Positions 1 to 59,578 of a stretch of DNA of 59,578 bases are shown here, piece after piece. The stretch covers positions 1-59,578 of the forward strand of contig JAGXIO010000041.1 in assembly GCA_024635555.1 (NCBI GenBank), read 5' to 3'. The number at the start of each line of letters is the position of its first letter. Positions within the stretch are counted from its first letter, which is position 1. Below the pieces are notes generated by a model. The model worked only from the letters and a program-made list of their open reading frames with translations, was not told where the DNA came from and searched no databases. A program made the translations under genes and the position numbers. The stretch comes from Saccharicrinis sp. GTDB taxonomy: Bacteria > Bacteroidota > Bacteroidia > Bacteroidales > Marinilabiliaceae.

Positions 1-304
1 CTTTCACCACAACTTCAGAACGCTTTTCGTTGTAGGCTTGATAGGCCATATAAAACAGGTAGGCAGCACCCAAATATTTAACAATGGAAAAAGCCATGGC
101 CGATTTTTGGATGATGATGGAAACTCCCGTAGCCGCTGCAATGGTATGTATCAAAACACCGCTACAAAGCCCTATCGAAATGGCAATACCGTTGCGCTGG
201 CCTTTGGTAAGGCTTTCGGTAAGCACAAATATATTATCGGGCCCCGGCATCAAAGTGAGCAGTATGGCTGCGCCCAAAAACGATAAGGTGGCACTAAGCT
301 CCAT
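1..304 (-). CDS. LysE/RhtB-family amino acid exporter (3' end cut by window)
   Basis: Translating the minus strand from an ATG at 304 gives about 101 residues running off the window edge. The N-terminus is hydrophobic and carries MPGPDN at about residues 19-24, the signature of LysE/RhtB exporters, followed by a GLCSGVLIHT helix typical of the family. These are inner-membrane exporters of amino acids or derivatives. The start lies only 4 nt after the trpB stop, so it is probably co-transcribed with the trp genes. A role in exporting tryptophan or a related compound is inference from context. The C-terminal half is not visible. Confidence 0.85.
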   Translation of the reverse strand, partial: MELSATLSFLGAAILLTLMPGPDNIFVLTESLTKGQRNGIAISIGLCSGVLIHTIAAATGVSIIIQKSAMAFSIVKYLGAAYLFYMAYQAYNEKRSEVVVK

Positions 305-308
305 TACT

Positions 309-1496
309 TTACAGGTTAAAACGTTTCATGTAAGTACTCATATCCTTATCGCCCCGCCCTGACATGGTGATGACCACCGATTGATTGGGAGCAATATTTA
401 ATTTTGTGAGCGCCACAAAAGCATGTGCCGATTCCAAGGCCGGGATGATACCCTCCAAACGAGTTATTTCCAAAGCAAAATCTAAGGCTTCCTGGTCGGT
501 GGCGTCTAAAAAGATGGCTCTATTCGTATCCTTTAAATGCGCATGTTGCGGACCAATACCGGGATAATCCAGACCTGCCGAAATGGAATAAGGCTCAACG
601 ATTTGCCCATCATCGTCCTGCATTAAAAAAGTCTTGCTGCCATGGATGATACCCACATCGCCCATGGCAATGGTGGCCGCTGTTTCGCCCGAATGAATTC
701 CCAAACCCGAAGCTTCAACAGCTACCAGCCTAACCTGCTCATCATCTAAAAAATGATAAAAAGTACCCGCAGCATTGCTTCCGCCACCCACACAAGCCAC
801 CACATAATCGGGATATTCGCTACCTGTTCTTTCTTTGAACTGCTCCTTTATCTCCTTGCTGATGATGCTCTGAAAGCGCGCAACCATATCGGGATAAGGA
901 TGTGGCCCCACAACAGAACCGATGATATAAAAAGTATCCTCGGGATTACATATCCAATCGCGAAGTGCCTCGTTAGTGGCATCTTTAAGGGTTTGATTGC
1001 CCGAGGTGGCGGCTTTGACTTCGGCACCCAACATCTTCATCCGTGCCACATTGGGCGCCTGACGCTCAATATCGAGTGCCCCCATATAAACCACACATTT
1101 TAAACCCATCAAAGCACATACAGTAGCTGTGGCCACACCATGCTGACCGGCACCTGTTTCGGCAATAATCCTTTTTTTGCCCATCTTACGCGCTACCAAT
1201 ATCTGCCCAATGGTATTGTTTATTTTATGCGCTCCGGTATGGTTTAAATCCTCACGCTTTAAATATACATGGGTATTGTATTTTTCTGAAAGTCGCTTGG
1301 CATAATACAAAGGTGTGGGACGCCCAACGTAATCCTTTAATAATTCCAAATATTCTTTCTGAAACTCCTCTGTGTTAATAATGTCCAGATATACATTTTT
1401 CAGTTTATCGATATTGGGCTGTAACATTTCCGGAATCCACGCACCGCCAAAACGGCCGTACATCCCTTGTTCATCTACGTTATATTTTGAACTCAT
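309..1496 (-). CDS. trpB: Tryptophan synthase beta chain
   Basis: This 395-residue protein has the usual TrpB length. It carries HTGAHKINN with the PLP-binding lysine near residue 90, the GGGSNAAG phosphate-binding loop near residue 237, and EGIIPALESAHA near the C-terminus. TrpB condenses indole with serine to make tryptophan, normally in complex with TrpA. It is the last recognised trp gene here, separated from trpF by 460 bp and followed at once by a LysE-type exporter. trpA is not seen where it would often follow, so it must lie beyond the left edge or elsewhere. Confidence 0.97.
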   Translation of the reverse strand: MSSKYNVDEQGMYGRFGGAWIPEMLQPNIDKLKNVYLDIINTEEFQKEYLELLKDYVGRPTPLYYAKRLSEKYNTHVYLKREDLNHTGAHKINNTIGQILVARKMGKKRIIAETGAGQHGVATATVCALMGLKCVVYMGALDIERQAPNVARMKMLGAEVKAATSGNQTLKDATNEALRDWICNPEDTFYIIGSVVGPHPYPDMVARFQSIISKEIKEQFKERTGSEYPDYVVACVGGGSNAAGTFYHFLDDEQVRLVAVEASGLGIHSGETAATIAMGDVGIIHGSKTFLMQDDDGQIVEPYSISAGLDYPGIGPQHAHLKDTNRAIFLDATDQEALDFALEITRLEGIIPALESAHAFVALTKLNIAPNQSVVITMSGRGDKDMSTYMKRFNL

Positions 1497-1956
1497 TGTT
1501 GATAATTTTTTGACTTTAGTGAATTTGATAAATAAATATTACTGCGCAATTTTATTTTTTTGACCACAGCCTGCCCCGTTCTTTTTCGGGGAATTACACG
1601 AATTAAGCGAATGCTATTTGCTTCGTAAATTTTATAATATTGTCATCATCTAATTTTTGGTGCAATTAGTGCTGTTATGCAAAGCAAGCTCATTTCATTT
1701 TAAATAAAAAGTGTCCTCGCTTCAATTTATTCCCTGTTGCTCCATGATATATTACTGATTGGTTCCTACTGTATATTCCAGTTTTATCAACTCTATAAGA
1801 CTATCAAAATCCAAGCTATTTGTCCCAAAAAAAAGCAATAAGATGGGACAAAAAATTTTATGTTTGATGGTCTTTCATCGTTGTGGATAAGCAATTTTTA
1901 AATTTATTACGACGGTTAAGGCAAATTTCATCTTGTCCAAATACAATTCTTATTTA
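1497..1956. other. Intergenic gap between trpF and trpB
   Basis: This 460-bp AT-rich stretch has no credible gene. It holds one palindromic repeat (1561-1604) shared with the region upstream of gltD. The rest shows no terminator or promoter I can support. Such a gap inside a biosynthetic operon suggests either a second promoter for trpB or a past insertion. Confidence 0.5.
1561..1604. repeat. Intergenic hairpin repeat, copy 1
   Basis: The core CCCCGttctttttCGGGG hairpin is flanked by GACCACAGCCTG on one side and AATTA-ACGAATT on the other. A nearly identical copy lies at 11639-11680, and a partial relative (CCTGCCCCGA...GGGGG) at 7517-7541. Copies 1 and 2 sit 30-65 nt upstream of minus-strand start codons (trpB and gltD). 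Confidence 0.7.
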
Positions 1957-2598
1957 TTACATTCCACCTCTAAAGTTCTCAACAAACTCCCTCACCAGCT
2001 CCACATCTTTCAATGCAGGTAGTTTTTCAAATTTACTGTTGATATCAACAGCATAAATATTTTTGTGCTGCAAATTTAATATATCCTCCACATCATCCAC
2101 TGTAATTCCTCCGCTTAAAAATATAGGTTTGTGGTTGTCGTACTTTTCCAGTATTTCCCAATCGAATTTATGTCCGCTGCCGCCGTAGGCTTTTGTTTTG
2201 GTATCGAAAAGGTAAAAATCGCAGACATCGGAATAAGGTTTCAGCGTGTCGAAATCAAAATCCTCGTCTATCTGAAACGCTTTTATTACTTCCACCCCCT
2301 TTTGCTTTACTTTAATGCAAAGCTCAACAGATTCTTTGCCATGTAACTGAACGGCGTTTAAGCCATTTTTTTTAACAGCCTCGGCTATTTCCTGTTCAGT
2401 TGCATTTACAAAAACACCCGTGCGTTTTATGTGCTGCGGCAGATGAACGATATTCTCCAAAGCAAAATCGAGGCCTACATAGCGAGGTGATTTTGGGTAG
2501 AAAATAAAACCCAGGTAATCCGGCTTAAGGTTGGAAATGGCTTGGATATTTGCGGCATCACGCATTCCACACACTTTTATTTTTGGGATGTGCTTCAT
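1957..2598 (-). CDS. trpF: Phosphoribosylanthranilate isomerase
   Basis: This 213-residue TIM-barrel protein begins with the TrpF signature KVCGMRDAANIQ (Cys near residue 10). It contains NAVQLHGKES in the middle and LSGGITVDDV and YAVDINSKFE near the end, the phosphate-binding end of the barrel. It isomerises phosphoribosylanthranilate to the ribulose form in tryptophan synthesis. Its start overlaps the trpC stop by 4 nt, which suggests translational coupling. The spacing VDINSKFE differs slightly from the common VDVSSGVE but the aspartate is kept. Confidence 0.95.
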   Translation of the reverse strand: MKHIPKIKVCGMRDAANIQAISNLKPDYLGFIFYPKSPRYVGLDFALENIVHLPQHIKRTGVFVNATEQEIAEAVKKNGLNAVQLHGKESVELCIKVKQKGVEVIKAFQIDEDFDFDTLKPYSDVCDFYLFDTKTKAYGGSGHKFDWEILEKYDNHKPIFLSGGITVDDVEDILNLQHKNIYAVDINSKFEKLPALKDVELVREFVENFRGGM

Positions 2599-3386
2599 GC
2601 CCTTTGTTTGATGGCTTCGGAAAAATCAATACAAGCTTGTCCCGGATTGCTGGTGCGCATAAAATTCTCCCCGATTAAAAACCCTTGAAAACCATGCTGT
2701 CGCAACAGCAAAATATCTTCAACCGAATAAATTCCGCTCTCGGATATCTTAACCACATCGGCGGGCATTACGGCGGCCAAATCGATACTTTGCTGCAAAC
2801 TCACCTCAAATGTCTTTAGGTTACGGTTGTTCACACCTACCACATCTACCAAGGGGTTTACAATATCGAGCTCCTCCTTGTTGTGCACCTCCATTAAAAT
2901 ATCGAGCCCTAAATCCTTGGCAAGCTGCGATAGCTCAAAGGCTTCGTCATACGATAAAATGGCTGCTATCAATAAAATGGCACTGGCGCCTATGGCCTTA
3001 GCTTCGTAAATTTGATAGGCCGAAATCATAAAGTCTTTTCGTAAAATGGGTACCGAGCTCACGTTGCGAGCAGCCACCAAATCACTCGTGTTGCCTCCAA
3101 AAAATTCCAAATCGGTGAGCACCGAAATCCCGCTCACCCCTGCCTTCTCGTATAAAGGAATCACCTGTTCAACGGTTGAAATACTATTAATGATGCCCTT
3201 GGATGGTGACTGTCGCTTATATTCCGAAATAATCCCGTTGTGTTTTTCATCTTGCAAGTAGGCCTTTAACGATGGCACCTTTTTACCAAAGAAATCATAA
3301 GTTTTCAGCTTTTCTATGGAAGTATATCCTTGCTGTTGTGCAACTTCAATCTTTTTTTGAGCTACTATTTTATCTAAAATATTCAT
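2595..3386 (-). CDS. trpC: Indole-3-glycerol phosphate synthase
   Basis: This 263-residue TIM-barrel enzyme has ISEYKRQSPSKG near residues 53-64, with the catalytic Lys. It also has VLTDLEFFGG, PILRKDFM, VGVNNRNLKTF and KISESGI, all conserved IGPS motifs in order. It closes the indole ring from carboxyphenylamino-deoxyribulose phosphate. It overlaps trpD upstream and trpF downstream by 4 nt each, a tight block that implies one transcript. It is not fused to TrpF, unlike the enterobacterial TrpCF. Confidence 0.96.
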   Translation of the reverse strand: MNILDKIVAQKKIEVAQQQGYTSIEKLKTYDFFGKKVPSLKAYLQDEKHNGIISEYKRQSPSKGIINSISTVEQVIPLYEKAGVSGISVLTDLEFFGGNTSDLVAARNVSSVPILRKDFMISAYQIYEAKAIGASAILLIAAILSYDEAFELSQLAKDLGLDILMEVHNKEELDIVNPLVDVVGVNNRNLKTFEVSLQQSIDLAAVMPADVVKISESGIYSVEDILLLRQHGFQGFLIGENFMRTSNPGQACIDFSEAIKQRA

Positions 3387-4375
3387 TGTACTTCAATTAG
3401 TGTTTTTAAAACTTTCCTGGCACTTCCCGACAGCAAGGAATCTTTAGCCAGTGCGATAGACTCTTCTATAGATTTACTTTTGTCTATACATTGAATGGCC
3501 ATGGCAGCGTTTATAAATATAGCTGCATTCTGCATTTGGGTGCCGTCGCCGTTTAAAATATCGGTAAATATTTTGGCTGCTTCGGGCACGGTGTCCCCAC
3601 CAAAAATATCCTCTTGCTTCAATCTTTCAAAGCCCAATTCCTCGGGCGAAAAAAGCTGTTCGCCTAAGTTGGTGATAGCTTTAAAATCCCCGGTCAGCGA
3701 AATTTCGTCGTAACCATCCAGGCTGTGAATGATGGCATAATTATTATCCGTATCCTGAAAAAGATATTGATATAATCGTGCCAACTGCAAGCTATAAACG
3801 CCAAGGAACTGGCTTTTAGGAAAAGATGGATTGACCAAAGGGCCTAACATATTAAAAAACGTTTTTAGTCCCAATTCCTTTCTAAAGGGGGCAACTGCCT
3901 TCATCGCGGGATGGAAAAGTGGTGCGTGTAAAAAGCAAATACCCGCCTTGTCGGCTTGTCTTTTGAGGGCATCCTGGTTAGCGGTGAACTGATAGCCCAA
4001 ATACTCCATCACGTTGGACGAACCACAGGCCGATGACACGCCATAGTTACCGTGTTTGGTAACTTTGTATCCGGCTCCGGCCACCACAAAGGAAGATAAG
4101 GTGGAAATATTAAAGGTATTTTTCCCATCGCCACCGGTTCCTACAATGTCGATGGCATCAAACTCCGACAAGTCAATCCGGTGACAAAGTTCCAACAGCG
4201 CATCTCTAAACCCACCCAATTCTTGCACGCTGATGGGGCGCATCATATAAACCGACAGAAAGGCAACTACTTGGGAGTTGTTGTACTTTTCGTGCGCTAT
4301 ATTAATAAGTACCTCCTTGGCCTCTGTCTGGGTAAGCGTTTTATGCTCAAAGAGTCTTTTAAGTATTTCTTTCAT
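3383..4375 (-). CDS. trpD: Anthranilate phosphoribosyltransferase
   Basis: This 330-residue protein has the GTGGDGKNTFNIST phosphoribosyl-pyrophosphate loop near residue 80. It also has KHGNYGVSSACGSSNVME near residue 106 and FHPAMKAVAPFRKELG near 155, the standard TrpD order. It transfers the ribose phosphate of PRPP to anthranilate. It is a stand-alone enzyme with no N-terminal TrpG domain. It couples by overlap to trpC, while 179 bp with a REP-like hairpin separates it from trpG. Confidence 0.96.
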   Translation of the reverse strand: MKEILKRLFEHKTLTQTEAKEVLINIAHEKYNNSQVVAFLSVYMMRPISVQELGGFRDALLELCHRIDLSEFDAIDIVGTGGDGKNTFNISTLSSFVVAGAGYKVTKHGNYGVSSACGSSNVMEYLGYQFTANQDALKRQADKAGICFLHAPLFHPAMKAVAPFRKELGLKTFFNMLGPLVNPSFPKSQFLGVYSLQLARLYQYLFQDTDNNYAIIHSLDGYDEISLTGDFKAITNLGEQLFSPEELGFERLKQEDIFGGDTVPEAAKIFTDILNGDGTQMQNAAIFINAAMAIQCIDKSKSIEESIALAKDSLLSGSARKVLKTLIEVQ

Positions 4376-4431
4376 TTTATTTTAGACTATGAGATTACAG
4401 ATGATGAGATTATAGATTAAAAAGATGATTG

Positions 4432-4542
4432 GATAACTTGCCTCCCGAAACGAGTTCCGGAAAGGTTGGTAGACTTGATTTAGTAAATCAGCTATTTTTA
4501 TGATAGTATTCCGGGTGCGACTTTGAGTCGCGCTCGGAATAC
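4432..4542. repeat. REP-like repeat region between trpG and trpD
   Basis: The block contains CTTGCCTCCCGAAACGAG, which recurs as CTTGTCTCCCGAAACGAG at about 19719-19736. Next to it is a near-perfect hairpin of about 33 nt at 4507-4540, with ATTCCGgGtGCGACT pairing AGTCGCgCtCGGAAT. No gene is present in the 179-bp gap. The recurrence points to a dispersed repeat family rather than a local terminator, since no T-run follows on the minus strand. Confidence 0.55.
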
Positions 4543-4554
4543 CCGCTCAAAATA

Positions 4555-5127
4555 CTAAATGCTTAACCAGTTTGCTATCATTGTTTTACCATGTTCGGTG
4601 AGGATGGATTCGGGATGAAACTGCACCCCTCGCACATCATATTGTTTATGGCGCATACTCATCACTTCTCCTTCGTTATCGCGCGATGTTACTTGGAAAC
4701 ACTCGGGCAAATCCTTTTCGTTTACTGCCCAAGAGTGATACCTGCCGGCATTGAATGTTTTAGGCAAACCCTTAAACAACAGTTCCGAATCGTCGGTAAT
4801 GATGATGGGTGTTGCTACGCCGTGGTAAACTTTGGACAGGTTTACTATGGAACCTCCGAATGCCTCAGCAATACCCTGATGTCCAAGGCAAACGCCCAGT
4901 ATACTTTTGGTGCTGCCGTATTTTTTAATCACTGGAATCATAATGCCCGCATCGTGCGGCACACCAGGCCCCGGCGAAAGCAAAATCTTATCGTATTGGG
5001 CCACATCATCCAAACTAATTTGATCGTTACGAACCACATCTATCGCATAACCCACAATTTCCTCAATATAATGAACCAAATTGTAGGTGAATGAATCGTA
5101 ATTGTCGAGAACTAATATTTTTTTCAT
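4555..5127 (-). CDS. trpG: Anthranilate synthase component II (glutamine amidotransferase)
   Basis: I chose the ATG at 5127 (MKKILVLDNYDSFTYN), because the upstream in-frame ATG at 5163 adds 12 residues not seen in TrpG proteins. The 190-residue product has the class I amidotransferase motifs LSPGPGVP, GVCLGHQGIAEAFGG with the nucleophilic cysteine, and VQFHPESILTEHG with the catalytic His and Glu. It supplies ammonia from glutamine to TrpE. The gap to trpE is 317 bp and filled with repeats. Confidence 0.95.
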   Translation of the reverse strand: MKKILVLDNYDSFTYNLVHYIEEIVGYAIDVVRNDQISLDDVAQYDKILLSPGPGVPHDAGIMIPVIKKYGSTKSILGVCLGHQGIAEAFGGSIVNLSKVYHGVATPIIITDDSELLFKGLPKTFNAGRYHSWAVNEKDLPECFQVTSRDNEGEVMSMRHKQYDVRGVQFHPESILTEHGKTMIANWLSI

Positions 5128-5212
5128 TTTTTTTATTGAGATTATAGAATTTAAAAAAGGCAAAACCTACTCAGAGCCTAATAAACTATTTGATAAGCGG
5201 CACATTTAATAT

Positions 5213-5332
5213 TTATATTTCGGTTAAAACCGATTTGCGTAACACTATATTGCACGGCATGAATACCGTGCCTAGTTATAAAAAGTATTTCTTTAAAATG
5301 GTCTTAATTAGCCCCAGGCTTTAGCCTGGGGT
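5213..5332. repeat. Composite palindromic intergenic repeat, copy 1
   Basis: Three palindromes lie in a row: CGGTTAAAACCG (5221-5232), CACGGCATGAATACCGTG (5253-5270, followed by CCTAGTTATAAAA), and GCCCCAGGCTTTAGCCTGGGG (5311-5331). The same units occur between gltB and gltD (11722-11866) in a different order. This fills most of the trpE-trpG gap. I see no gene in it. Confidence 0.7.
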
Positions 5333-5350
5333 GTTTTGTCGAATAGTATC

Positions 5351-5382
5351 GGGCTTCCTGCCCTCCGGCAGGCGGGTAGCCC
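5351..5382. repeat. REP-like GC-rich palindrome, copy 1
   Basis: A 32-bp GC-rich imperfect palindrome starts GGGCTTCCTGCCCTCCGG and ends CAGGCGGGTAGCCC. A relative in inverse orientation lies at 44214-44244 between hisG and hisD. Both copies sit inside amino-acid operons. Confidence 0.65.
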
Positions 5383-5444
5383 TACTTAATAATGTCATGA
5401 AAATTTATAATTAGAGTTAGTATTCAAATGCCTACCTCTATATT

Positions 5445-6860
5445 TTAAAACTCGGTGGCTAATTCAACTGCTTTTTTGAGTGCCCCCAATTTGTTATTTA
5501 CTTCGGCTAGCTCACTTTCGGGCACGGATTGCGACACCACGCCCGCCCCAGCCTGATAAAATAAGGTGTTGTTTTTACATAGGAATGAACGTATCATAAT
5601 GGCCTGATTAAAAGAACCATCAAAACCCAGCATACCAATACATCCACCATAATATCCTCGGTTTTGATTTTCGTATTTGTCAATCAATTCCATGGCCATA
5701 AATTTGGGTGCACCCGACAGCGTTCCTGCCGGAAAGGTATCGGCCATCACCCTGCATGTGTTGGCATCATCTTTTAACTGGCCTCTAACGTCCGAAACTA
5801 AATGCAAAACGTGCGAATAGTATTGCACTTCTTTATAGGTTTTCACCCTTACTTTTTCGCAATTACGGCTCAGGTCATTGCGGGCCAAATCCACCAACAT
5901 AACATGCTCGGCGTTTTCTTTGGGGTCATTGCTCAATTGCTCGGCCAGCTCCCTATCCTTTATATCGTTGCCTGTACGTTTAAAAGTACCAGCAATGGGA
6001 TTGATGGTAGCCTCACCTTTATCTATGATTAACTGTGCTTCGGGCGATGAACCTAGAATTTTATATCCACCATAATCAAAAAAGTATAGATAGGGCGAGG
6101 GATTGATGTTACGCAGTGCACGATAAACATTAAACTCATCGCCTATATATTTACGTTTAAACTGCCGCGACAGCACAATCTGAAAAACATCGCCTTTAAA
6201 ACAATGGTCAATTCCCTTTTTCACCATGTCGATATATTCCTCATCAGTGTTGTTGGAAACCTCATCGCCATCGGGCTGAAACTTAAAACTGGGTACGGTG
6301 CGGTTGTATAAAAGCTCCATGATGGATACCCATTCGCTCTGTTCGTTTTCCGGCAAATTTTCTATCAGATTGAGCTGATTGGTAAAATGATTAAAAGCGA
6401 GGATATATTTGTAATAATTATATCTCATTTCCGGGATCTCATATTCGGGCGATACCTCATTTTTAAACGTGATAGATTCAAAGTGCTGCACAGCATCGTA
6501 GGATGAATAGCCGAAAACGCCGTTTACTTTGGGCGTGTTTTGGGCACTTACCACGTAAAACATCTTTAAAAAACTATCCAGCTGAGCCGGAACATCTTTT
6601 TCCGAGGGCTTTTCGCCTTTAACCTTTGTGCCACAGGGGAGCATTATTTCCACATTGCCGCGGGTAACTCTGAACTCAGCCATGGGCTCAAAGCAGATAA
6701 AAGATTGCGAGTTATTGTTTCCGTGATAGTCGGAACTTTCGAGTAAAATAGTGCCCGGATACAAATCGCGAAGCTTCATATAAATACTCACAGGTGTAAC
6801 TATATCGGCTATATTGGCCGGTACTCTTTGGGCAGTACTAATAATATTTATTGATTTCAT
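5445..6860 (-). CDS. trpE: Anthranilate synthase component I
   Basis: This 471-residue chorismate-using enzyme carries the tryptophan feedback motif LLESSD near residue 40. It also has the chorismate-binding motifs NPSPYLYFFDYGG, IAGTFKRTG, DLARNDLSRNCE, SGAPKFMAMELID and GGCIGMLGFDG. With TrpG it makes anthranilate from chorismate. It is the first structural gene of the trp cluster and is preceded by a Trp-rich leader peptide and a terminator, so it is likely controlled by attenuation as well as by feedback inhibition. Confidence 0.97.
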   Translation of the reverse strand: MKSINIISTAQRVPANIADIVTPVSIYMKLRDLYPGTILLESSDYHGNNNSQSFICFEPMAEFRVTRGNVEIMLPCGTKVKGEKPSEKDVPAQLDSFLKMFYVVSAQNTPKVNGVFGYSSYDAVQHFESITFKNEVSPEYEIPEMRYNYYKYILAFNHFTNQLNLIENLPENEQSEWVSIMELLYNRTVPSFKFQPDGDEVSNNTDEEYIDMVKKGIDHCFKGDVFQIVLSRQFKRKYIGDEFNVYRALRNINPSPYLYFFDYGGYKILGSSPEAQLIIDKGEATINPIAGTFKRTGNDIKDRELAEQLSNDPKENAEHVMLVDLARNDLSRNCEKVRVKTYKEVQYYSHVLHLVSDVRGQLKDDANTCRVMADTFPAGTLSGAPKFMAMELIDKYENQNRGYYGGCIGMLGFDGSFNQAIMIRSFLCKNNTLFYQAGAGVVSQSVPESELAEVNNKLGALKKAVELATEF

Positions 6861-6891
6861 TGCTTTGTGCTTTGTTTATACCTGTTAGTAG

Positions 6892-6930
6892 AAAAAAAAA
6901 TGGCTTACCGAAGTCTCGGCAAGCCATTTT
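6892..6930 (-). terminator. trp attenuator terminator
   Basis: On the minus strand a 15-bp stem (6930-6916 with 6911-6897) closes a 4-nt loop and is followed by a run of nine T from 6900 to 6892. One position is G-U on the minus strand but A-C on the plus strand, which supports minus-strand function. It lies between the trpL stop and the trpE start. Confidence 0.85.
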
Positions 6931-6964
6931 ATATAAGTTATAATAGCGCAACGTTACACTTCTC

Positions 6965-7018
6965 TTAAATCAGAAAAAGAAAGTGCCAACGCCATGTATT
7001 GTTTATTACTATTGTCAT
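6965..7018 (-). CDS. trpL: trp operon leader peptide
   Basis: The reading frame encodes MTIVINNTWRWHFLFLI and stops at 6965. Two Trp codons flank one Arg codon in a 17-residue peptide, a strong enrichment for this rare residue. A bulged hairpin of about 10 bp (CACUU-U-CUUUU with AAGAGAAGUG, 6985-6957) starts right after the second Trp codon and ends just past the stop. A terminator follows 34 nt later. This is the layout of ribosome-mediated attenuation: a ribosome stalled at Trp codons would free GAGAAGUG. A 5-bp pairing of GAAGU (6962-6958) with ACUUC (6914-6910) could then disrupt the terminator. That last pairing is weak and is inference. Confidence 0.75.
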   Translation of the reverse strand: MTIVINNTWRWHFLFLI

Positions 7019-7042
7019 TTGCTTATTATTTATTAGCGACGT

Positions 7043-7072
7043 CAAATTTTATAATTTTTTTTGTAAAATCAA
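7043..7072 (-). promoter_or_regulatory. Putative trp operon promoter
   Basis: On the minus strand TTG (7072-7070) is followed after exactly 19 nt by AAAATTTG (7050-7043). This is one base away from the Bacteroidota consensus of TTG, about 19 bp and TAnnTTTG. Transcription would begin near 7036, giving a leader that starts about 18 nt before the trpL ATG. Confidence 0.45.
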
Positions 7073-7111
7073 AATTTCATTTGTATTAATACTCTTTTTT
7101 AACCTACAAAT

Positions 7112-7303
7112 TTAAGCGGATAAACTACACAAGGCCTCTTGCACCAATTGTGAGTAATACGATCCCATCTCTTTTTTTACCCATTTATAAAGATCTTCTA
7201 TTTGCTCCTGGTTCAACCACCGGGAGGATTTGATAATTTCCTTACGAAATTGGTAAGGATTTTTCGCTAGACCCAGCAATACTATTTTCTGATGCTCTAA
7301 CAT
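7112..7303 (-). CDS. Small helical protein of unknown function
   Basis: The frame gives a 63-residue protein with predicted helices and alternating basic and acidic residues (KNPYQFRKEIIKSS, EDLYKWVKKEMG). I do not recognise a family. It has no signal peptide or membrane segment. It sits alone upstream of the trp leader, on the same strand, ending about 40 nt before the putative trp promoter. Its codon use looks like that of a real gene and it is not a shadow of a longer frame, but no homology was tested. Confidence 0.5.
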   Translation of the reverse strand: MLEHQKIVLLGLAKNPYQFRKEIIKSSRWLNQEQIEDLYKWVKKEMGSYYSQLVQEALCSLSA

Positions 7304-7516
7304 GAATATAAGTTTAGGTTAATATGATTTTTACTATTCTCAATTTTTGTACGTATTCAATCTCCCTAAGGTTATCTTTTTTTCCATCTTTTTTTCCCAA
7401 ATCAATAAAGCTGATATTTTATTTTTTTGTTGTATATTTCATCTGTTTATAATTGATTTTATTTGCCAGATGAAACTTGCCATTCCGATCATTCCCATAT
7501 GTGAGAAAATTCTCTC

Positions 7517-7541
7517 ATAGCCTGCCCCGACCCTTCGGGGG
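7517..7541. repeat. Partial copy of the CCCCG hairpin repeat
   Basis: TAGCCTGCCCCGACCCTTCGGGGG resembles the hairpins at 1561 and 11639, in the same plus-strand orientation as written there. Here it lies 40-60 nt upstream of a plus-strand gene. The hairpin core is CCCCGacccttCGGGG. Confidence 0.5.
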
Positions 7542-7579
7542 CTCGTTTCATCTTGTTAACCCATACAAAATTTAGTTTT

Positions 7580-8365
7580 ATGCACACACACATGTATCAA
7601 ATAGATGCCTTTGCCGACGAGCTGTTCAAAGGCAATCCGGCGGCTGTAGTAATATTGGCCCACGAACTTAGCCATGAGATGATGCAAAAAATCGCACAAG
7701 AAAACAACCAATCAGAAACCGCTTTTGTTTTACCATCAAAAAATGGATTAGGAATCCGTTGGTTTACAACTACCACCGAAATTGACCTGTGCGGACATGC
7801 CACCCTTGCGGCAGCTTATGTTCTGTTTAATCACGAGGATTTTGAAGGAGATCAAGTTATCTTTCAATCAAAAAGTGGAGTTTTAAAGGTAACCATTGCA
7901 GATGACGCCCTTATACTGGATTTTCCGGTGGATCAAATTAAACAGATATTTGAACTGCCTGAATTAATGAAATTGGATTCCAAACATTTGGTGAAAGAAG
8001 TGTATAAGGGCAATACCGACTTGATGTTTGTGTTAAGTGATCAGCAGCAGGTGGCCGATTATATTCCTAACCTTGATTTGATAAGGAAGCTGGGTACACG
8101 AGGCCTCATTGTTACGGCTCCAGGTGACAAAACTGATTTTGTGTCCCGGTTTTTCGCCCCCAATATAGGCTTAAACGAAGATCCTGTTACCGGCTCCGCC
8201 CACACCACTCTAACGCCCTTTTGGGCAAAGCGTTTAAAAAAGAATAAGCTCACAGCTGCTCAACTAAGCGCACGAGGCGGAGAACTGACGTGCGAATTAA
8301 AGGGAAATAGGGTTTTGATTGGCGGGAAGTGCCATACATTTTTAAAGGGAGAGCTGTATATATAA
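7580..8365 (+). CDS. PhzF family isomerase-like protein
   Basis: I prefer the ATG at 7580 (MHTHMYQIDAFADELFKG) over 7553; an ATG at 7592 is also possible. The product of about 261 residues has the PhzF N-terminal motif QIDAF-DELFKGNPAAVV, a glutamate in NNQSETAFVLP corresponding to the catalytic Glu of PhzF, and the domain-2 signature GLNEDPVTGSAHTTLTPFWAK. PhzF relatives act as isomerases or epimerases on small metabolites. No phenazine genes are nearby, so the substrate is unknown. It appears monocistronic. Confidence 0.9.
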   Translation: MHTHMYQIDAFADELFKGNPAAVVILAHELSHEMMQKIAQENNQSETAFVLPSKNGLGIRWFTTTTEIDLCGHATLAAAYVLFNHEDFEGDQVIFQSKSGVLKVTIADDALILDFPVDQIKQIFELPELMKLDSKHLVKEVYKGNTDLMFVLSDQQQVADYIPNLDLIRKLGTRGLIVTAPGDKTDFVSRFFAPNIGLNEDPVTGSAHTTLTPFWAKRLKKNKLTAAQLSARGGELTCELKGNRVLIGGKCHTFLKGELYI

Positions 8366-8446
8366 TTTATTCTATATCATCCTATGTCGACACCACAACT
8401 AGCATCTTAAATTAACTTTACAATCATAATTAAAACGTAAAACAAT

Positions 8447-8986
8447 ATGAAAATTCTAAAGAAAATTTTAATCGGACTTGCTATCGTTATTGCAGTTCCA
8501 TTAATTGTAGCCTTGTTCGTACAAAAGGATTATGCTGTAGAGCGTGAAACCATAATTGATAGACCAAAATTAGAAGTATTTGAATATATAAAACATTTGA
8601 AAAATCAAGACAATTATAGCAAGTGGGCAACAATAGACCCTAATATGAAAAAAACCTATCGTGGGACAGACGGAACGGTTGGATTTGTTTCTGCTTGGGA
8701 AAGCGATAATAAAGAAGTTGGCGTTGGAGAACAAGAGATTAAAAAAATTATTGAAGGCGAAAGAGTTGAATTTGAATTACGCTTTTTTAAGCCTTTTGAG
8801 GCTACAGAGCCAGCTTTTATGACAACAGAAGCAATTACTGAAAATAAAACTAGAGTAATTTGGGGGTTTAGAGGTCATTTGAGTTATCCGATGAACTTGA
8901 TGATGTTGTTTATGGATTTTGAAAAAATAATTGGAGACGATTTACAAGCAGGACTAAATCAATTAAAAACTAAATTGGAGAAATAA
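8447..8986 (+). CDS. SRPBCC (START-like) family protein with N-terminal membrane segment
   Basis: The 179-residue product starts with a lysine-flanked hydrophobic helix (residues about 5-26, IGLAIVIAVPLIVALFV). A START/AHSA1-like fold follows: the early segment VERETIIDRPKLEVFEYI and the late WGFRGHLSYPMNLMMLFMDF are typical of the polyketide-cyclase-like family. The domain probably binds a small hydrophobic ligand outside the membrane. The ligand is unknown. Its stop overlaps the start of the next gene by one base. Both genes are clearly more AT-rich than the neighbours, which may reflect transfer. Confidence 0.8.
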   Translation: MKILKKILIGLAIVIAVPLIVALFVQKDYAVERETIIDRPKLEVFEYIKHLKNQDNYSKWATIDPNMKKTYRGTDGTVGFVSAWESDNKEVGVGEQEIKKIIEGERVEFELRFFKPFEATEPAFMTTEAITENKTRVIWGFRGHLSYPMNLMMLFMDFEKIIGDDLQAGLNQLKTKLEK

Positions 8987-9366
8987 TGGAAAATTTAAAA
9001 TTAGGAGCATTTTCTATCAGCCTTGCCGTAAAGGACATTCAAATATCAAAAGAATTCTACGAAAATTTAGGATTCATAACAATAGGTGGTGACATAAATC
9101 AAAAATGGTTGATACTTAAAAATGGCAATTCACTAATTGGGTTATTTCAAGAAATGTTTGATAAAAACATAATTACTTTCAACCCTGGTTGGGATGAAAA
9201 CGCACAAAATATTGACAAATTTGACGACATTAGAGTTATTCAAAACCATCTAAAACAGTGTGGTATAAAACTGACTGGAGAGGTTGATGAAAACTCGACT
9301 GGCCCTGCAAGCATCACATTAACTGACCCAGATGGAAATAATATTCTAATTGACCAGCATAGATAA
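8986..9366 (+). CDS. VOC family (glyoxalase/dioxygenase-like) protein
   Basis: This 126-residue protein has the VOC layout. An N-terminal SISLAVKDIQISKEFYENLGF strand-helix pair comes first, a central WLILKNGNSLIGLFQ comes next, and ITLTDPDGNNILIDQHR is at the end. VOC proteins bind a metal or small molecule in a paired beta-alpha-beta-beta-beta module; the reaction is not predictable here. It begins inside the stop of the upstream SRPBCC gene (TAATG), so the two are co-translated. A fragment of another gene starts immediately at its stop. Confidence 0.85.
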   Translation: MENLKLGAFSISLAVKDIQISKEFYENLGFITIGGDINQKWLILKNGNSLIGLFQEMFDKNIITFNPGWDENAQNIDKFDDIRVIQNHLKQCGIKLTGEVDENSTGPASITLTDPDGNNILIDQHR

Positions 9367-9488
9367 AGCTAGGTTACCAAGTATGGATTGCAGAAAATTT
9401 AACATATTTGCCAAGTGTTGACAGAGATAAACTAAAAGAAAACAGATACAATCCACTAAAACAGAACCAACACCGAAGTAGCCAATAG
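9366..9488 (+). pseudogene. Fragment resembling a FISUMP domain
   Basis: Read from 9366, the frame gives GYQVWIAENLTYLPSVDRD and ends at a TAG at 9486-9488. The pattern Q-W-ENL-YLPSV is characteristic of the Fibrobacter succinogenes major paralogous (FISUMP) domain of surface lipoproteins in Bacteroidota and Fibrobacteres. No start codon or signal peptide precedes it: the frame begins within the stop codon of the VOC gene. It is probably debris left by a rearrangement. About 120 bp downstream holds no further gene. Confidence 0.55.
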
Positions 9489-9605
9489 CCATCGAAACTG
9501 GCTTTATAGCCCTTCCCGGGAAGCTTTCGACTTTATTAATTTACTTGGTTCATTTGACCATTTGACTTAATAGTCAATCATTTTCACCAAATAACCTTTC
9601 TCATG

Positions 9606-10010
9606 TTAAGCTATAAACCTATCCGATTGCTCTTTGCTGACGATAAGGCATCGTGGTTTAAAAAAACGGTGTCTGTTGCGAGCTACCCAATCGTAAATAG
9701 CATCGGCAATAGTAGTGGGGATTATTTTAAATACGGCAAGCAGGTTGAATGGAAATTTTAAGTAAGGCGTTATGCGCATTACTGCCTTACTTTTAATAAA
9801 GATGGTTTGGTTTTGCAACAATACAATCGAATCGGGGTTAGTTGGCATGTTTGCAGAATTTTGCAAGATATCTTTAGCCCATTCCGATTGCAGTGTGGCA
9901 AATTTTATGCGTTTATCCTTTTCGAAACGTAGGATAAACTGAACGGCAAAACTGCAAAGTCCACAATCTCCATCATATAATAAAACAGGCTCGTCTTTAA
10001 CATTACTCAT
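9606..10010 (-). CDS. DCC family thiol-disulfide oxidoreductase-like protein (DUF393)
   Basis: The best start is 10010 (MSNVKDEPVLLYDGDCGLC). The upstream in-frame ATG at 10109 would overlap a terminator. The 134-residue protein has YDGDCGLCSFAVQFIL, where D-x-C-x-x-C is the family signature with a redox-type CxxC, and ends in RHRFF-KPRCL. These small soluble proteins are presumed thiol oxidoreductases, but biochemical roles are poorly established. It stands alone, downstream of gltD on the same strand and beyond a strong terminator. Confidence 0.88.
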   Translation of the reverse strand: MSNVKDEPVLLYDGDCGLCSFAVQFILRFEKDKRIKFATLQSEWAKDILQNSANMPTNPDSIVLLQNQTIFIKSKAVMRITPYLKFPFNLLAVFKIIPTTIADAIYDWVARNRHRFFKPRCLIVSKEQSDRFIA

Positions 10011-10109
10011 TGTAACACTATTTGGGAGTATAACGCTTGCAATAGCAAAAAAGTTAATCGTAAATTTATTTCTAACCAGATAATACCCACGAAGTCGTTT
10101 TTTTATCAC

Positions 10110-10141
10110 AAAAAAGGAAGACCTTACGATCTTCCTTTTTT
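10110..10141 (-). terminator. Terminator after gltBD
   Basis: A 14-bp stem with one mismatch, AAAAAAGGAAGACC against GATCTTCCTTTTTT, has a TTAC loop. It is followed on the minus strand by T-rich sequence. It lies 38 nt downstream of the gltD stop. The A/T tracts on both sides could let it work in both directions. Confidence 0.8.
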
Positions 10142-10178
10142 CATCTTGCAGGCATAAGCCTACCGACCAATTATTTAT

Positions 10179-11606
10179 CTATCCTAGTTTGCTAAGAAAT
10201 TCATTGACACTCTCGGCAGCCTCGCGTCCTTTTTGAATGGCAGTAACCACCAAACTGGCACCATGGTGCGAATCGCCTGCGGCAAACACCTTATCGGAGC
10301 TGGTTTGGTACTTGTTGTTTATTTTCAGATTGCCTCTTTGGTCGGTTTCTATACCCAACTCTTGCACCAAACCACTGTGCACGGCGTGTACAAAACCCAT
10401 CGAAAGCAAAACTAACTCAACGTCCACAATTTTTTCGGTTCCCTGCACTTCTGTCATTTTCCAGGCTCCTTTATCATCTTTGGACCAATGCACCTCGACC
10501 AGCTCAACTTTTTTAAGCACCCCATTTTCGCCAATAAATCTTTTGGTAGAAAGGCTCCACTTCCGCTCGCAACCTTCTTCGTGCGAACTAGATGTTCTGA
10601 GGGTAGTGGGCCAATAAGGCCAAGGATTGCCCAATGTGCGTTCTTTCGAGGGCTGAGGCAAAATCTCAATTTGAGTTACACTTTTCGCCTTTTGACGTAT
10701 CGAAGTACCCACACAATCCGATCCGGTATCACCACCACCAATAACCAACACATTTTTTCCTTTGGCTTCAATACGGTTTTTGGCTGGAACTTTAACACCT
10801 CGGTTCACCCGGTTTTGTTGGGTCAAAAAATCCATAGCAAAATGAACACCTTTTAAGTCGCGGCCTTCTACAGGTAAGTCGCGAGGTTGCATAGCACCAA
10901 TAGCCAAAACAACGGAATCATAGCCTTTGAGTAACTCTTCCCCGCTTACATCCAGCCCAACATGCTGATTGATTTTTATATTTATACCCTCTTGCCTAAA
11001 CAATTCTATCCGGCGATCAATCACTTTTTTATTGAGCTTAAAATCAGGGATTCCAAAGCGCAACAATCCGCCTACCGCCTCATCTTTTTCAAAGATAGTT
11101 ACGGTGTGTCCCATTTGATTTAACAAATCAGCAGCCGAAAGGCCAGCTGGACCTGAACCAATAACAGCCACTTTTTTACCTGTGCGTACTTTTGGTATGC
11201 GTGGCAGTACAAAACCACTGGCAAAAGCTTTTTCAACAACAGAACATTCGTTTTCGCGGATGGTAACCGTCTCGTCGTGAATAGCCAGCACACATGATTT
11301 TTCGCAGGGGGCAGGACATACCCGACCCGTGAACTCAGGAAAACTATTTGTTGAATGCAAAATGTCGCTGGCCAGCTTCCACTCGCCTTTATAAACGGCA
11401 TCCTGCCACTCTGGTATCTTACTTCCTACCGGACAAGCCCAATGGCAAAAGGGAATGCCACAATCCATACATCTGGATGCCTGTAATTTTCGATCGGTTT
11501 CGTTGAGTGTTTGTTCCACTTCGCCATAATCATCCACACGTTCACTAACAGGGCGATAGCCGCTCACTTTGCGTTCTACCTCCATAAAACCTTTTGGGTT
11601 ACCCAT
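10179..11606 (-). CDS. gltD: Glutamate synthase small subunit
   Basis: The start at 11606 (MGNPKGFMEVERK) fits GltD; an upstream ATG at 11645 adds 13 unlikely residues. The 475-residue protein has N-terminal Fe-S cysteines (CMDCGIPFCHWACPVG and CPAPCEKSCVL). It then has the FAD motif VIGSGPAGLSAADLL near residue 150 and the NADPH motif VIGGGDTGSDCVGT near residue 280. It passes electrons from NAD(P)H through flavin and Fe-S to GltB. It follows gltB on the same strand after about 310 bp of repeat-rich sequence. Confidence 0.96.
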   Translation of the reverse strand: MGNPKGFMEVERKVSGYRPVSERVDDYGEVEQTLNETDRKLQASRCMDCGIPFCHWACPVGSKIPEWQDAVYKGEWKLASDILHSTNSFPEFTGRVCPAPCEKSCVLAIHDETVTIRENECSVVEKAFASGFVLPRIPKVRTGKKVAVIGSGPAGLSAADLLNQMGHTVTIFEKDEAVGGLLRFGIPDFKLNKKVIDRRIELFRQEGINIKINQHVGLDVSGEELLKGYDSVVLAIGAMQPRDLPVEGRDLKGVHFAMDFLTQQNRVNRGVKVPAKNRIEAKGKNVLVIGGGDTGSDCVGTSIRQKAKSVTQIEILPQPSKERTLGNPWPYWPTTLRTSSSHEEGCERKWSLSTKRFIGENGVLKKVELVEVHWSKDDKGAWKMTEVQGTEKIVDVELVLLSMGFVHAVHSGLVQELGIETDQRGNLKINNKYQTSSDKVFAAGDSHHGASLVVTAIQKGREAAESVNEFLSKLG

Positions 11607-11638
11607 GATATTTTTGTTTAATGTTTTGTTTATATTTT

Positions 11639-11680
11639 CGACCACAGCCTGCCCCGTTTTTTCGGGGAATTAAACGAATT
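11639..11680. repeat. Intergenic hairpin repeat, copy 2
   Basis: This is a near-identical copy of 1561-1604: CGACCACAGCCTGCCCCG, then a T-rich loop, CGGGGAATTAAACGAATT. It lies 33 nt upstream of the gltD start, comparable to the position of copy 1 upstream of trpB. Confidence 0.7.
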
Positions 11681-11721
11681 GATTTATCTACGATAAACGA
11701 TAATTGCGCTGCAATCGTAAC

Positions 11722-11866
11722 TAGCCCCTGGCTTCAGCCTGGGGTAAATGCAATCTATCCTTCGGGCTTTAGCCCAAATATATAATTGTAATTTATGTTT
11801 CGGTTAAAACCGATTTACAAGGTGTAAATAGTGCACAGCATAAATGCCGTGCCTAGTTATAAAAGA
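11722..11866. repeat. Composite palindromic intergenic repeat, copy 2
   Basis: This block shares palindromes with 5213-5332: GCCCCTGGCTTCAGCCTGGGG (11724-11744), GGGCTTTAGCCC (11764-11775), CGGTTAAAACCG (11801-11812) and GCACAGCATAAATGCCGTGC followed by CTAGTTATAAAA. It fills the gltB-gltD gap. No gene is seen in it. Confidence 0.7.
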
Positions 11867-11919
11867 TTAAAAATGAACCCTTTTTATAACTCCTACTCCT
11901 GATTAATTCACACGACTAA

Positions 11920-14900
11920 CTACTCTCTCACGTAAGGAGCATCCTCAGTTTCCATCAGTTTTTGATCCAGCTCTTTTATCTTTTGCTCTTGCTGTACCTT
12001 TTTATATTCAAACGGAATCACCTTGATAAATTTGGGTAAATACTTGCTCCAATTTACCAATATGTCCTGGGCTTTTTCGCTGTTGGTGTGCAACAGATGT
12101 TTGTTTAGCAAATACTGTAATTCTTGTACATCGGAAGCATCTTCAACGGGTGAAAGATCTACCAAGCCTTTGTTACAGTAGAAATCAAAATCACCCTCTT
12201 CGTCGAGCACATAGGCCACTCCGCCGCTCATGCCTGCTGCAAAGTTTCTTCCGGTTTTTCCTATAACTGCTACCCTGCCTCCTGTCATATATTCGCAACA
12301 ATGGTCGCCTACCCCTTCCACTACGGCGAATGCCCCAGAGTTACGCACGGCAAAACGCTCGCCGGCCACCCCTCTGATATATACGCTGCCGGATGTGGCA
12401 CCGTACAAAACGGTGTTTCCAATAATGATATTCTCTTCGGGTTTAAATGTTGAACCAGCAGGAGGAACTACTATGATTTTACCGCCTGAAAGTCCTTTGC
12501 CTAGATAATCATTGGAATCTCCTTCCAACTTAAAAGCAACACCTTTGGTAAGGAAAGCACCAAAACTCTGACCTGCAGAACCGTTAAATTTACAATTGAT
12601 GGTATTTTTCGGCAAGCCTTCTTCGCCATAACGTTTACTTACCTCGCCCGATAACATAGCACCCACGGCTCTATCGGTATTGGTGATATCTCTGGCTATC
12701 CAAACTTTAGCCTGATTTATCAAAGCAGGTTGTGCCTCCTCAATCAATTGCCAATCCATCACATCTTCGATACCGTGCTTTTGTGCGCTGGTATTATGCA
12801 GCGGATAAATCTTCGCCTCCTCGGGAAAATAAAGCAATCTGCTCAAGTCGATTCCCTTAGTTTTCCAGTTACCAACGGTGGTGTCTTGCTCCATTAGGTC
12901 GGTACGCCCAATAATTTCATTGAGCGATTTATAACCCATCTCGGCCAAATACTCCCTCACCTCTTGAGCCAGAAAATTCATAAAATTAACCACGTAAACG
13001 TATTTCCCGATAAAGCGTTTTCGCAATTCAGGGTCTTGTGTGGCAACACCTGCGGGGCAAGTGTTCAGATGGCATTTTCGCATCATTACACACCCCAGTG
13101 TTACCAGAGCCGAAGTGGCAAAACCATATTCTTCGGCACCTAGAATAGCCATCTTTATCACATCCAAACCAGTTTTAAGCTGGCCATCTGTCTGCAACCT
13201 TACTCTTCCGCGCAGGTTGTTCATTACCAGTGTTTGTTGTGTTTCGGCCAAGCCAATTTCAACTGGCATTCCGGTGTGTTTAACCGAACTGAGTGGTGAA
13301 GCTCCAGTACCACCTTCGGTTCCGGCGATAACTATCAGGTCTGCATGGGCTTTAGCTACACCTGCGGCCACAGTGCCCACACCCGCTTCAGAAACGAGCT
13401 TAACACTTATCGTGGCTTTAGGGTTTGTACATTTTAGGTCGAATATTAGCTGCGATAAATCCTCAATGGAGTAAATATCATGATGTGGCGGCGGTGATAT
13501 CAAAGTAATGCCCGGCGTTGAATTTCGGAGCTTGGCAATAATTTTATCTACCTTAAACCCTGGTAGCTGACCCCCTTCGCCAGGCTTAGCACCTTGCGCT
13601 ATTTTAATTTGGAGCTCATCGGCATTAACCAAATAATTATTGGTAACGCCAAATCTGCCCGAAGCTACCTGCTTGATAGCACTACGAGCATTGGTTTTAA
13701 ATCGTTCGGCATCTTCGCCACCTTCGCCTGTGTTGCTCCTTCCCTTCACCTTATTCATAGCCATGGCCAAAGCCGTATGGGCTTCTTTGGAAATAGAACC
13801 GTAACTCATGGCTCCGGTGACAAATCGGCGCGTAATATCTTCGATGGGCTCCACCTCGGCGATGGGAATAGGCTTGCGCTCCTTCAGCTTTAACAGTCCC
13901 CGCAAAAACAGGGGACTTCTATTGTCGCTATTTACAGCTTGGGTATATTCTTTAAACTTAGCGTAATCGCCCTCTGTGGTAGACCATTGCAGCAGACCAA
14001 TGGTCTCTGGATTCCAACCGTGCTTTTCGCCATATTTGCGATAGGCGTAGTTACCTGTGCTATTGAGCACGCTGTTGGGTTTTGATTCCGAATAAGCATC
14101 TTGATGAAACATTTCTGCCTCGCGCGCCAACTCCTCAAAACCTACGCCGCCAATTTTAGATGATGTTCCGGTAAAATACTTATTTATAATATCCTGCGAA
14201 ATACCAATGGCCTCAAAAATCTGTGCGCCATGATAACTGCGCAGGGTTGAAATACCCATTTTACTCATTACTTTGAGCAAGCCCTTATCAACCGCTTTGA
14301 TATAATTTTCGCGTGCTTGGGTATAATCCATATTAATTTTACCCTTTTTAACCAAATCATCAATGGTGGCAAAGCTCAAATAAGGGTTTATAACGCTGGC
14401 ACCAAAGCCAAGCAACAAAGCATAGTGCATCACTTCACGCGCTTCGCCTGTTTCTACCATCAACCCAGTTTGCATTCGCTTTTGGGTTTTAATAAGATGA
14501 TGGTGAACGGCAGAAACTGCTAACAAGGATGGCACAGGAGCCATATCTTCGCTGATATTTCTATCGGAAAGTATGATGTAATTTTTTTCGTCGTCAACAG
14601 CCTTTTCAGCAGCTAGACACATGGCATCAACCGCTTTTCTCATTCCCTCGCCACCATCTTTTACCGGATATAGCATGGGTATGGTAACTTGCGTAAATTC
14701 TTCGCGGTGATAATCTTTTATCTTGCCCAAATCGGTATTGGTAACAATGGGGCTTTTGAACTTAATTAAACGGCAGTGCGAGGGCGTGTACTCCAAAATA
14801 TTTTTAGAAGCCGACCCAATATAATTGGTAAGCGACATGACCAGCCCCTCCCGAATAGGGTCTATAGGCGGATTGGTAACCTGGGCAAAGAGCTGGCGAA

Positions 14901-16437
14901 AGTAATTGAACAAGCGCTGTGGCTTTTCCGACATGGCGGCAATAGGCGTATCATTTCCCATGGAAGTGATAGGTTCCATGGCTGTTTGTGCCATGGGGGT
15001 TATCAACAGTTCGATATCCTCTTTGGCGTAACCAAACGTTTTTAAGTAGGTTTCGAAGTTATCCACAGATGAGTTGACCCTGGTTTTTACTTCGATATCC
15101 TTTAAGCTGATCCTATTTTCTTTTAACCAATTTTCGAAAGGATATTTTTGCGATAGCTGTGCCTTGGTTTCTTGGTCGGGGATGATAATGCCCAATTTGG
15201 TATCCACCAAAAGTAACTTCCCTGGCTTCAAGCGTCCTTTTTCCTTAATTTCTTCAGGAGCAAAGTTTTGTACGCCCACCTCGGAACCCATTACGATCAT
15301 ATCATTTTTGGTAATCACATAACGTGAAGGCCGAAGTCCGTTTCGGTCAAGGGTACCTCCTATATACCTACCATCGGAAAATACAATAGAAGCTGGACCA
15401 TCCCAAGGCTCCATAATGGTTGAGTGAAACTCGTAGTAGGCCTTTAAACTTTTCGGAATAGGGTTTTTATCATTCCACGATTCGGGAATGAGCATGCTTA
15501 AAGCCTGAGGTAAACTTCTTCCTGTTAGGAAAAGAAATTCCAACACGTTATCTAACGAAGCGGAATCGCTTTTTCCGGGCTCAATCACTGGGAAAATCTT
15601 TTGCAGATCCTCGCCAAACAAATCGGATTTAAGGAGCGACTCGCGAGCCTGCATCCAAAGGCGATTTCCTTTTATAGTGTTAATTTCACCATTGTGTGCG
15701 ATTACACGGAATGGCTGTGCCAAATCCCAAGTTGGAAAAGTGTTGGTGCTGAACCTAGAGTGTACCAGTGATATGGCGCTCTTTAATTTCGGGTTTTTAA
15801 GATCCAAATAATAAGTGCCAACCTGTTCGGGGGTAAGCATCCCCTTATAAATAAATATTTTAGTCGATAACGAAGGGAAGTAAAAAGACTCCTTTTGCTT
15901 TAATTCAGACTCCCTGATTTTACGCTCGGTAACTTTGCGGGCTATAAACAACTTACGTTCTAAAGTATTTTGCTCGTATTTTCCTTTAACAAATATTTGT
16001 CGGATAAAAGGCTCGGATTTTTTTGCTATTTCGCCCAAAATCGTGCCGTCCACCGGCACATCCCGATAACCTATCAACTCTAAACCCTCCTCAACAAGCT
16101 GTGCATTTAAAACTTCTTGGCACAGCAAAGCCTCTTTACTGCTGGCGGGTAAAAATAAAAGTCCGGTACCGTATTTTCCGGGTCCAGGCAAATCAAACCC
16201 TAACGAGCTACAAAACTCATGGGGTACTTGTATCAATATACCAGCACCGTCACCCGACTTATTATCGGAGCTTTCGGCACCTCGGTGAGTCATATTTACC
16301 AACACTTGTAAGCCTCTGTCAACTATATCGTGTGATGTTTGTCCTTTGATATTGGCCACAAAACCTATCCCGCAGTTATCGTGCTCATTTGCGGGGTCGT
16401 ACAACCCTACCGCCTTAGGAAATCTTTTTTGCATCAT
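11920..16437 (-). CDS. gltB: Glutamate synthase large subunit
   Basis: This 1505-residue protein has the full GOGAT architecture. The N-terminal glutaminase domain has its nucleophilic Cys at residue 22 in EHDNCGIGFV, so about 21 residues are expected to be cleaved. A central domain follows, then the FMN/synthase domain with GEGGEDAERF and PGEGGQLPG. The 3Fe-4S motif is CHLNTCPAGVATQ, and the C-terminal domain has GGK-VV and GVAYVLDEEGDF repeats. It converts glutamine plus 2-oxoglutarate into two glutamates. It is transcribed divergently from the ammonium-transport genes, which suits shared nitrogen control. Confidence 0.97.
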   Translation of the reverse strand: MMQKRFPKAVGLYDPANEHDNCGIGFVANIKGQTSHDIVDRGLQVLVNMTHRGAESSDNKSGDGAGILIQVPHEFCSSLGFDLPGPGKYGTGLLFLPASSKEALLCQEVLNAQLVEEGLELIGYRDVPVDGTILGEIAKKSEPFIRQIFVKGKYEQNTLERKLFIARKVTERKIRESELKQKESFYFPSLSTKIFIYKGMLTPEQVGTYYLDLKNPKLKSAISLVHSRFSTNTFPTWDLAQPFRVIAHNGEINTIKGNRLWMQARESLLKSDLFGEDLQKIFPVIEPGKSDSASLDNVLEFLFLTGRSLPQALSMLIPESWNDKNPIPKSLKAYYEFHSTIMEPWDGPASIVFSDGRYIGGTLDRNGLRPSRYVITKNDMIVMGSEVGVQNFAPEEIKEKGRLKPGKLLLVDTKLGIIIPDQETKAQLSQKYPFENWLKENRISLKDIEVKTRVNSSVDNFETYLKTFGYAKEDIELLITPMAQTAMEPITSMGNDTPIAAMSEKPQRLFNYFRQLFAQVTNPPIDPIREGLVMSLTNYIGSASKNILEYTPSHCRLIKFKSPIVTNTDLGKIKDYHREEFTQVTIPMLYPVKDGGEGMRKAVDAMCLAAEKAVDDEKNYIILSDRNISEDMAPVPSLLAVSAVHHHLIKTQKRMQTGLMVETGEAREVMHYALLLGFGASVINPYLSFATIDDLVKKGKINMDYTQARENYIKAVDKGLLKVMSKMGISTLRSYHGAQIFEAIGISQDIINKYFTGTSSKIGGVGFEELAREAEMFHQDAYSESKPNSVLNSTGNYAYRKYGEKHGWNPETIGLLQWSTTEGDYAKFKEYTQAVNSDNRSPLFLRGLLKLKERKPIPIAEVEPIEDITRRFVTGAMSYGSISKEAHTALAMAMNKVKGRSNTGEGGEDAERFKTNARSAIKQVASGRFGVTNNYLVNADELQIKIAQGAKPGEGGQLPGFKVDKIIAKLRNSTPGITLISPPPHHDIYSIEDLSQLIFDLKCTNPKATISVKLVSEAGVGTVAAGVAKAHADLIVIAGTEGGTGASPLSSVKHTGMPVEIGLAETQQTLVMNNLRGRVRLQTDGQLKTGLDVIKMAILGAEEYGFATSALVTLGCVMMRKCHLNTCPAGVATQDPELRKRFIGKYVYVVNFMNFLAQEVREYLAEMGYKSLNEIIGRTDLMEQDTTVGNWKTKGIDLSRLLYFPEEAKIYPLHNTSAQKHGIEDVMDWQLIEEAQPALINQAKVWIARDITNTDRAVGAMLSGEVSKRYGEEGLPKNTINCKFNGSAGQSFGAFLTKGVAFKLEGDSNDYLGKGLSGGKIIVVPPAGSTFKPEENIIIGNTVLYGATSGSVYIRGVAGERFAVRNSGAFAVVEGVGDHCCEYMTGGRVAVIGKTGRNFAAGMSGGVAYVLDEEGDFDFYCNKGLVDLSPVEDASDVQELQYLLNKHLLHTNSEKAQDILVNWSKYLPKFIKVIPFEYKKVQQEQKIKELDQKLMETEDAPYVRE

Positions 16438-16449
16438 ATGTAACTATTA

Positions 16450-16560
16450 ATAAAGAAGGAATAATACTAAAAACCGGTCGGCTAGCATAAGCAGCCTCTC
16501 CTCAAATCTGTCCACCTTAGATGGTGTTTAATAAAGTGTAAATAAACACCCCTTTTTTAA
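16450..16560 (-). promoter_or_regulatory. Structured 5' leader of gltB
   Basis: On the minus strand GGTGTTTA (16550-16543) can pair with TAAACACC (16529-16522). The CACC of that arm can instead pair with the following GGTG (16526-16512 region), so two stems are mutually exclusive. A further GGCT...AGCC stem lies near 16496-16480. Alternative stems in a leader of about 160 nt suggest RNA-level control, but no known riboswitch class was recognised. Confidence 0.35.
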
Positions 16561-16603
16561 ACGATAATTGTAGTTTTTCAATTCTTTTGCTTATAAAACG
16601 TCA

Positions 16604-16634
16604 CAAAAATAGCGTTTATAATTATCTCTTCCAA
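16604..16634 (-). promoter_or_regulatory. Putative gltB promoter
   Basis: On the minus strand TTG (16634-16632) and an exact TAnnTTTG box, TATTTTTG (16611-16604), are separated by 20 nt. This fits the Bacteroidota primary sigma factor consensus. The leader before gltB would be about 160 nt. Confidence 0.45.
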
Positions 16635-16950
16635 GTTGCAAGATGTTAAAAATATTTTCAAGGTGTTTTCTTTCCTTTCAAATACAAAGTCTTGACCTAA
16701 AATAAAGTACGACAATCGAAGGACAATTAAAAGGCTGCCTGTGTTAAACACCATTACCACTTTCATACTATCTACTTATAATTTATCTTATCGGCTTTTT
16801 AGCATCCTTTAACTTTTAAAATGTAAGTTTTTAGTGTATTTTAGTTACGATTCGTCACATTTAATGCTACATAAGTGTAAATCAGGTTATTTTTTTGACT
16901 TTTATTTTCATTTTATTTGGTGGTTACCAAAAAAGTGTTCATTTTTGCAA

Positions 16951-16964
16951 TGTGATACTTCACA
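16951..16964. promoter_or_regulatory. TGTGA-N4-TCACA dyad upstream of the ammonium cluster
   Basis: TGTGATACTTCACA is a perfect 5-4-5 inverted repeat in the gltB / amt intergenic region. It resembles half-sites of CRP/FNR-family regulators, though the 4-nt spacing is that of FNR rather than CRP. It lies about 110 nt before the porin start. Confidence 0.35.
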
Positions 16965-16966
16965 AA

Positions 16967-17019
16967 GGGGGTGTAAATTTTTAAAACATGCTTTATTTAC
17001 TATCACCCCCCTATTTTTT
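16967..17019 (+). terminator. Hairpin with T-run in the leader of the ammonium-transport cluster
   Basis: GGGGGTG (16967-16973) pairs with CACCCCC (17004-17010) around a long AT-rich loop, and CTATTTTTT follows. This looks like an intrinsic terminator lying 60 nt upstream of the first gene of the cluster, on the same strand. It could end an upstream transcript or act as an attenuator. The long loop makes the prediction uncertain. The remaining gap of about 640 bp between gltB and 17077 holds no gene. Confidence 0.4.
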
Positions 17020-17076
17020 ATTGCATTTAATATTTAAAACTAATTTATTTTGAATTACACCTTAAAAACTATTAAC

Positions 17077-17727
17077 ATGAAACGAGTAATTTTACTATTA
17101 ACAATTGTAATGGCAGCCTCAGCAATCAAGGCTCAATTTTCTGTTGGAACCGATTTGGTTTCACGTTATGTATTTCGCGGCGTAGATTATGGTAATGGGG
17201 CAGCCCTGCAGCCAACCGTAGAATATGCTGCCGGAAATTTTGCTATCGGTGCATGGGGCTCGTTTGGTCTATCGGGCGGATCATTTTCAGAGGCTGATTT
17301 ATACGCATCCTACTCTTTTGACTTCGGCTTGAGCCTTGGAGTTACAGACTACTATTACCCAGGTTTTAAGTGGGGAGAGTTTGGCGACAGCATTTCGAGC
17401 CATGCCTTGGAGTTGAACCTTGGTTATGAAATCGGAAGCTTATCGTTGGCAGGAAACTACATGCTCAACAACTCCATCTACGGAGCTGGCACCGAAGACG
17501 GCACAATGTATTTTGAAGCCGGATACGCCTTTGACAATGTTGATTTATTTATAGGCGCCGGGGATGGATGGCACTCCTTAAAACGTGATTTTCAAGTGGT
17601 AAACATCGGTGTTGGAACCTCTAAGGAAATTAAATTCTCCGAATCCTTTTCATTGCCGCTTTTTGGACAAGTAATCATGAATCCTAATTCAGAACAGCTG
17701 CACATTGTAGTGGGGATATCATTATAA
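17077..17727 (+). CDS. Outer-membrane beta-barrel protein, TorF-like putative porin
   Basis: The start at 17077 (MKRVILLLTIVMAASAIKA) gives a clean signal peptide cleaved near AIKA-Q. The mature part, of about 197 residues, is rich in alternating aromatic and small residues (FSVGTDLVSRYVFRGVDYG, YASYSFDFGLSLGVTDYYY) and ends in an amphipathic strand, as in outer-membrane barrels. It stands first in a cluster with PII and an ammonium transporter, so a role in outer-membrane passage of a nitrogen source is plausible but inferred. Confidence 0.75.
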   Translation: MKRVILLLTIVMAASAIKAQFSVGTDLVSRYVFRGVDYGNGAALQPTVEYAAGNFAIGAWGSFGLSGGSFSEADLYASYSFDFGLSLGVTDYYYPGFKWGEFGDSISSHALELNLGYEIGSLSLAGNYMLNNSIYGAGTEDGTMYFEAGYAFDNVDLFIGAGDGWHSLKRDFQVVNIGVGTSKEIKFSESFSLPLFGQVIMNPNSEQLHIVVGISL

Positions 17728-17891
17728 ACCCTTTAACCCAAATAATTCTTGAATTATTTGGGTTAATCCCGCCAACGCAGAACAAGCTCTGAACTATTCA
17801 TAATCAAGAAAATTTAAGAATAGTTCAGGTTAACAAGGCAGTTATCTTAGAGATATTAATTAAGATTTCAAAAAATATAAAAATCATCATT

Positions 17892-18236
17892 ATGAAAAAA
17901 ATTGAAGCCATTATCAGGTTAACACGGTATGAAAATGTAAAAAAAGCCCTCGATGAGCAGGACATCACCTTTTTTTCCTATTGGGATGTGCGGGGAGTTG
18001 GCACAGCCATAGAAGGGCACCTTTACCGAGGCACCATTTACGATACCAGTATTATCGAGCGTCGTTTGATTTCTATTGTCGTTCGCGATCAGAACCTGGA
18101 GAAGACAGTGCAAGCCATTATGTCGGCTGCATGTACCGGGGAAATAGGGGACGGACGAATATTTGTTTCGGACATTGAAGAATCGTACCGAATACGCACG
18201 GGCGAATCGGGACCGGAAACCCTTTATATAAAGTAA
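17892..18236 (+). CDS. PII-family nitrogen regulatory protein
   Basis: This 114-residue protein matches PII length and begins MKKIEAIIRLTRYENVKKAL. The T-loop region reads LYRGTIYDTSIIERR; the tyrosine aligned with Tyr51 of GlnB/GlnK is kept. The segment before it (VRGVGTAIEG) lacks the usual GRQKGH sequence. The C-terminal GEIGDGRIFVSDIEESYRIRTGE is conserved. PII proteins sense ATP/ADP and 2-oxoglutarate and, in amt operons, block the transporter. It sits 47 nt before the transporter gene, so a GlnK role is likely. Confidence 0.92.
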   Translation: MKKIEAIIRLTRYENVKKALDEQDITFFSYWDVRGVGTAIEGHLYRGTIYDTSIIERRLISIVVRDQNLEKTVQAIMSAACTGEIGDGRIFVSDIEESYRIRTGESGPETLYIK

Positions 18237-18283
18237 GTTAAAGCAACTTATCTGATTTTTTAAAAATTTAAACTAACAATATT

Positions 18284-19483
18284 ATGGATACGAACAGCGC
18301 TTTAGACATTTTATGGATTCTGGTAGCAGGCATTTTGGTGTTTTTTATGCAAGCAGGATTTGCCTTAGTGGAGGCAGGATTTACACGAGCCAAAAACGTG
18401 GGAAACATCATCATGAAAAACTTCATGGATTTTTCATTGGGTTCGTTACTCTTCTGGATTATAGGATATAGCCTCATGTACGGTGGCGAAGGAACTTTTT
18501 TTGGAGCATTTGACTTTTTTTATAACGAACCTGGCGACTACCACAACTTATTTTTTCAAACCGTATTTGCGGCCACCGCGGCCACTATTGTTTCAGGGGC
18601 CATGGCGGAGCGTACCAAATTCAGCTCCTACCTTGTTTTTTCGGTAGTTATTACGGGACTTATCTATCCTATCTCTGGCCACTGGGTATGGGGAGGCGGA
18701 TGGCTCTCTACAATGGAAACCCCGTTTCACGATTTTGCAGGCTCTACAGTTGTACACTCCGTTGGTGGATGGATGGCACTAGCAGGTGCATGGACTTTAG
18801 GCCCTCGTTTGGGTAAATACAATGGCAATGGAAAAATTAACGCTATACCCGGACATAACATGGTGCTGGGCGCCCTGGGAGTTTTTATACTCTGGATGGG
18901 ATGGTTTGGTTTTAACCCCGGTTCGCAGTTGGCCATTAGCGGCGACAACGCCAATGCCGTAGCTTCCATATTCATCACAACTAACCTTGCCGCCGCAGCA
19001 GGTGCAACGGTTACCATGTTTGTTACCTGGATACGATACGGAAAACCCGATCTCTCCATGACCCTAAACGGCGCGTTAGCTGGCCTGGTAGGAATTACTG
19101 CCGGTTGCGACATCGTAGACCCTGTAGGAGCTGCTATAATAGGCGGTTTAGCTGGACTCTTGGTTGTATTTTCAATTGAGTTTCTGGATAAAAAACTTAG
19201 AGTGGATGATCCAGTAGGTGCTATTTCAGTGCACGGTGTGTGTGGTGCCCTGGGTACTTTGCTAGTAGGCTTTTTTGCAACAGAGGGCGGTCTATTTTAC
19301 GGTGGCGGTTCCAGTTTATTGATAAGCCAGCTTATTGGTGTAGCATCGATAGCTGCATGGGCTTTGGGCTTAGGACTTATCCTATTTCAAACCCTAAAAG
19401 CTACTATGGGTCTTAGAGTTAGCGAGCTCGAAGAAAGAGAAGGTTTGGACATACATGAGCATGGACAGACATCTTATAACTAA
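18284..19483 (+). CDS. amt: Ammonium transporter
   Basis: This 399-residue membrane protein has about 11 hydrophobic segments. It carries Amt signatures: QAGFALVEAGFTRAKN near the start, YPISGHWVWGGGWL, DFAGSTVVHSVGGW (family motif) and HGVCGALGTLLVGFFA. The paired histidines of the conduction pore are present in the VVHSVGG and SVHGVCG segments. It starts with no cleavable signal. It lies downstream of PII on the same strand, with a strong terminator after it, and shares an upstream region with divergent gltB. Confidence 0.96.
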   Translation: MDTNSALDILWILVAGILVFFMQAGFALVEAGFTRAKNVGNIIMKNFMDFSLGSLLFWIIGYSLMYGGEGTFFGAFDFFYNEPGDYHNLFFQTVFAATAATIVSGAMAERTKFSSYLVFSVVITGLIYPISGHWVWGGGWLSTMETPFHDFAGSTVVHSVGGWMALAGAWTLGPRLGKYNGNGKINAIPGHNMVLGALGVFILWMGWFGFNPGSQLAISGDNANAVASIFITTNLAAAAGATVTMFVTWIRYGKPDLSMTLNGALAGLVGITAGCDIVDPVGAAIIGGLAGLLVVFSIEFLDKKLRVDDPVGAISVHGVCGALGTLLVGFFATEGGLFYGGGSSLLISQLIGVASIAAWALGLGLILFQTLKATMGLRVSELEEREGLDIHEHGQTSYN

Positions 19484-19528
19484 CCCTATATTTAAATTAT
19501 CCCACCACAGTTAAATACCTTTGACCTA

Positions 19529-19557
19529 AGCAGCCGGAAATACCGGCTGCTTTTTTT
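19529..19557 (+). terminator. Terminator after amt
   Basis: AGCAGCCGG pairs perfectly with CCGGCTGCT around an AAATA loop, followed by TTTTTTT. It is 46 nt downstream of the amt stop on the plus strand and is a textbook intrinsic terminator. Confidence 0.93.
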
Positions 19558-19716
19558 GTGTTTAAATTTTGCGTAGTCTCTTTATCTATCCATTCCCACA
19601 TAGTACTTAATTATTGATTAAAGAAAAAAATCTTTAATTATTGCTAAATGCTTCAACAATTATATATATTAGTTGTTTTGTGAGGGATAAAACGGACATC
19701 CGTGCCTACAGCTAGA

Positions 19717-19765
19717 TAGCTTGTCTCCCGAAACGAGATAGTGCCGACCTCCCGAGAACAAACTC
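19717..19765. repeat. Repeat related to 4432-4470
   Basis: GCTTGTCTCCCGAAACGAG matches the repeat between trpG and trpD with one or two changes. The adjacent sequence (CTCCCGAGAACAAACTCGAG) is also palindromic. It lies upstream of the DUF4492 gene. Confidence 0.5.
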
Positions 19766-19821
19766 GAGAATGGTGCTTAGAAATCGCACTGGCTGTATGG
19801 GTAAGGTTAATATTAAAAAAA

Positions 19822-20028
19822 ATGAAAAAAATTATTGATTTTTATATGGAAGGCTTTAACAACCTACCCGACTGGGCTCGCTCCATTTGGTTTGTCGTTT
19901 TGTTAAAACTGTTCATTTTCTTTTTTATTTTTAAAATATTCTTTTTTCAAAATAAGCTTAAAAAGGATTTTAACAACGACATTGATAGAGCAGATCATGT
20001 AATTGAACAGATTACAACACCAAAATAG
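19822..20028 (+). CDS. DUF4492 small membrane protein of the cydAB cluster
   Basis: The start at 19822 (MKKIIDFYMEGF) matches the family; the longer frame from 19741 runs into a repeat. The 68-residue product has one very hydrophobic helix (about residues 20-42, FVVLLKLFIFFFIFKIFFF) and a charged C-terminal tail. DUF4492 proteins are typically encoded immediately upstream of cytochrome bd genes in Bacteroidota, as here (47 nt before cydA). A role in assembly or stability of the oxidase is presumed from this linkage only. Confidence 0.85.
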   Translation: MKKIIDFYMEGFNNLPDWARSIWFVVLLKLFIFFFIFKIFFFQNKLKKDFNNDIDRADHVIEQITTPK

Positions 20029-20075
20029 TATATCATAGAACATTACCATAATAGAACACCGTAAAATTTGTAATA

Positions 20076-21674
20076 ATGTTAGAATCGTTTGATTTATCGC
20101 TGGTAAACTGGTCGCGGGCTCAATTTGCCCTTACGGCCATGTACCATTGGATTTTTGTACCTTTAACCTTGGGACTATCTTTTATACTGGCCTTTATGGA
20201 GACCAAGTATGTTAAAACGGGCGATCCGGAATGGAAGAGGATTACCAAGTTTTGGATGAAGCTTTTTGGGATAAACTTTGCTATTGGGGTTGCCACGGGC
20301 ATCATCCTGGAATTTGAGTTTGGAACCAACTGGAGCAATTACTCCTGGTTTGTGGGCGACATATTCGGTGCTCCGCTAGCTATTGAGGGTATCATGGCCT
20401 TTTTTCTGGAAAGCACCTTTATTGCCGTCATGTTTTTTGGATGGAACAAAGTAAGCAAGAAAGCCCACTTGATATCTACCTGGCTGGTTGCAGTAGGAGC
20501 AAATTTATCCGCCGTTTGGATATTGGTGGCCAACGCCTGGATGCAGGATCCGCGCGGCATGAAGTTTAACCCCGACACAGCGCGCAACGAGATGGTCAAT
20601 TTTTGGGATGTTTTTCTTTCGCCCAGCGCCGTCACTAAGTTCTTGCATACCACCACTTCGGGCTTTGTACTGGCTTCTGTTTTTGTTGTGGGCGTTAGTG
20701 CTTGGTTTCTAATCAAACGTAGAGAGATACTTTTTGCCAAGCGAAGCATGGTAGTTGCCTCCACTTTTGGCATCGTATCATCCGTTATGCTTATAGTCAC
20801 CGGCGACAGCTCAGCACGCGAGATGGCAGCTATCCAGCCCATGAAGTTTGCCGCCATGGAAGCACTTTACGACGGCCAGACCAATGCACCTCTAATAGCC
20901 ATCGGAATACTTGGCTACCCGGAAGAGAATCCTTCGGGCGGGGAGACAAAAGAAAATTTTAGAATTAAGATAGAGATACCCAACGCACTCTCGTACATGG
21001 CCTTTTTAAAAGCCGATGCCTTTGTGCCCGGCATAAAGGACTTGGTATTGGGCAACGAAAAGCACGGCATTATGTCGTACAAAGAAAAGATAAAAAGAGG
21101 ATACCATGCCCAACAAACCCTCATCCAATATAAAAAAGCAAAAAAGGAGAATGCTGACGACTTACCCATGCTGCGCGCTAAGTTTGAGGATCAGGAATGG
21201 ATAGATAACTATTTTAATTACTTTGGCTACGGCAGCTATTACGATCCGGATCCTACCATTCTCGAAAAAAATGCTTTTAAAATAGTACCACCCATCTCAC
21301 TTTCGTTTTATTCATTCCATATCATGGTGATTTTAGGAGGTCATTTTTTACTGCTGTTTATGGTTGTTTTGTGGTTGCTGTTTAAAAACAAACTGGCCAA
21401 CAATAAGATAATACTATGGACTGCCGTATGGACTATACCCTTTGCCTACATTGCATCCGAAGCCGGGTGGGTTGTGGCAGAAGTGGGCCGCCAGCCATGG
21501 GTAGTTCAGGATTTAATGACCACAGCCATGGCCGTTTCGCAAATAGACACCATGTCGGTAATGATTACTTTTTGGCTATTTGCATTTACTTTTACCGCAT
21601 TGCTGGTAGCCGAAATAAAAATAATGACCAAACAAATTAAAACAGGACCAACTAAACAAGGAGGAAAACAATAA
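20076..21674 (+). CDS. cydA: Cytochrome bd ubiquinol oxidase subunit I
   Basis: The 532-residue membrane protein begins with RAQFALTAMYHWIFVPLTLG, which includes the heme b595 histidine. It has the conserved SFYSFHIMVILG histidine and methionine region, and GWVVAEVGRQPWVV, the family signature near the quinol site. It oxidises quinol and reduces oxygen with high affinity in the inner membrane. Its stop overlaps the cydB start by one base. The periplasmic Q-loop region around residues 270-380 is highly charged, as in other Bacteroidota. Confidence 0.96.
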   Translation: MLESFDLSLVNWSRAQFALTAMYHWIFVPLTLGLSFILAFMETKYVKTGDPEWKRITKFWMKLFGINFAIGVATGIILEFEFGTNWSNYSWFVGDIFGAPLAIEGIMAFFLESTFIAVMFFGWNKVSKKAHLISTWLVAVGANLSAVWILVANAWMQDPRGMKFNPDTARNEMVNFWDVFLSPSAVTKFLHTTTSGFVLASVFVVGVSAWFLIKRREILFAKRSMVVASTFGIVSSVMLIVTGDSSAREMAAIQPMKFAAMEALYDGQTNAPLIAIGILGYPEENPSGGETKENFRIKIEIPNALSYMAFLKADAFVPGIKDLVLGNEKHGIMSYKEKIKRGYHAQQTLIQYKKAKKENADDLPMLRAKFEDQEWIDNYFNYFGYGSYYDPDPTILEKNAFKIVPPISLSFYSFHIMVILGGHFLLLFMVVLWLLFKNKLANNKIILWTAVWTIPFAYIASEAGWVVAEVGRQPWVVQDLMTTAMAVSQIDTMSVMITFWLFAFTFTALLVAEIKIMTKQIKTGPTKQGGKQ

Positions 21675-22807
21675 TGTTCGGAGATTTATCGTACTTAGAA
21701 TTACAGCAATATTGGTGGTTTCTGATTTCGTTATTAGGCGCACTGCTCGTATTTTTAATGTTTGTTCAGGGAGGACAAACACTATTGCCGGTACTTGGGA
21801 AAACCAAGGACGAAAAAACAATATTGGTAAACGCCTTAGGGCGCAAATGGGAGTTCACTTTTACCACACTGGTAACCTTTGGCGGGGCGTTTTTTGCCTC
21901 ATTCCCCTTATTTTATAGCACCAGCTTTGGCGGGGCTTACTGGGTTTGGATGATCATACTTTTTGCTTTTATCATTCAGGCCATCTCCTATGAGTTCCGC
22001 AGCCGGCCAAATAATGTATATGGCCCAAAAACTTACGAAGTATTCCTTTTTATTAATGGTTTGATAGGCACTATTTTTATCGGAACTGCGGTAGCTACTT
22101 TTTTCACCGGCTCCAACTTTTCAGTAAACGAATACAACCAATCCAAATGGGATACAGTTTATCATGGCCTAGAACTGACATTAAACCCTCATAATCTGGT
22201 CTTGGGTTTAACGGTATTTTTCTTGGCAAGAGTATTGGCCATTCAGTATTTTATGAATGCCATCGACCACGACGCCATACTCAAAAGGGCGCACAAGCAT
22301 TTGCTGATAAACGGCATTTTGTTTGTGGTTCTATTTTTAACTTTTACTATTTGGCTGATGTTAAGAGATGGATTTGCCGTGAACCCCGATACCAAAGAGG
22401 TGTTTATGGAACCCTATAAATATTTTAACAATTTAATAGAGATGCCTTTGGTGGGCGTCGGATTTTTATTGGGCGTAATACTGGTTCTTTACGGGATGGT
22501 AAGCAGCTACATAAAACCTAGCACCAAGGGCATATGGTTTAGCGGTCCGGGAACAGTTCTTACCGTGCTTATGCTGTTTTTGCTGGCCGGGTACAACAAT
22601 ACCTCGTTCTATCCTTCTGTTACAAGTCTGCAAAGCTCATTGACAATTGAAAATGCGAGCTCGAGCCATTTTACACTTACTGCCATGAGCTATGTTTCGC
22701 TGATGATACCTTTTGTAATGGCTTACATATGGTATGCTTGGAAAGCCGTCAACAACCGTAAAATAGATCAAGACGAAATTGAATCGGACGATTTGCATGT
22801 GTATTAA
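21674..22807 (+). CDS. cydB: Cytochrome bd ubiquinol oxidase subunit II
   Basis: This 377-residue protein has about eight or nine hydrophobic segments. Near the N-terminus it has WFLISLLGALLVFLMFVQGGQTLL, comparable to the CydB start, and it retains REFSRPNN-like FRSRPNNVYG in the first cytoplasmic loop. The start codon overlaps the cydA stop (TAATG), so the two subunits are co-translated. CydB is the partner of CydA and carries no heme of its own. A small membrane protein (23164-23310) follows after 356 bp. Confidence 0.94.
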   Translation: MFGDLSYLELQQYWWFLISLLGALLVFLMFVQGGQTLLPVLGKTKDEKTILVNALGRKWEFTFTTLVTFGGAFFASFPLFYSTSFGGAYWVWMIILFAFIIQAISYEFRSRPNNVYGPKTYEVFLFINGLIGTIFIGTAVATFFTGSNFSVNEYNQSKWDTVYHGLELTLNPHNLVLGLTVFFLARVLAIQYFMNAIDHDAILKRAHKHLLINGILFVVLFLTFTIWLMLRDGFAVNPDTKEVFMEPYKYFNNLIEMPLVGVGFLLGVILVLYGMVSSYIKPSTKGIWFSGPGTVLTVLMLFLLAGYNNTSFYPSVTSLQSSLTIENASSSHFTLTAMSYVSLMIPFVMAYIWYAWKAVNNRKIDQDEIESDDLHVY

Positions 22808-23163
22808 AAGCCCCCTCCAGCTCCCCCGAAGGGGAAGGGCTTGGCAACGAGCAGAGGTTGAGCAACATCCCAGACCTGTTGGCGTCTTTAGACCCGACAG
22901 CGTCTATAAGGGAAGATAAAGCTTAAAACGGAGAGCGCAAAGCAAAAAACAAGAAGCCTACAGAGATGATCAAGAGGTAGTTAACAGAAGGCGACGCGTA
23001 TTGAGAAATAAGAACAAATAGTTTTAAAGAGATGAAACATCCATGCTAATTGGGAAGCAATGTTCATAATAAGTTAATTAACACACAATGGGATGATTGA
23101 ATCAGATAAGCGACAGCAGTCTTTTATCTCTTATCTGTCAGTCTCTTATCTAATTTAGAAGAT
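22808..23163. other. Gap after cydB with REP-like sequence
   Basis: The first 35 bases form a G+C-rich palindrome (AAGCCC...GGGCTT, 22809-22842) of the type scattered through this genome. The remaining 320 bases show no open frame with coding character and no clear terminator. The small frame at 23164 is therefore not tightly linked to cydB. Confidence 0.5.
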
Positions 23164-23310
23164 ATGAAATACTTACAAGAAATATTATGGTACTTGAGCT
23201 GGCCCTTACTGATTGTAATTAGCTATCAGGCCGTTAAATGGGCACTCAATAAGTTTGAGAAAGCAAATAGAGAGAATACAGAATCGGAAGGATTCTACGA
23301 TATTTCATAG
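23164..23310 (+). CDS. 48-residue single-helix membrane protein, candidate CydX-like subunit
   Basis: The frame starts MKYLQEILWYLSWPLLIVIS, crosses the membrane once (about residues 8-27) and ends in a charged tail (NKFEKANRENTESEG). The LWYLSW segment resembles the WYFAW start of CydX, the small third subunit of cytochrome bd in proteobacteria. It lies on the same strand as cydAB, after a 356-bp gap. The match is short and the family relation is inference, but the frame has a start, a stop and a sensible topology. Confidence 0.5.
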   Translation: MKYLQEILWYLSWPLLIVISYQAVKWALNKFEKANRENTESEGFYDIS

Positions 23311-23377
23311 ACATTAAACGATATTTAATATGAGTTAAAGTTAGCATCCGACTGAGGTTGAATGCTACCTTTAACTC

Positions 23378-24103
23378 TTAACGCTTGGCCATTAACTTCA
23401 CCAGCGAAAATGATACATATAAGGCAATAGTAACCGCTATGCCGCCCATGCCCATCCATATCAGAAAAAATAGACTGGCCAGCAGCAAAACATACTTATC
23501 TGCATTTCCTGATAAACCGAAAGTTTTAAATTTTAAGGAGAACATCGGTATTTCCGATATCAGTAAAAACGAGAAGATGGGCACAAAAGATAGCAGTATC
23601 CATTGGTGTTGTACCATATCGAACAACCATCCGCTACCTGTGTCGAAAACAAAAGCTAGCGAAGCTAAAAACATACCTGTTGCCGTGGTGGTAAGCCCAA
23701 TAAAACTATCCGACTGCCGGGTATCGACATTGAACTTGGCCAAACGTAAGCCCGAAAATACGGTGGCGACAAAAGGCGAAAGAATCAAAGCTTGCACCTC
23801 AAAGGATTGCTGAAAAATGTCCGCATCAAAACTACCTAGCATCACATGTTTTATCATCATGTGCAACATCACCATGGGAGCCAATCCAAAGCTTACCATA
23901 TCGGCCAACGAATCCAACTCCTTGCCCATGGGCGAATAGGCTTTTAACATACGCGCAGCAAAGCCATCCATAAAATCGAAAATCGAACTTAAAAAAAGTA
24001 ATAAAGCAGCTTCGGCCAACAGACCGTGAAAGGCTGCGAAAACACTCAGCGTTCCGCTTAGTAGATTGAGACTGGTAATGAAATTGGGGATATGTTTTTT
24101 CAT
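23378..24103 (-). CDS. pssA: CDP-diacylglycerol-serine O-phosphatidyltransferase
   Basis: This 241-residue membrane protein has the CDP-alcohol phosphotransferase motif DFMDGFAARMLKAYSPMGKE-LDSLAD (D-x2-D-G-x2-A-R-x8-G-x3-D-x3-D) at residues about 43-68. About six hydrophobic segments follow. N-terminal KKHIPNFITSLNLLSG is typical of bacterial type II PssA. It makes phosphatidylserine, the precursor of phosphatidylethanolamine. A decarboxylase gene, a common neighbour, is not adjacent here. Confidence 0.9.
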   Translation of the reverse strand: MKKHIPNFITSLNLLSGTLSVFAAFHGLLAEAALLLFLSSIFDFMDGFAARMLKAYSPMGKELDSLADMVSFGLAPMVMLHMMIKHVMLGSFDADIFQQSFEVQALILSPFVATVFSGLRLAKFNVDTRQSDSFIGLTTTATGMFLASLAFVFDTGSGWLFDMVQHQWILLSFVPIFSFLLISEIPMFSLKFKTFGLSGNADKYVLLLASLFFLIWMGMGGIAVTIALYVSFSLVKLMAKR

Positions 24104-24187
24104 GGGAATGAGTTTAAAAGTTTAAAGTTCCCGCCTAATTAAATTTCAGGCGGCGGGATTTCGCGTTGCTCAATTTGGGTATAGATT

Positions 24188-24652
24188 TTATGTGACTTGA
24201 ATTCCATTTTCAGATGCGATTGATTTAATTATCTGTTTTATGCTTTGAACTCGATTATAATTATCCGTTGGAATTTCCAGAATTACAGTACTGTTGTCAG
24301 TTTTTGTTAGTTTGAATTGGGCAAATTTATATTCAATTGATTTTATTTCATTCCACTTTACAGTTTTTCCTTTTTTAAAGGCATCTTGTTTGAGGTGAAG
24401 TTTGTCGTAATTGATATATATAAAAGCTTTTGCCCCAAATAACCCCACTAACGAAACGCCTGTTCCTTCTATTAAATGTGCAATTCCGAGTGTTATAAAA
24501 ACAATAAAATACAACCAATCAAATACTTTAAGGGATTCTTTTTCGGCAAGGTTAAATAAAATCCAGAAACTAGCGAAAAGAATGGCCAATATTCCAAAAC
24601 CAATCCTGAATTTAGACTTTTTGGTTGGCAATAAGTTTATTGTTAAGTCCAT
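24188..24652 (-). CDS. Two-helix membrane protein with possible PH-like domain
   Basis: This 154-residue protein has two hydrophobic segments (about residues 17-35 and 43-62). A soluble region of about 85 residues reads YINYDKLHLKQDAFKKGKTVKWNEIKSIEY, a strand pattern like bacterial PH-domain proteins. I do not recognise a named family. It may be co-transcribed with pssA, which starts about 550 nt upstream-side, but the link is weak. Its AT-rich codon use differs from pssA. No function is assigned. Confidence 0.6.
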   Translation of the reverse strand: MDLTINLLPTKKSKFRIGFGILAILFASFWILFNLAEKESLKVFDWLYFIVFITLGIAHLIEGTGVSLVGLFGAKAFIYINYDKLHLKQDAFKKGKTVKWNEIKSIEYKFAQFKLTKTDNSTVILEIPTDNYNRVQSIKQIIKSIASENGIQVT

Positions 24653-24906
24653 GGTGTTTGTTTTATTATAATTCTATTAAAAGGTACTTTTTATTGATGT
24701 AATTTGATACTCCATTCAATCTCTTTTAGCCTATTTGCTACAGACATTAAGGTATTCATTTTGTCATTTTTTTTTGGAAATTCGCAAAAAACCAATTCTT
24801 TAAAACCTGTCTTGTCAAACCGTTACAATTTTGAAGCGGGCTACAGTCCTTGAATTTACTGCTACTTCGTCTATATTGCATAACCATTGTTGCCACCTGT
24901 GCGTTG

Positions 24907-25977
24907 TTACCTTTTTGTCAGCAAGCCAAACAATTCCTCATTGACATAATAGTTACCAGTTCCCAATTTGTCTTTTCGCAGCATTTTATCTTCTGCCAAT
25001 TTATTCAAATAATTCGCTGCAGTTAGTCTTGAAACACCTAAATCATTGACAACAAACTCAATTTTTGTATACGGATGTTTGAACAAATTATTTAGTAAAT
25101 CCTGACTATAGAACTTATAATTATCACGAAGCCGATGTTTGTAATCAAGCATTAGTTCCTTAATCTTAAGGATTAATTCAATAGTCTCTCGTGATGTTTG
25201 TTCAACTCCTTTTATCATAAACAACACCCAATCTTCCCACAAATTTTCGTCTCTTACTTTTTGCAAAAAATGATAATAGTCGGGTTTATTTTTAATTATA
25301 TAATTGCTCAAATATAGAATTGGCAGGGTTTGGAGTTTTTCTAATATTAAATAGAGTATATTAATGATTCTGCCAGTTCTACCATTTCCTTCATAAAATG
25401 GGTGAATACTTTCAAATTGAAAATGTAGAATAGCCATTTTTATTAATGGGTCACAGTCTTGTAATTCTGAGTCATTGATATAGCGCTCAAGATTGGCCAT
25501 TAATCGTACTATTTCATCATAATCTTGCGGGGGAGTATAAATTATTTCACCTGTTGCGGAATTTTTCAAAGCGGTGCCTGGCAATTTTCTAAATCCAGCT
25601 TTGTTGTATTCCAGTAATCCTTGAATTCTCAAAATACTCTTATTTGTCAACAATTCCGTTTTTGTGATTAATTCAAATCCTTTCTTCAAGGCTGCAATAT
25701 AATTCTGAACTTCTTTGGCTTGAAGAGACTTGAATGCATCCAGGTTTAGTTCTGATTTGTATATGTCGTCGTGTGTTGTAATAATATTTTCAATAGCAGA
25801 ACTGTCCTTTGCCTCTTGTAATCCTAGTGTATTGATTAAAATGTTTTGATTTGGGATGGTAGATGCTATTCCTTTTAACTCTGCTAATGCAGCATGTGCC
25901 GCAGGTAAAGCTTTTAAAACCTTTTTTGTTTCTAAATCAACGTTTAAAGGCAAATCTGTTAATCCCCAAGTGGTCAT
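24907..25977 (-). CDS. Fic family protein
   Basis: The 356-residue protein carries the Fic core motif HPFYEGNGRTGRI near residue 194, with the catalytic His and all phosphate-binding residues. The N-terminal SSAIENI (about 76-82) fits the inhibitory S/T-x-x-x-E-G/N helix motif, so the protein is probably autoinhibited. A C-terminal winged helix (about 300-350, with GVSRLTAANYLNKL) suggests DNA binding. Fic enzymes usually AMPylate protein hydroxyls. It stands alone and is preceded by two dyads (26021-26087), which suggests self-regulation. Confidence 0.92.
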   Translation of the reverse strand: MTTWGLTDLPLNVDLETKKVLKALPAAHAALAELKGIASTIPNQNILINTLGLQEAKDSSAIENIITTHDDIYKSELNLDAFKSLQAKEVQNYIAALKKGFELITKTELLTNKSILRIQGLLEYNKAGFRKLPGTALKNSATGEIIYTPPQDYDEIVRLMANLERYINDSELQDCDPLIKMAILHFQFESIHPFYEGNGRTGRIINILYLILEKLQTLPILYLSNYIIKNKPDYYHFLQKVRDENLWEDWVLFMIKGVEQTSRETIELILKIKELMLDYKHRLRDNYKFYSQDLLNNLFKHPYTKIEFVVNDLGVSRLTAANYLNKLAEDKMLRKDKLGTGNYYVNEELFGLLTKR

Positions 25978-26002
25978 ATGTAAAGAATTCTTAATAATCT
26001 AT

Positions 26003-26087
26003 TCAAAGATAGTTTCTTTAGTATAGAAAATAACAAATTGTATACATTAAAAAATCAATATGTATAGAAAATGATGAAATCTATACA
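26003..26087 (-). promoter_or_regulatory. fic promoter with two dyad operators
   Basis: On the minus strand a TAnnTTTG box, TATCTTTG (26010-26003), lies about 26 nt before the fic start. Upstream are two similar elements 41 bp apart: GTATAG-N14-TATACA (26021-26046) and the perfect dyad TGTATAG-N13-CTATACA (26061-26087). Both share TATAGAAAAT. The arrangement fits binding by a dimeric winged-helix regulator, possibly Fic itself. Confidence 0.5.
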
Positions 26088-26161
26088 CTCAGTTGTCTTT
26101 TGGTTGCATTCCTATATAATATTCAAAAATAAGATAAACATATTACATAGTTACCTAATCC

Positions 26162-28546
26162 TTACTTCAAAATCTTACCCCCCGCCACACGAGTAGCAAA
26201 GGTAGTAAAAGCAACCACCGTTATGGAACTTACCGGCATTAATATGGCCGCCACCACGGGCGACAGGTTTCCGGTAATGGCAAATCCTAAGCCGATAACA
26301 TTATAAAAAAACGAAATTATAAAACTTTGCTTAACTATGGTCATACTTTTTTGGGCAAAGCGTATATATTGATGAAAGTTCTTGAATTTAGAGGCTTCGA
26401 GGATGGCATCGCCGGCAGGTGAAAAATGATAAATATCGTCGGCTAACGAAAGGGCCACATCGCTGCTCATAAAGGCTCCTGAGTCGTTGAGGCCGTCGCC
26501 AGTCATCAATACCGACTTGCCTTTGCGTTGCAAGTTTGCAATAAAATTCATTTTATCTTGTGGTTTCTGGTTAAAATGCATCTTGTCGCCATCGAACATA
26601 TTTACCATATTTTCCCGTTCAGCATCGTTGTCGCCCGATAAAAGATAGAGCGCATACTTATCTTTGAGTTTAGCAAGAACCTCATCAACACCCTGCCTGT
26701 ATTGGTTGCTAATTTTAAAATAGCCCAAAACTTTATTGTCGATGGATAGATAAACGGATGACGCAAGGGGTTTGATTTGCTGGGTTCCTTCACCACTCAC
26801 ATATTCCAATGCCCCCAACTTAACGGGTATATTGTCTACGTTGGCATAAATACCTCGTCCGGGAACTTCGGTATAGCCCACTGTTTTGGGCGTTTCAACA
26901 TCCTTATAAAACTTACTGATAGCAGCACTCAAGGGGTGTGTGGATTGCTGAGCCAGCGAAACTGCTATGGCCAATTCTTCCGGTTTCAAGGGTGAACCTA
27001 CAAAGGCTACGGTGCTTTCCTCGGGTTTAGTGAGGGTGCCGGTTTTATCGAATACAATGGTATCTATCTTGGTCAAACGTTCAATCACATCCACATTTTT
27101 GATATACAGTCCTTTGTCGCCAAAAATGCGCATGGTACTGCCAAAGGTAAAAGGGATGGACAAAGCCAGAGCGCAAGGGCAGGCTACGATAAGAACCGAG
27201 GTGAGCACGAGCAGTGCCATTTTAAAGGTGTCGAGATATAACCAGGTGCCAAAAGCAGCCAGAGCAATGAGAATGATTACGAGGGTGAACTTACCACTGA
27301 TTTTATCCACAGCCGAAGTCAGCGATTTGGTGTTAAGCGTATTCTTTTCGCTCTGGCTCCACAATTGGGTTAAATGACTTTGGGCTACTTCCTTAACTAC
27401 TTTTATGGTGATGGCACCTCCTGTTTGCACTCCCCCGGCATATAAAAAGTCGTCCTTGCTTTTTAGCACCGGGGCCGATTCGCCGGTAACAAAACTGTAA
27501 TCCACCAAGGCAGTTCCTTCTACCAGGGTTGAATCGGCGGGAATAAGCTCTTTGTTGCGTATCAATAAGTAATCACCCTCCTTTATTTCTTCCAGCAAAA
27601 CGCTTTCTTCTTGTTCGTTAAGGCGGGTTACGGCCACCGGGAAATAGGATTTATAATCCCTATCAAAAGCCAGTGCCTGATATGTTTTACTCTGGTACCA
27701 ACGGCCCAGCAGCAAAAAAAACAAGAATCCCGAAAGACTATCAGAATAGCCCGGTCCAATACCCATGAGCACCTCATAGCTGGTCACAAAAAACAGAGCC
27801 AATATGCCAATGGCAATGGGCAGATCGATGTTCACGATGCCTTTAATAATATTTTTACCCGCCGAAAGCAGGTAATCGCTGCCACTGTAAAACACCAGAG
27901 GAATGGTGAGCACGTACATCAGATAATACAAAAATTTGCCGAAGGAACCTTCGATGGGTTCACCGTTAAAATACTCGGGCAAGCTATAAAGCATTACATT
28001 ACCAAACACAAAGCCAGCCACCCCTATTTTGTATAGCAGGTTTTTGTTTTGCACTTGCTTTTCTGTCTTGCCATCCAAGCTTTGTAGCGAAATGTCGGGC
28101 ACATAATGGATAGATACCAACAACTCCACCAACTGGCGCAAGGAAATAATGTGGGTATCAAAACTTACGGTATATTTTTTTTGTACAAAATTAACCGCCG
28201 AATGCTTTACGCCTTTGTTTAATTTGCTCAGGTGTTCCAACAACCAAATGCACGACGCACAATGTATGCTGGGGATATAAAAGGTGACTTTGGCTATTCC
28301 TTCTTCAAAAAACTCGTACAATTTTTCTTTCACCTCATCCTTATCGAGATAAGCATATTTACTCAAATGCGGTGCTTCTTCGAGCCTGATTCCTGGCTGC
28401 TTCTGAAACTCATAGTACCGCTGCATCTTACTGTCGTTGAGCAGTTGATATACGGTGGCACATCCGTTACAGCAAAACTTTTGCTCATTTTGCACAACGG
28501 GATACTTGCCGCAATCGGCTCCACAATGGATGCATTTGTTGGACAT
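26162..28546 (-). CDS. ccoI: Cu(+)-type P1B ATPase for cbb3 oxidase assembly
   Basis: The start at 28546 (MSNKCIHCGADCGKYP) fits better than 28561. The protein of about 794 residues has an N-terminal cysteine-rich metal-binding segment and an HMA-like domain with HCASC near 95. It has the transmembrane VACPCALALS motif, the DKTGTLT phosphorylation site and GDGLNDSGAF. It matches the CcoI/FixI/CopA2 group, which delivers copper for cbb3 oxidase. It is the last gene of the respiratory cluster, 203 bp after the TauE/SafE-like gene. Confidence 0.92.
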   Translation of the reverse strand: MSNKCIHCGADCGKYPVVQNEQKFCCNGCATVYQLLNDSKMQRYYEFQKQPGIRLEEAPHLSKYAYLDKDEVKEKLYEFFEEGIAKVTFYIPSIHCASCIWLLEHLSKLNKGVKHSAVNFVQKKYTVSFDTHIISLRQLVELLVSIHYVPDISLQSLDGKTEKQVQNKNLLYKIGVAGFVFGNVMLYSLPEYFNGEPIEGSFGKFLYYLMYVLTIPLVFYSGSDYLLSAGKNIIKGIVNIDLPIAIGILALFFVTSYEVLMGIGPGYSDSLSGFLFFLLLGRWYQSKTYQALAFDRDYKSYFPVAVTRLNEQEESVLLEEIKEGDYLLIRNKELIPADSTLVEGTALVDYSFVTGESAPVLKSKDDFLYAGGVQTGGAITIKVVKEVAQSHLTQLWSQSEKNTLNTKSLTSAVDKISGKFTLVIILIALAAFGTWLYLDTFKMALLVLTSVLIVACPCALALSIPFTFGSTMRIFGDKGLYIKNVDVIERLTKIDTIVFDKTGTLTKPEESTVAFVGSPLKPEELAIAVSLAQQSTHPLSAAISKFYKDVETPKTVGYTEVPGRGIYANVDNIPVKLGALEYVSGEGTQQIKPLASSVYLSIDNKVLGYFKISNQYRQGVDEVLAKLKDKYALYLLSGDNDAERENMVNMFDGDKMHFNQKPQDKMNFIANLQRKGKSVLMTGDGLNDSGAFMSSDVALSLADDIYHFSPAGDAILEASKFKNFHQYIRFAQKSMTIVKQSFIISFFYNVIGLGFAITGNLSPVVAAILMPVSSITVVAFTTFATRVAGGKILK

Positions 28547-28573
28547 TGTTATGAATTCCAAGTTTAAAGTTTA

Positions 28574-28740
28574 AAGTTATGGTTTATTGATAAGAGATTT
28601 GTAGCTATGGAGTGAAACGACATCCCGCTGCCTTTTTATATTTCCCGCGGGAAGAGACTTTGAGATTAAAGATTAAAAGATTATTAGGTGATTAGCTTAT
28701 TAGGTGATTAGGTTGTTAGGATTTTGGTTTGAGCTATTTC
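28574..28740. other. Gap between the TauE/SafE gene and ccoI
   Basis: The gap holds short near-direct repeats (TTATTAGGTGATTAG twice near 28681-28711) and a small CCGCGGG palindrome. Similar low-complexity ATTAGAT-type repeats occur at 37891-37967 and 58885-58925. No gene is seen. Confidence 0.45.
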
Positions 28741-28749
28741 CTTCATGTA

Positions 28750-29514
28750 TTATTCAGATTCGCTTTGGCAACACGAACCTTTTATGGCCTCTTTTGTATT
28801 TTCCATTACCTCACCTCCCTTTTGCTCCATGTGCATTTGCGGGTGGAGTTTATTTTCGGGTGAACTTAAAAATGGGATGCCCAAACTAAGTCCGCGAAAG
28901 ATAAAGATTAGGCCGATAATAACCACCAGTACCGGTATCACTTTGTTCACTTTTTGGCGGATGGCCACGCTAGCCATATTACCCACCAAAGAAATGCCCA
29001 GCATCATGGGGATGGTTCCCAAGCCGAACAAAATCATAAACAGCGTGCCGGTTACAACATCACCAGTACCTATGGCACCGGCAATGGCCAGATACAACAG
29101 TCCGCAAGGTAGCAAACCATTAAGCTGCCCTATTAAAAATAAGCCAGCGAAGGATCTTTTTACAAACAGTCGCTGAATACCTTTGCGCACCATACTCACG
29201 ATGGGAATTTTTTGAGGTTGCACACTTTTAAATAGCGATGGGAGCAGTACCGACAGAATCATCAATGCACCCATGGCCACCGAAACCCATTGCTGAAAAC
29301 CCACCAATGAAAGCCCTTGGCCTATCAATCCGAATATGGCGCCCATGATACCGTACGTAAGCGTACGCCCCAAATTATACATTACCCCACTAAGCACTTT
29401 TGCACCAATCCCCCTGCCGTGCAAAGGCAAGCTAAGTGCAATGGGTCCGCACATACCGGCACAATGCAAACTGCCCATTAAGCCTAGAACAAAACCTGTT
29501 AAGATTATTTCCAT
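28750..29514 (-). CDS. TauE/SafE-like (COG2836) membrane protein of the cco cluster
   Basis: The 254-residue protein has about six hydrophobic segments. It carries GSLHCAGMCGPIALSLPL near the start, where H-C-x2-M-C resembles copper-linked members of this family, and repeats a similar GQLNGLLPCGLLYLAI segment later. It is found in cco clusters of many Bacteroidota and Proteobacteria. A role in copper supply for the oxidase is plausible from context and the Cys/Met motif. A sulfite-export role is unlikely here. It precedes ccoI. Confidence 0.85.
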   Translation of the reverse strand: MEIILTGFVLGLMGSLHCAGMCGPIALSLPLHGRGIGAKVLSGVMYNLGRTLTYGIMGAIFGLIGQGLSLVGFQQWVSVAMGALMILSVLLPSLFKSVQPQKIPIVSMVRKGIQRLFVKRSFAGLFLIGQLNGLLPCGLLYLAIAGAIGTGDVVTGTLFMILFGLGTIPMMLGISLVGNMASVAIRQKVNKVIPVLVVIIGLIFIFRGLSLGIPFLSSPENKLHPQMHMEQKGGEVMENTKEAIKGSCCQSESE

Positions 29515-29671
29515 TTCCTATTTTTAAGCATCCAGATATAAGAACAAAGTATCTGGATTTTATTATTAAGATAATTGTATCGCAGAACAGCTTTGCACTA
29601 GCTGAGCAAGTCGGACTGCGCTCATGAATGACATCCGATGCACGCCTGTCGAACTCACTCCGCCCGTTGTC

Positions 29672-29940
29672 AAAGTGCTTTACCCCGCTCGTGACTGTCA
29701 ATGCGTCATCTGTTAAGTTCTTCGCACGGTTCGTGACGGTCATTGCGTCAACTGCGAAGTGCTTTGCGAAGCTCACGACTGCCATTGCGTCATCCACGAA
29801 GTGCTTTGCGACACCTACAAAGTGCTTCGCAAAGCTTGTGACTGTCAATGCTTCACTTGTGAAGTACTTTGCAAGGCTCGCGTCTATCATTGCGTCACAT
29901 ACGAAGTGCTTTGTAAGACCCAACAAGCACCTTGTAATAT
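29672..29940. repeat. Degenerate tandem repeat array, 42-bp unit with 21-bp half units
   Basis: AAGTGCTTTGCG-like cores begin at 29673, 29715, 29757, 29799, 29820, 29862, 29904 and 29925. The spacings are 42, 42, 42, 21, 42, 42 and 21. All are multiples of 21, so reading frames stay open through the array on both strands. One minus-strand frame gives a 14-residue repeat of the type AKHFVSDAMTVTSL. The array fills the ccoH-TauE gap. Units differ at many positions, so it is old. Confidence 0.85.
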
Positions 29941-29951
29941 ACAAATTAAGC

Positions 29952-30392
29952 TTATCGCACAACAAAATCCTTTGAAACCATATATTTATGGTCCCCTTCA
30001 CCCCACGAAACAGATACTTGATACCTACCTTTTAATAATTTATCGGCAGCTATAAAAACCACTTTCTGCCCCGAAGGTATCAGAAGAGTAATATCGTTTC
30101 TTTTATCCGATGCTCTATAAAAATATATTTTTTTTATAAAACCATCCTCCGCAACCGAAGGTGCAAGGTGCACCTGCACACCGTTAATTCCGTTTTCGAT
30201 AAATATACTATCCTTATAAACCGCCGACCGTTTGTCCATTTCCATCTTTAATGAATATTCGGCACCCTGACGGTAATAATCTTTAGTAACCAAGTCGTTG
30301 TTCTCGCGCAGCGAAAAAACCACAAAGGATATAATCCACGCGAAGAATATAACGAAGAAAATTAATATGCCGTGTCCCCAGTTAAATTTCAT
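29952..30392 (-). CDS. ccoH: FixH-family protein
   Basis: The start at 30392 (MKFNWGHGILIFFVIFFAWI) is preferred over 30419. The 146-residue product has a single N-terminal membrane helix with the FixH start W-GHGI, then VTKDYYRQGAEYSLKMEMDKR, the standard family segment. A periplasmic beta domain follows. FixH/CcoH assists assembly and stability of cbb3 oxidase. It lies between ccoG and the repeat array in the same transcription direction as the rest of the cluster. Confidence 0.9.
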   Translation of the reverse strand: MKFNWGHGILIFFVIFFAWIISFVVFSLRENNDLVTKDYYRQGAEYSLKMEMDKRSAVYKDSIFIENGINGVQVHLAPSVAEDGFIKKIYFYRASDKRNDITLLIPSGQKVVFIAADKLLKGRYQVSVSWGEGDHKYMVSKDFVVR

Positions 30393-30461
30393 GCTTCTTT
30401 TAGTTTTTATACAAATCAAGTATTGAACCCTTGCAGGGCTCTATTCAATACGGTTAATTTA

Positions 30462-30507
30462 CCACGGGCTTCACCCGTGGTTATTCACATTCAGCCACTT
30501 CGTGGTT
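30462..30507. repeat. Two-hairpin REP-like module, copy A
   Basis: CCACGGGcttcaCCCGTGG is followed by TTATTCACATTCAG and a second hairpin CCAC-ttc-GTGG. The same arrangement, hairpin, yTATTCAyATTCA, hairpin, recurs at 32246-32293. Both copies flank ccoG. Confidence 0.65.
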
Positions 30508-30669
30508 GATAACAATTAGAGCTCTGAAAGCTTATCTGTCACAAACAGGGGCTTAACTCTTTACTCAAAATATTACATAACCAATCGAGCAAGGAATTCA
30601 ATAGCCCCATATCAGAGTGGTATGCTTACTGGGTCGACTTTTCAACCTTAATCCCTATGCTTTCCTATT

Positions 30670-32031
30670 TCATTTTTCTCTCTTTGGCGCTATAAAGTTG
30701 GCTCTTGTTGTTTCCAGCATCTTGTCTCCAACATATAAACCCAATTGCACCTGTGTGTTTTTGGTGTCGATATCGGCTTTAGACCGTTTAAGAACAATCA
30801 CGCCGTCAAAACTACCATTTTCGTTTAGATGAATGGGGTGTTCGGACAAATAAAATGAACTATTCTCTGGGCTTAATATCTTTAGCTTAATTATTTTAGC
30901 TCCATCTGTTTTGTTTACAATTTTTAGCTGATAGATGTTTGAAATAGTATCGTTGGCCGCTTCCTGAAACATGGTTCCTGGAACCCGCAATAGCGAAGCA
31001 TCTATTTCGGTGCGTAAGGATATAGCGGCCACCAGTGCTGTGAGCAGAACCAGTAAAACCCCCGCATAAGCATAGGTTCGTACGCTTTTAATACTACTTT
31101 TACCCGTTTCAATACTGTATTTTGAAGTAAAGCGAATCAGGTTTTTTGGGCGACCTATCTTCTTCATCACAATGTTACACTCGTCGATACACGCGGTACA
31201 GTTCACACACTCCAGCTGAGTGCCATTTTTTATGTCGATACCTGTGGGGCACACCTCAATGCAAGCACCACAATCAATACAATCGCCTTTTACCTTCCGC
31301 GGTTCGCCCCGTTTGTAATCGTAGGCCACGGTTATCGATTTGCTATCCAACAACACACCTTGCATGCGACCGTAAGGACAAAACATGGTACACACGCCTT
31401 CGCGCAAGTAGGAATATATCCAAAAGTAAAATCCGGTTACAGCGGCCATGGCGGCATATACCCCCCAATATTCGCCAATGGGGCTTTGCCATATCACCCA
31501 TAACTGCTCCGGGCCGGTAAACCACATGATAAACACATTGGTAAAAAACAGGGTGACCAGAAAAAATAAGATGTATTTTAATGCGATACTAAGTTTAGTG
31601 GGTGTTTTTTTTCGTTTCCCGCGTTGGTAATTCCCATGGAATACATACTCTATCCGGCGATACACCATTTCCATAAAAACAGTGTGCGGACAGGCCCAAC
31701 CACACCAAAACCTTCCAAAAACCGCCGTAAATAGCACGATAGAGACAACCACCGTTGCCATCAGTATGGCCATTATCTCTGTGTCCTGCGAATATACCGT
31801 TACGCCAAACAAATGGAACTTACGGTTTATCACGTCGATAAGCATAAAGGGCTTGCCGCCAATTTTAATAATGGGCGCCATTATAAAAAATCCCAACAGA
31901 AAAATAGCCACCACAGTCCGCCGGGTGTACCATTTACCTTTGGGCTGCCGTGCTTTTATCCATTTACGCTTGCCCTTGTCGTCGATGTTATCGGGACGTT
32001 CGCGAAAGGTTTTTTTAATGAGGGATATCAT
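30670..32031 (-). CDS. ccoG: Cytochrome c oxidase accessory protein, 4Fe-4S membrane protein
   Basis: The start at 32031 (MISLIKKTFRERPDNID) is the first that fits CcoG. The protein of about 453 residues has about five membrane helices, with GWACPHTVFMEMVYR in the membrane part and two ferredoxin clusters (CIDCGACIEVCPTGIDI, CVNCTACIDECN). A C-terminal Ig-like periplasmic domain comes last. CcoG is thought to reduce copper during cbb3 oxidase assembly. It sits between ccoP and ccoH, with a 326-bp gap upstream and 277 bp downstream. Confidence 0.94.
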   Translation of the reverse strand: MISLIKKTFRERPDNIDDKGKRKWIKARQPKGKWYTRRTVVAIFLLGFFIMAPIIKIGGKPFMLIDVINRKFHLFGVTVYSQDTEIMAILMATVVVSIVLFTAVFGRFWCGWACPHTVFMEMVYRRIEYVFHGNYQRGKRKKTPTKLSIALKYILFFLVTLFFTNVFIMWFTGPEQLWVIWQSPIGEYWGVYAAMAAVTGFYFWIYSYLREGVCTMFCPYGRMQGVLLDSKSITVAYDYKRGEPRKVKGDCIDCGACIEVCPTGIDIKNGTQLECVNCTACIDECNIVMKKIGRPKNLIRFTSKYSIETGKSSIKSVRTYAYAGVLLVLLTALVAAISLRTEIDASLLRVPGTMFQEAANDTISNIYQLKIVNKTDGAKIIKLKILSPENSSFYLSEHPIHLNENGSFDGVIVLKRSKADIDTKNTQVQLGLYVGDKMLETTRANFIAPKREK

Positions 32032-32357
32032 GGGGTGAGAAATATTATGGTTATTGCGGTGTTGTTGCTTTGGGATATAAAAAAATGACCCGGGTGCAGT
32101 TCTTGTGGTATGCATCTCAGGATGTTTACTTGCACTTTTCGAAATCAGAATTTGCTTTCATAAGCCTGCTGCTTCGTTCCGACGCAAAGCTACTCATCCT
32201 ATTTTATTAATTTTGTGGTGCGTCGGATGTGCATGACGTCATATCCCCCGGGTTAAAACCCGGGGCTATTCATATTCAACCATTCCATGGTTGTTCCGAA
32301 AGCTGTATACCCAATAATTTAGTGTAAGTGTGCAGATAAACGAGATTCAATACCCAC
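32032..32357. other. Gap between ccoP and ccoG
   Basis: This 326-bp gap holds the two-hairpin repeat at 32246-32293 and otherwise unremarkable sequence. No open frame of coding character or promoter was found. A second repeat module lies after ccoG. Confidence 0.5.
32246..32293. repeat. Two-hairpin REP-like module, copy B
   Basis: CCCCGGGTT-aaa-ACCCGGGG is followed by CTATTCATATT and CAACCA-ttcca-TGGTTG. It has the same architecture and linker as 30462-30507, with different stem sequences that keep pairing. Compensated stem changes suggest the structure is what is retained. Confidence 0.65.
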
Positions 32358-32942
32358 CTACTCGCAAGCCTCCCCTTGCGGATCCTTGGGATTAACGGGG
32401 GATGAGCCTACCATTGAATTTAAAATATAGTTGGCCAGATATTTTATTTCTTCCTCCTGCATCATGTTTTTGTATGGCGTCATGCCTTTGGTGGGGCGGC
32501 CATTAGCTATCACGTCCATTACGTTTTCTACGCTGCACCCGTTTATCCAGTAATTATCGGTAAGGTTGGGTCCTATGGAATTCCCTTCGCCTCCGGAGCC
32601 ATGACAGGCCATGCAGGCATTTTTTTCGTACAGGCCTTTCCCTTTTTCAATCATCTGGGCCATGCTCAACTCGGGCATATCGGCTTGGTTGGCCTCTTTT
32701 AAAACCGCCTGCTGCGATTCCCATTCAGCCACAGATTTGGCATACTCACTGGCCTGATCGCGCTCATTACCCGGGTAGCCAAAGTAATGGATCAAATAGA
32801 ACAACGAAAAACCGATGGTGACCAAAAACAGCAGGGTAATCCACAATGGGGCGGGGTTGTTCTGCTCCCTTATTCCATCATACTCGTGCGACTCTATGTT
32901 GTCGAAGTTTTCGTTGGCGTCTTTATTGTTATCCTGGCTCAT
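32358..32942 (-). CDS. ccoP: cbb3-type cytochrome c oxidase subunit III (mono-heme)
   Basis: The 194-residue protein has a cytosolic N-terminus (EYDGIREQNNPAPLWITLLF, the CcoP signature), one membrane helix (about 33-50), and a single cytochrome c domain with CMACH and axial Met in TKGMTPYKNMM. Proteobacterial CcoP usually has two hemes; only one CxxCH is present here. It passes electrons to the catalytic subunit. It follows ccoQ with 2 nt between. Confidence 0.92.
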   Translation of the reverse strand: MSQDNNKDANENFDNIESHEYDGIREQNNPAPLWITLLFLVTIGFSLFYLIHYFGYPGNERDQASEYAKSVAEWESQQAVLKEANQADMPELSMAQMIEKGKGLYEKNACMACHGSGGEGNSIGPNLTDNYWINGCSVENVMDVIANGRPTKGMTPYKNMMQEEEIKYLANYILNSMVGSSPVNPKDPQGEACE

Positions 32943-32944
32943 GC

Positions 32945-33154
32945 TTACTCGTTTTTATTGTTTTGTTGATTGTCTATTGGCGCCATATCATCATCCTCCA
33001 AAATAGAATTTTTATATTTTTTCAGATCGGATTTAGGCGTACGTATGGTTTTATAAACTACGATGACAAACAGCGTGATAAATATAGCTATACCAATAAT
33101 GTAATACCACTCTATACCCTTTACTCCTTTTAATACTTCGCTTACAAATCCCAT
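32945..33154 (-). CDS. ccoQ: CcoQ-like small subunit
   Basis: This 69-residue protein has one membrane helix (about 17-36, YYIIGIAIFITLFVIVVYKT) followed by a charged tail. Size, topology and position between ccoNO and ccoP (3 nt and 2 nt gaps) match CcoQ, which stabilises the oxidase complex. The sequence itself is too short for firm family assignment, so the call leans on context. The tail (DDDMAPIDNQQNNKNE) is low in complexity. Confidence 0.75.
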   Translation of the reverse strand: MGFVSEVLKGVKGIEWYYIIGIAIFITLFVIVVYKTIRTPKSDLKKYKNSILEDDDMAPIDNQQNNKNE

Positions 33155-33157
33155 ATC

Positions 33158-35317
33158 CTACTTTTCATTTTCGACACCCGAAATATCCTTACCCAATTTA
33201 TGCAGATAGGCAATCAATGCGATCATCTCTTTGTCGGGCTCTATTTCGATACCGGATGCTTTTAAATCCTCCACTATCTTATTGGCCTGCTTCATATAAT
33301 CTGCAATAGCCTCATCTTCGTACCCCTCGCGATACGGAACGCCCAAGGTTCTCATCACCTTAATTTTTTTGGGCACCAAGTCAAGTACAACATCATTTTC
33401 GGCCAGCCACTTATACGGGGGCATAATGGTTTGCGGATTCATCTCCAAAGGCTCCATAAAGTGATTGTAATGCCACACCGCTGTTTTGTATGTGGTGGAA
33501 CCGCCTATGGACACATCGCCCAAGTATCCGGCTCTGGCCAAATCCGGACCTGTGCGTCGCGAACCCCATTGGAACGGATGGTCATAAACAAACTCCCCTA
33601 TCTTGGAGTATTCCCCATAACGATCCGTCTCCCAGCGCAAAGGTCGTATTTGCTGCGAATGGCAATTGTAACATCCGTTAGATATGTAGAGGTCGCGTCC
33701 GGTGAGCTCCAGCGGGGTATAAGGTTTAACGGCCGCAATTTTAGGGATGTTCGATTCCACGCTCAACAGAGGGATAATTTCCACTGCACCGCCAATGGCA
33801 ACTGCAATAAAAACAAATATAGAAAATCGCACCCCTCTGCGCTCCAACCACCTATGCACATTTTCGCGATCGGGATTCCTCTTGGCAGGATTTACCAGCG
33901 CCGGTGCTTCCGATGGTTCATCGGCCACCATGTTCCCCATTTTCATGGTCTTTATTATATTAAACAAAAACATGAGAAACCCTGTGAAAAATAACAGCCC
34001 TCCCACAATCCTAAAGGTATAAAGAGGAAGGATTTGAATGGTTGTTTCCAAAAAGTTAGGATAGGCGAGCGATCCTGTTGGGGTATATTCTTTAAGCATT
34101 AACCATTGTGTAATGGCGGCCCAATAAAGTGGAATGGCAAACAAAAGAATACCTAAGGTAGCCACCCAAAAATGCGCATTGGCCAATTTACCCGAATATA
34201 ATTTTGTTTTAAACAAACGGGGCACCAGCCAATAAAACATACCAAAAATAAGTCCGCCGTTCCAGCCCATGCCCGCAATGTGGGTATGGGCAATGGTCCA
34301 GTCCGTGAAATGACTAATGGAATTTACCGTTTTCAGTGCCATCATAGGCCCTTCGAAGGTGGCCATACCATAAGCGATCAAAGCAACCACAATAAATTTG
34401 AGATCGGCTCTTTCACTTACCTCGTCCCATGCTCCGCGTAAGGTGAGCAATCCGTTTATCATACCGCCCCAAGACGGTGCTATCAGCATAATCGAAAAAG
34501 TTACGCCCAGTGCTTGCAGCCAGTCGGGCAGCGCATTGTACAACAGGTGGTGCGGACCTGTCCACATATATAAAAATATAAGGCTCCAAAAATGGATGAT
34601 GGAGAGTTGATACGAATAGATGGGTCTATTGGCTGCTTTGGGCAGATAATAGTACATCAGTCCCAACCATGGGGTAGTCAGGAAAAAGGCTACGGCATTA
34701 TGCCCGTACCACCATTGCACCAAGGCATCCTGTGCTCCGGCATATACAGGATAGCTTTTGAACAGCGACACCGGTATTTCGATGGAGTTTACGATATGCA
34801 GGATGGCCACACCCAAAAAGGTGGCGAGGTACCACCAAGCGGCGGCATAAATATGTTTAACCCTGCGTTTGATGATGGTACCTATCATGTTCCATCCAAA
34901 CAGCACCCACGATATGGCTATTAGTATGTCGATAGGCCATTCGAGCTCGGCGTATTCTTTGCCGGTGGTGAAGCCCAGCAATAAGGTAATGGCTGCAAGT
35001 ACTATTACCAGCTGCCAGCTCCAAAAATGTATTTTGCTGATAAGGTCGTTAAACAACCTCGCTTTGAGCAAGCGCTGCAAGGAGTAATAAATACCCGCAA
35101 ACATGGCATTACCTATGAAAGCAAAGATAACCGCATTGGTGTGCAATGGACGCACCCTGCCAAAGGAGGTGTACTCGAGCCCAAGGTTAAAAACCGGATA
35201 GGCCAGCTGCAACGCGGCCAACAAACCAACAATCAAGGCTACCATGCCCCACACAATAGTTGCAACGGTAAAGTTCCTTACAATTGCATTGTCGTATTTA
35301 AATTTTTGAATCTCCAT
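33158..35317 (-). CDS. ccoNO: Fused cbb3-type cytochrome c oxidase subunits I and II
   Basis: This 719-residue protein joins CcoN (about 1-460) to CcoO (about 490-719). The CcoN part has the metal-ligand histidines in RPLHTNAVIF, WWYGHNAVAFF, TGPHHLLYN and HTHIAGMGWNGG. The CcoO part has a membrane anchor (SIFVFIAVAIGGAVEIIPLL) and a heme site NGCYNCHSQQIRPL. The N-to-O fusion is the usual Bacteroidota form. It reduces oxygen to water and pumps protons. It lies 3 nt before ccoQ and 45 nt after ccoS. Confidence 0.96.
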   Translation of the reverse strand: MEIQKFKYDNAIVRNFTVATIVWGMVALIVGLLAALQLAYPVFNLGLEYTSFGRVRPLHTNAVIFAFIGNAMFAGIYYSLQRLLKARLFNDLISKIHFWSWQLVIVLAAITLLLGFTTGKEYAELEWPIDILIAISWVLFGWNMIGTIIKRRVKHIYAAAWWYLATFLGVAILHIVNSIEIPVSLFKSYPVYAGAQDALVQWWYGHNAVAFFLTTPWLGLMYYYLPKAANRPIYSYQLSIIHFWSLIFLYMWTGPHHLLYNALPDWLQALGVTFSIMLIAPSWGGMINGLLTLRGAWDEVSERADLKFIVVALIAYGMATFEGPMMALKTVNSISHFTDWTIAHTHIAGMGWNGGLIFGMFYWLVPRLFKTKLYSGKLANAHFWVATLGILLFAIPLYWAAITQWLMLKEYTPTGSLAYPNFLETTIQILPLYTFRIVGGLLFFTGFLMFLFNIIKTMKMGNMVADEPSEAPALVNPAKRNPDRENVHRWLERRGVRFSIFVFIAVAIGGAVEIIPLLSVESNIPKIAAVKPYTPLELTGRDLYISNGCYNCHSQQIRPLRWETDRYGEYSKIGEFVYDHPFQWGSRRTGPDLARAGYLGDVSIGGSTTYKTAVWHYNHFMEPLEMNPQTIMPPYKWLAENDVVLDLVPKKIKVMRTLGVPYREGYEDEAIADYMKQANKIVEDLKASGIEIEPDKEMIALIAYLHKLGKDISGVENEK

Positions 35318-35362
35318 TGTTCAATCTCTATTGTTTGAATCACTAGCGTGATATGCGATATA

Positions 35363-35584
35363 TTATTTTATCTCTTTGTCAATTTGCTTGTCAATTTCCA
35401 CTTTGTTTTCCGTGGGTTCCTTTTCGTTCGCATCATCCAACGTTTCCTCATCATCAAATAATATGCGCACCGATGACGAATACGTATCTTCGTATTGGCC
35501 TGATTTTACGGCCCAGATAAACACACCCAAAAAAATAAGCGCAGCCAATAAACTTACCCCTACCAATAAATATAGTATGTTCAT
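35363..35584 (-). CDS. ccoS: cbb3-type oxidase assembly protein
   Basis: The 73-residue protein has an N-terminal helix (about 3-27, LYLLVGVSLLAALIFLGVFIWAV) followed by SGQYED, the CcoS signature, and an acidic tail with DDEE. CcoS is needed for cofactor insertion in cbb3 oxidase. It precedes ccoNO by 45 nt and follows the cytochrome gene at 35597 by 12 nt, so the redox module and the oxidase genes appear to be one transcript. Confidence 0.9.
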   Translation of the reverse strand: MNILYLLVGVSLLAALIFLGVFIWAVKSGQYEDTYSSSVRILFDDEETLDDANEKEPTENKVEIDKQIDKEIK

Positions 35585-35596
35585 GGCTGTTGACTT

Positions 35597-36526
35597 TTAT
35601 ATTATCTTTTCCTCTTCTGTTATAGGTTCTTTGCCCAGTACAAATATTCTTTTTACTTGAAAAAGTAGGTAAAATATAAAGAACCAAGCTGTTGCAACCG
35701 CTCCGGTAAAACCAAAGATAATCCAAAGTGGCGCTTTGTCCACGGTGTTCCACATGGCTCTTTCCTTATTTAGTGCAGGCTTGTCGTTAACCAGCCCAAT
35801 AGGTAGTGTTTGTTCTGCTTTTACTTCGCCATAGGCCTCCACTTGCTCCACTTGAGCAATCAAATGCACATTGCCCAAGCTGTCGCCAGGCAGAGTGCCA
35901 TCCCAGGAAAAATAGGCCAGTCCTTCTTTGTTGGTAGTTTTTATATCGCCCAATGGCAAATTACCGAAGTATCTTTTGGCTTCTAATTTGATGCCTACGC
36001 CGCCAACAGGATTGGTGACTTGGTTTAAACTTCCGGTGAGGCTTACTTCCACCATCTTTTTAATTTCATCGTACCTAAGCCCCAAAGCCAAAAGGGTTCC
36101 TTCGGGTATATTGGTCTCAATTTTTTCGGCCGTTTCCTGAACATAGCTTGCATTAAAACTTCGAACATAGGAAATTACATTCCAAATATCAGCTTTGCTC
36201 AAGGCGCTTTTGAAGGATGGCATGGTAGCACGCCCCTCGCTGACTTTATAAAAAATAGCCCCATCGGTATTGCTCTGAAATTTCTGAGCGGCAGGATCGC
36301 CGGGTGAAGGAACGAGCATGGCGTTATAGTTGCCCTGCCCTGGCATTCCGTGGCAAACCTGACATTGTGCCGCGAAAATATCGGCACCCGACTGCTGCAT
36401 GGATTCGGTAAACTGCACCGGGCTCAACTTCCCCTGATGCTCGGCGGGAACTACCCATTCCGTTTGCGCTGATAATTTAAGTACAGCGCAAACACAAATA
36501 ATTAAGGTTAAAAAAAACTTGTTCAT
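35597..36526 (-). CDS. Membrane-anchored cytochrome c with beta-sandwich domain
   Basis: A signal peptide (MNKFFLTLIICVCAVLKLSA) leads to one cytochrome c domain with CQVCH near residue 55 and an axial Met in RATMPSFKSAL. A beta-rich domain of about 110 residues follows (about 145-255), then one C-terminal helix (WIIFGFTGAVATAWFFIFYL). It is exported and tethered to the outer face of the inner membrane. It lies between nrfD-like and ccoS, so it is likely the electron carrier from the NrfD/Fe-S pair to the oxidase. The sandwich-domain type is not certain. Confidence 0.85.
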   Translation of the reverse strand: MNKFFLTLIICVCAVLKLSAQTEWVVPAEHQGKLSPVQFTESMQQSGADIFAAQCQVCHGMPGQGNYNAMLVPSPGDPAAQKFQSNTDGAIFYKVSEGRATMPSFKSALSKADIWNVISYVRSFNASYVQETAEKIETNIPEGTLLALGLRYDEIKKMVEVSLTGSLNQVTNPVGGVGIKLEAKRYFGNLPLGDIKTTNKEGLAYFSWDGTLPGDSLGNVHLIAQVEQVEAYGEVKAEQTLPIGLVNDKPALNKERAMWNTVDKAPLWIIFGFTGAVATAWFFIFYLLFQVKRIFVLGKEPITEEEKII

Positions 36527-36536
36527 TGCTGCTTCG

Positions 36537-37874
36537 TTAAATTATTTTAGTTTTTGTTCCTTCATCTTCTTCGGCCATTTCCCATATAGGTATTACGGGG
36601 AACAGCTTGGCCAGCACCGATATAATCATAATCCCTAATATAATGGAGCCTGCAGTAACCGCACCCTCAATAACGGTTGGTTGATATATGACCCACTCGC
36701 CCGGTAAAAACTGAATAGGTAAGAAGGGATGTTCCATGGTGGGAATAACGATAATATAGCGTTTTAACCAGGCGCCCACTATTACAAACAAAGCAATTAA
36801 AAACAAGGGAAGAGGCTTACGGAATGGTTTCCACAACAATACAATCATGGGTATCAGCAAACCAAATATTTGTGATAGCCAGAACATAACGGCATGTCTG
36901 CCCGCAAAGAGCTCATGTATGTGTATGGCATCAAACTCCTTCATTTTATAAGCAGGAACCACAAACTCGTTCAGGTTGAAATAAAAATATATTACGCAAA
37001 CAAATTCTAGCAATTTACCCATCTTATCAAACAAAGGCTCATCAAGATATTGGCGTAATTTATAGTTGTTGCGGAAAAAGAATACAGCAATAATTACCGC
37101 TGCCATGCCCGTAACAAAAGCACCCGTTAAAAAGTAGGGCCCAAAAATAGTACTATCCCAGCCGCTGCGCGAGTTTACCGCCAGCAACCATGAGGTAACC
37201 GTATGTATGGCAAAGGCCGTGGGGATAATCAGGATAATAAGCAAACGAGTGGCACTGAACAACAGTTTGTATTGCTTGGGATGGTGTGTCCAGTTAAACG
37301 ACAGAATTTCGTACAGCTTCATTTGCCATTTTGGTGCATGTAGCATCCTGCCACGGGCTATAGCCAAATCAGGTATTAAAGGCAGAAGATACAACAACGT
37401 GCTAATAACGAGATAAGTGGTTACCACCGTAACGTCCCATAAAATAGGCGACTGAACCCTCCCGTATAAAAATACGTTAAGCAAGCGTTCGGGCCGTCCC
37501 ATATCCGAAACGATAACCAAACCGGCCACGGCGGCAAAGGCCACCGCGATAATCTCGGCTATTCGGGTAATGGGTTTTATCCATGTATAGCCCAACAGTC
37601 CAATAACGCCACTTATGAGCATGCCCACCAGGGCCGTGGCCACAAAAAACACGAAGTTGGCAATGTACATGCCCCAGCTCACCATGTCGCGCATTCCGGT
37701 AACTATCAATCCTTTGTTATACTGAATAACATAGGCATATATGCAGGCTACCAGTGCCATGGTTAAAAACAGCATCCAATTTATAAAGGCGTTGTTAAAC
37801 CCAACTGGCCTAAGTACATCGGTAGCTATTTTGTCGAGCTTTTCCTTATTAATTTTAATGTTATGATCCGACAT
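36537..37874 (-). CDS. NrfD/PsrC-family integral membrane subunit
   Basis: The 445-residue protein has eight to ten hydrophobic segments and the NrfD pattern WGMYIANFVFFVATALVGML near residue 66 and VIVSDMGRPERLLNV near 120. In polysulfide reductase and alternative complex III, such subunits bind and oxidise or reduce quinol. The start at 37874 is the only sensible one. The gene lies between a Tat-signal Fe-S protein and a cytochrome c gene, all in one direction. No catalytic molybdopterin subunit accompanies it. Confidence 0.92.
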   Translation of the reverse strand: MSDHNIKINKEKLDKIATDVLRPVGFNNAFINWMLFLTMALVACIYAYVIQYNKGLIVTGMRDMVSWGMYIANFVFFVATALVGMLISGVIGLLGYTWIKPITRIAEIIAVAFAAVAGLVIVSDMGRPERLLNVFLYGRVQSPILWDVTVVTTYLVISTLLYLLPLIPDLAIARGRMLHAPKWQMKLYEILSFNWTHHPKQYKLLFSATRLLIILIIPTAFAIHTVTSWLLAVNSRSGWDSTIFGPYFLTGAFVTGMAAVIIAVFFFRNNYKLRQYLDEPLFDKMGKLLEFVCVIYFYFNLNEFVVPAYKMKEFDAIHIHELFAGRHAVMFWLSQIFGLLIPMIVLLWKPFRKPLPLFLIALFVIVGAWLKRYIIVIPTMEHPFLPIQFLPGEWVIYQPTVIEGAVTAGSIILGIMIISVLAKLFPVIPIWEMAEEDEGTKTKII

Positions 37875-37890
37875 TTGTATTCATTTATAG

Positions 37891-37967
37891 ATTGTTAGAT
37901 AATAGATCGTTAGATTGTTAGATAATAGATCTTTAGATGCTAGATTATTAGATAATAGATTGTTAGC
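37891..37967. repeat. Short TTAGATAATAGAT-type repeats
   Basis: TTAGATAATAGATC/T occurs about four times in the gap between the Fe-S and NrfD genes. Similar motifs occur near 58885-58925 and 28681-28711. The gap (185 bp) contains no gene. The meaning is unknown. Confidence 0.55.
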
Positions 37968-38059
37968 TATTTGGCTTATTCACAAACGCAAAATCCTCAA
38001 TACACAATCCAGTATAAGTTCTACTATTCAGATAGTTAACTATAACGAAGTGTTATATA

Positions 38060-39010
38060 TTAGCTATGATGACTATCCGGTTTTTCGGGCGTATCGAATA
38101 CCCTGTCCTTGGGTGGCAAATAATACACGCGCGGCTTTGTACCTAAATCCTCCATCAATCTATATCCTGCATTTTTTTCGAGCAGTTCACTCAACACCAC
38201 CGTTTGTCGGGTGGTTCCATTGGTTACTGCGTTTTCATTTTGGTCGCCAAAATAAAACACACCATTGGGGCATGATCTAACGCAGGTGGGCAGCTCGCCA
38301 CCTCGCAAGCAATCGGCACTGAACAGGCATTTGCTCACGGTACCTTTACGCTGTGGAACATTTGCTTCCACATCATATTCCATGGGCTCTTCCTGATAAA
38401 GCTGTTCACGGAAAGGCTTTTCCCAGTTAAATATACGGACCGAATACGGGCAGGCAGCCATACAGAACCTACATCCTATACAACGCTCATTGTCTATAAG
38501 CACAATACCATCCTGCCGTTTAAAAGTGGCATTAACCGGACATACCGACACGCAGGGCGGATTATCACAATGCATACAGGGCTTAGGCATATTATAAGGC
38601 GCCGACTGCGGATTGTCCTGCATCACCAGTGTATTTATGTGGTATTGGTATGGGTGTAGATGATGGTGTTCCTGACAGCCTTTGATACATTCGCGTGCAT
38701 TACGACATTTGGCTAGGTCGATAACCATTACCCAACGTTTGCCGGCAATACCAATCCTACCGCGCGACTGCAAAACCTCCGTATCCAACTTCACTTTCTT
38801 AACCTGCGATTTAGGAATCTCCACCAGCTTATTGTCGGCGGTGAGCACTTTAATATACTCTTCGTCAACGCCTGCTGCCGAGGTAAAACCCGAAACTACA
38901 GCACCCGTTGAGGCCACTGCCCCAATCAATCCCAGCTTGCGCATAAAATCCCGTCGGGAATTCTTGCTCTTCGAATTGTCAAGCTCATTTTTTCTACTAT
39001 CCGAACTCAT
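38060..39010 (-). CDS. Tat-exported ferredoxin-type subunit with four Fe-S clusters
   Basis: A twin-arginine signal (SRRDFMRKLGLIGAVAS) sends this 316-residue protein across the membrane. It has four cysteine sets: CRNARECIKGC, CMHCDNPPCVSVCP, CIGCRFCMAACP and CLFSADC-LPTCVRSCP, the DmsB/NrfC/ActB2 type. It should sit on the outer face with the NrfD-like subunit and pass electrons onward. It is the first gene of the respiratory cluster. The two arginines and all clusters appear intact. Substrate and partner assignment is inference. Confidence 0.92.
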   Translation of the reverse strand: MSSDSRKNELDNSKSKNSRRDFMRKLGLIGAVASTGAVVSGFTSAAGVDEEYIKVLTADNKLVEIPKSQVKKVKLDTEVLQSRGRIGIAGKRWVMVIDLAKCRNARECIKGCQEHHHLHPYQYHINTLVMQDNPQSAPYNMPKPCMHCDNPPCVSVCPVNATFKRQDGIVLIDNERCIGCRFCMAACPYSVRIFNWEKPFREQLYQEEPMEYDVEANVPQRKGTVSKCLFSADCLRGGELPTCVRSCPNGVFYFGDQNENAVTNGTTRQTVVLSELLEKNAGYRLMEDLGTKPRVYYLPPKDRVFDTPEKPDSHHS

Positions 39011-39529
39011 ACTTCTATTTATATAATTCTTGAATGTATTGTTATTTTCTTATTTAAAGATCAAAAGTTATCCAATTGGCCTAAAATCTATTTTACCCTA
39101 GGACGAATCCATCTACGTAAATACCCTTGCCAGGTTACCGTTAAGGCACTTAACCTGTTGTTTTTATACTCCCAAAATAAAAGAGGTAAAAGATTGCCGA
39201 ATATAGATATTCCTACATTTATAATCTAGTAAGGCAGGCATTTACATCTTAATTTAAAAAGGTTCTGAATAAGCAGAAGATGGGGTATGGAAACAATCTA
39301 CTTTTATGCTACGTTGAAAACGAAGCATAAAAAAACGAGAGAGAATGCTGTTAATTGGATGCATTCAAACCGACAACCCAACCATCAAGGAAGCATCTTC
39401 GGTGAACTAGTGAAATCAAGTGATTCGAGTGTAGCTTAATACGTTTGAGGTATATCCAAACAGGAGAGAGTAAATGTATTGGAACTGCTATCTGGTGTAT
39501 TTGGCTAGGAAAGGAGCCTTAATAAATGA
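39011..39529. other. Gap upstream of the Fe-S gene
   Basis: This region of about 520 bp lies between the respiratory cluster and the tRNA. It holds a TTTATGCTaCGT / ACGaAGCATAAA hairpin (39303-39331), an AGGTTA / TAACCT pair near 39132-39156, and one 50-codon frame (39287-39439) without recognisable homology. I found no exact promoter. A small RNA gene is possible but not supported. Confidence 0.4.
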
Positions 39530-39576
39530 CCTAAAAACCTGTTGTCAGCCAAATAAATCGGTTGACAACAGGTTTT
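39530..39576 (-). terminator. Terminator after tRNA-Arg
   Basis: AAAACCTGTTGTCA pairs with TGACAACAGGTTTT, extended by GCC/GGT around an AT-rich loop. On the minus strand TTTTTAGG follows. It lies directly downstream of the tRNA. Confidence 0.85.
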
Positions 39577-39581
39577 CTTTG

Positions 39582-39653
39582 TAGCCCCAACAGGACTCGA
39601 ACCTGTATCTAGTGTTTAGGAAACACTTGTTCTATCCCTTGAACTATGGGGCC
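39582..39653 (-). tRNA. tRNA-Arg (anticodon CCT)
   Basis: On the minus strand the 72-nt sequence starts GGCCCCATAGTTCAAGGG and folds into a full cloverleaf. The acceptor stem GGCCCCA pairs TGGGGCT (first pair G-U), and the D arm is GTTC/GAAC. The anticodon arm AGTGT-TTCCTAA-ACACT gives anticodon CCT, and the T arm is ACAGG-TTCGAGT-CCTGT. The discriminator is A, and CCA is not encoded. It would read AGG arginine codons. Confidence 0.95.
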
Positions 39654-39809
39654 GCTGTTTTTATGCGGGTGCAAATATATAATTTTTAAACAAACAAAGA
39701 AATCAAAAAACCTACCAATTTAATTAAATGATAAAGTTGGTAAGAATCGTAATTTTAGTTTTGCTTGAGAAAAAACCTCATTTTAAAAAATATATCCAAG
39801 GGCGATTGT

Positions 39810-40937
39810 TTACAGTGCTCCTTTGGTACTTGGTAAAGTATTATTAAAAACATCCTTTTTAATCGACATTTTTATGGCACGAGCCAAGGCCTTGAATATT
39901 CCTTCTATCTTATGGTGCTCATTGTCGCCACTGGCTTTTATGTGCAGGTTACTCATCGAGGCATCCGAAAAGCTTTTGAAAAAGTGCATAAACATTTCGG
40001 TAGGCAGGTCTCCCACTTTCTCGCGCTTAAAGTCAGCTTCCCATACCAACCAAGGTCTTCCGCCAAAGTCGAGGGCTACCGTGGCCAAGCAATCGTCCAT
40101 GGGCAAGCAGTAACCATAACGCTCAATCCCCCGCTTATCGCCCAACGCCTGTTTAAAAGCCTGACCGAGTGCCAGAGCCGTATCTTCAATTGTATGGTGC
40201 TCGTCGATATGCAAATCACCTTTCACTTGTATGCTTAGGTCGCAGCCCGAGTGCTTTCCAATTTGCTCCAGCATATGGTCGAAAAAATGCAACCCTGTAC
40301 TGATATTACATTTCCCGCTTCCATCCAAGTTTAGTTTAATGTCGATATCTGTTTCAGAGGTAGTTCTTTTAACCTGAGCAGTTCTTTCCTTGGCAAACAG
40401 AAAAGCACTTATTTTATCCCAGTCGGTAGAAATTAATGCACACGTTTCGGTAAGCCCTTGTTTCTCCAATTCCTTCACAGCCATTTCGCCCTCGGCCATA
40501 AAAATAGCTTTACAACCTAAATTTTTGGCCAATTGAACATCAGTTAACCTGTCGCCAATTACAAACGAATTGGGCAGGTCGTATTTCTTGTCAAAATATT
40601 GGGTGAGCATGGCTGTTCCTGGCTTGCGGCCGGGGGAATTGTCGCACGGAAAGGACGGATCGATAAAGATATCTTTAAATACGACACCTTCGCCTTCCAG
40701 TGTCTTAAGCATTTTGTTATGAGCGGGCCAAAAAGTATCCTCCGGAAATGAGTCCGTTCCCAATCCATCCTGATTGGTTACCATGGCTAATTCGAAATCG
40801 AGTTTTTGGTTTATGGCGGCAAGGTTTGTAATGGCCTTGGGGTAAAATTCCAGTTTCTCCAGGCTGTCTATTTGAAAATCGACGGGCGGCTCTACGATGA
40901 TGGTACCGTCGCGGTCGATAAAAAGTACACGTTGCAT
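39810..40937 (-). CDS. hisB: Bifunctional histidinol-phosphatase / imidazoleglycerol-phosphate dehydratase
   Basis: The 375-residue protein joins an N-terminal HAD phosphatase (DRDGTI at 7-12, [23 protein letters not shown]) to the IGPD domain (about 190-375). The latter has [29 protein letters not shown] and [17 protein letters not shown], the metal-binding histidine motifs. It catalyses two steps of histidine synthesis. The fusion is known in Bacteroidota and enterobacteria. It is the last his gene here, with a tRNA beyond; hisH, A, F and I are not adjacent. Confidence 0.96.
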
Positions 40938-40964
40938 ATATTTAGGTTTTATTTTATTTCAATT

Positions 40965-42005
40965 TCATCCAGCTTTATAACTATCCAACCCTTTAAAAAG
41001 CAACTTATTATCCTCTTCCGAACCAACGGTTATTCGTAGGCAGCCCTCGCATAATGTCACGGTAGAACGATCGCGAACAATAACACCCTGCTGCACCAAA
41101 AAGTTATAAATTGCTTTGGGTGCTATTGTTTTAATTAACAGATAGTTGGCATCGCTTGGATATATCTTCTGTACAAAAGAATACTCATCCAATTTTTCAG
41201 CCATTATTTCTTTCTGCTTCATGAGTACCTCTACCCATTTGTTTTTTGAATTTTCACTTTCCAATAGCTCAAGTGCCTTTAACTGTGTGAGTTGGTTAAT
41301 ATTGTAAGGATATTTGATGTGGTTAAAAACGGCAATAATTTGAGGAGAAGCAAAAGCCATCCCCAGGCGAAGTCCTGCCATTCCCCATGCTTTACTAAAA
41401 GTTTGTAGAATGATAAGGTTGGGATAATTTACAAGCTCTTTGAGGGAACTTTTCTCTGGCACAAAATCGATGTAAGCCTCATCCAAAATAACAATGCCCT
41501 CAAAATTTTTAATTAAGGTGATGATATCCTCTCTTTTAAAACTGTTTGCCGTGGGATTATTGGGCGAGCAGATAAAAAGTAGTTTTGAATTCTCATCTGC
41601 GGCAGCTAATAAACCATTTACATCCAGATCAAAATCAGCGCTAAGCTTAACTTTACGGGTTTCAATGTTATTGATATCTGCCGCTACCTGATACATTCCG
41701 TAGGTGGGATCGATAGAAACAACATTGTCGATGCCAGGCTCGCAAAACGCTCTGAAGGCCAAGTCGATGGGCTCGTCGCTGCCATTGCCCAAAAAGATAG
41801 AATCGGGCGAAACACCTTTTATCTCGGCTATCCTTTTTTTGAGCTTACGCTGATAAGGATCCGGATAACGATTGTAGGGCGCGTTGAAAGGGTTTTCGTT
41901 GGCATCCAAAAATATGGCTTCTTCGCCCGAATACTCATCGCGAGCCGATGAATAAGGTTTTAGCGATTTTATATTTGGGCGGATTAATTGTTCTATTGTT
42001 TTCAT
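40965..42005 (-). CDS. hisC: Histidinol-phosphate aminotransferase
   Basis: This 346-residue class I/II aminotransferase has LDANENPFNAP near residue 35, the PLP lysine in TFSKAWGMAGLRLG near 205, and RITVGSEEDNKLL at the end. It converts imidazole-acetol phosphate to histidinol phosphate. It lies 27 nt upstream of hisB in the same direction. A DUF2442-HTH gene separates it from hisD, so continued transcription from hisD depends on read-through or on a second promoter. Confidence 0.95.
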   Translation of the reverse strand: MKTIEQLIRPNIKSLKPYSSARDEYSGEEAIFLDANENPFNAPYNRYPDPYQRKLKKRIAEIKGVSPDSIFLGNGSDEPIDLAFRAFCEPGIDNVVSIDPTYGMYQVAADINNIETRKVKLSADFDLDVNGLLAAADENSKLLFICSPNNPTANSFKREDIITLIKNFEGIVILDEAYIDFVPEKSSLKELVNYPNLIILQTFSKAWGMAGLRLGMAFASPQIIAVFNHIKYPYNINQLTQLKALELLESENSKNKWVEVLMKQKEIMAEKLDEYSFVQKIYPSDANYLLIKTIAPKAIYNFLVQQGVIVRDRSTVTLCEGCLRITVGSEEDNKLLFKGLDSYKAG

Positions 42006-42031
42006 CTGAAAGGCTATAATAATAATCGTAC

Positions 42032-42553
42032 TTATTCAATTACCAACTTAAGTTGTTTTCCTAATCCTGCTTCTACAATCTTTCTAAAAGTTGACAACTC
42101 TACGTCTGTCTTGTTATTTTCAATTCTTGAAATATAAAATCTTGAGGTTCCACTTCTTTCCGCAAGTTCCTCTTGTGTAAGTCCTGCTTTTTTTCTGGCT
42201 CGGCGAATTAAAGAACCAAACTTTGAAACTTCATTGTCGCCGCTTGCATGGCTCAACTCAAATAAAGTAACAGGGTCTATTTCGTATGGGTGGACTTCTG
42301 CTACACCATCTTCGTTCAACAATGCAACCTTAATATTACTCCACGATAGGGTTTGGTTTCGCAATTCAACACGCTTAAATTCTGACTCTTTAATTAGTGG
42401 GTATTCGATATCGTTCTTTGATATTTTCCATTCTTTAAAAATCGCGTTAAAGTTAATTACCCGCGATTCGCCATTGTTAAACATGCATGTTATATTAAAG
42501 CCATCTATCTTTTCGATTTTTAAAATCCTCGGCATCTTAATATTCTTTCTCAT
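42032..42553 (-). CDS. DUF2442-HTH (XRE) antitoxin-like protein
   Basis: The 173-residue protein joins an N-terminal DUF2442-like domain (GFNITCMFNNGESRVINFNA, LSWSNIKVALLNEDG) to a C-terminal XRE helix-turn-helix (GSLIRRARKKAGLTQEELAE-RSGTSRFYISRIENN). Its ATG overlaps the stop of the DUF4160 gene (ATGA), implying translational coupling. The pair looks like a toxin-antitoxin type module, with this as the DNA-binding partner. The toxin-antitoxin role is inferred from gene order and the HTH. Confidence 0.85.
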   Translation of the reverse strand: MRKNIKMPRILKIEKIDGFNITCMFNNGESRVINFNAIFKEWKISKNDIEYPLIKESEFKRVELRNQTLSWSNIKVALLNEDGVAEVHPYEIDPVTLFELSHASGDNEVSKFGSLIRRARKKAGLTQEELAERSGTSRFYISRIENNKTDVELSTFRKIVEAGLGKQLKLVIE

Positions 42554-42783
42554 AATCTTGGATTTAATAGCTTAAAATTCGTCATTAAAAATTCCTTTTT
42601 GTCCATTGCCCAATCAACAACCTTCTTCCGCTGTGGTGTTGGTAATTTACCTGTATAAGTGCCTAATGTTTCAATTATAATCAATTCCTCATATTCTGCA
42701 TAAATCGCATGAAAATGTGGTGGTGGATGCTCTCTGGAATAAACATCAATCTTTATGGAATCAATTAGTTTTAATGTTGGCAT
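42550..42783 (-). CDS. DUF4160 protein
   Basis: The 77-residue protein has the DUF4160 features: an early IKIDVYSREHPPPHFHAIY segment with the conserved HPPPHFH, then a C-terminal DWAMDKKEFLMTNFKLLNP. DUF4160 proteins are usually adjacent to DUF2442 partners. It starts 128 nt after the hisD stop and is coupled to the next gene by a 4-nt overlap. A possible promoter box lies just upstream. Confidence 0.88.
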   Translation of the reverse strand: MPTLKLIDSIKIDVYSREHPPPHFHAIYAEYEELIIIETLGTYTGKLPTPQRKKVVDWAMDKKEFLMTNFKLLNPRL

Positions 42784-42811
42784 AAAACAGTTTTGTTGTC
42801 TAATTCGATAA

Positions 42812-42819
42812 CAAATATA
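42812..42819 (-). promoter_or_regulatory. Possible internal promoter box for the DUF4160 pair
   Basis: TATATTTG on the minus strand is an exact TAnnTTTG box, about 29 nt before the DUF4160 ATG. No good TTG element lies at the expected distance. If real, it would give the pair its own transcript inside the his cluster and also serve hisC and hisB. Confidence 0.3.
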
Positions 42820-42910
42820 TAGATTTTTTTTTAATTTTAAGCATATATAAAGATTCGAAACCGCTATGATATCTCGTAGAAATTACGGATTTTAATATTT
42901 AACCAATACC

Positions 42911-44194
42911 TTACTTCAACGATTCCAAGCGAATGGCAACGGCATTTTTATGCGCTTCCAATAGCTCTGCCGCCGCCATCTCCTCAATGATTGGGCCGAT
43001 GGCTTTCAACCCTTCGACACTAATCTTCTGAAAAGTTATTTTTTTCATGTAACTATCCAGGTTAACACCGCTGTATGCTCTGGCATAACCATGTGTGGGT
43101 AAGGTATGGTTTGTACCTGAAGCATAGTCGCCCGCACTTTCGGGAGTATAGTTTCCCAAAAACACCGAGCCTGCATTAATAATATTATTGGCTATTTCAT
43201 CGGCGTCGCGCATGGCAATGATGAGATGCTCTGGGGCATAAGTATTGGTGAGTTCTATCATTTCCTCGTTGGTTTTTAACAGGATGATACGGCTATTTTC
43301 CAGTGCTTTTTGGGCTATTTCTTTTCGGGTCAGAACGGCCAGTTGCTTGCTTATCTCTTCCTGTACCAATGGTATCATCTCCCGGCTGTTGGTTACAAAT
43401 ATCACTTGACTATCCACCCCGTGCTCAGCTTGGCTCAGCAGGTCAGCCGCAACAAAGGCAGGAATGGCTGATTCGTCTGCCAACACCTCTACCTCCGAAG
43501 GTCCTGCAGGCATATCAATAGCCACCTCTTTTAGGCTGACCAATTGTTTGGCCGCCATCACATAGCTATTTCCAGGGCCAAATATTTTGTGCACTTTCGG
43601 TATGCTTTCAGTTCCATAAGCCATGGCACCAATAGCCTGCACTCCGCCCAGCTTAAAAACTTTTTTAACACCAACTAAGGAGGCAGCATACAAAATAACA
43701 GGGTTTATTTTACCTTCTTTATTAGGAGGTGTACACAACACAATCTCTTTACAACCCGCAATAAGGGCAGGAATCGCCAACATCAAAACCGTAGAAAAAA
43801 GTGGTGCCGTTCCTCCGGGAACATAAAGTCCAACTTTTTCGATAGGCACACTCTTTTGGCGACACACCACGCCCGGCATGGTTTCAACCACTACCTCGGT
43901 ACTGATTTGTGCCGTATGAAACGCCTCGATATTAAGCTTAGCCTTATAAATAGCTTCTTTTAACTTAGATGATACCTGAAGACAGGCCTCGTCGGTTTCT
44001 GCTTTTGAAACCATAAACTGATCAGATATGTACCCATCGAATTTTTCTGAAAAGGCTTTAACGGCATTGTCTCCGTTGGTTTTTATGTCTTCCAGAATTT
44101 TACCAACGGTATCAAATAAATTGCTTACATCGTTTTCAGGACGTTGCAATAAAGTAGCCCATTGGTTCTTTGGCGGATATTCAAATACTTGCAT
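42911..44194 (-). CDS. hisD: Histidinol dehydrogenase
   Basis: This 427-residue protein has the HisD signatures GLYVPGGTAPLFSTVLM near residue 117, GPGNSYVMAAKQLV near 205, IDMPAGPSEVEVLAD and LSQAEHGVDSQ, plus ASGTNHTLPTHGYARAYSG near the C-terminus with the catalytic His. It oxidises histidinol to histidine in two NAD-dependent steps. The ATG at 44194 gives MQVFEYPPKNQW. It is separated from hisG by 189 bp holding a REP-like palindrome. Confidence 0.96.
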   Translation of the reverse strand: MQVFEYPPKNQWATLLQRPENDVSNLFDTVGKILEDIKTNGDNAVKAFSEKFDGYISDQFMVSKAETDEACLQVSSKLKEAIYKAKLNIEAFHTAQISTEVVVETMPGVVCRQKSVPIEKVGLYVPGGTAPLFSTVLMLAIPALIAGCKEIVLCTPPNKEGKINPVILYAASLVGVKKVFKLGGVQAIGAMAYGTESIPKVHKIFGPGNSYVMAAKQLVSLKEVAIDMPAGPSEVEVLADESAIPAFVAADLLSQAEHGVDSQVIFVTNSREMIPLVQEEISKQLAVLTRKEIAQKALENSRIILLKTNEEMIELTNTYAPEHLIIAMRDADEIANNIINAGSVFLGNYTPESAGDYASGTNHTLPTHGYARAYSGVNLDSYMKKITFQKISVEGLKAIGPIIEEMAAAELLEAHKNAVAIRLESLK

Positions 44195-44213
44195 GTGTTT
44201 TATTTCTAGTTAC

Positions 44214-44244
44214 GGCCACCCGCCTCCCGGAGGGCAGGAAGCCG
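44214..44244. repeat. REP-like GC-rich palindrome, copy 2
   Basis: The reverse complement reads CGGCTTCCTGCCCTCCGGG followed by AGGCGG-GGCCG, closely matching 5351-5382. It lies between hisG and hisD. Confidence 0.6.
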
Positions 44245-44383
44245 ACAGTTTGATGTTTATTCCCACCTTTAAAAGCGGAGTTCGGAACTTTGGTTCATCT
44301 TACAGCGGATACCGAAGCTCCTTAGTTCAATCAAATCCTATTCACTTAATGCCCCTCTGTGTCCTTAAAGCCTCAACACTCCC

Positions 44384-45241
44384 TTACATTATCATTTTCT
44401 CAATCGGGAAAGTCAAAATACCTTGGGCACCATTTTCTTTCAGTTTACCTATGATCTCCCAAAACCTCTTTTCCGATATCACCGAATGGATAGAGCTCCA
44501 TCCCTCCTCGGCCAATGGCAGTACTGTGGGGCTTTTCATGCCGGGCAATACCTTCACAATTTCACTTATCTTATCATTTGGGGCATTAAGTAGGATGTAC
44601 TTGTTAGAATTGGCCGACATTACCGCATCTATGCGAAACAACAGCTCTTGCAGCAGTTCCTTTTTCTCATCGGAAAGACCATCCGCTTTTACCAATAATG
44701 CTTCCGATTGCATTACCACTTCAACCTCTTTAAGGCGGTTTGCAACCAAGGTACTGCCAGAACTCACAATATCAAAAATACCATCCGCTAAACCTATGCC
44801 GGGTGCAATTTCAACCGAGCCTGCTATTTCGTGTATTTGCGCATCAATATTATTTTCTCCAAAATATTTTTTAAGGATGCCAGGGTAAGAAGTGGCTACC
44901 TTTTTACCATTAAAATAGGCTAAGCCTGGGTATGTTTCGGCTTTTGGAATAGCCAGTGAAATACGGCATTTGCTAAATCCCAAGCGTTTTGCTATTTCTA
45001 AATCAAAACCTTTTTCCAGCACTTCGTTTTCGCCCACTACACCAATGTCGGCCACTCTATCGGCAATGGTCTGCGGAATATCATCATCGCGTAAAAAAAG
45101 CACTTCTATTGGGAAGTTAGGCGACTGTGCAATCAGCTTTCCACTACCAATGTTAAACTTAATGCCCGCCTCCCTTAACAGCTTCATTGAATCGTCGTGT
45201 AAGCGTCCTTTTTTTTGTAATGCAATTCTTAATTTCTCCAT
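44384..45241 (-). CDS. hisG: ATP phosphoribosyltransferase, long form
   Basis: The 285-residue protein is the long HisG type: a catalytic part (KLRIALQKKGRLHDDS, DIGVVGENEVLEKGF, EIAPGIGLADGIFDIVSSGSTL) plus a C-terminal regulatory domain of about 75 residues (SPTVLPLAEEGW-SSIHSVI). Such enzymes are feedback-inhibited by histidine and do not need HisZ. It makes phosphoribosyl-ATP, the first step. It is the first structural gene after the his leader and its attenuator. Confidence 0.96.
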   Translation of the reverse strand: MEKLRIALQKKGRLHDDSMKLLREAGIKFNIGSGKLIAQSPNFPIEVLFLRDDDIPQTIADRVADIGVVGENEVLEKGFDLEIAKRLGFSKCRISLAIPKAETYPGLAYFNGKKVATSYPGILKKYFGENNIDAQIHEIAGSVEIAPGIGLADGIFDIVSSGSTLVANRLKEVEVVMQSEALLVKADGLSDEKKELLQELLFRIDAVMSANSNKYILLNAPNDKISEIVKVLPGMKSPTVLPLAEEGWSSIHSVISEKRFWEIIGKLKENGAQGILTFPIEKMIM

Positions 45242-45260
45242 ATCTTTATTTATTATTTTT

Positions 45261-45295
45261 AAAAAAAAAGAGGGCTTCCCATATGGTAAGCCCTC
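45261..45295 (-). terminator. his attenuator terminator
   Basis: GAGGGCTT-A-CC pairs with GG-G-AAGCCCTC around an ATAT loop (45295-45270), with one mismatch. A run of nine T (45269-45261) follows, 20 nt before hisG. On the minus strand this is a strong intrinsic terminator in the hisG leader. Confidence 0.9.
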
Positions 45296-45322
45296 CTATA
45301 TTATTATGCACAACAATGCGGA

Positions 45323-45376
45323 CTACCTATTGCAGTAAATAAAATGATGTCCGTAAAGATGTGTAAAATTCTTCAT
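45323..45376 (-). CDS. hisL: his operon leader peptide
   Basis: The frame encodes MKNFTHLYGHHFIYCNR and stops at 45323. Three His codons lie in 17 residues, two adjacent. CGGAC (45353-45349), ending in the first base of the first of the paired His codons, can pair with GUCCG (45323-45319). GGUAGUCC (45327-45320) can instead pair with GGGCUUACC (45293-45285), the 5' arm of the terminator, with one bulge. A ribosome stalled at the His codons would mask CGGAC, free the antiterminator and allow hisG transcription. The elements are visible in the sequence; the control itself is inference from classical attenuation. Confidence 0.85.
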   Translation of the reverse strand: MKNFTHLYGHHFIYCNR

Positions 45377-45396
45377 CTGTTTAAAATTAATCCATG

Positions 45397-45427
45397 CAAA
45401 AGTAAATGGAATTTTCTTAAATCCAAA
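45397..45427 (-). promoter_or_regulatory. his operon promoter
   Basis: On the minus strand TTTG (45427-45424) is followed after exactly 19 nt by TACTTTTG (45404-45397), an exact TAnnTTTG box. This matches the Bacteroidota consensus. Transcription would start about 15 nt before the hisL ATG. Confidence 0.7.
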
Positions 45428-45614
45428 TTTTATGATATTTATTAATACATGCAAACCTACAATTGTTCACTTCGATTCTGAAAAGATTGTACTGTTGTAT
45501 CTCCAAAATTCTATAAATACCGCATAGTCACCAGCTAACCCAAACCATATCAAGCCACTATAATTTATTGGCTTGTTCTTTGACGAAACGGAGCTAAAAT
45601 CCCCCACAAAAAGT

Positions 45615-45622
45615 TAGCTTTG
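45615..45622 (+). promoter_or_regulatory. Possible dnaE promoter box
   Basis: TAGCTTTG is an exact TAnnTTTG box 49 nt before dnaE. No TTG lies at the usual distance upstream (the nearest is at a longer spacing). The rest of the his-dnaE gap shows nothing else beyond the his leader. Confidence 0.3.
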
Positions 45623-45670
45623 TAAGTCGTAGCTATAGCGATTATATTGCATTTAAATAACTGATATACA

Positions 45671-48600
45671 ATGTTTTTAGTATTTGATACCGAAACCACA
45701 GGTTTACCCAAAAATTGGAAAGCACCCATTACCGATACCAACAACTGGCCAAGAATGGTGCAGCTTGCCTGGCAATGCCACGACATTGAAGGTAACTTTC
45801 TTTTTGCCAAAAACCATGTGATAAAACCCGAGGGTTACACCATTCCCGAGGAAGTGGTAAATATACACGGCATCACTACCGAAATAGCCCACGAAAAAGG
45901 TATCGCTTTAAAGGATGCACTACTCGATTTTATGGGTGATGTAAAAAAGAGTAAATTCATCATTGGGCACAATATCAGTTTCGACATTAACGTTGTGGGC
46001 TGCGAGTTGGTGCGATGCGGAATGGAAGAAACCCTTTCGCGAGCTCCATCGCTTTGTACCATGCTCGAAAGCAAGGAGTTTTGCGATATTCGACGTAATG
46101 GTCAGCTTCAAAACCCAGGCCTCACGGCACTTCATATAAAACTATTTACTGTTCCGTTTGAAGAGGCGCACAACGCAGCTGCCGACGTGGAATCCACGAC
46201 ACGCTGTTTCCTAGAATTGGTTCGCGTGGGAGGTATTACGCCTCAACGATTACAGATGACCCCTGCCCAGATAGAGGCATTCAGGGTTAAAAACCCCGAG
46301 ATGATTCAACTGGTGGGTGTTGAATATGAGTCTTTTAAGATAGATACCCTCGATCATATTTCGATTGCCGATGAAGAGGAGAAACTGAGGCAGGCGGCAA
46401 AAAGTGCTGGAAAAGTTCCCTTCGTTCATTTACATGTACATACGCAATATTCTATTTTGGACGGGGCCAACAAAACCGCAGTTATCGCCAAAAAGGCCAA
46501 GGACGATGGAATGCCAGCTTTGGCCATCACCGACCACGGCAGTATGTTTGGTGTAAAAGAATTTCATGTGGCATGTTTAAGGGCTGGCATAAAGCCTATT
46601 ATAGGGATAGAAGCCTATGTGGCTCGTCGCGGACGATTACGAAAGGATGATAAAACGGATGCATCAGGTCATCATCTTATTCTATTGGCCAAAAACGAAA
46701 CAGGTTATATTAATCTTTTAAAGCTAACCTCTATCTCACATATGGAGGGGTTTTATTACAAACCCCGCATCGACAAGGAGGTGCTCCAAAAATACAGTGA
46801 GGGATTGATAGTGAGTAGTGCCTGTTTGGGTGGCGAGGTTTCGCAGCATATCATGAACGGAAATCTGGACAAAGCCCGGGAAACCATACAGTGGTTCAAA
46901 GAGGTTTTTGGCGACGATTATTATTTGGAGGTAATGCGTCATAAAAACGATGATCCTGTGCTGCGGCGTGATGTTTGGGAAAACCAGGTTAAAGTGAACA
47001 AAGTTATACTTGAATTGGGCAAGGAACTGGGTGTAAAAGTGATTGCCAGCAACGACACTCACTTTACCAATGCCGAGGATGCCGAGGCGCACGATCTGCT
47101 GGTTTGCCTGAGCACAGGTCGGGATTTTGACGATCCAACCCGCATGAGATACACCAAACAAGAATGGTTTAAAACAACCCAGGAGATGAACCTCATGTTT
47201 GCGGATATACCGGAAGTGTTGCAAAATACCATTGACGTAACGGGTAAGGTAGAAGCTTTTGAGCTGGACAAAAAGCCTATTATGCCCGATTTCCCCTTGC
47301 CTCCAGGCTTCGATAGCGAAGCAGATTTTCTGCGCCATTTAACCATGGAAGGTGCTAAAAAGAGATACGGCGATCCCTTTCCACCTGACGTTTTGGAACG
47401 CATAAACTTTGAGCTCGAAACCATTATAGGCATGGGCTTTCCGGGTTACTTCCTTATAACACAGGATTTTATAAACTGGGCCAAAGATAATGGCGTGCTA
47501 GTGGGTCCGGGTCGTGGTTCCGCAGCAGGTGCTGTGGTGGCCTATTGCACAGGCATCACCAATGTTGACCCCATTAAATATGATTTGCTGTTTGAGCGTT
47601 TCCTCAACCCCGACCGTATTTCGATGCCCGATGTGGACATTGATTTTGACGACGATGGACGACAGGCTGTGCTCGATTATGTAACCAATAAATATGGCCA
47701 CGATAAGGTAGCGCACATTTGTACTTTTGGTACCATGGCCACCAAAAGCTCCATAAAAGATGTGGCTCGGGTGCTAAAATTAGATTTATCCGAAGCCAAC
47801 CGTTTAGCCAAGATGGTTCCGGAAGCACCTAAAATGAATTTTAAAAAGGCTTTTCTGGATAATCCCGATTTAGAGCTCGAAAAAAACTCTCCCGATCCGC
47901 TGATTGCAAAAACCATGAAGTTTGCCGAAGCCCTGGAAGGTGCTGTGCGTCAAACTGGGGTTCATGCCTGCGGGGTTCTAATTGGAAAAAATCCTTTAGA
48001 CCAGCACTTGCCCGTTATGCCCACCAAGGGCGAGGAACTGATGACAACCCAATACGATGGTAGGTTTGTGGAGGACATAGGCTTGTTGAAGATGGATTTT
48101 CTGGGACTAAAAACCTTATCCATCTTTAAAGAAGTACTGGGCAATATAAAGCTTTCCAAAGGTATCGACGTGGATTTGGAAACCATCCCCATGGACGACG
48201 AAATAACCTTGAAGCTGTTTGGCAACGGCGAAACAACGGCCATATTCCAGTTTGAATCGCCGGGTATGAAGAAACATTTAAAAGCACTACAGCCCAACCG
48301 ATTTGAGGATTTAGTGGCCATGAATGCCTTGTACCGCCCCGGTCCCATGGAGTACATCCCCTCTTTTATTGCCCGCAAGCACGGACGTGAGGATATAGCC
48401 TACGACCACCCCATGATGGAACCTTTTTTAAAAGACACCTACGGAATTACTGTTTACCAGGAGCAGGTGATGCTCCAGAGCCGTGCATTGGGCAACTTTA
48501 CCCGTGGCGACTCCGACTCGCTGCGTAAAGCCATGGGTAAAAAGGTAATAGCCATGATGGACAAACTCAAAGTGAAGTTTACCGATGGTTGCCTTGGCAG

Positions 48601-49945
48601 TGAGGGTTTTATGAAGGGCTGCGAAGGCAAAAAGCAGAAACCTACCGATTTGATTGATAAAATATGGCACGACTGGGAAGCTTTTGCCAGTTATGCGTTT
48701 AACAAATCGCACTCGGTTTGTTATGCACTAATTGCCTATCAAACGGGGTACTTAAAAGCCCATTACCCTGCCGAATTTATGTCGGGTGTATTGAGTCGAA
48801 ACCTGAACGACATTGCCAAAATTACCACCTTTATGGAGGAGTGCAAGCGAATGGGAATGGACGTATTGGGGCCTGATGTAAACGAGAGTTACCGTAAATT
48901 CACAGTAAATAAGAGTGGCGCCATACGCTTTGGTATGGCCGGCGTAAAAGGCGTGGGAGCCGGTGCCGTGGAAGAAATTATAAAAGTGCGCGACGAGGGC
49001 GGGCCATTTAAAGATATATTTGATTTTGTGGAGCGGGTAAACTTACAAACAGTAAATAAAAAAAACCTGGAAGCACTTGCTGCTGCAGGTGGGTTTGATG
49101 GTTTTACTGCTTTGCATCGGGCACAGTATTTTGCCTGTTTACAGGGTGAGCAAACTACTTTCGTAGAGAATCTTTCGCGATATGCAAACCTATTTCAAAA
49201 CGATAAAGCAACAGCTGCCACCTCTCTTTTCGGTTCTATAGGGGCTAGTGCCGCCATCAATAAACCAATAGCTCCTTATTGCCAAGAGTTTTCACTACTC
49301 GAAAAATTAGCCCGCGAAAAAGACTTGATAGGTATTTACCTCTCGGCACATCCCCTGGATATGTTTAAATTGGAGATCAATCATTTTTGTACAACCAAAC
49401 TTAGCGACCTCGAAGACTTGGAAAAAATGAAAGGACGTGACATAACCGTTGGAGGCATGGTTACCGCATCGCGATCAGGAATGACAAAAACCGGAAAACC
49501 CTATGGCATAATGAGTCTGGATGATTACACGGGTACGTTTGAGTTTGCTTTTTTTGGTAACGACTACCCTGAGTATGCGCGATATCTAGTGCAAGGGTAT
49601 TACATTATGATGAGAGCTAAGGTGCAAGAAAAAGCCTGGACAAAAGATGGTGAACTAGAAGTTAAAGTAAATAAAATTGAAATGTTGGATGGGGTAAGGG
49701 AATCGCGCGTTACAGGCATCAACATTCAAATTCCATTGCACGCATTGGACGAAGCATTGGTAACCGACCTTGCCGAACTCTCGAAGGAAACAACGGGTAA
49801 TGTGGCGCTAAAATTTTCTATCTACGATAAAGATGAAGATAACCATCAAACCCAATTTTATTCGCGCTCCAGCAAAATTACCTTAACAGATGATATGGTA
49901 GATTATCTGGATGCGCACCCAGATGTTTCTTTTACTTTATTTTAA
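45671..49945 (+). CDS. dnaE: DNA polymerase III alpha subunit fused to a 3'-5' exonuclease
   Basis: This 1424-residue protein has an N-terminal DEDDh exonuclease (about 1-185) with FDTETTG, GHNISFD and HNAAADVES holding all acidic residues and the histidine. A PHP domain starts near 255 (FVHLHVHTQYSILDGAN). The polymerase core has GPGRGSAAGAVVAY and PDVDIDFDDDGR, then helix-hairpin-helix and OB-fold regions (ITVGGMVTASRSGMTKTGKP) and a short tail. It replicates DNA; the fused domain could proofread. It is transcribed away from the his cluster, ahead of thyA and folA. Confidence 0.96.
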   Translation: MFLVFDTETTGLPKNWKAPITDTNNWPRMVQLAWQCHDIEGNFLFAKNHVIKPEGYTIPEEVVNIHGITTEIAHEKGIALKDALLDFMGDVKKSKFIIGHNISFDINVVGCELVRCGMEETLSRAPSLCTMLESKEFCDIRRNGQLQNPGLTALHIKLFTVPFEEAHNAAADVESTTRCFLELVRVGGITPQRLQMTPAQIEAFRVKNPEMIQLVGVEYESFKIDTLDHISIADEEEKLRQAAKSAGKVPFVHLHVHTQYSILDGANKTAVIAKKAKDDGMPALAITDHGSMFGVKEFHVACLRAGIKPIIGIEAYVARRGRLRKDDKTDASGHHLILLAKNETGYINLLKLTSISHMEGFYYKPRIDKEVLQKYSEGLIVSSACLGGEVSQHIMNGNLDKARETIQWFKEVFGDDYYLEVMRHKNDDPVLRRDVWENQVKVNKVILELGKELGVKVIASNDTHFTNAEDAEAHDLLVCLSTGRDFDDPTRMRYTKQEWFKTTQEMNLMFADIPEVLQNTIDVTGKVEAFELDKKPIMPDFPLPPGFDSEADFLRHLTMEGAKKRYGDPFPPDVLERINFELETIIGMGFPGYFLITQDFINWAKDNGVLVGPGRGSAAGAVVAYCTGITNVDPIKYDLLFERFLNPDRISMPDVDIDFDDDGRQAVLDYVTNKYGHDKVAHICTFGTMATKSSIKDVARVLKLDLSEANRLAKMVPEAPKMNFKKAFLDNPDLELEKNSPDPLIAKTMKFAEALEGAVRQTGVHACGVLIGKNPLDQHLPVMPTKGEELMTTQYDGRFVEDIGLLKMDFLGLKTLSIFKEVLGNIKLSKGIDVDLETIPMDDEITLKLFGNGETTAIFQFESPGMKKHLKALQPNRFEDLVAMNALYRPGPMEYIPSFIARKHGREDIAYDHPMMEPFLKDTYGITVYQEQVMLQSRALGNFTRGDSDSLRKAMGKKVIAMMDKLKVKFTDGCLGSEGFMKGCEGKKQKPTDLIDKIWHDWEAFASYAFNKSHSVCYALIAYQTGYLKAHYPAEFMSGVLSRNLNDIAKITTFMEECKRMGMDVLGPDVNESYRKFTVNKSGAIRFGMAGVKGVGAGAVEEIIKVRDEGGPFKDIFDFVERVNLQTVNKKNLEALAAAGGFDGFTALHRAQYFACLQGEQTTFVENLSRYANLFQNDKATAATSLFGSIGASAAINKPIAPYCQEFSLLEKLAREKDLIGIYLSAHPLDMFKLEINHFCTTKLSDLEDLEKMKGRDITVGGMVTASRSGMTKTGKPYGIMSLDDYTGTFEFAFFGNDYPEYARYLVQGYYIMMRAKVQEKAWTKDGELEVKVNKIEMLDGVRESRVTGINIQIPLHALDEALVTDLAELSKETTGNVALKFSIYDKDEDNHQTQFYSRSSKITLTDDMVDYLDAHPDVSFTLF

Positions 49946-49958
49946 AATTTTGCTAATT

Positions 49959-49988
49959 TTGAGCCAACAAACAAAAGCAATAAGTTTG
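49959..49988 (+). promoter_or_regulatory. thyA promoter
   Basis: TTG (49959-49961), 19 nt, then TAAGTTTG (49981-49988), an exact TAnnTTTG box. The two elements match the Bacteroidota consensus. Transcription should start about 20 nt before the thyA ATG, just after the dnaE stop. Confidence 0.65.
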
Positions 49989-50012
49989 AAACTCAAAAAC
50001 AGATGAAAAACA

Positions 50013-50807
50013 ATGCATCAATATATTGAATTGTGCCAACGGGTGTTGGACGAAGGAGCGGAAAAAGGAGACAGAACAGGTACGGGAACCATCAGTGTTT
50101 TTGGCCATCAAATGCGATTTAACCTGCAAGAAGGCTTCCCGCTCGTAACCACCAAAAAACTTCATCTTAAATCCATTATCCATGAGTTGATTTGGTTTTT
50201 AAAGGGCAGCACCAACGTTAAATATCTGCAAGATAACGATGTGCGTATCTGGAACGAGTGGGCACTGCCCGATGGTGAGCTGGGACCCATATACGGCTAT
50301 CAATGGCGATCGTGGCCCATGGCCAACGGACAATATGTTGATCAGATTAAGCAGGTTATCGATTCCATAAAAACCAATCCCGACTCCCGCCGTCACATCG
50401 TGAGTGCCTGGAATGTTGGACAATTGGACGAAATGCAATTGCCACCCTGCCATATCCTATTTCAATTTTATGTGGCCGATGGTAAATTATCGTGTCAGTT
50501 GTACCAACGTAGTGCCGACCTGTTTTTGGGTGTACCTTTCAATATTGCATCCTATGCCCTATTAACCATGATGGTAGCCCAAGTATGCGGATTGCAGTTG
50601 GGCGATTTTGTGCATACTTTAGGTGATGTTCACATTTACAACAACCATATCCCTCAGGTAGAGCTACAGGTTTCGCGGGAACCTCGCGGACTGCCCAACC
50701 TAACCATTAACCCCGATGTAAAATCTATCGATGACTTTACATTTGAAGATTTTAAGTTGAGCGATTACAATCCCCATCCACATATTAAAGGCGCTATCTC
50801 TATTTAA
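50013..50807 (+). CDS. thyA: Thymidylate synthase
   Basis: The 264-residue ThyA has [16 protein letters not shown] near residue 22, the catalytic cysteine in [12 protein letters not shown] near 146, and [19 protein letters not shown]. It methylates dUMP to dTMP using methylene-tetrahydrofolate, producing dihydrofolate. folA follows after 68 bp on the same strand, which pairs production and recycling of the cofactor. Length matches the common 264-residue form. Confidence 0.97.
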
Positions 50808-50875
50808 AAAACGCGACCAACGGATAAAGAAATTCGGATGAGACTATCATATTTTATTATTTTGCAAAAATATCA

Positions 50876-51376
50876 ATGACAAAAATATCAATAATAGCGG
50901 CCATAGCCGAAATGCACGCCATAGGCCAAAATAACGATTTATTGGCTCATATCCCCAACGATTTAAAACGTTTTAAAGCCTTAACATCGAGCCATACCAT
51001 TATTATGGGGCGTAAAACTTTTGATACCCTGCCCAATGGTGCCTTACCCAACCGCCGTAACATAGTTATTTCGCGTAATCCCGATCTACAACTCCCGGGT
51101 GCCGAGGTGGTCAATTCACCCGAAGCAGCGCTGGAGCTTTGCCAGGATCAATCGGAAGTGTTTGTTATAGGCGGCGCCACAATTTACGATGCCTTTATGC
51201 CAAAAACTGATAAGATGTATCTTACCATGATTAATGAATTCTTTAACGATGCCGACACCTTTTTCCCCGATTTTGAAATGGAGGAATGGAGGGAAGTTTA
51301 TAAAGAAGAAATAACCAACGACGACAAAACCGGTTTTACCTACACTTACCTCGATTTGGAAAGAAGAAGGAAGTGA
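50876..51376 (+). CDS. folA: Dihydrofolate reductase
   Basis: The 166-residue protein has the DHFR signatures IAAIAEMHAIGQNNDLLAHI near the start, the conserved TIIMGRKTFDTLP (about 42-54) and VFVIGGATIYDAFMP (about 99-113). It reduces dihydrofolate made by ThyA back to tetrahydrofolate. The ATG at 50876 yields MTKISIIAAIAEM. It is probably co-transcribed with thyA. Confidence 0.96.
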   Translation: MTKISIIAAIAEMHAIGQNNDLLAHIPNDLKRFKALTSSHTIIMGRKTFDTLPNGALPNRRNIVISRNPDLQLPGAEVVNSPEAALELCQDQSEVFVIGGATIYDAFMPKTDKMYLTMINEFFNDADTFFPDFEMEEWREVYKEEITNDDKTGFTYTYLDLERRRK

Positions 51377-51470
51377 ACTGGCGGTTGACTTATAGCTAAT
51401 GGCAAAAAAATGTTGGTGGCATTTGAAGGATTGATAAATCGTATGCCTATGCGTTACATGCCAATAAGCC

Positions 51471-52418
51471 TTATATGCTTGAATTAATGTTTAAATAATC
51501 CGTATTGACAATTATATCTATTCCCTCTTCGTATTTGGTGGGTTTAAAATTGAATTCTTTTTCAAACTTGCTGCTATCAAAAATATAATCCCGGTCGTAT
51601 TGATAGAGCATTTCAACGGTTTCCCTCATTATGGGCATAAACAATCCAAGAATTTGCACCAAGAATTTTGGAGCCACCTGATATTTTGGTTTTACATTTA
51701 ACTTATCGGCAATTTTCTCTATCCATTGCTTTCCTGTTAAAGGATTTGATGCCGTTGGCAAATGCCAAACCTGACCGTAGGCAGCCTCGGTATTTCCCAA
51801 TAGAGCTGTGGCTTTGCCAGCGTCAACTGTGAAGGTGAAGGAATGTTTATACCTGTCCCCTCCCAGCCAATTTGCCTTTTTCCCTTTACTCAAGGGCTTA
51901 AACACTGTTTCTGTGAGTATGCTTGTGTTTTCAATTGAAGGCCCATAAAAATCTGCCGAACGAGCAATCAATGCTTTTAGCTTTCCAGAATTAGCTTCAT
52001 CTAGTATCATTTGTGCAATTGTATCCCTTATTTCCCCCTTTTTGCTAGGTGGATTTATGGGCGTGTCCTCCGTCATTCCACTCAGATAGTTTTTATCGTA
52101 CATATAAATGTTATCGAAAAACACCAATTTGCAATTTTCATTATTGCAGACCGCAATTAAATCACCAATGAATTTGGGCCATTTATCCGCCCACACCTTA
52201 TGGTTGTAGGGAAATCCTGCGGTTACATAAACTATGTCAGAATTCTTTACCGCATTTTCCAATTCATTACGATTGGTAATATCCGCCGGGAATAGCTGGT
52301 CGGTACTGTTTACCTTTTTAGGATTTCTGCTGACCAATCTAATTTCGCTTGTATATTCAATTAATGCTTTGGCCAATTCAATTCCAATTGCCCCACCTGA
52401 ACCTAAAATTGTTTGCAT
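51471..52418 (-). CDS. NAD(P)-dependent epimerase/dehydratase-like (extended SDR) protein
   Basis: The 315-residue protein begins with a Rossmann motif (TILGSGGAIGIELAKALIE), then has VYVTAGFPYN, an NIYMYDKNY segment at the usual active-site Tyr position, and ARSADFYGPSIENTS. It resembles NAD-dependent epimerases acting on nucleotide sugars or similar substrates, but the substrate is unknown. Catalytic Tyr-x3-Lys is not fully evident here (YMYDKN), so activity is uncertain. It stands alone between folA and the methyltransferase module, on the opposite strand from folA. Confidence 0.82.
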   Translation of the reverse strand: MQTILGSGGAIGIELAKALIEYTSEIRLVSRNPKKVNSTDQLFPADITNRNELENAVKNSDIVYVTAGFPYNHKVWADKWPKFIGDLIAVCNNENCKLVFFDNIYMYDKNYLSGMTEDTPINPPSKKGEIRDTIAQMILDEANSGKLKALIARSADFYGPSIENTSILTETVFKPLSKGKKANWLGGDRYKHSFTFTVDAGKATALLGNTEAAYGQVWHLPTASNPLTGKQWIEKIADKLNVKPKYQVAPKFLVQILGLFMPIMRETVEMLYQYDRDYIFDSSKFEKEFNFKPTKYEEGIDIIVNTDYLNINSSI

Positions 52419-52649
52419 ATTATAGTTTTTAAAAAGAAATATTGGCCACCACGTGTTGTGCTACCCATTATCAATCATTGTCAGTTTATATAGTCATTAA
52501 ACCGCTCAATCGAAGCACTACGTTCCCGTAAAAATTAGTTTTTAAGGGCGACAAAAAAGACTTAGCAAACAAATAAGCTATTTTACAATCTTTGATTGCA
52601 AGCCGGCCTGTTCAAATTCCAAATGTGCTTGGCTGTGTGGGTTAGTCTT

Positions 52650-53309
52650 TCAAAATTTGATTAAATAATGTTTAAGTATCCGCTGTTCTAAATGACTTGA
52701 AATAAAGAAGAAAGATAAATCTTCGATTTGACATTTCTGCGTCTTCAAATTTTCTGAATTTCGGTTTGATGTATCTAATGTCGAATTTATTTTAGCAACA
52801 ATATTATCAGGATTCCCTTGCAAAACATAGCCTATCAAACAGCCATTCTGTGGGTATTTATCCGAAATAAAACTATCTATTCCCGTATTCACATATCTTT
52901 CATGATTCTTTTTTGCGTTTAGTTTTGATTTTCGCCCCTTCTTAATACAATCATCCTCAATTAAGTTTTTTGCTTCAATATAGAACTGACAACGCATTTT
53001 CGCTTGTGTCCAATTAGTTGTTAACCTAAAGTCTATTCGAGAGGCAGATTTAGCCGTTGTTTGACCAGATAGTATATTTTGATAATACAATCTGTGCTCA
53101 TCCGAAATATTAATATTAAGACCGATTGCTCTTTCACTTTTATCGATATAATCAAAAAAGTTAGCAGAAATGTTTTCTTCCTCCCAGTCTATTGTAATAT
53201 TTAGAGTATTGTTAATATGAGTGTAAGCCTCACCAAACAATGAAAGACAATTGGTTTCAAATGATTCTTGAAACTGAGAGATTATATCAGTACTTAACGA
53301 ACCAATCAT
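52650..53309 (-). CDS. Putative PD-(D/E)XK nuclease-like partner of the methyltransferase
   Basis: The 219-residue protein is not a family I can name. Its pattern ASRIDFRL-N17-YIEAKNL gives Asp93, Glu112 and Lys114, spaced as in PD-(D/E)XK nucleases. Its start overlaps the methyltransferase stop by 4 nt (ATGA), so it is translationally coupled. Together they look like a restriction-modification type pair; the nuclease role is inferred from spacing and linkage. The module is AT-rich compared with neighbours, which suggests transfer. Confidence 0.55.
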   Translation of the reverse strand: MIGSLSTDIISQFQESFETNCLSLFGEAYTHINNTLNITIDWEEENISANFFDYIDKSERAIGLNINISDEHRLYYQNILSGQTTAKSASRIDFRLTTNWTQAKMRCQFYIEAKNLIEDDCIKKGRKSKLNAKKNHERYVNTGIDSFISDKYPQNGCLIGYVLQGNPDNIVAKINSTLDTSNRNSENLKTQKCQIEDLSFFFISSHLEQRILKHYLIKF

Positions 53310-56300
53310 TGAGCACCCTCCATGCTAAGGATTTCGTCAATTATTGAAGTGGCGTCCTCAAGAGCTTGTGAACGAGTCCAAAAACGCTTTTGATTGGGTT
53401 TAATTAGATAAATCTTATCTGAGTCATAATGACGTATCTGTTTTTGAACAAAAATACTCTGACCTGCTTTTTGTTGAAGAAGGTATTTATCTATTTCAAT
53501 TAACTTTGGACGTAATGATTCAAATGGATTTACTTCTATTTCTTTTTTATTTTTATCAAATTTTAATTGAATCATGTTTAAAGGGTCATTAACCTTCACA
53601 TCATAAATTTTCGCATTTGAAAATATTTTTGAACTCGATAAAAATACATTCAACTCATTAATTAATATTTTTGAATATGAAATGTTTTCCTCCAATAATG
53701 TACGGTGCAATAATTTTGACCTATGCCCCTTAATATAAAGCTCATATCTATTTAATAAGTCTGATATAAGAATTGAATCCTTTATTGACAAAGAAAATCC
53801 TTCTTGCATTATTAAATCAACTTGATTACGTATGGGTGTAACCAATTCATTTCTTTCTTTTTCAAAAAATACACTTTTCTCAATTTTAATTATTTCTTTT
53901 GAAAGATTTGATAATTCTTTTATCATTTTTTCATTCCTAAAAAATGAAGGAATGGAGATTAGTTCATTGAATAATATTCGTGGGGTTTTAATACCCCATT
54001 CTGATGCAGTAAGAAATAAGAAATAGTGAACAAAATCTGAATTTAAGAATACATTTAAGGCATGCAATTCATCTTGATTGGTAGAAGAAAAATTATGAGT
54101 AGAATAAAGTGTAAACTGATTGCTCGAAATATATGATGAACATATTTTATTATCCAATAAAGTCTCCTTTACAGTTAAAAAAGGTTTTCCAAACAATCCC
54201 TTTTTTATGGGTCTAAATCTTTTTGTATTTGGTTCAAAAGATGAATCACTTGTATAGTATTGCTTTATACTTCCGATAGGCAATATTTTGTCTGGAATAA
54301 TGAAATCTTTTTTATAATCAGGGTGTACACCTCTTCCACTAATCCAAGAATTAGAGTTTGAATTCAGATAAGAACTAATAGAATTACCAGGAGCAGAATG
54401 CTTTTCTATCAGTTTATAATCCAAAATGCTCCCCCACATTGCAACTTTCCAGATCTTCGAATCTGGCTTTTGACATTCTTTTAGAGGCAAGTATTTAATA
54501 TCACTATTGTCTATGATTATGCCATCAATGAGATGTGATTTTATATATGTTTTTGGTGCCCAATATTCAATATAATTAGATTCTAAGGATGGTTTTTGAA
54601 AATAAATAATGCTAACAGGAGTAATTGTTGATGAGAATAATTGACCACCGTAATTTTTTGGAACATTTCTAAAAATGGATAAATTATATATTTTCTCAAC
54701 AGAATTATCTTTAAATAACCATTCTCGGAAATTTTCAAAAGGTTTTTCGGTATTAGTTAAAACTTTTGTATTAAATACCAATGCAACCTGACCTTTAGGA
54801 CAAAAAGTTATCGCTTTATGTATAAAAGGTAAAACCATTTCTTCCGCAAAAGAGTATTGTTTGCAATAATCTATTATGGTTGAAGTTAATTTTTTTGTTC
54901 CAAATGGAGGATTCCCCACAACTAAATCAGCTTGAATAAATTTATTGGCATCAACATCTCCAATAGTATCCATTCGCCACAAATTATTTCCCTGTTTGCT
55001 TTTAGGTTTTAATTTATCCTCGGGATCAAATATTAAATAGGGAAGTTGATAATCTTTCCCTATCCAAAGTGTTTTAGGGTCTAGCTCGTCAACTAATGCT
55101 AAATACAAACTAAAAGCAGCAACCTTAATTGCGGTTGGGTCTATTTCAATTCCATAAATATTACTTTTTAATAACTTACACAGAATTTCAAAGTCAATTT
55201 TTTTAGTTGGATTGGCATTTTTCCATCTCTTAACTAAACGTTTGTAACTTTCCACAAGAAAAATTCCAGAACCACATGCAGGATCAAGAACCTTTAAATT
55301 ATACTCTTTGCTATCCGTTGGAAGTTTATCTTTTAAGATTAATTCAACTAAACTATGAGGTGTATAAAACTGCCCTCTTTCTCGTTTAAGTTCTCCTAAA
55401 AAATTCTCATAAATCTCACTTAAAAGTTCAATATGAATAATTTTAAAATCAAAAAGTCGCCAACTTTCAAAAAGCTTTGGTTGATCAGATAAATCACCAT
55501 CTACAAAACATTTTCTAATTAAAGCAAGATGTTCTTGTATAACATAATCCTTTTCATTAGGCAATAATGGAAAAATATTGCCATTAAAATGACCTTGAAC
55601 TTCTTTAAATAGCAGATAAGTTGCGTCCAAGTCTTCAAGAATATCAAAATAGCTTTCAGCTCCAATCTTAATTTGTTTGTATAATCCAGCTTCCGAAGCA
55701 GCCCCCTTGTCTTCTAAAAAAAGAATAAACAATGACCTCATTAATAAAGCATGGATTATGTTTTTATCCTTAATGCCTTTTTTTTCTAATTCTGTTGCTG
55801 TATTAAGAAGACTTTGAACTAAATATTTATCTAATCTTTTTTGTGTATTAATTTTTTTATGAATATCATAATCGGGAGACCATAATAAGCCACAATCAAC
55901 ACCAATCCTAGAAAAAACGTTTAATAATGTGTCTAGTACCGCTTCATCTGAATTGCCATTATATTCAAATACCTGAAGCTTTTTTAATTCACTATTTATA
56001 TTTTGATTTTCATCAATGTAATTTGGCTTCTCATGACAATTATAAATGCGTATTTCGGTGTCAGAAAGTGCAAATAGAAGTAATACCTTTCGATAATTCC
56101 ATGCGTTCTTTTGAATTTGGGCAATTCTAATTAGTTCTGAATCATTAAACGAAGGTACATCTAAAAAAAGAACAGCAGGATTTTCCCCAGAAAAATAGAC
56201 CTTATCCGCACCAATTTTTTCGATATCCTTATAATCAGGGTGCAACGATTCAATTTCTAAATTTGAATTTAGAAAACCATCGTATCCAAGCTCTGAATAT

Positions 56301-56317
56301 AAAGACTTTAGTTTCAT
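53306..56317 (-). CDS. Large N6-adenine DNA methyltransferase (type IIG/Eco57I-like)
   Basis: The 1003-residue protein has methyltransferase motif I LDPACGSGIFL (344-354), motif IV NPPF (469-472) and ERGQFYTPHSLVELIL (about 313-328), the usual gamma-type order. An N-terminal region of about 300 residues precedes it. A long C-terminal part contains a WGIKTPRIL segment like target-recognition regions. A partner gene overlaps its stop. It may methylate DNA to protect the host while the partner cuts unmodified DNA. No separate specificity subunit is seen. Confidence 0.85.
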   Translation of the reverse strand: MKLKSLYSELGYDGFLNSNLEIESLHPDYKDIEKIGADKVYFSGENPAVLFLDVPSFNDSELIRIAQIQKNAWNYRKVLLLFALSDTEIRIYNCHEKPNYIDENQNINSELKKLQVFEYNGNSDEAVLDTLLNVFSRIGVDCGLLWSPDYDIHKKINTQKRLDKYLVQSLLNTATELEKKGIKDKNIIHALLMRSLFILFLEDKGAASEAGLYKQIKIGAESYFDILEDLDATYLLFKEVQGHFNGNIFPLLPNEKDYVIQEHLALIRKCFVDGDLSDQPKLFESWRLFDFKIIHIELLSEIYENFLGELKRERGQFYTPHSLVELILKDKLPTDSKEYNLKVLDPACGSGIFLVESYKRLVKRWKNANPTKKIDFEILCKLLKSNIYGIEIDPTAIKVAAFSLYLALVDELDPKTLWIGKDYQLPYLIFDPEDKLKPKSKQGNNLWRMDTIGDVDANKFIQADLVVGNPPFGTKKLTSTIIDYCKQYSFAEEMVLPFIHKAITFCPKGQVALVFNTKVLTNTEKPFENFREWLFKDNSVEKIYNLSIFRNVPKNYGGQLFSSTITPVSIIYFQKPSLESNYIEYWAPKTYIKSHLIDGIIIDNSDIKYLPLKECQKPDSKIWKVAMWGSILDYKLIEKHSAPGNSISSYLNSNSNSWISGRGVHPDYKKDFIIPDKILPIGSIKQYYTSDSSFEPNTKRFRPIKKGLFGKPFLTVKETLLDNKICSSYISSNQFTLYSTHNFSSTNQDELHALNVFLNSDFVHYFLFLTASEWGIKTPRILFNELISIPSFFRNEKMIKELSNLSKEIIKIEKSVFFEKERNELVTPIRNQVDLIMQEGFSLSIKDSILISDLLNRYELYIKGHRSKLLHRTLLEENISYSKILINELNVFLSSSKIFSNAKIYDVKVNDPLNMIQLKFDKNKKEIEVNPFESLRPKLIEIDKYLLQQKAGQSIFVQKQIRHYDSDKIYLIKPNQKRFWTRSQALEDATSIIDEILSMEGAQ

Positions 56318-56789
56318 TAATTTATATAATTATCAAATATCTTTCGACTCACAAATATACAATTTGCGGTGGCAAAAATTGCATTCTTTTACAAAAATCA
56401 AAATCAATAAGATGGCTTGTGTGATTTTAACAAATGTATGCAATGGGTGAAGGCTATTCCAAATATTCCAAAGGGTAAAAGTGAGCTGAAAAATTAATTT
56501 TTTTGCCCCAATCTTCAATCATTGAGCTAATATAATCAATCCTTTTTTTTAAAATTTCGAATCAAATTACATCTGTATGATTAGGTATTTGCCTTGCATA
56601 TAACATCTCGACAACCCCACTTGCCTTTATTTCCCTTATATGTGAAGTTATTCTATCTGCTAAAATAATAATATTTAAAGCAACAAATCATCCGTTAGAC
56701 TTTTTATTTTACGTTAATAATTATCAGTTAAATGGATATAGGTTTCTGTTGTATTAAGGAGTGGCGTCGCAGGACTAATTATACTCTAT
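56318..56789. other. Gap between the methyltransferase and the EEP protein
   Basis: This 472-bp AT-rich gap contains a TATATTTG box on the minus strand at 56352-56359, which may be part of the methyltransferase promoter, but no TTG at the right spacing. No gene, repeat or RNA structure was recognised. Confidence 0.5.
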
Positions 56790-57857
56790 CTATTTTACCT
56801 TTTCAACTTTCTCTTTAGCCTCTTGTTTTTCGTCGGCATCGGGTTCTTCGCTAGCATCTTTTTTTTGCTGTGCCTCGGGTAAATACTGAAACTTACTGTA
56901 GATGGGGAAATGATCGGAACCAATATTTTTTTGGCGTTCCATGGCAATCAACTTAAAATCGTTGCTAATAAAGATATGATCCAAAGGCCAACGCAACAAC
57001 AGATGTTCGGCGTGGAAGGTGTTAAAGAATCCTCGCCCTTTGCGGGGATCGAGCAGTCCGCTGATTTTAAGAAATAAACTGGTGCTGCGCGACCATGCTA
57101 CGTCGTTAAGGTCGCCCATAACCAAAACCGTTTTGTTTTTTCCATCTAAACTCCTGGCTACCATGAGTAATTCGGCATCGCGCTCGGCCGAAGTTTCGTT
57201 TTGTGTGGGACTTGGAGGTGCAGGATGAAGGCAAAATAACCGAACCTCCTTACCCGACTTTAATTTTACCCTCGCCTCTATGGAAGGAACACCCGATTCG
57301 ACCAAATAACTAACCTCAGCATCAATTAGCTCAAGGCGCGAATACAGGTGCATCCCATATAAATTATCTAATGGCACCTTTACCGTATAGGGGTAATCTG
57401 GTTCCAGTTCGCTTAATTGATCCTCCCACCACTTATCCGATTCGAGGGTGAGCAGCATATCGGGATTTTTTTGGCGCACCACTTCTAACAAACGATGCGA
57501 TTGCCTGTTAGGGGTTAATACATTACTCACCAATACCGAAAGGGAGTTATCATCTTCCAATTCAGATTCTTCGACACTTAATACCTGTTTGGCTGCCAAA
57601 AAAGTATAAGGGTAAATACGATAAGCCTGATATCCCAAACTGTACAACAGCAGAGCCAACAAAATATAATGTCCTATTTCAGAAAAATCATAAAACCATC
57701 CGGTCAGTATTAATGCAACAATCAGCCATGCACTAATTTGAATACGCGGAAAGTCAGAAGCCCTAATCCACCACTCATCCCATTTTAACAAGGAGGCAAG
57801 GGTAGCGATAATAGGTATTGAGGCAATTACGAGGGTGACTATCTGAAATATGTTCAT
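56790..57857 (-). CDS. Membrane-anchored endonuclease/exonuclease/phosphatase-fold protein
   Basis: The 355-residue protein has about three N-terminal hydrophobic segments (about 1-85). An EEP-fold domain follows with SVLVSNVLTPN (Asn), a glutamate in LLTLESDKWW, VMGDLNDVAWS (Asp-Asn) and GSDHFPIYSKF (Asp-His). These residues form the metal-dependent active site. The soluble domain should face the periplasm. A low-complexity Glu/Lys-rich tail (EEPDADEKQEAKEKVEK) ends the protein. Substrates of this family range from phospholipids to nucleic acids, so none is assigned. Confidence 0.88.
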   Translation of the reverse strand: MNIFQIVTLVIASIPIIATLASLLKWDEWWIRASDFPRIQISAWLIVALILTGWFYDFSEIGHYILLALLLYSLGYQAYRIYPYTFLAAKQVLSVEESELEDDNSLSVLVSNVLTPNRQSHRLLEVVRQKNPDMLLTLESDKWWEDQLSELEPDYPYTVKVPLDNLYGMHLYSRLELIDAEVSYLVESGVPSIEARVKLKSGKEVRLFCLHPAPPSPTQNETSAERDAELLMVARSLDGKNKTVLVMGDLNDVAWSRSTSLFLKISGLLDPRKGRGFFNTFHAEHLLLRWPLDHIFISNDFKLIAMERQKNIGSDHFPIYSKFQYLPEAQQKKDASEEPDADEKQEAKEKVEKVK

Positions 57858-57917
57858 TCGGCAAAAATTTAAATACAGCAGTCAGCAGTTGGTCGGCTGC
57901 TAACTGCCTAATGCTGA

Positions 57918-58823
57918 CTACAACTTTCCCCAAAGGTTTGCCGGATATACCCCCTTGTCGATTAAAGTTTGAATGCTTTTTTGCACCAAAGGTTTGTCCT
58001 CCTGGTAGGTTACCCCGAACCATTTAGTATCGCAGGCAATAACTTTAACGTTGGCTTTGCCTTGCTTTATCATTTTATCGGCCGGTGCGTTAAAGTAAAA
58101 CTCCGATTTCATCTCATTCCCTTTTTCTTTTAAGAAAAGCTCAAACTCATTTTCCAGGGCTTTGAAAAAGGAATTTTTAAAGACCCAAAAATTCATCGAA
58201 ACAGGTTCTTTGCCTGTTAGCTCTGTTGTTTTATCCCCATCATAATACACTACTTTTCCATCCAGATAACCAATTTTAGTACGTTCAACAATGTTTTTCA
58301 AATTGTTATTGGCATCTTGCTCACAAACGCCGCGCGATACAGTTCCATGCTCCGAGAGTGTGTTATCCAGGGCATAACCTACCATGGCATATTCGTTTTC
58401 GTTGGTGCTTTTATTTAAAAAATCCACCACTGCTTTATACGCTTCTCGCCCATAAAAATCATCGGCATTTATAATGGCGAAAGAGCCCTGTATAGCGTCT
58501 TTAGCCATTAACATGGCATGCCCGGTACCCCAAGGTTTTTCTCTTCCTTCGGGTACTTTATAGCCTTTTGGTAGCTTATCTAACTCCTGAAACACATATT
58601 CAATCTTTATTTTATCACCAAATTTAGGTTCGTATTGCGCCTTAAACTGTTCGGCAAATGATGGTCGGATAACAAAAACAACTTTCCCGAATCCCGCATC
58701 AATGGCATCATACACCGAGTAATCAATAATTGATTCTCCGTTAGGTCCCAATTCGTCTAATTGTTTTAATCCTCCATAACGGCTACCCATTCCGGCCGCC
58801 AACACTAATAAAGTAGCTTGCAT
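57918..58823 (-). CDS. Sugar-phosphate nucleotidyltransferase-like protein
   Basis: The 301-residue protein begins ATLLVLAAGMGSRYGGLKQL, the nucleotidyltransferase loop, and contains FAIINADDFYGREAYKAVVD, the metal-site region. The conserved start LGPNGESIIDYSV is typical. It probably transfers a nucleotide to a sugar 1-phosphate or a related group. The substrate is not determined, since the flanking genes (EEP protein, amidase) give no clue. Confidence 0.85.
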   Translation of the reverse strand: MQATLLVLAAGMGSRYGGLKQLDELGPNGESIIDYSVYDAIDAGFGKVVFVIRPSFAEQFKAQYEPKFGDKIKIEYVFQELDKLPKGYKVPEGREKPWGTGHAMLMAKDAIQGSFAIINADDFYGREAYKAVVDFLNKSTNENEYAMVGYALDNTLSEHGTVSRGVCEQDANNNLKNIVERTKIGYLDGKVVYYDGDKTTELTGKEPVSMNFWVFKNSFFKALENEFELFLKEKGNEMKSEFYFNAPADKMIKQGKANVKVIACDTKWFGVTYQEDKPLVQKSIQTLIDKGVYPANLWGKL

Positions 58824-58920
58824 AGTCTTATTTATTTTTTTAATAGTTATTTATTTGTTTTGCCCTGATAATCTAATAATTAATCAATAGTGCCTTGTCT
58901 AATGTCTAAAAATCTAACGT

Positions 58921-59578
58921 CTAACGATCTATTGTATTATTATAATCGTTCAGTAAACCTTCGTACAACCAATTCGCCAAAGCCTGACGGTTATCTTCCA
59001 GGATAAAGCGTTGCTGATCGCGATAATTTCGTATATTCCCCAGTTCCACAAAAACAGTTGCCGGATAAGTTTTCCTTAACACATACAAGTTTCGGCTGTT
59101 TACAACCCCCGAGTATCCGCGTGAGGGCTGATGTTGGCTATATTTTGAATCGAATACATCCAGAATAGTAAGAGCCGCCATTTTACCCAATTTACTTTTG
59201 GGAGCATGATAAAAAAACACATCAATGGAATTTCCGTGACTTCGCGAATCGACATGAATTACAACACAACGTTGAAAAGCCAGCTTATCTTTAAGGTAAA
59301 AATGATTCACCGCATCAGCTCGCTGTTTTAATCTTTCAATTTGATCCAGAGGAATAGCCTCTCCCATGCAAGTTTCGTCGGTATCCAGTTCCAGGAACGA
59401 GTGAGCGCGGATACCATCGTTCTCATCCTGAATAATCATGTGTGTGGTGGCTCCGTTTTCTTGCAGCTTTTTGGCTAGCCTTAAGGTGATGTCGTAGGCA
59501 TATTCATCTTCGGCCAGCGTTTGGTTTCCATAGGCACCCAATGCACCAGGATCCGGTCCTCCATGACCACTTACCAAA
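58921..59578 (-). CDS. N-acetylmuramoyl-L-alanine amidase (5' end cut by window)
   Basis: The frame runs off the right edge and has about 218 visible residues. It keeps SGHGGPDPGALG (zinc His) at the start, VIHVDSRSHGNSIDVFFYH in the middle, and VFVELGNIRNYRDQQRF near the end with the catalytic Glu, as in Amidase_3 proteins. It would cleave the amide bond between MurNAc and L-alanine in peptidoglycan. The N-terminus and any signal peptide are outside the window. Confidence 0.88.
   Translation of the reverse strand, partial: LVSGHGGPDPGALGAYGNQTLAEDEYAYDITLRLAKKLQENGATTHMIIQDENDGIRAHSFLELDTDETCMGEAIPLDQIERLKQRADAVNHFYLKDKLAFQRCVVIHVDSRSHGNSIDVFFYHAPKSKLGKMAALTILDVFDSKYSQHQPSRGYSGVVNSRNLYVLRKTYPATVFVELGNIRNYRDQQRFILEDNRQALANWLYEGLLNDYNNTIDR

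Follow-up and report, generated by a model that had tools for sequence, protein, structure and literature searches.

A three-gene module that precedes the cbb3 oxidase genes of a Saccharicrinis sp. genome probably encodes a compact menaquinol:cytochrome c oxidoreductase, a reduced complex III of many Bacteroidales that is distinct from both alternative complex III (ACIII) and DsrMKJOP. Electron transfer from the quinone pool to an oxidase is usually performed by a larger complex. The anatomy of the module, its conservation, its linkage, and its distribution complementary to that of ACIII were observed in the genomes compared, and the genomic case for the module as a complex III is strong. No prior description of such a three-gene module was found in the literature searched.

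Gene cluster and subunits

The window, i.e., the whole stretch of DNA that was analysed (59,578 nucleotides), contains nine genes that follow one another on the minus strand in this order:

38060..39010, minus strand: Fe-S subunit, 316 aa, with a Tat-type signal (Pfam 4Fe-4S dicluster domains, Cys sets)
36537..37874, minus strand: NrfD-family membrane subunit, 445 aa (Pfam NrfD, PF03916)
35597..36526, minus strand: cytochrome c subunit, 309 aa, one CxxCH (Pfam Cytochrome_CBB3)
35363..35584, minus strand: ccoS, cbb3 oxidase maturation (TIGR00847)
33158..35317, minus strand: fused ccoNO, catalytic and mono-haem subunit of cbb3 oxidase (NF011053, 1142.8 bits)
32945..33154, minus strand: ccoQ-like membrane ORF, 69 aa (named by position; no family match above cut-off)
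32358..32942, minus strand: ccoP, one CxxCH haem motif (domain and motif searches)
30670..32115, minus strand: ccoG accessory protein (TIGR02745)
29952..30419, minus strand: ccoH, FixH domain (PF05751)

Coordinates and strand confirm a preliminary description of this DNA, which placed the three genes directly before the cco genes in one direction, and a molybdopterin catalytic subunit, which it reported as missing, is indeed absent from the nine-gene cluster. The cytochrome c gene is separated by 10 bp from the NrfD gene and by 12 bp from ccoS, and the Fe-S and NrfD genes lie 185 bp apart.

The NrfD-like subunit and the membrane-anchored cytochrome c of the same description were also borne out. 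The NrfD protein matches PF03916 with 109 bits (Pfam cut-off 25.8) and contains about 10 hydrophobic segments by hydropathy; with a domain above the cut-off and an adjacent gene for a Cys-rich Fe-S partner, it is assigned to the NrfD family. In this family, the quinone pocket contains a conserved Ser, and an Asp, Glu, His or Ser in TMH2 (PMC8076601). Residues D124 and S142 fit this pattern, the correspondence being by motif and not by structure, and the putative quinol-site residues D124, S142, and D147 are invariant in all 15 aligned sequences, window included. The cytochrome c subunit is composed of a signal peptide, a haem domain with one CxxCH, a beta domain, and a C-terminal membrane helix, and a Foldseek search with its model returned ActE as the best match.

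The Fe-S protein contains SRRDF and a hydrophobic stretch, judged by eye to be a Tat-type signal. The four cysteine sets ascribed to it are present, but only sets II and III are complete: sets I and IV are devoid of the usual second Cys, set I being C-x5-C-x3-C and set IV being KC-x2-S-A-D, with Ser in place of the second Cys. The A and S at these positions of sets I and IV are found in 78 of 86 Fe-S proteins (window included, some loci counted twice), and the Ser of set IV is found in 39/39 Fe-S proteins from loci of the genomes surveyed below. The altered sets I and IV are thus a conserved, family-wide signature. The AlphaFold model of this subunit was poor (pLDDT 52) and was left unused.

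Relation to known complexes

The module resembles ACIII in having an NrfD-type quinol subunit, an Fe-S protein, and a monohaem cytochrome c with ActE as its best fold match. Also, a search of PDB profiles at E 0.001 with the NrfD protein returned ActC and ActF chains only (best score 218 bits). Kinship with ACIII is less close than the preliminary description suggests. In the NrfD tree, the ActC clade (100/99) excludes the module NrfD, and in the PDB search with the Fe-S protein, PsrB, at 122.8 bits, was the best-scoring solved Fe-S protein, versus 70-88 bits for ActB chains. The module is without the multihaem wire ActA, ActD, and the second NrfD protein ActF; its Fe-S protein stands alone (316 aa), without the molybdopterin-like half of ActB; its NrfD has Asp where the ActC of the same genome has His; and its altered Cys sets are I and IV, while in the ActB of the same genome set III is altered. 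Full membership in ACIII was rejected because ActA, ActD, and ActF are missing and the NrfD protein falls outside the ActC clade. For ACIII itself, an actA deletion in Flavobacterium johnsoniae has been studied through the cyanide-sensitive O2 uptake of membranes, with succinate or NADH as electron source (PMC8552683). Membership in cytochrome bc1/b6f was likewise dismissed, as the module cluster contains neither cytochrome b nor Rieske genes.

The best NCBIfam matches were DsrO (172 bits) and DsrP (137 bits), both below the respective cut-offs of 200 and 350; NCBIfam listed no ActB model, and closeness of the Fe-S protein to ActB and to DsrO is thus not on one scale. A quinone-site string, DMGRP-R, is common to the module NrfD and to DsrP of the sulfur bacteria of the phylum, and the tree, drawn open, places the module on the DsrP side (86/76), with DsrP itself forming a separate clade (100/100). 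However, DsrM, DsrK, and DsrJ are all absent from the module cluster, set I of DsrO retains four Cys (in the five loci listed), and set IV of DsrO, where read, is canonical. Despite the best NCBIfam names, membership in DsrMKJOP was rejected on the basis of scores, the missing DsrMKJ, and the Cys sets. With NrfCD and Psr-type systems the module shares an Fe-S and NrfD pair donating to periplasmic acceptors; it differs from them in lacking NrfA/B or a molybdopterin catalytic subunit, in having a tethered monohaem cytochrome c of its own, and in being linked to oxidases.

Weak matches to the QrcC and QrcD models (121 and 69 bits, far under cut-offs of 400 and 570) bring up a complex that works in reverse, in which a periplasmic cytochrome c would reduce menaquinone, as Qrc does. 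This is very unlikely, since the module is most commonly linked to terminal oxidases, for which cytochrome c is the electron donor, and since no periplasmic dehydrogenase is encoded within the nine-gene cluster.

A related, split subfamily is encoded elsewhere in the same genome (at C239; labels beginning with C, L, and G are our handles for contigs, loci, and genomes), in the order FeS-NrfD-Ig/TM-cytochrome c-cytochrome c. Its Fe-S and NrfD proteins are of the same families as those of the module (47-50% identity), but its haem and Ig/TM domains are separate proteins and its set IV has Cys. Copies at 44-50% identity in nine genomes outside the order are of the split type (the third gene is without CxxCH in 9/9), and the same genomes also carry ActC-like genes. 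Monophyly of the module NrfD is weak (41/23), the Nar-linked copy at L066 and the C239 type being not resolved from it. Long branches in this tree are those of L195 and ActF.

Distribution among Bacteroidales

The genome of the window encodes other candidates for complex III. A full act cluster in the order A-B-C-D-F-E is present at L014, 5150-12996; ActA, ActD, and ActF are found at C73, ActD and ActF only there. A Rieske/cytochrome b unit is present at L016, 4378-8452, both genes as single copies, at C163. The module is therefore no stand-in for an absent complex III here, and the proposal that it replaces a bc1 complex is not supported for this genome.

The distribution of the module was surveyed in 199 genomes of the same order, each at least 95% complete. 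The gene sets were compiled by hand from search listings, and the counts ignore kinship; Fisher values overstate independence because the genomes are related. COX1 matches were listed down to about 187 bits, so that fragments can be missed; those of at least 410 bits were taken as aa3-like and those of 337-406 bits as cbb3-like, with NOR-range matches of about 220 bits or less and one 260-bit match in G230 excluded. Module-type NrfD was defined by at least 48% identity, a threshold that does not by itself separate the C239 type (the C239 copy, at 50% identity, was excluded from the count), ActC by 26-31% identity and 117-164 bits, and a strong cytochrome b match by at least 129 bits.

COX1 matches of any kind were found in 91/199 genomes; exclusion of 20 genomes whose matches were all weaker left 71 with an aa3- or cbb3-like COX1. 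Module-type NrfD was present in 44 of these 71 oxidase genomes, ActC in 33, and at least one of the two in 69 (module-type NrfD only in 36, ActC only in 25, both in 8). In the two genomes with neither, subunit II has no motif for CuA or haem and in this respect resembles that of quinol oxidases. A strong cytochrome b match was absent in 35 of the 36 module-type-only genomes, and 32 of the 35 had none at E 0.001; weak PF00033 matches in G056, G203, and G213 (39-47 bits, ORFs of about 910 aa) were not counted as cytochrome b. At least one NrfD locus was inspected in each of the 35 genomes. The Fe-S, NrfD, and cytochrome c genes lie together in 31 (24 family labels by hand count), and set IV has the Ser of the module in all 31. 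Loci were incomplete in four genomes, as judged at the locus only: G086 and G144 have NrfD alone, and G170 and G174 have NrfD and cytochrome c but no Fe-S gene. With these four set aside, ActC or the module is present in 65/71 oxidase genomes.

Differences are seen within genera: in g120, G136 has ActC and G203 the full module, and in g76, G230 has ActC and G092 the full module. In the genus of the window, 7/9 genomes have the module, all seven with COX1 matches; the other two have no COX1 matches. By the thresholds used, 5 of 49 module genomes are without a c-type oxidase; a contig ends near the module in four, while G052 has a module and contig room, yet no oxidase. In G109, the copy is not adjoined by a cytochrome c gene, and G122 entered the count on the basis of two fragments that lie on different contigs. 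A plasmid search returned matches below 60% identity only, at most about 31% among the 10 of 32 matches listed.

The distribution of the module is complementary to that of ACIII, and the best fit is that it acts as an alternative to ACIII in the order. Thirty-one near-complete genomes have an oxidase and the full module with neither ActC nor a strong cytochrome b match, and by the usual marker genes would seem to be without complex III. A small NrfD module working as complex III would, if true, fill that gap in many Bacteroidales, provide a simple system for the study of quinol oxidation and possible proton pumping by NrfD-type subunits, and serve as an additional marker of aerobic capacity in metagenomic data.

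Gene linkage and proposed electron path

The gene order of the window is repeated in 6/6 other genomes of the genus that have the module. Related loci from named genomes were also fetched; these 80, partly overlapping the other genomes compared, were the best-scoring of 566 related stretches, and the sample is therefore biased to close relatives. A caa3 or cbb3 gene lies on the same strand at most 9.5 kb downstream in 60/80, and Nap in 1/80. Together with the order in the genus, this indicates that the arrangement is not due to chance. According to the preliminary description, an ACIII elsewhere in the genome combined with a module not conserved beside cco genes would speak against its reading; the former was found, and the latter is contradicted by the conserved gene order. 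In the survey, an oxidase gene was present within 12 kb of 27/53 module copies and 16/35 ActC copies, and ActC genes, like the module, are often upstream of caa3 oxidase genes.

Some module copies lie upstream of napA-like clusters (L063, L065, L141) or a narG-like gene (L066), and 26/53 survey copies have no oxidase gene within 12 kb on their contig. The module could accordingly be a quinol dehydrogenase of general use, delivering electrons to a periplasmic cytochrome pool and many reductases, with oxidase linkage one of several and no special role as complex III. We consider this rather unlikely: caa3/cbb3 linkage dominates over Nap (60/80 versus 1/80), and complementarity to ACIII persists inside oxidase-bearing genomes. 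The Nap-linked copies adjoin napGH-like genes, whose products already provide for quinol oxidation, and this counts against the reading as a complex III. The presence of the maturation genes ccoS, ccoG, and ccoH in the cluster could also point to a function in oxidase assembly, sensing or protection instead of electron transfer, but the module is found with caa3 and nap clusters too, where none of ccoS, ccoG, and ccoH was labelled, and 25 oxidase genomes have ActC without the module; such a function is extremely improbable.

The earlier reading of the module as a quinol:cytochrome c oxidoreductase feeding the adjacent oxidase is thus retained as the best fit to the alternation with ACIII in 199 genomes and to cco/cox linkage, without its substitution for a missing complex III in this genome. 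We infer that the three proteins would assemble into one complex, in which the NrfD subunit would bind and oxidise menaquinol near the periplasmic side, and electrons would pass via the clusters of the Fe-S subunit, exported by Tat, to the only haem of the cytochrome c; this membrane-tethered protein would in turn reduce the cbb3 oxidase at the CcoO/CcoP haems. Relatives may use the module with a caa3 oxidase, and in some cases with NapA or an enzyme resembling NarG. Because the module has no ActA-like multihaem wire, its Fe-S chain would have to conduct the electrons, in contrast to the route considered for ACIII. The chances seem evenly balanced that the module represents, after bc1/b6f and ACIII, a third type of quinol:cytochrome c oxidoreductase. 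In this view, three subunits would form the sole complex III in many Bacteroidales, the Fe-S chain would be a live wire whose two distal clusters (sets I and IV) are rebuilt for electron transfer to one tethered haem c, and the unit would be exchanged among cbb3, caa3, Nap, and Nar modules.

Two assignments of neighbouring genes were rejected. A CcoNO-like gene (22%) at L057-L059, considered as NorB, belongs to a caa3-type cluster (SCO, subunits I, III, IV, and II with haem c), and the putative NosR linkage at L063 and L065 is a nap cluster (NapA confirmed, other nap names by reading). At L129 and L214, narK-like genes precede NrfD genes that have no partners, and at L224 a module is followed by an act cluster that forms a distinct set.

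Gene order of the module and its oxidase neighbourhood

A preliminary description placed genes for an Fe-S protein, an NrfD-family protein and a cytochrome c in one direction before the cco genes, and this three-gene set was indeed seen on the minus strand:

39010 to 29952, minus strand: nine same-direction genes, Fe-S protein to ccoH

The gene order is Fe-S protein (with a twin-arginine signal), NrfD-family membrane protein, monohaem cytochrome c, ccoS, fused ccoNO, a ccoQ-like ORF, ccoP, ccoG and ccoH. The gaps between NrfD and cytochrome c and between cytochrome c and ccoS are 10 bp and 12 bp, respectively; the Fe-S and NrfD genes are 185 bp apart here, against a short ca. 20 bp in genomes G003 and G004 (BLAST coordinates). 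In the window, the spacer between them (37875-38059) is rich in degenerate ATCTATTATCTAACA-like repeats. An ORF of 189 aa (29432-30001) that overlaps the end of ccoH and contains repeats of an AKHF-like peptide is probably spurious.

Comparison of related genomes, which had been proposed as a check, revealed that the position of the module beside cco genes is conserved: all nine genes, from Fe-S to ccoH, stand in the window's order in 6/6 other same-genus genomes bearing the orthologue. In a scan of named genomes (80 loci, downstream genes scored within 9.5 kb on the same strand), 70 loci had an Fe-S gene as well as a cytochrome c gene. The downstream oxidase was of the caa3 type in 50 loci, cbb3 in seven and both in three; nap genes followed in one locus, and only a SCO gene preceded the contig end in four. 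Ten of the 80 loci had no listed partner within 9.5 kb, and five offered too little sequence. Some cbb3-linked loci (e.g. L121, L123) contain, between the module and ccoNO, an ORF of 800-850 aa, by its sequence a likely P-type ATPase CcoI. The module precedes nap clusters in loci L063 (NapA confirmed by scan), L065 and L141, and a 1203-aa ORF downstream of it in L066 is a putative NarG.

Several loci depart from the usual composition. The Fe-S gene is in two ORFs in L060 (2998-3884) and L146, from a metagenome assembly (G053), through a frameshift or an assembly error. L163 (6385-8706; genome G109) has Fe-S and NrfD genes beside an rnf-like cluster, with no adjoining cytochrome c gene. L071, L072, L074 and L075 have NrfD and cytochrome c genes without an Fe-S gene; in L071, L072 and L075 the pair is divergent from an opposite-strand ORF of ca. 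975 aa, which looks like an FAD/Fe-S dehydrogenase.

The module and alternative complex III

The proposal that the module replaces an absent bc1 complex did not hold for the genome of origin (5.3 Mb, 259 contigs), since the suggested search for bc1 or full alternative complex III (ACIII) genes turned up an ACIII cluster and a Rieske/cytochrome b unit. A PF03916 search found three NrfD genes, in the window and on contigs C239 and C73. The ACIII cluster is on contig C73 and comprises ActA, fused ActB, C, D, F and E; these names were assigned by gene order and sequence, and a scan was added for ActB and ActC. Contig C163 (L016, 4378-8452) encodes, in a row, a Rieske protein, cytochrome b and a multihaem/TPR protein of 765 aa. 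We conclude that the module does not fill a gap left by an absent complex III here. Contig C239 holds a second Fe-S/NrfD module, in which the Ig/TM protein is separate and two cytochromes c, each monohaem, are encoded (L015, 768-5241); it is adjoined by further haem proteins (6392-10858) and other ORFs, and its acceptor may be a different periplasmic or extracellular one.

Within the genus, the 100% complete G001 combines the module with genes for cbb3 and caa3 and lacks ActC. G002 and G008 lack the module and any COX1 match and retain cytochrome b; the Rieske/cytochrome b unit thus does not track oxidases, and the cytochrome b partner in these two genomes is not a COX1-type oxidase. G002 also has ActC, which counts against a strict ACIII-oxidase rule.

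COX1, NrfD and cytochrome b were then compared across 199 same-order genomes with a completeness of 95% or more. An aa3- or cbb3-like COX1 was found in 71, of which 44 had module-type NrfD (at least 48% identity), 33 ActC and 69 either: module type only in 36, ActC only in 25, both in eight and neither in two. Among genomes with an oxidase, module and ActC strongly exclude each other (Fisher p = 4e-10, kinship uncorrected), and ActC-only and module-only genomes occur under the same genus labels (g120, g76). The module type was present in 14/15 cbb3-only genomes. The two genomes with neither (G182, G205) probably have quinol oxidases, because their subunit II lacks the CuA motif and CxxCH, both of which were present in 4/4 caa3 subunits II.

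Only one of the 36 module-type-only genomes, G191, had a strong cytochrome b. In each of the other 35, at least one NrfD locus was inspected, and all three module genes were together in 31, including G215, where the NrfD and cytochrome c frames are fused in a single 769-aa ORF. The inspected locus had NrfD alone in G086 and G144, and NrfD with cytochrome c in G170 and G174, where no Fe-S gene was found at that locus. Five of 49 module genomes had no aa3- or cbb3-like oxidase by survey thresholds; four of their loci end near the module on the contig, and in G052 (L061) there was room around the module, yet no oxidase gene was found there. COX1 matches of G087 and G225 were in the NOR range. An oxidase gene lay within 12 kb on the same contig for 27/53 module copies and 16/35 ActC copies, both lowered by fragmented assemblies.

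NrfD genes without electron partners are puzzling in function. In L129 (8340-11302) and L214 (3020-5713), the gene is directly 3' of a narK-like transporter ORF, with no Fe-S or cytochrome c partners; in L213 and L217, NrfD is likewise alone, in different surroundings.

Subunits and a proposed electron path

At E 0.001, the window NrfD profile matched only ACIII chains in the PDB (ActC, 211-218 bits; ActF, 26-31). Its nearest NCBIfam model was DsrP, at 137 bits versus a cut-off of 350; the organism's own ActC scores 75. A tree built from 31 NrfD proteins set ActC apart as a clade of its own (100/99); on the non-ActC side, module proteins were together with those of the C239 type and DsrP (86/76, drawn open), and monophyly of module NrfD was weak (41/23). 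At the putative quinone-site string, window NrfD has Asp, Ser, Asp, with a spacing resembling that of DsrP, whereas the organism's ActC shows His and an extended loop.

The best solved relative of the Fe-S subunit was PsrB (122.8 bits; ActB chains, 70-88). Of the four cysteine sets originally described, II and III are complete; in set I the second Cys is missing, and in set IV Ser takes its place. Ala in set I with Ser in set IV was found in 78/86 Fe-S proteins. Four of the eight exceptions keep the set IV Ser, with another set I residue in L065 and L145 and a set I residue not read by the pattern in L073 and L110; L015, L067, L068 and L069 have Cys in set IV, and L068 alone also in set I. In this fold, as in DmsB and NarH, the two distal clusters are ligated by sets I and IV together and the two quinone-proximal ones by sets II and III. 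The change would therefore lie on the side that would otherwise face a molybdenum subunit. Such an altered distal end fits handover to cytochrome c.

The predicted cytochrome c model (pLDDT 88.5, pTM 0.55) comprises a signal peptide, haem domain, beta domain and C-terminal helix. Its top Foldseek match was ActE of ACIII (6lod_E); in a profile search, ActE was among the matches, ranked below a cytochrome c552.

We propose that menaquinol would be oxidised at the NrfD subunit, and that electrons would then pass along the Fe-S chain to the tethered haem c and the oxidase. According to Lorencik et al. (PMC8552683), ActA of ACIII is required for aa3 activity, and the Fe-S clusters of ACIII are mentioned as a dead-end wire. 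ACIII has ActA but the module does not, so its Fe-S chain would have to be on the electron path, which we infer to be the main mechanistic difference from ACIII. Proton or ion pumping by module NrfD is possible, since Calisto and Pereira (PMC8076601) propose possible ion pathways in NrfD-like subunits.

Distribution in the phylum and published relatives

A phylum-wide search covered 392 genomes with the DsrP model, and 21 of them were compared with the window protein. Nine genomes outside the order had NrfD copies at 44-50% identity; these copies are of the split type, because in the nine fetched loci NrfD had C239 as its nearest relative and no CxxCH was present in the third gene. Among the genomes sampled, the fused cytochrome form was seen inside the order only. 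In the open-licence text searched, no account of the module as a complex III was found; PMC3534657 mentions an NrfCD pair without a molybdopterin subunit as a quinol:acceptor reductase in Melioribacter, and PMC10564751 deals with other NrfD families. In loci L206, L208 and L209, elsewhere in the phylum, an NrfD relative (36-39% identity) is encoded with an ActB-like protein; these are possible intermediates between the module family and ACIII.
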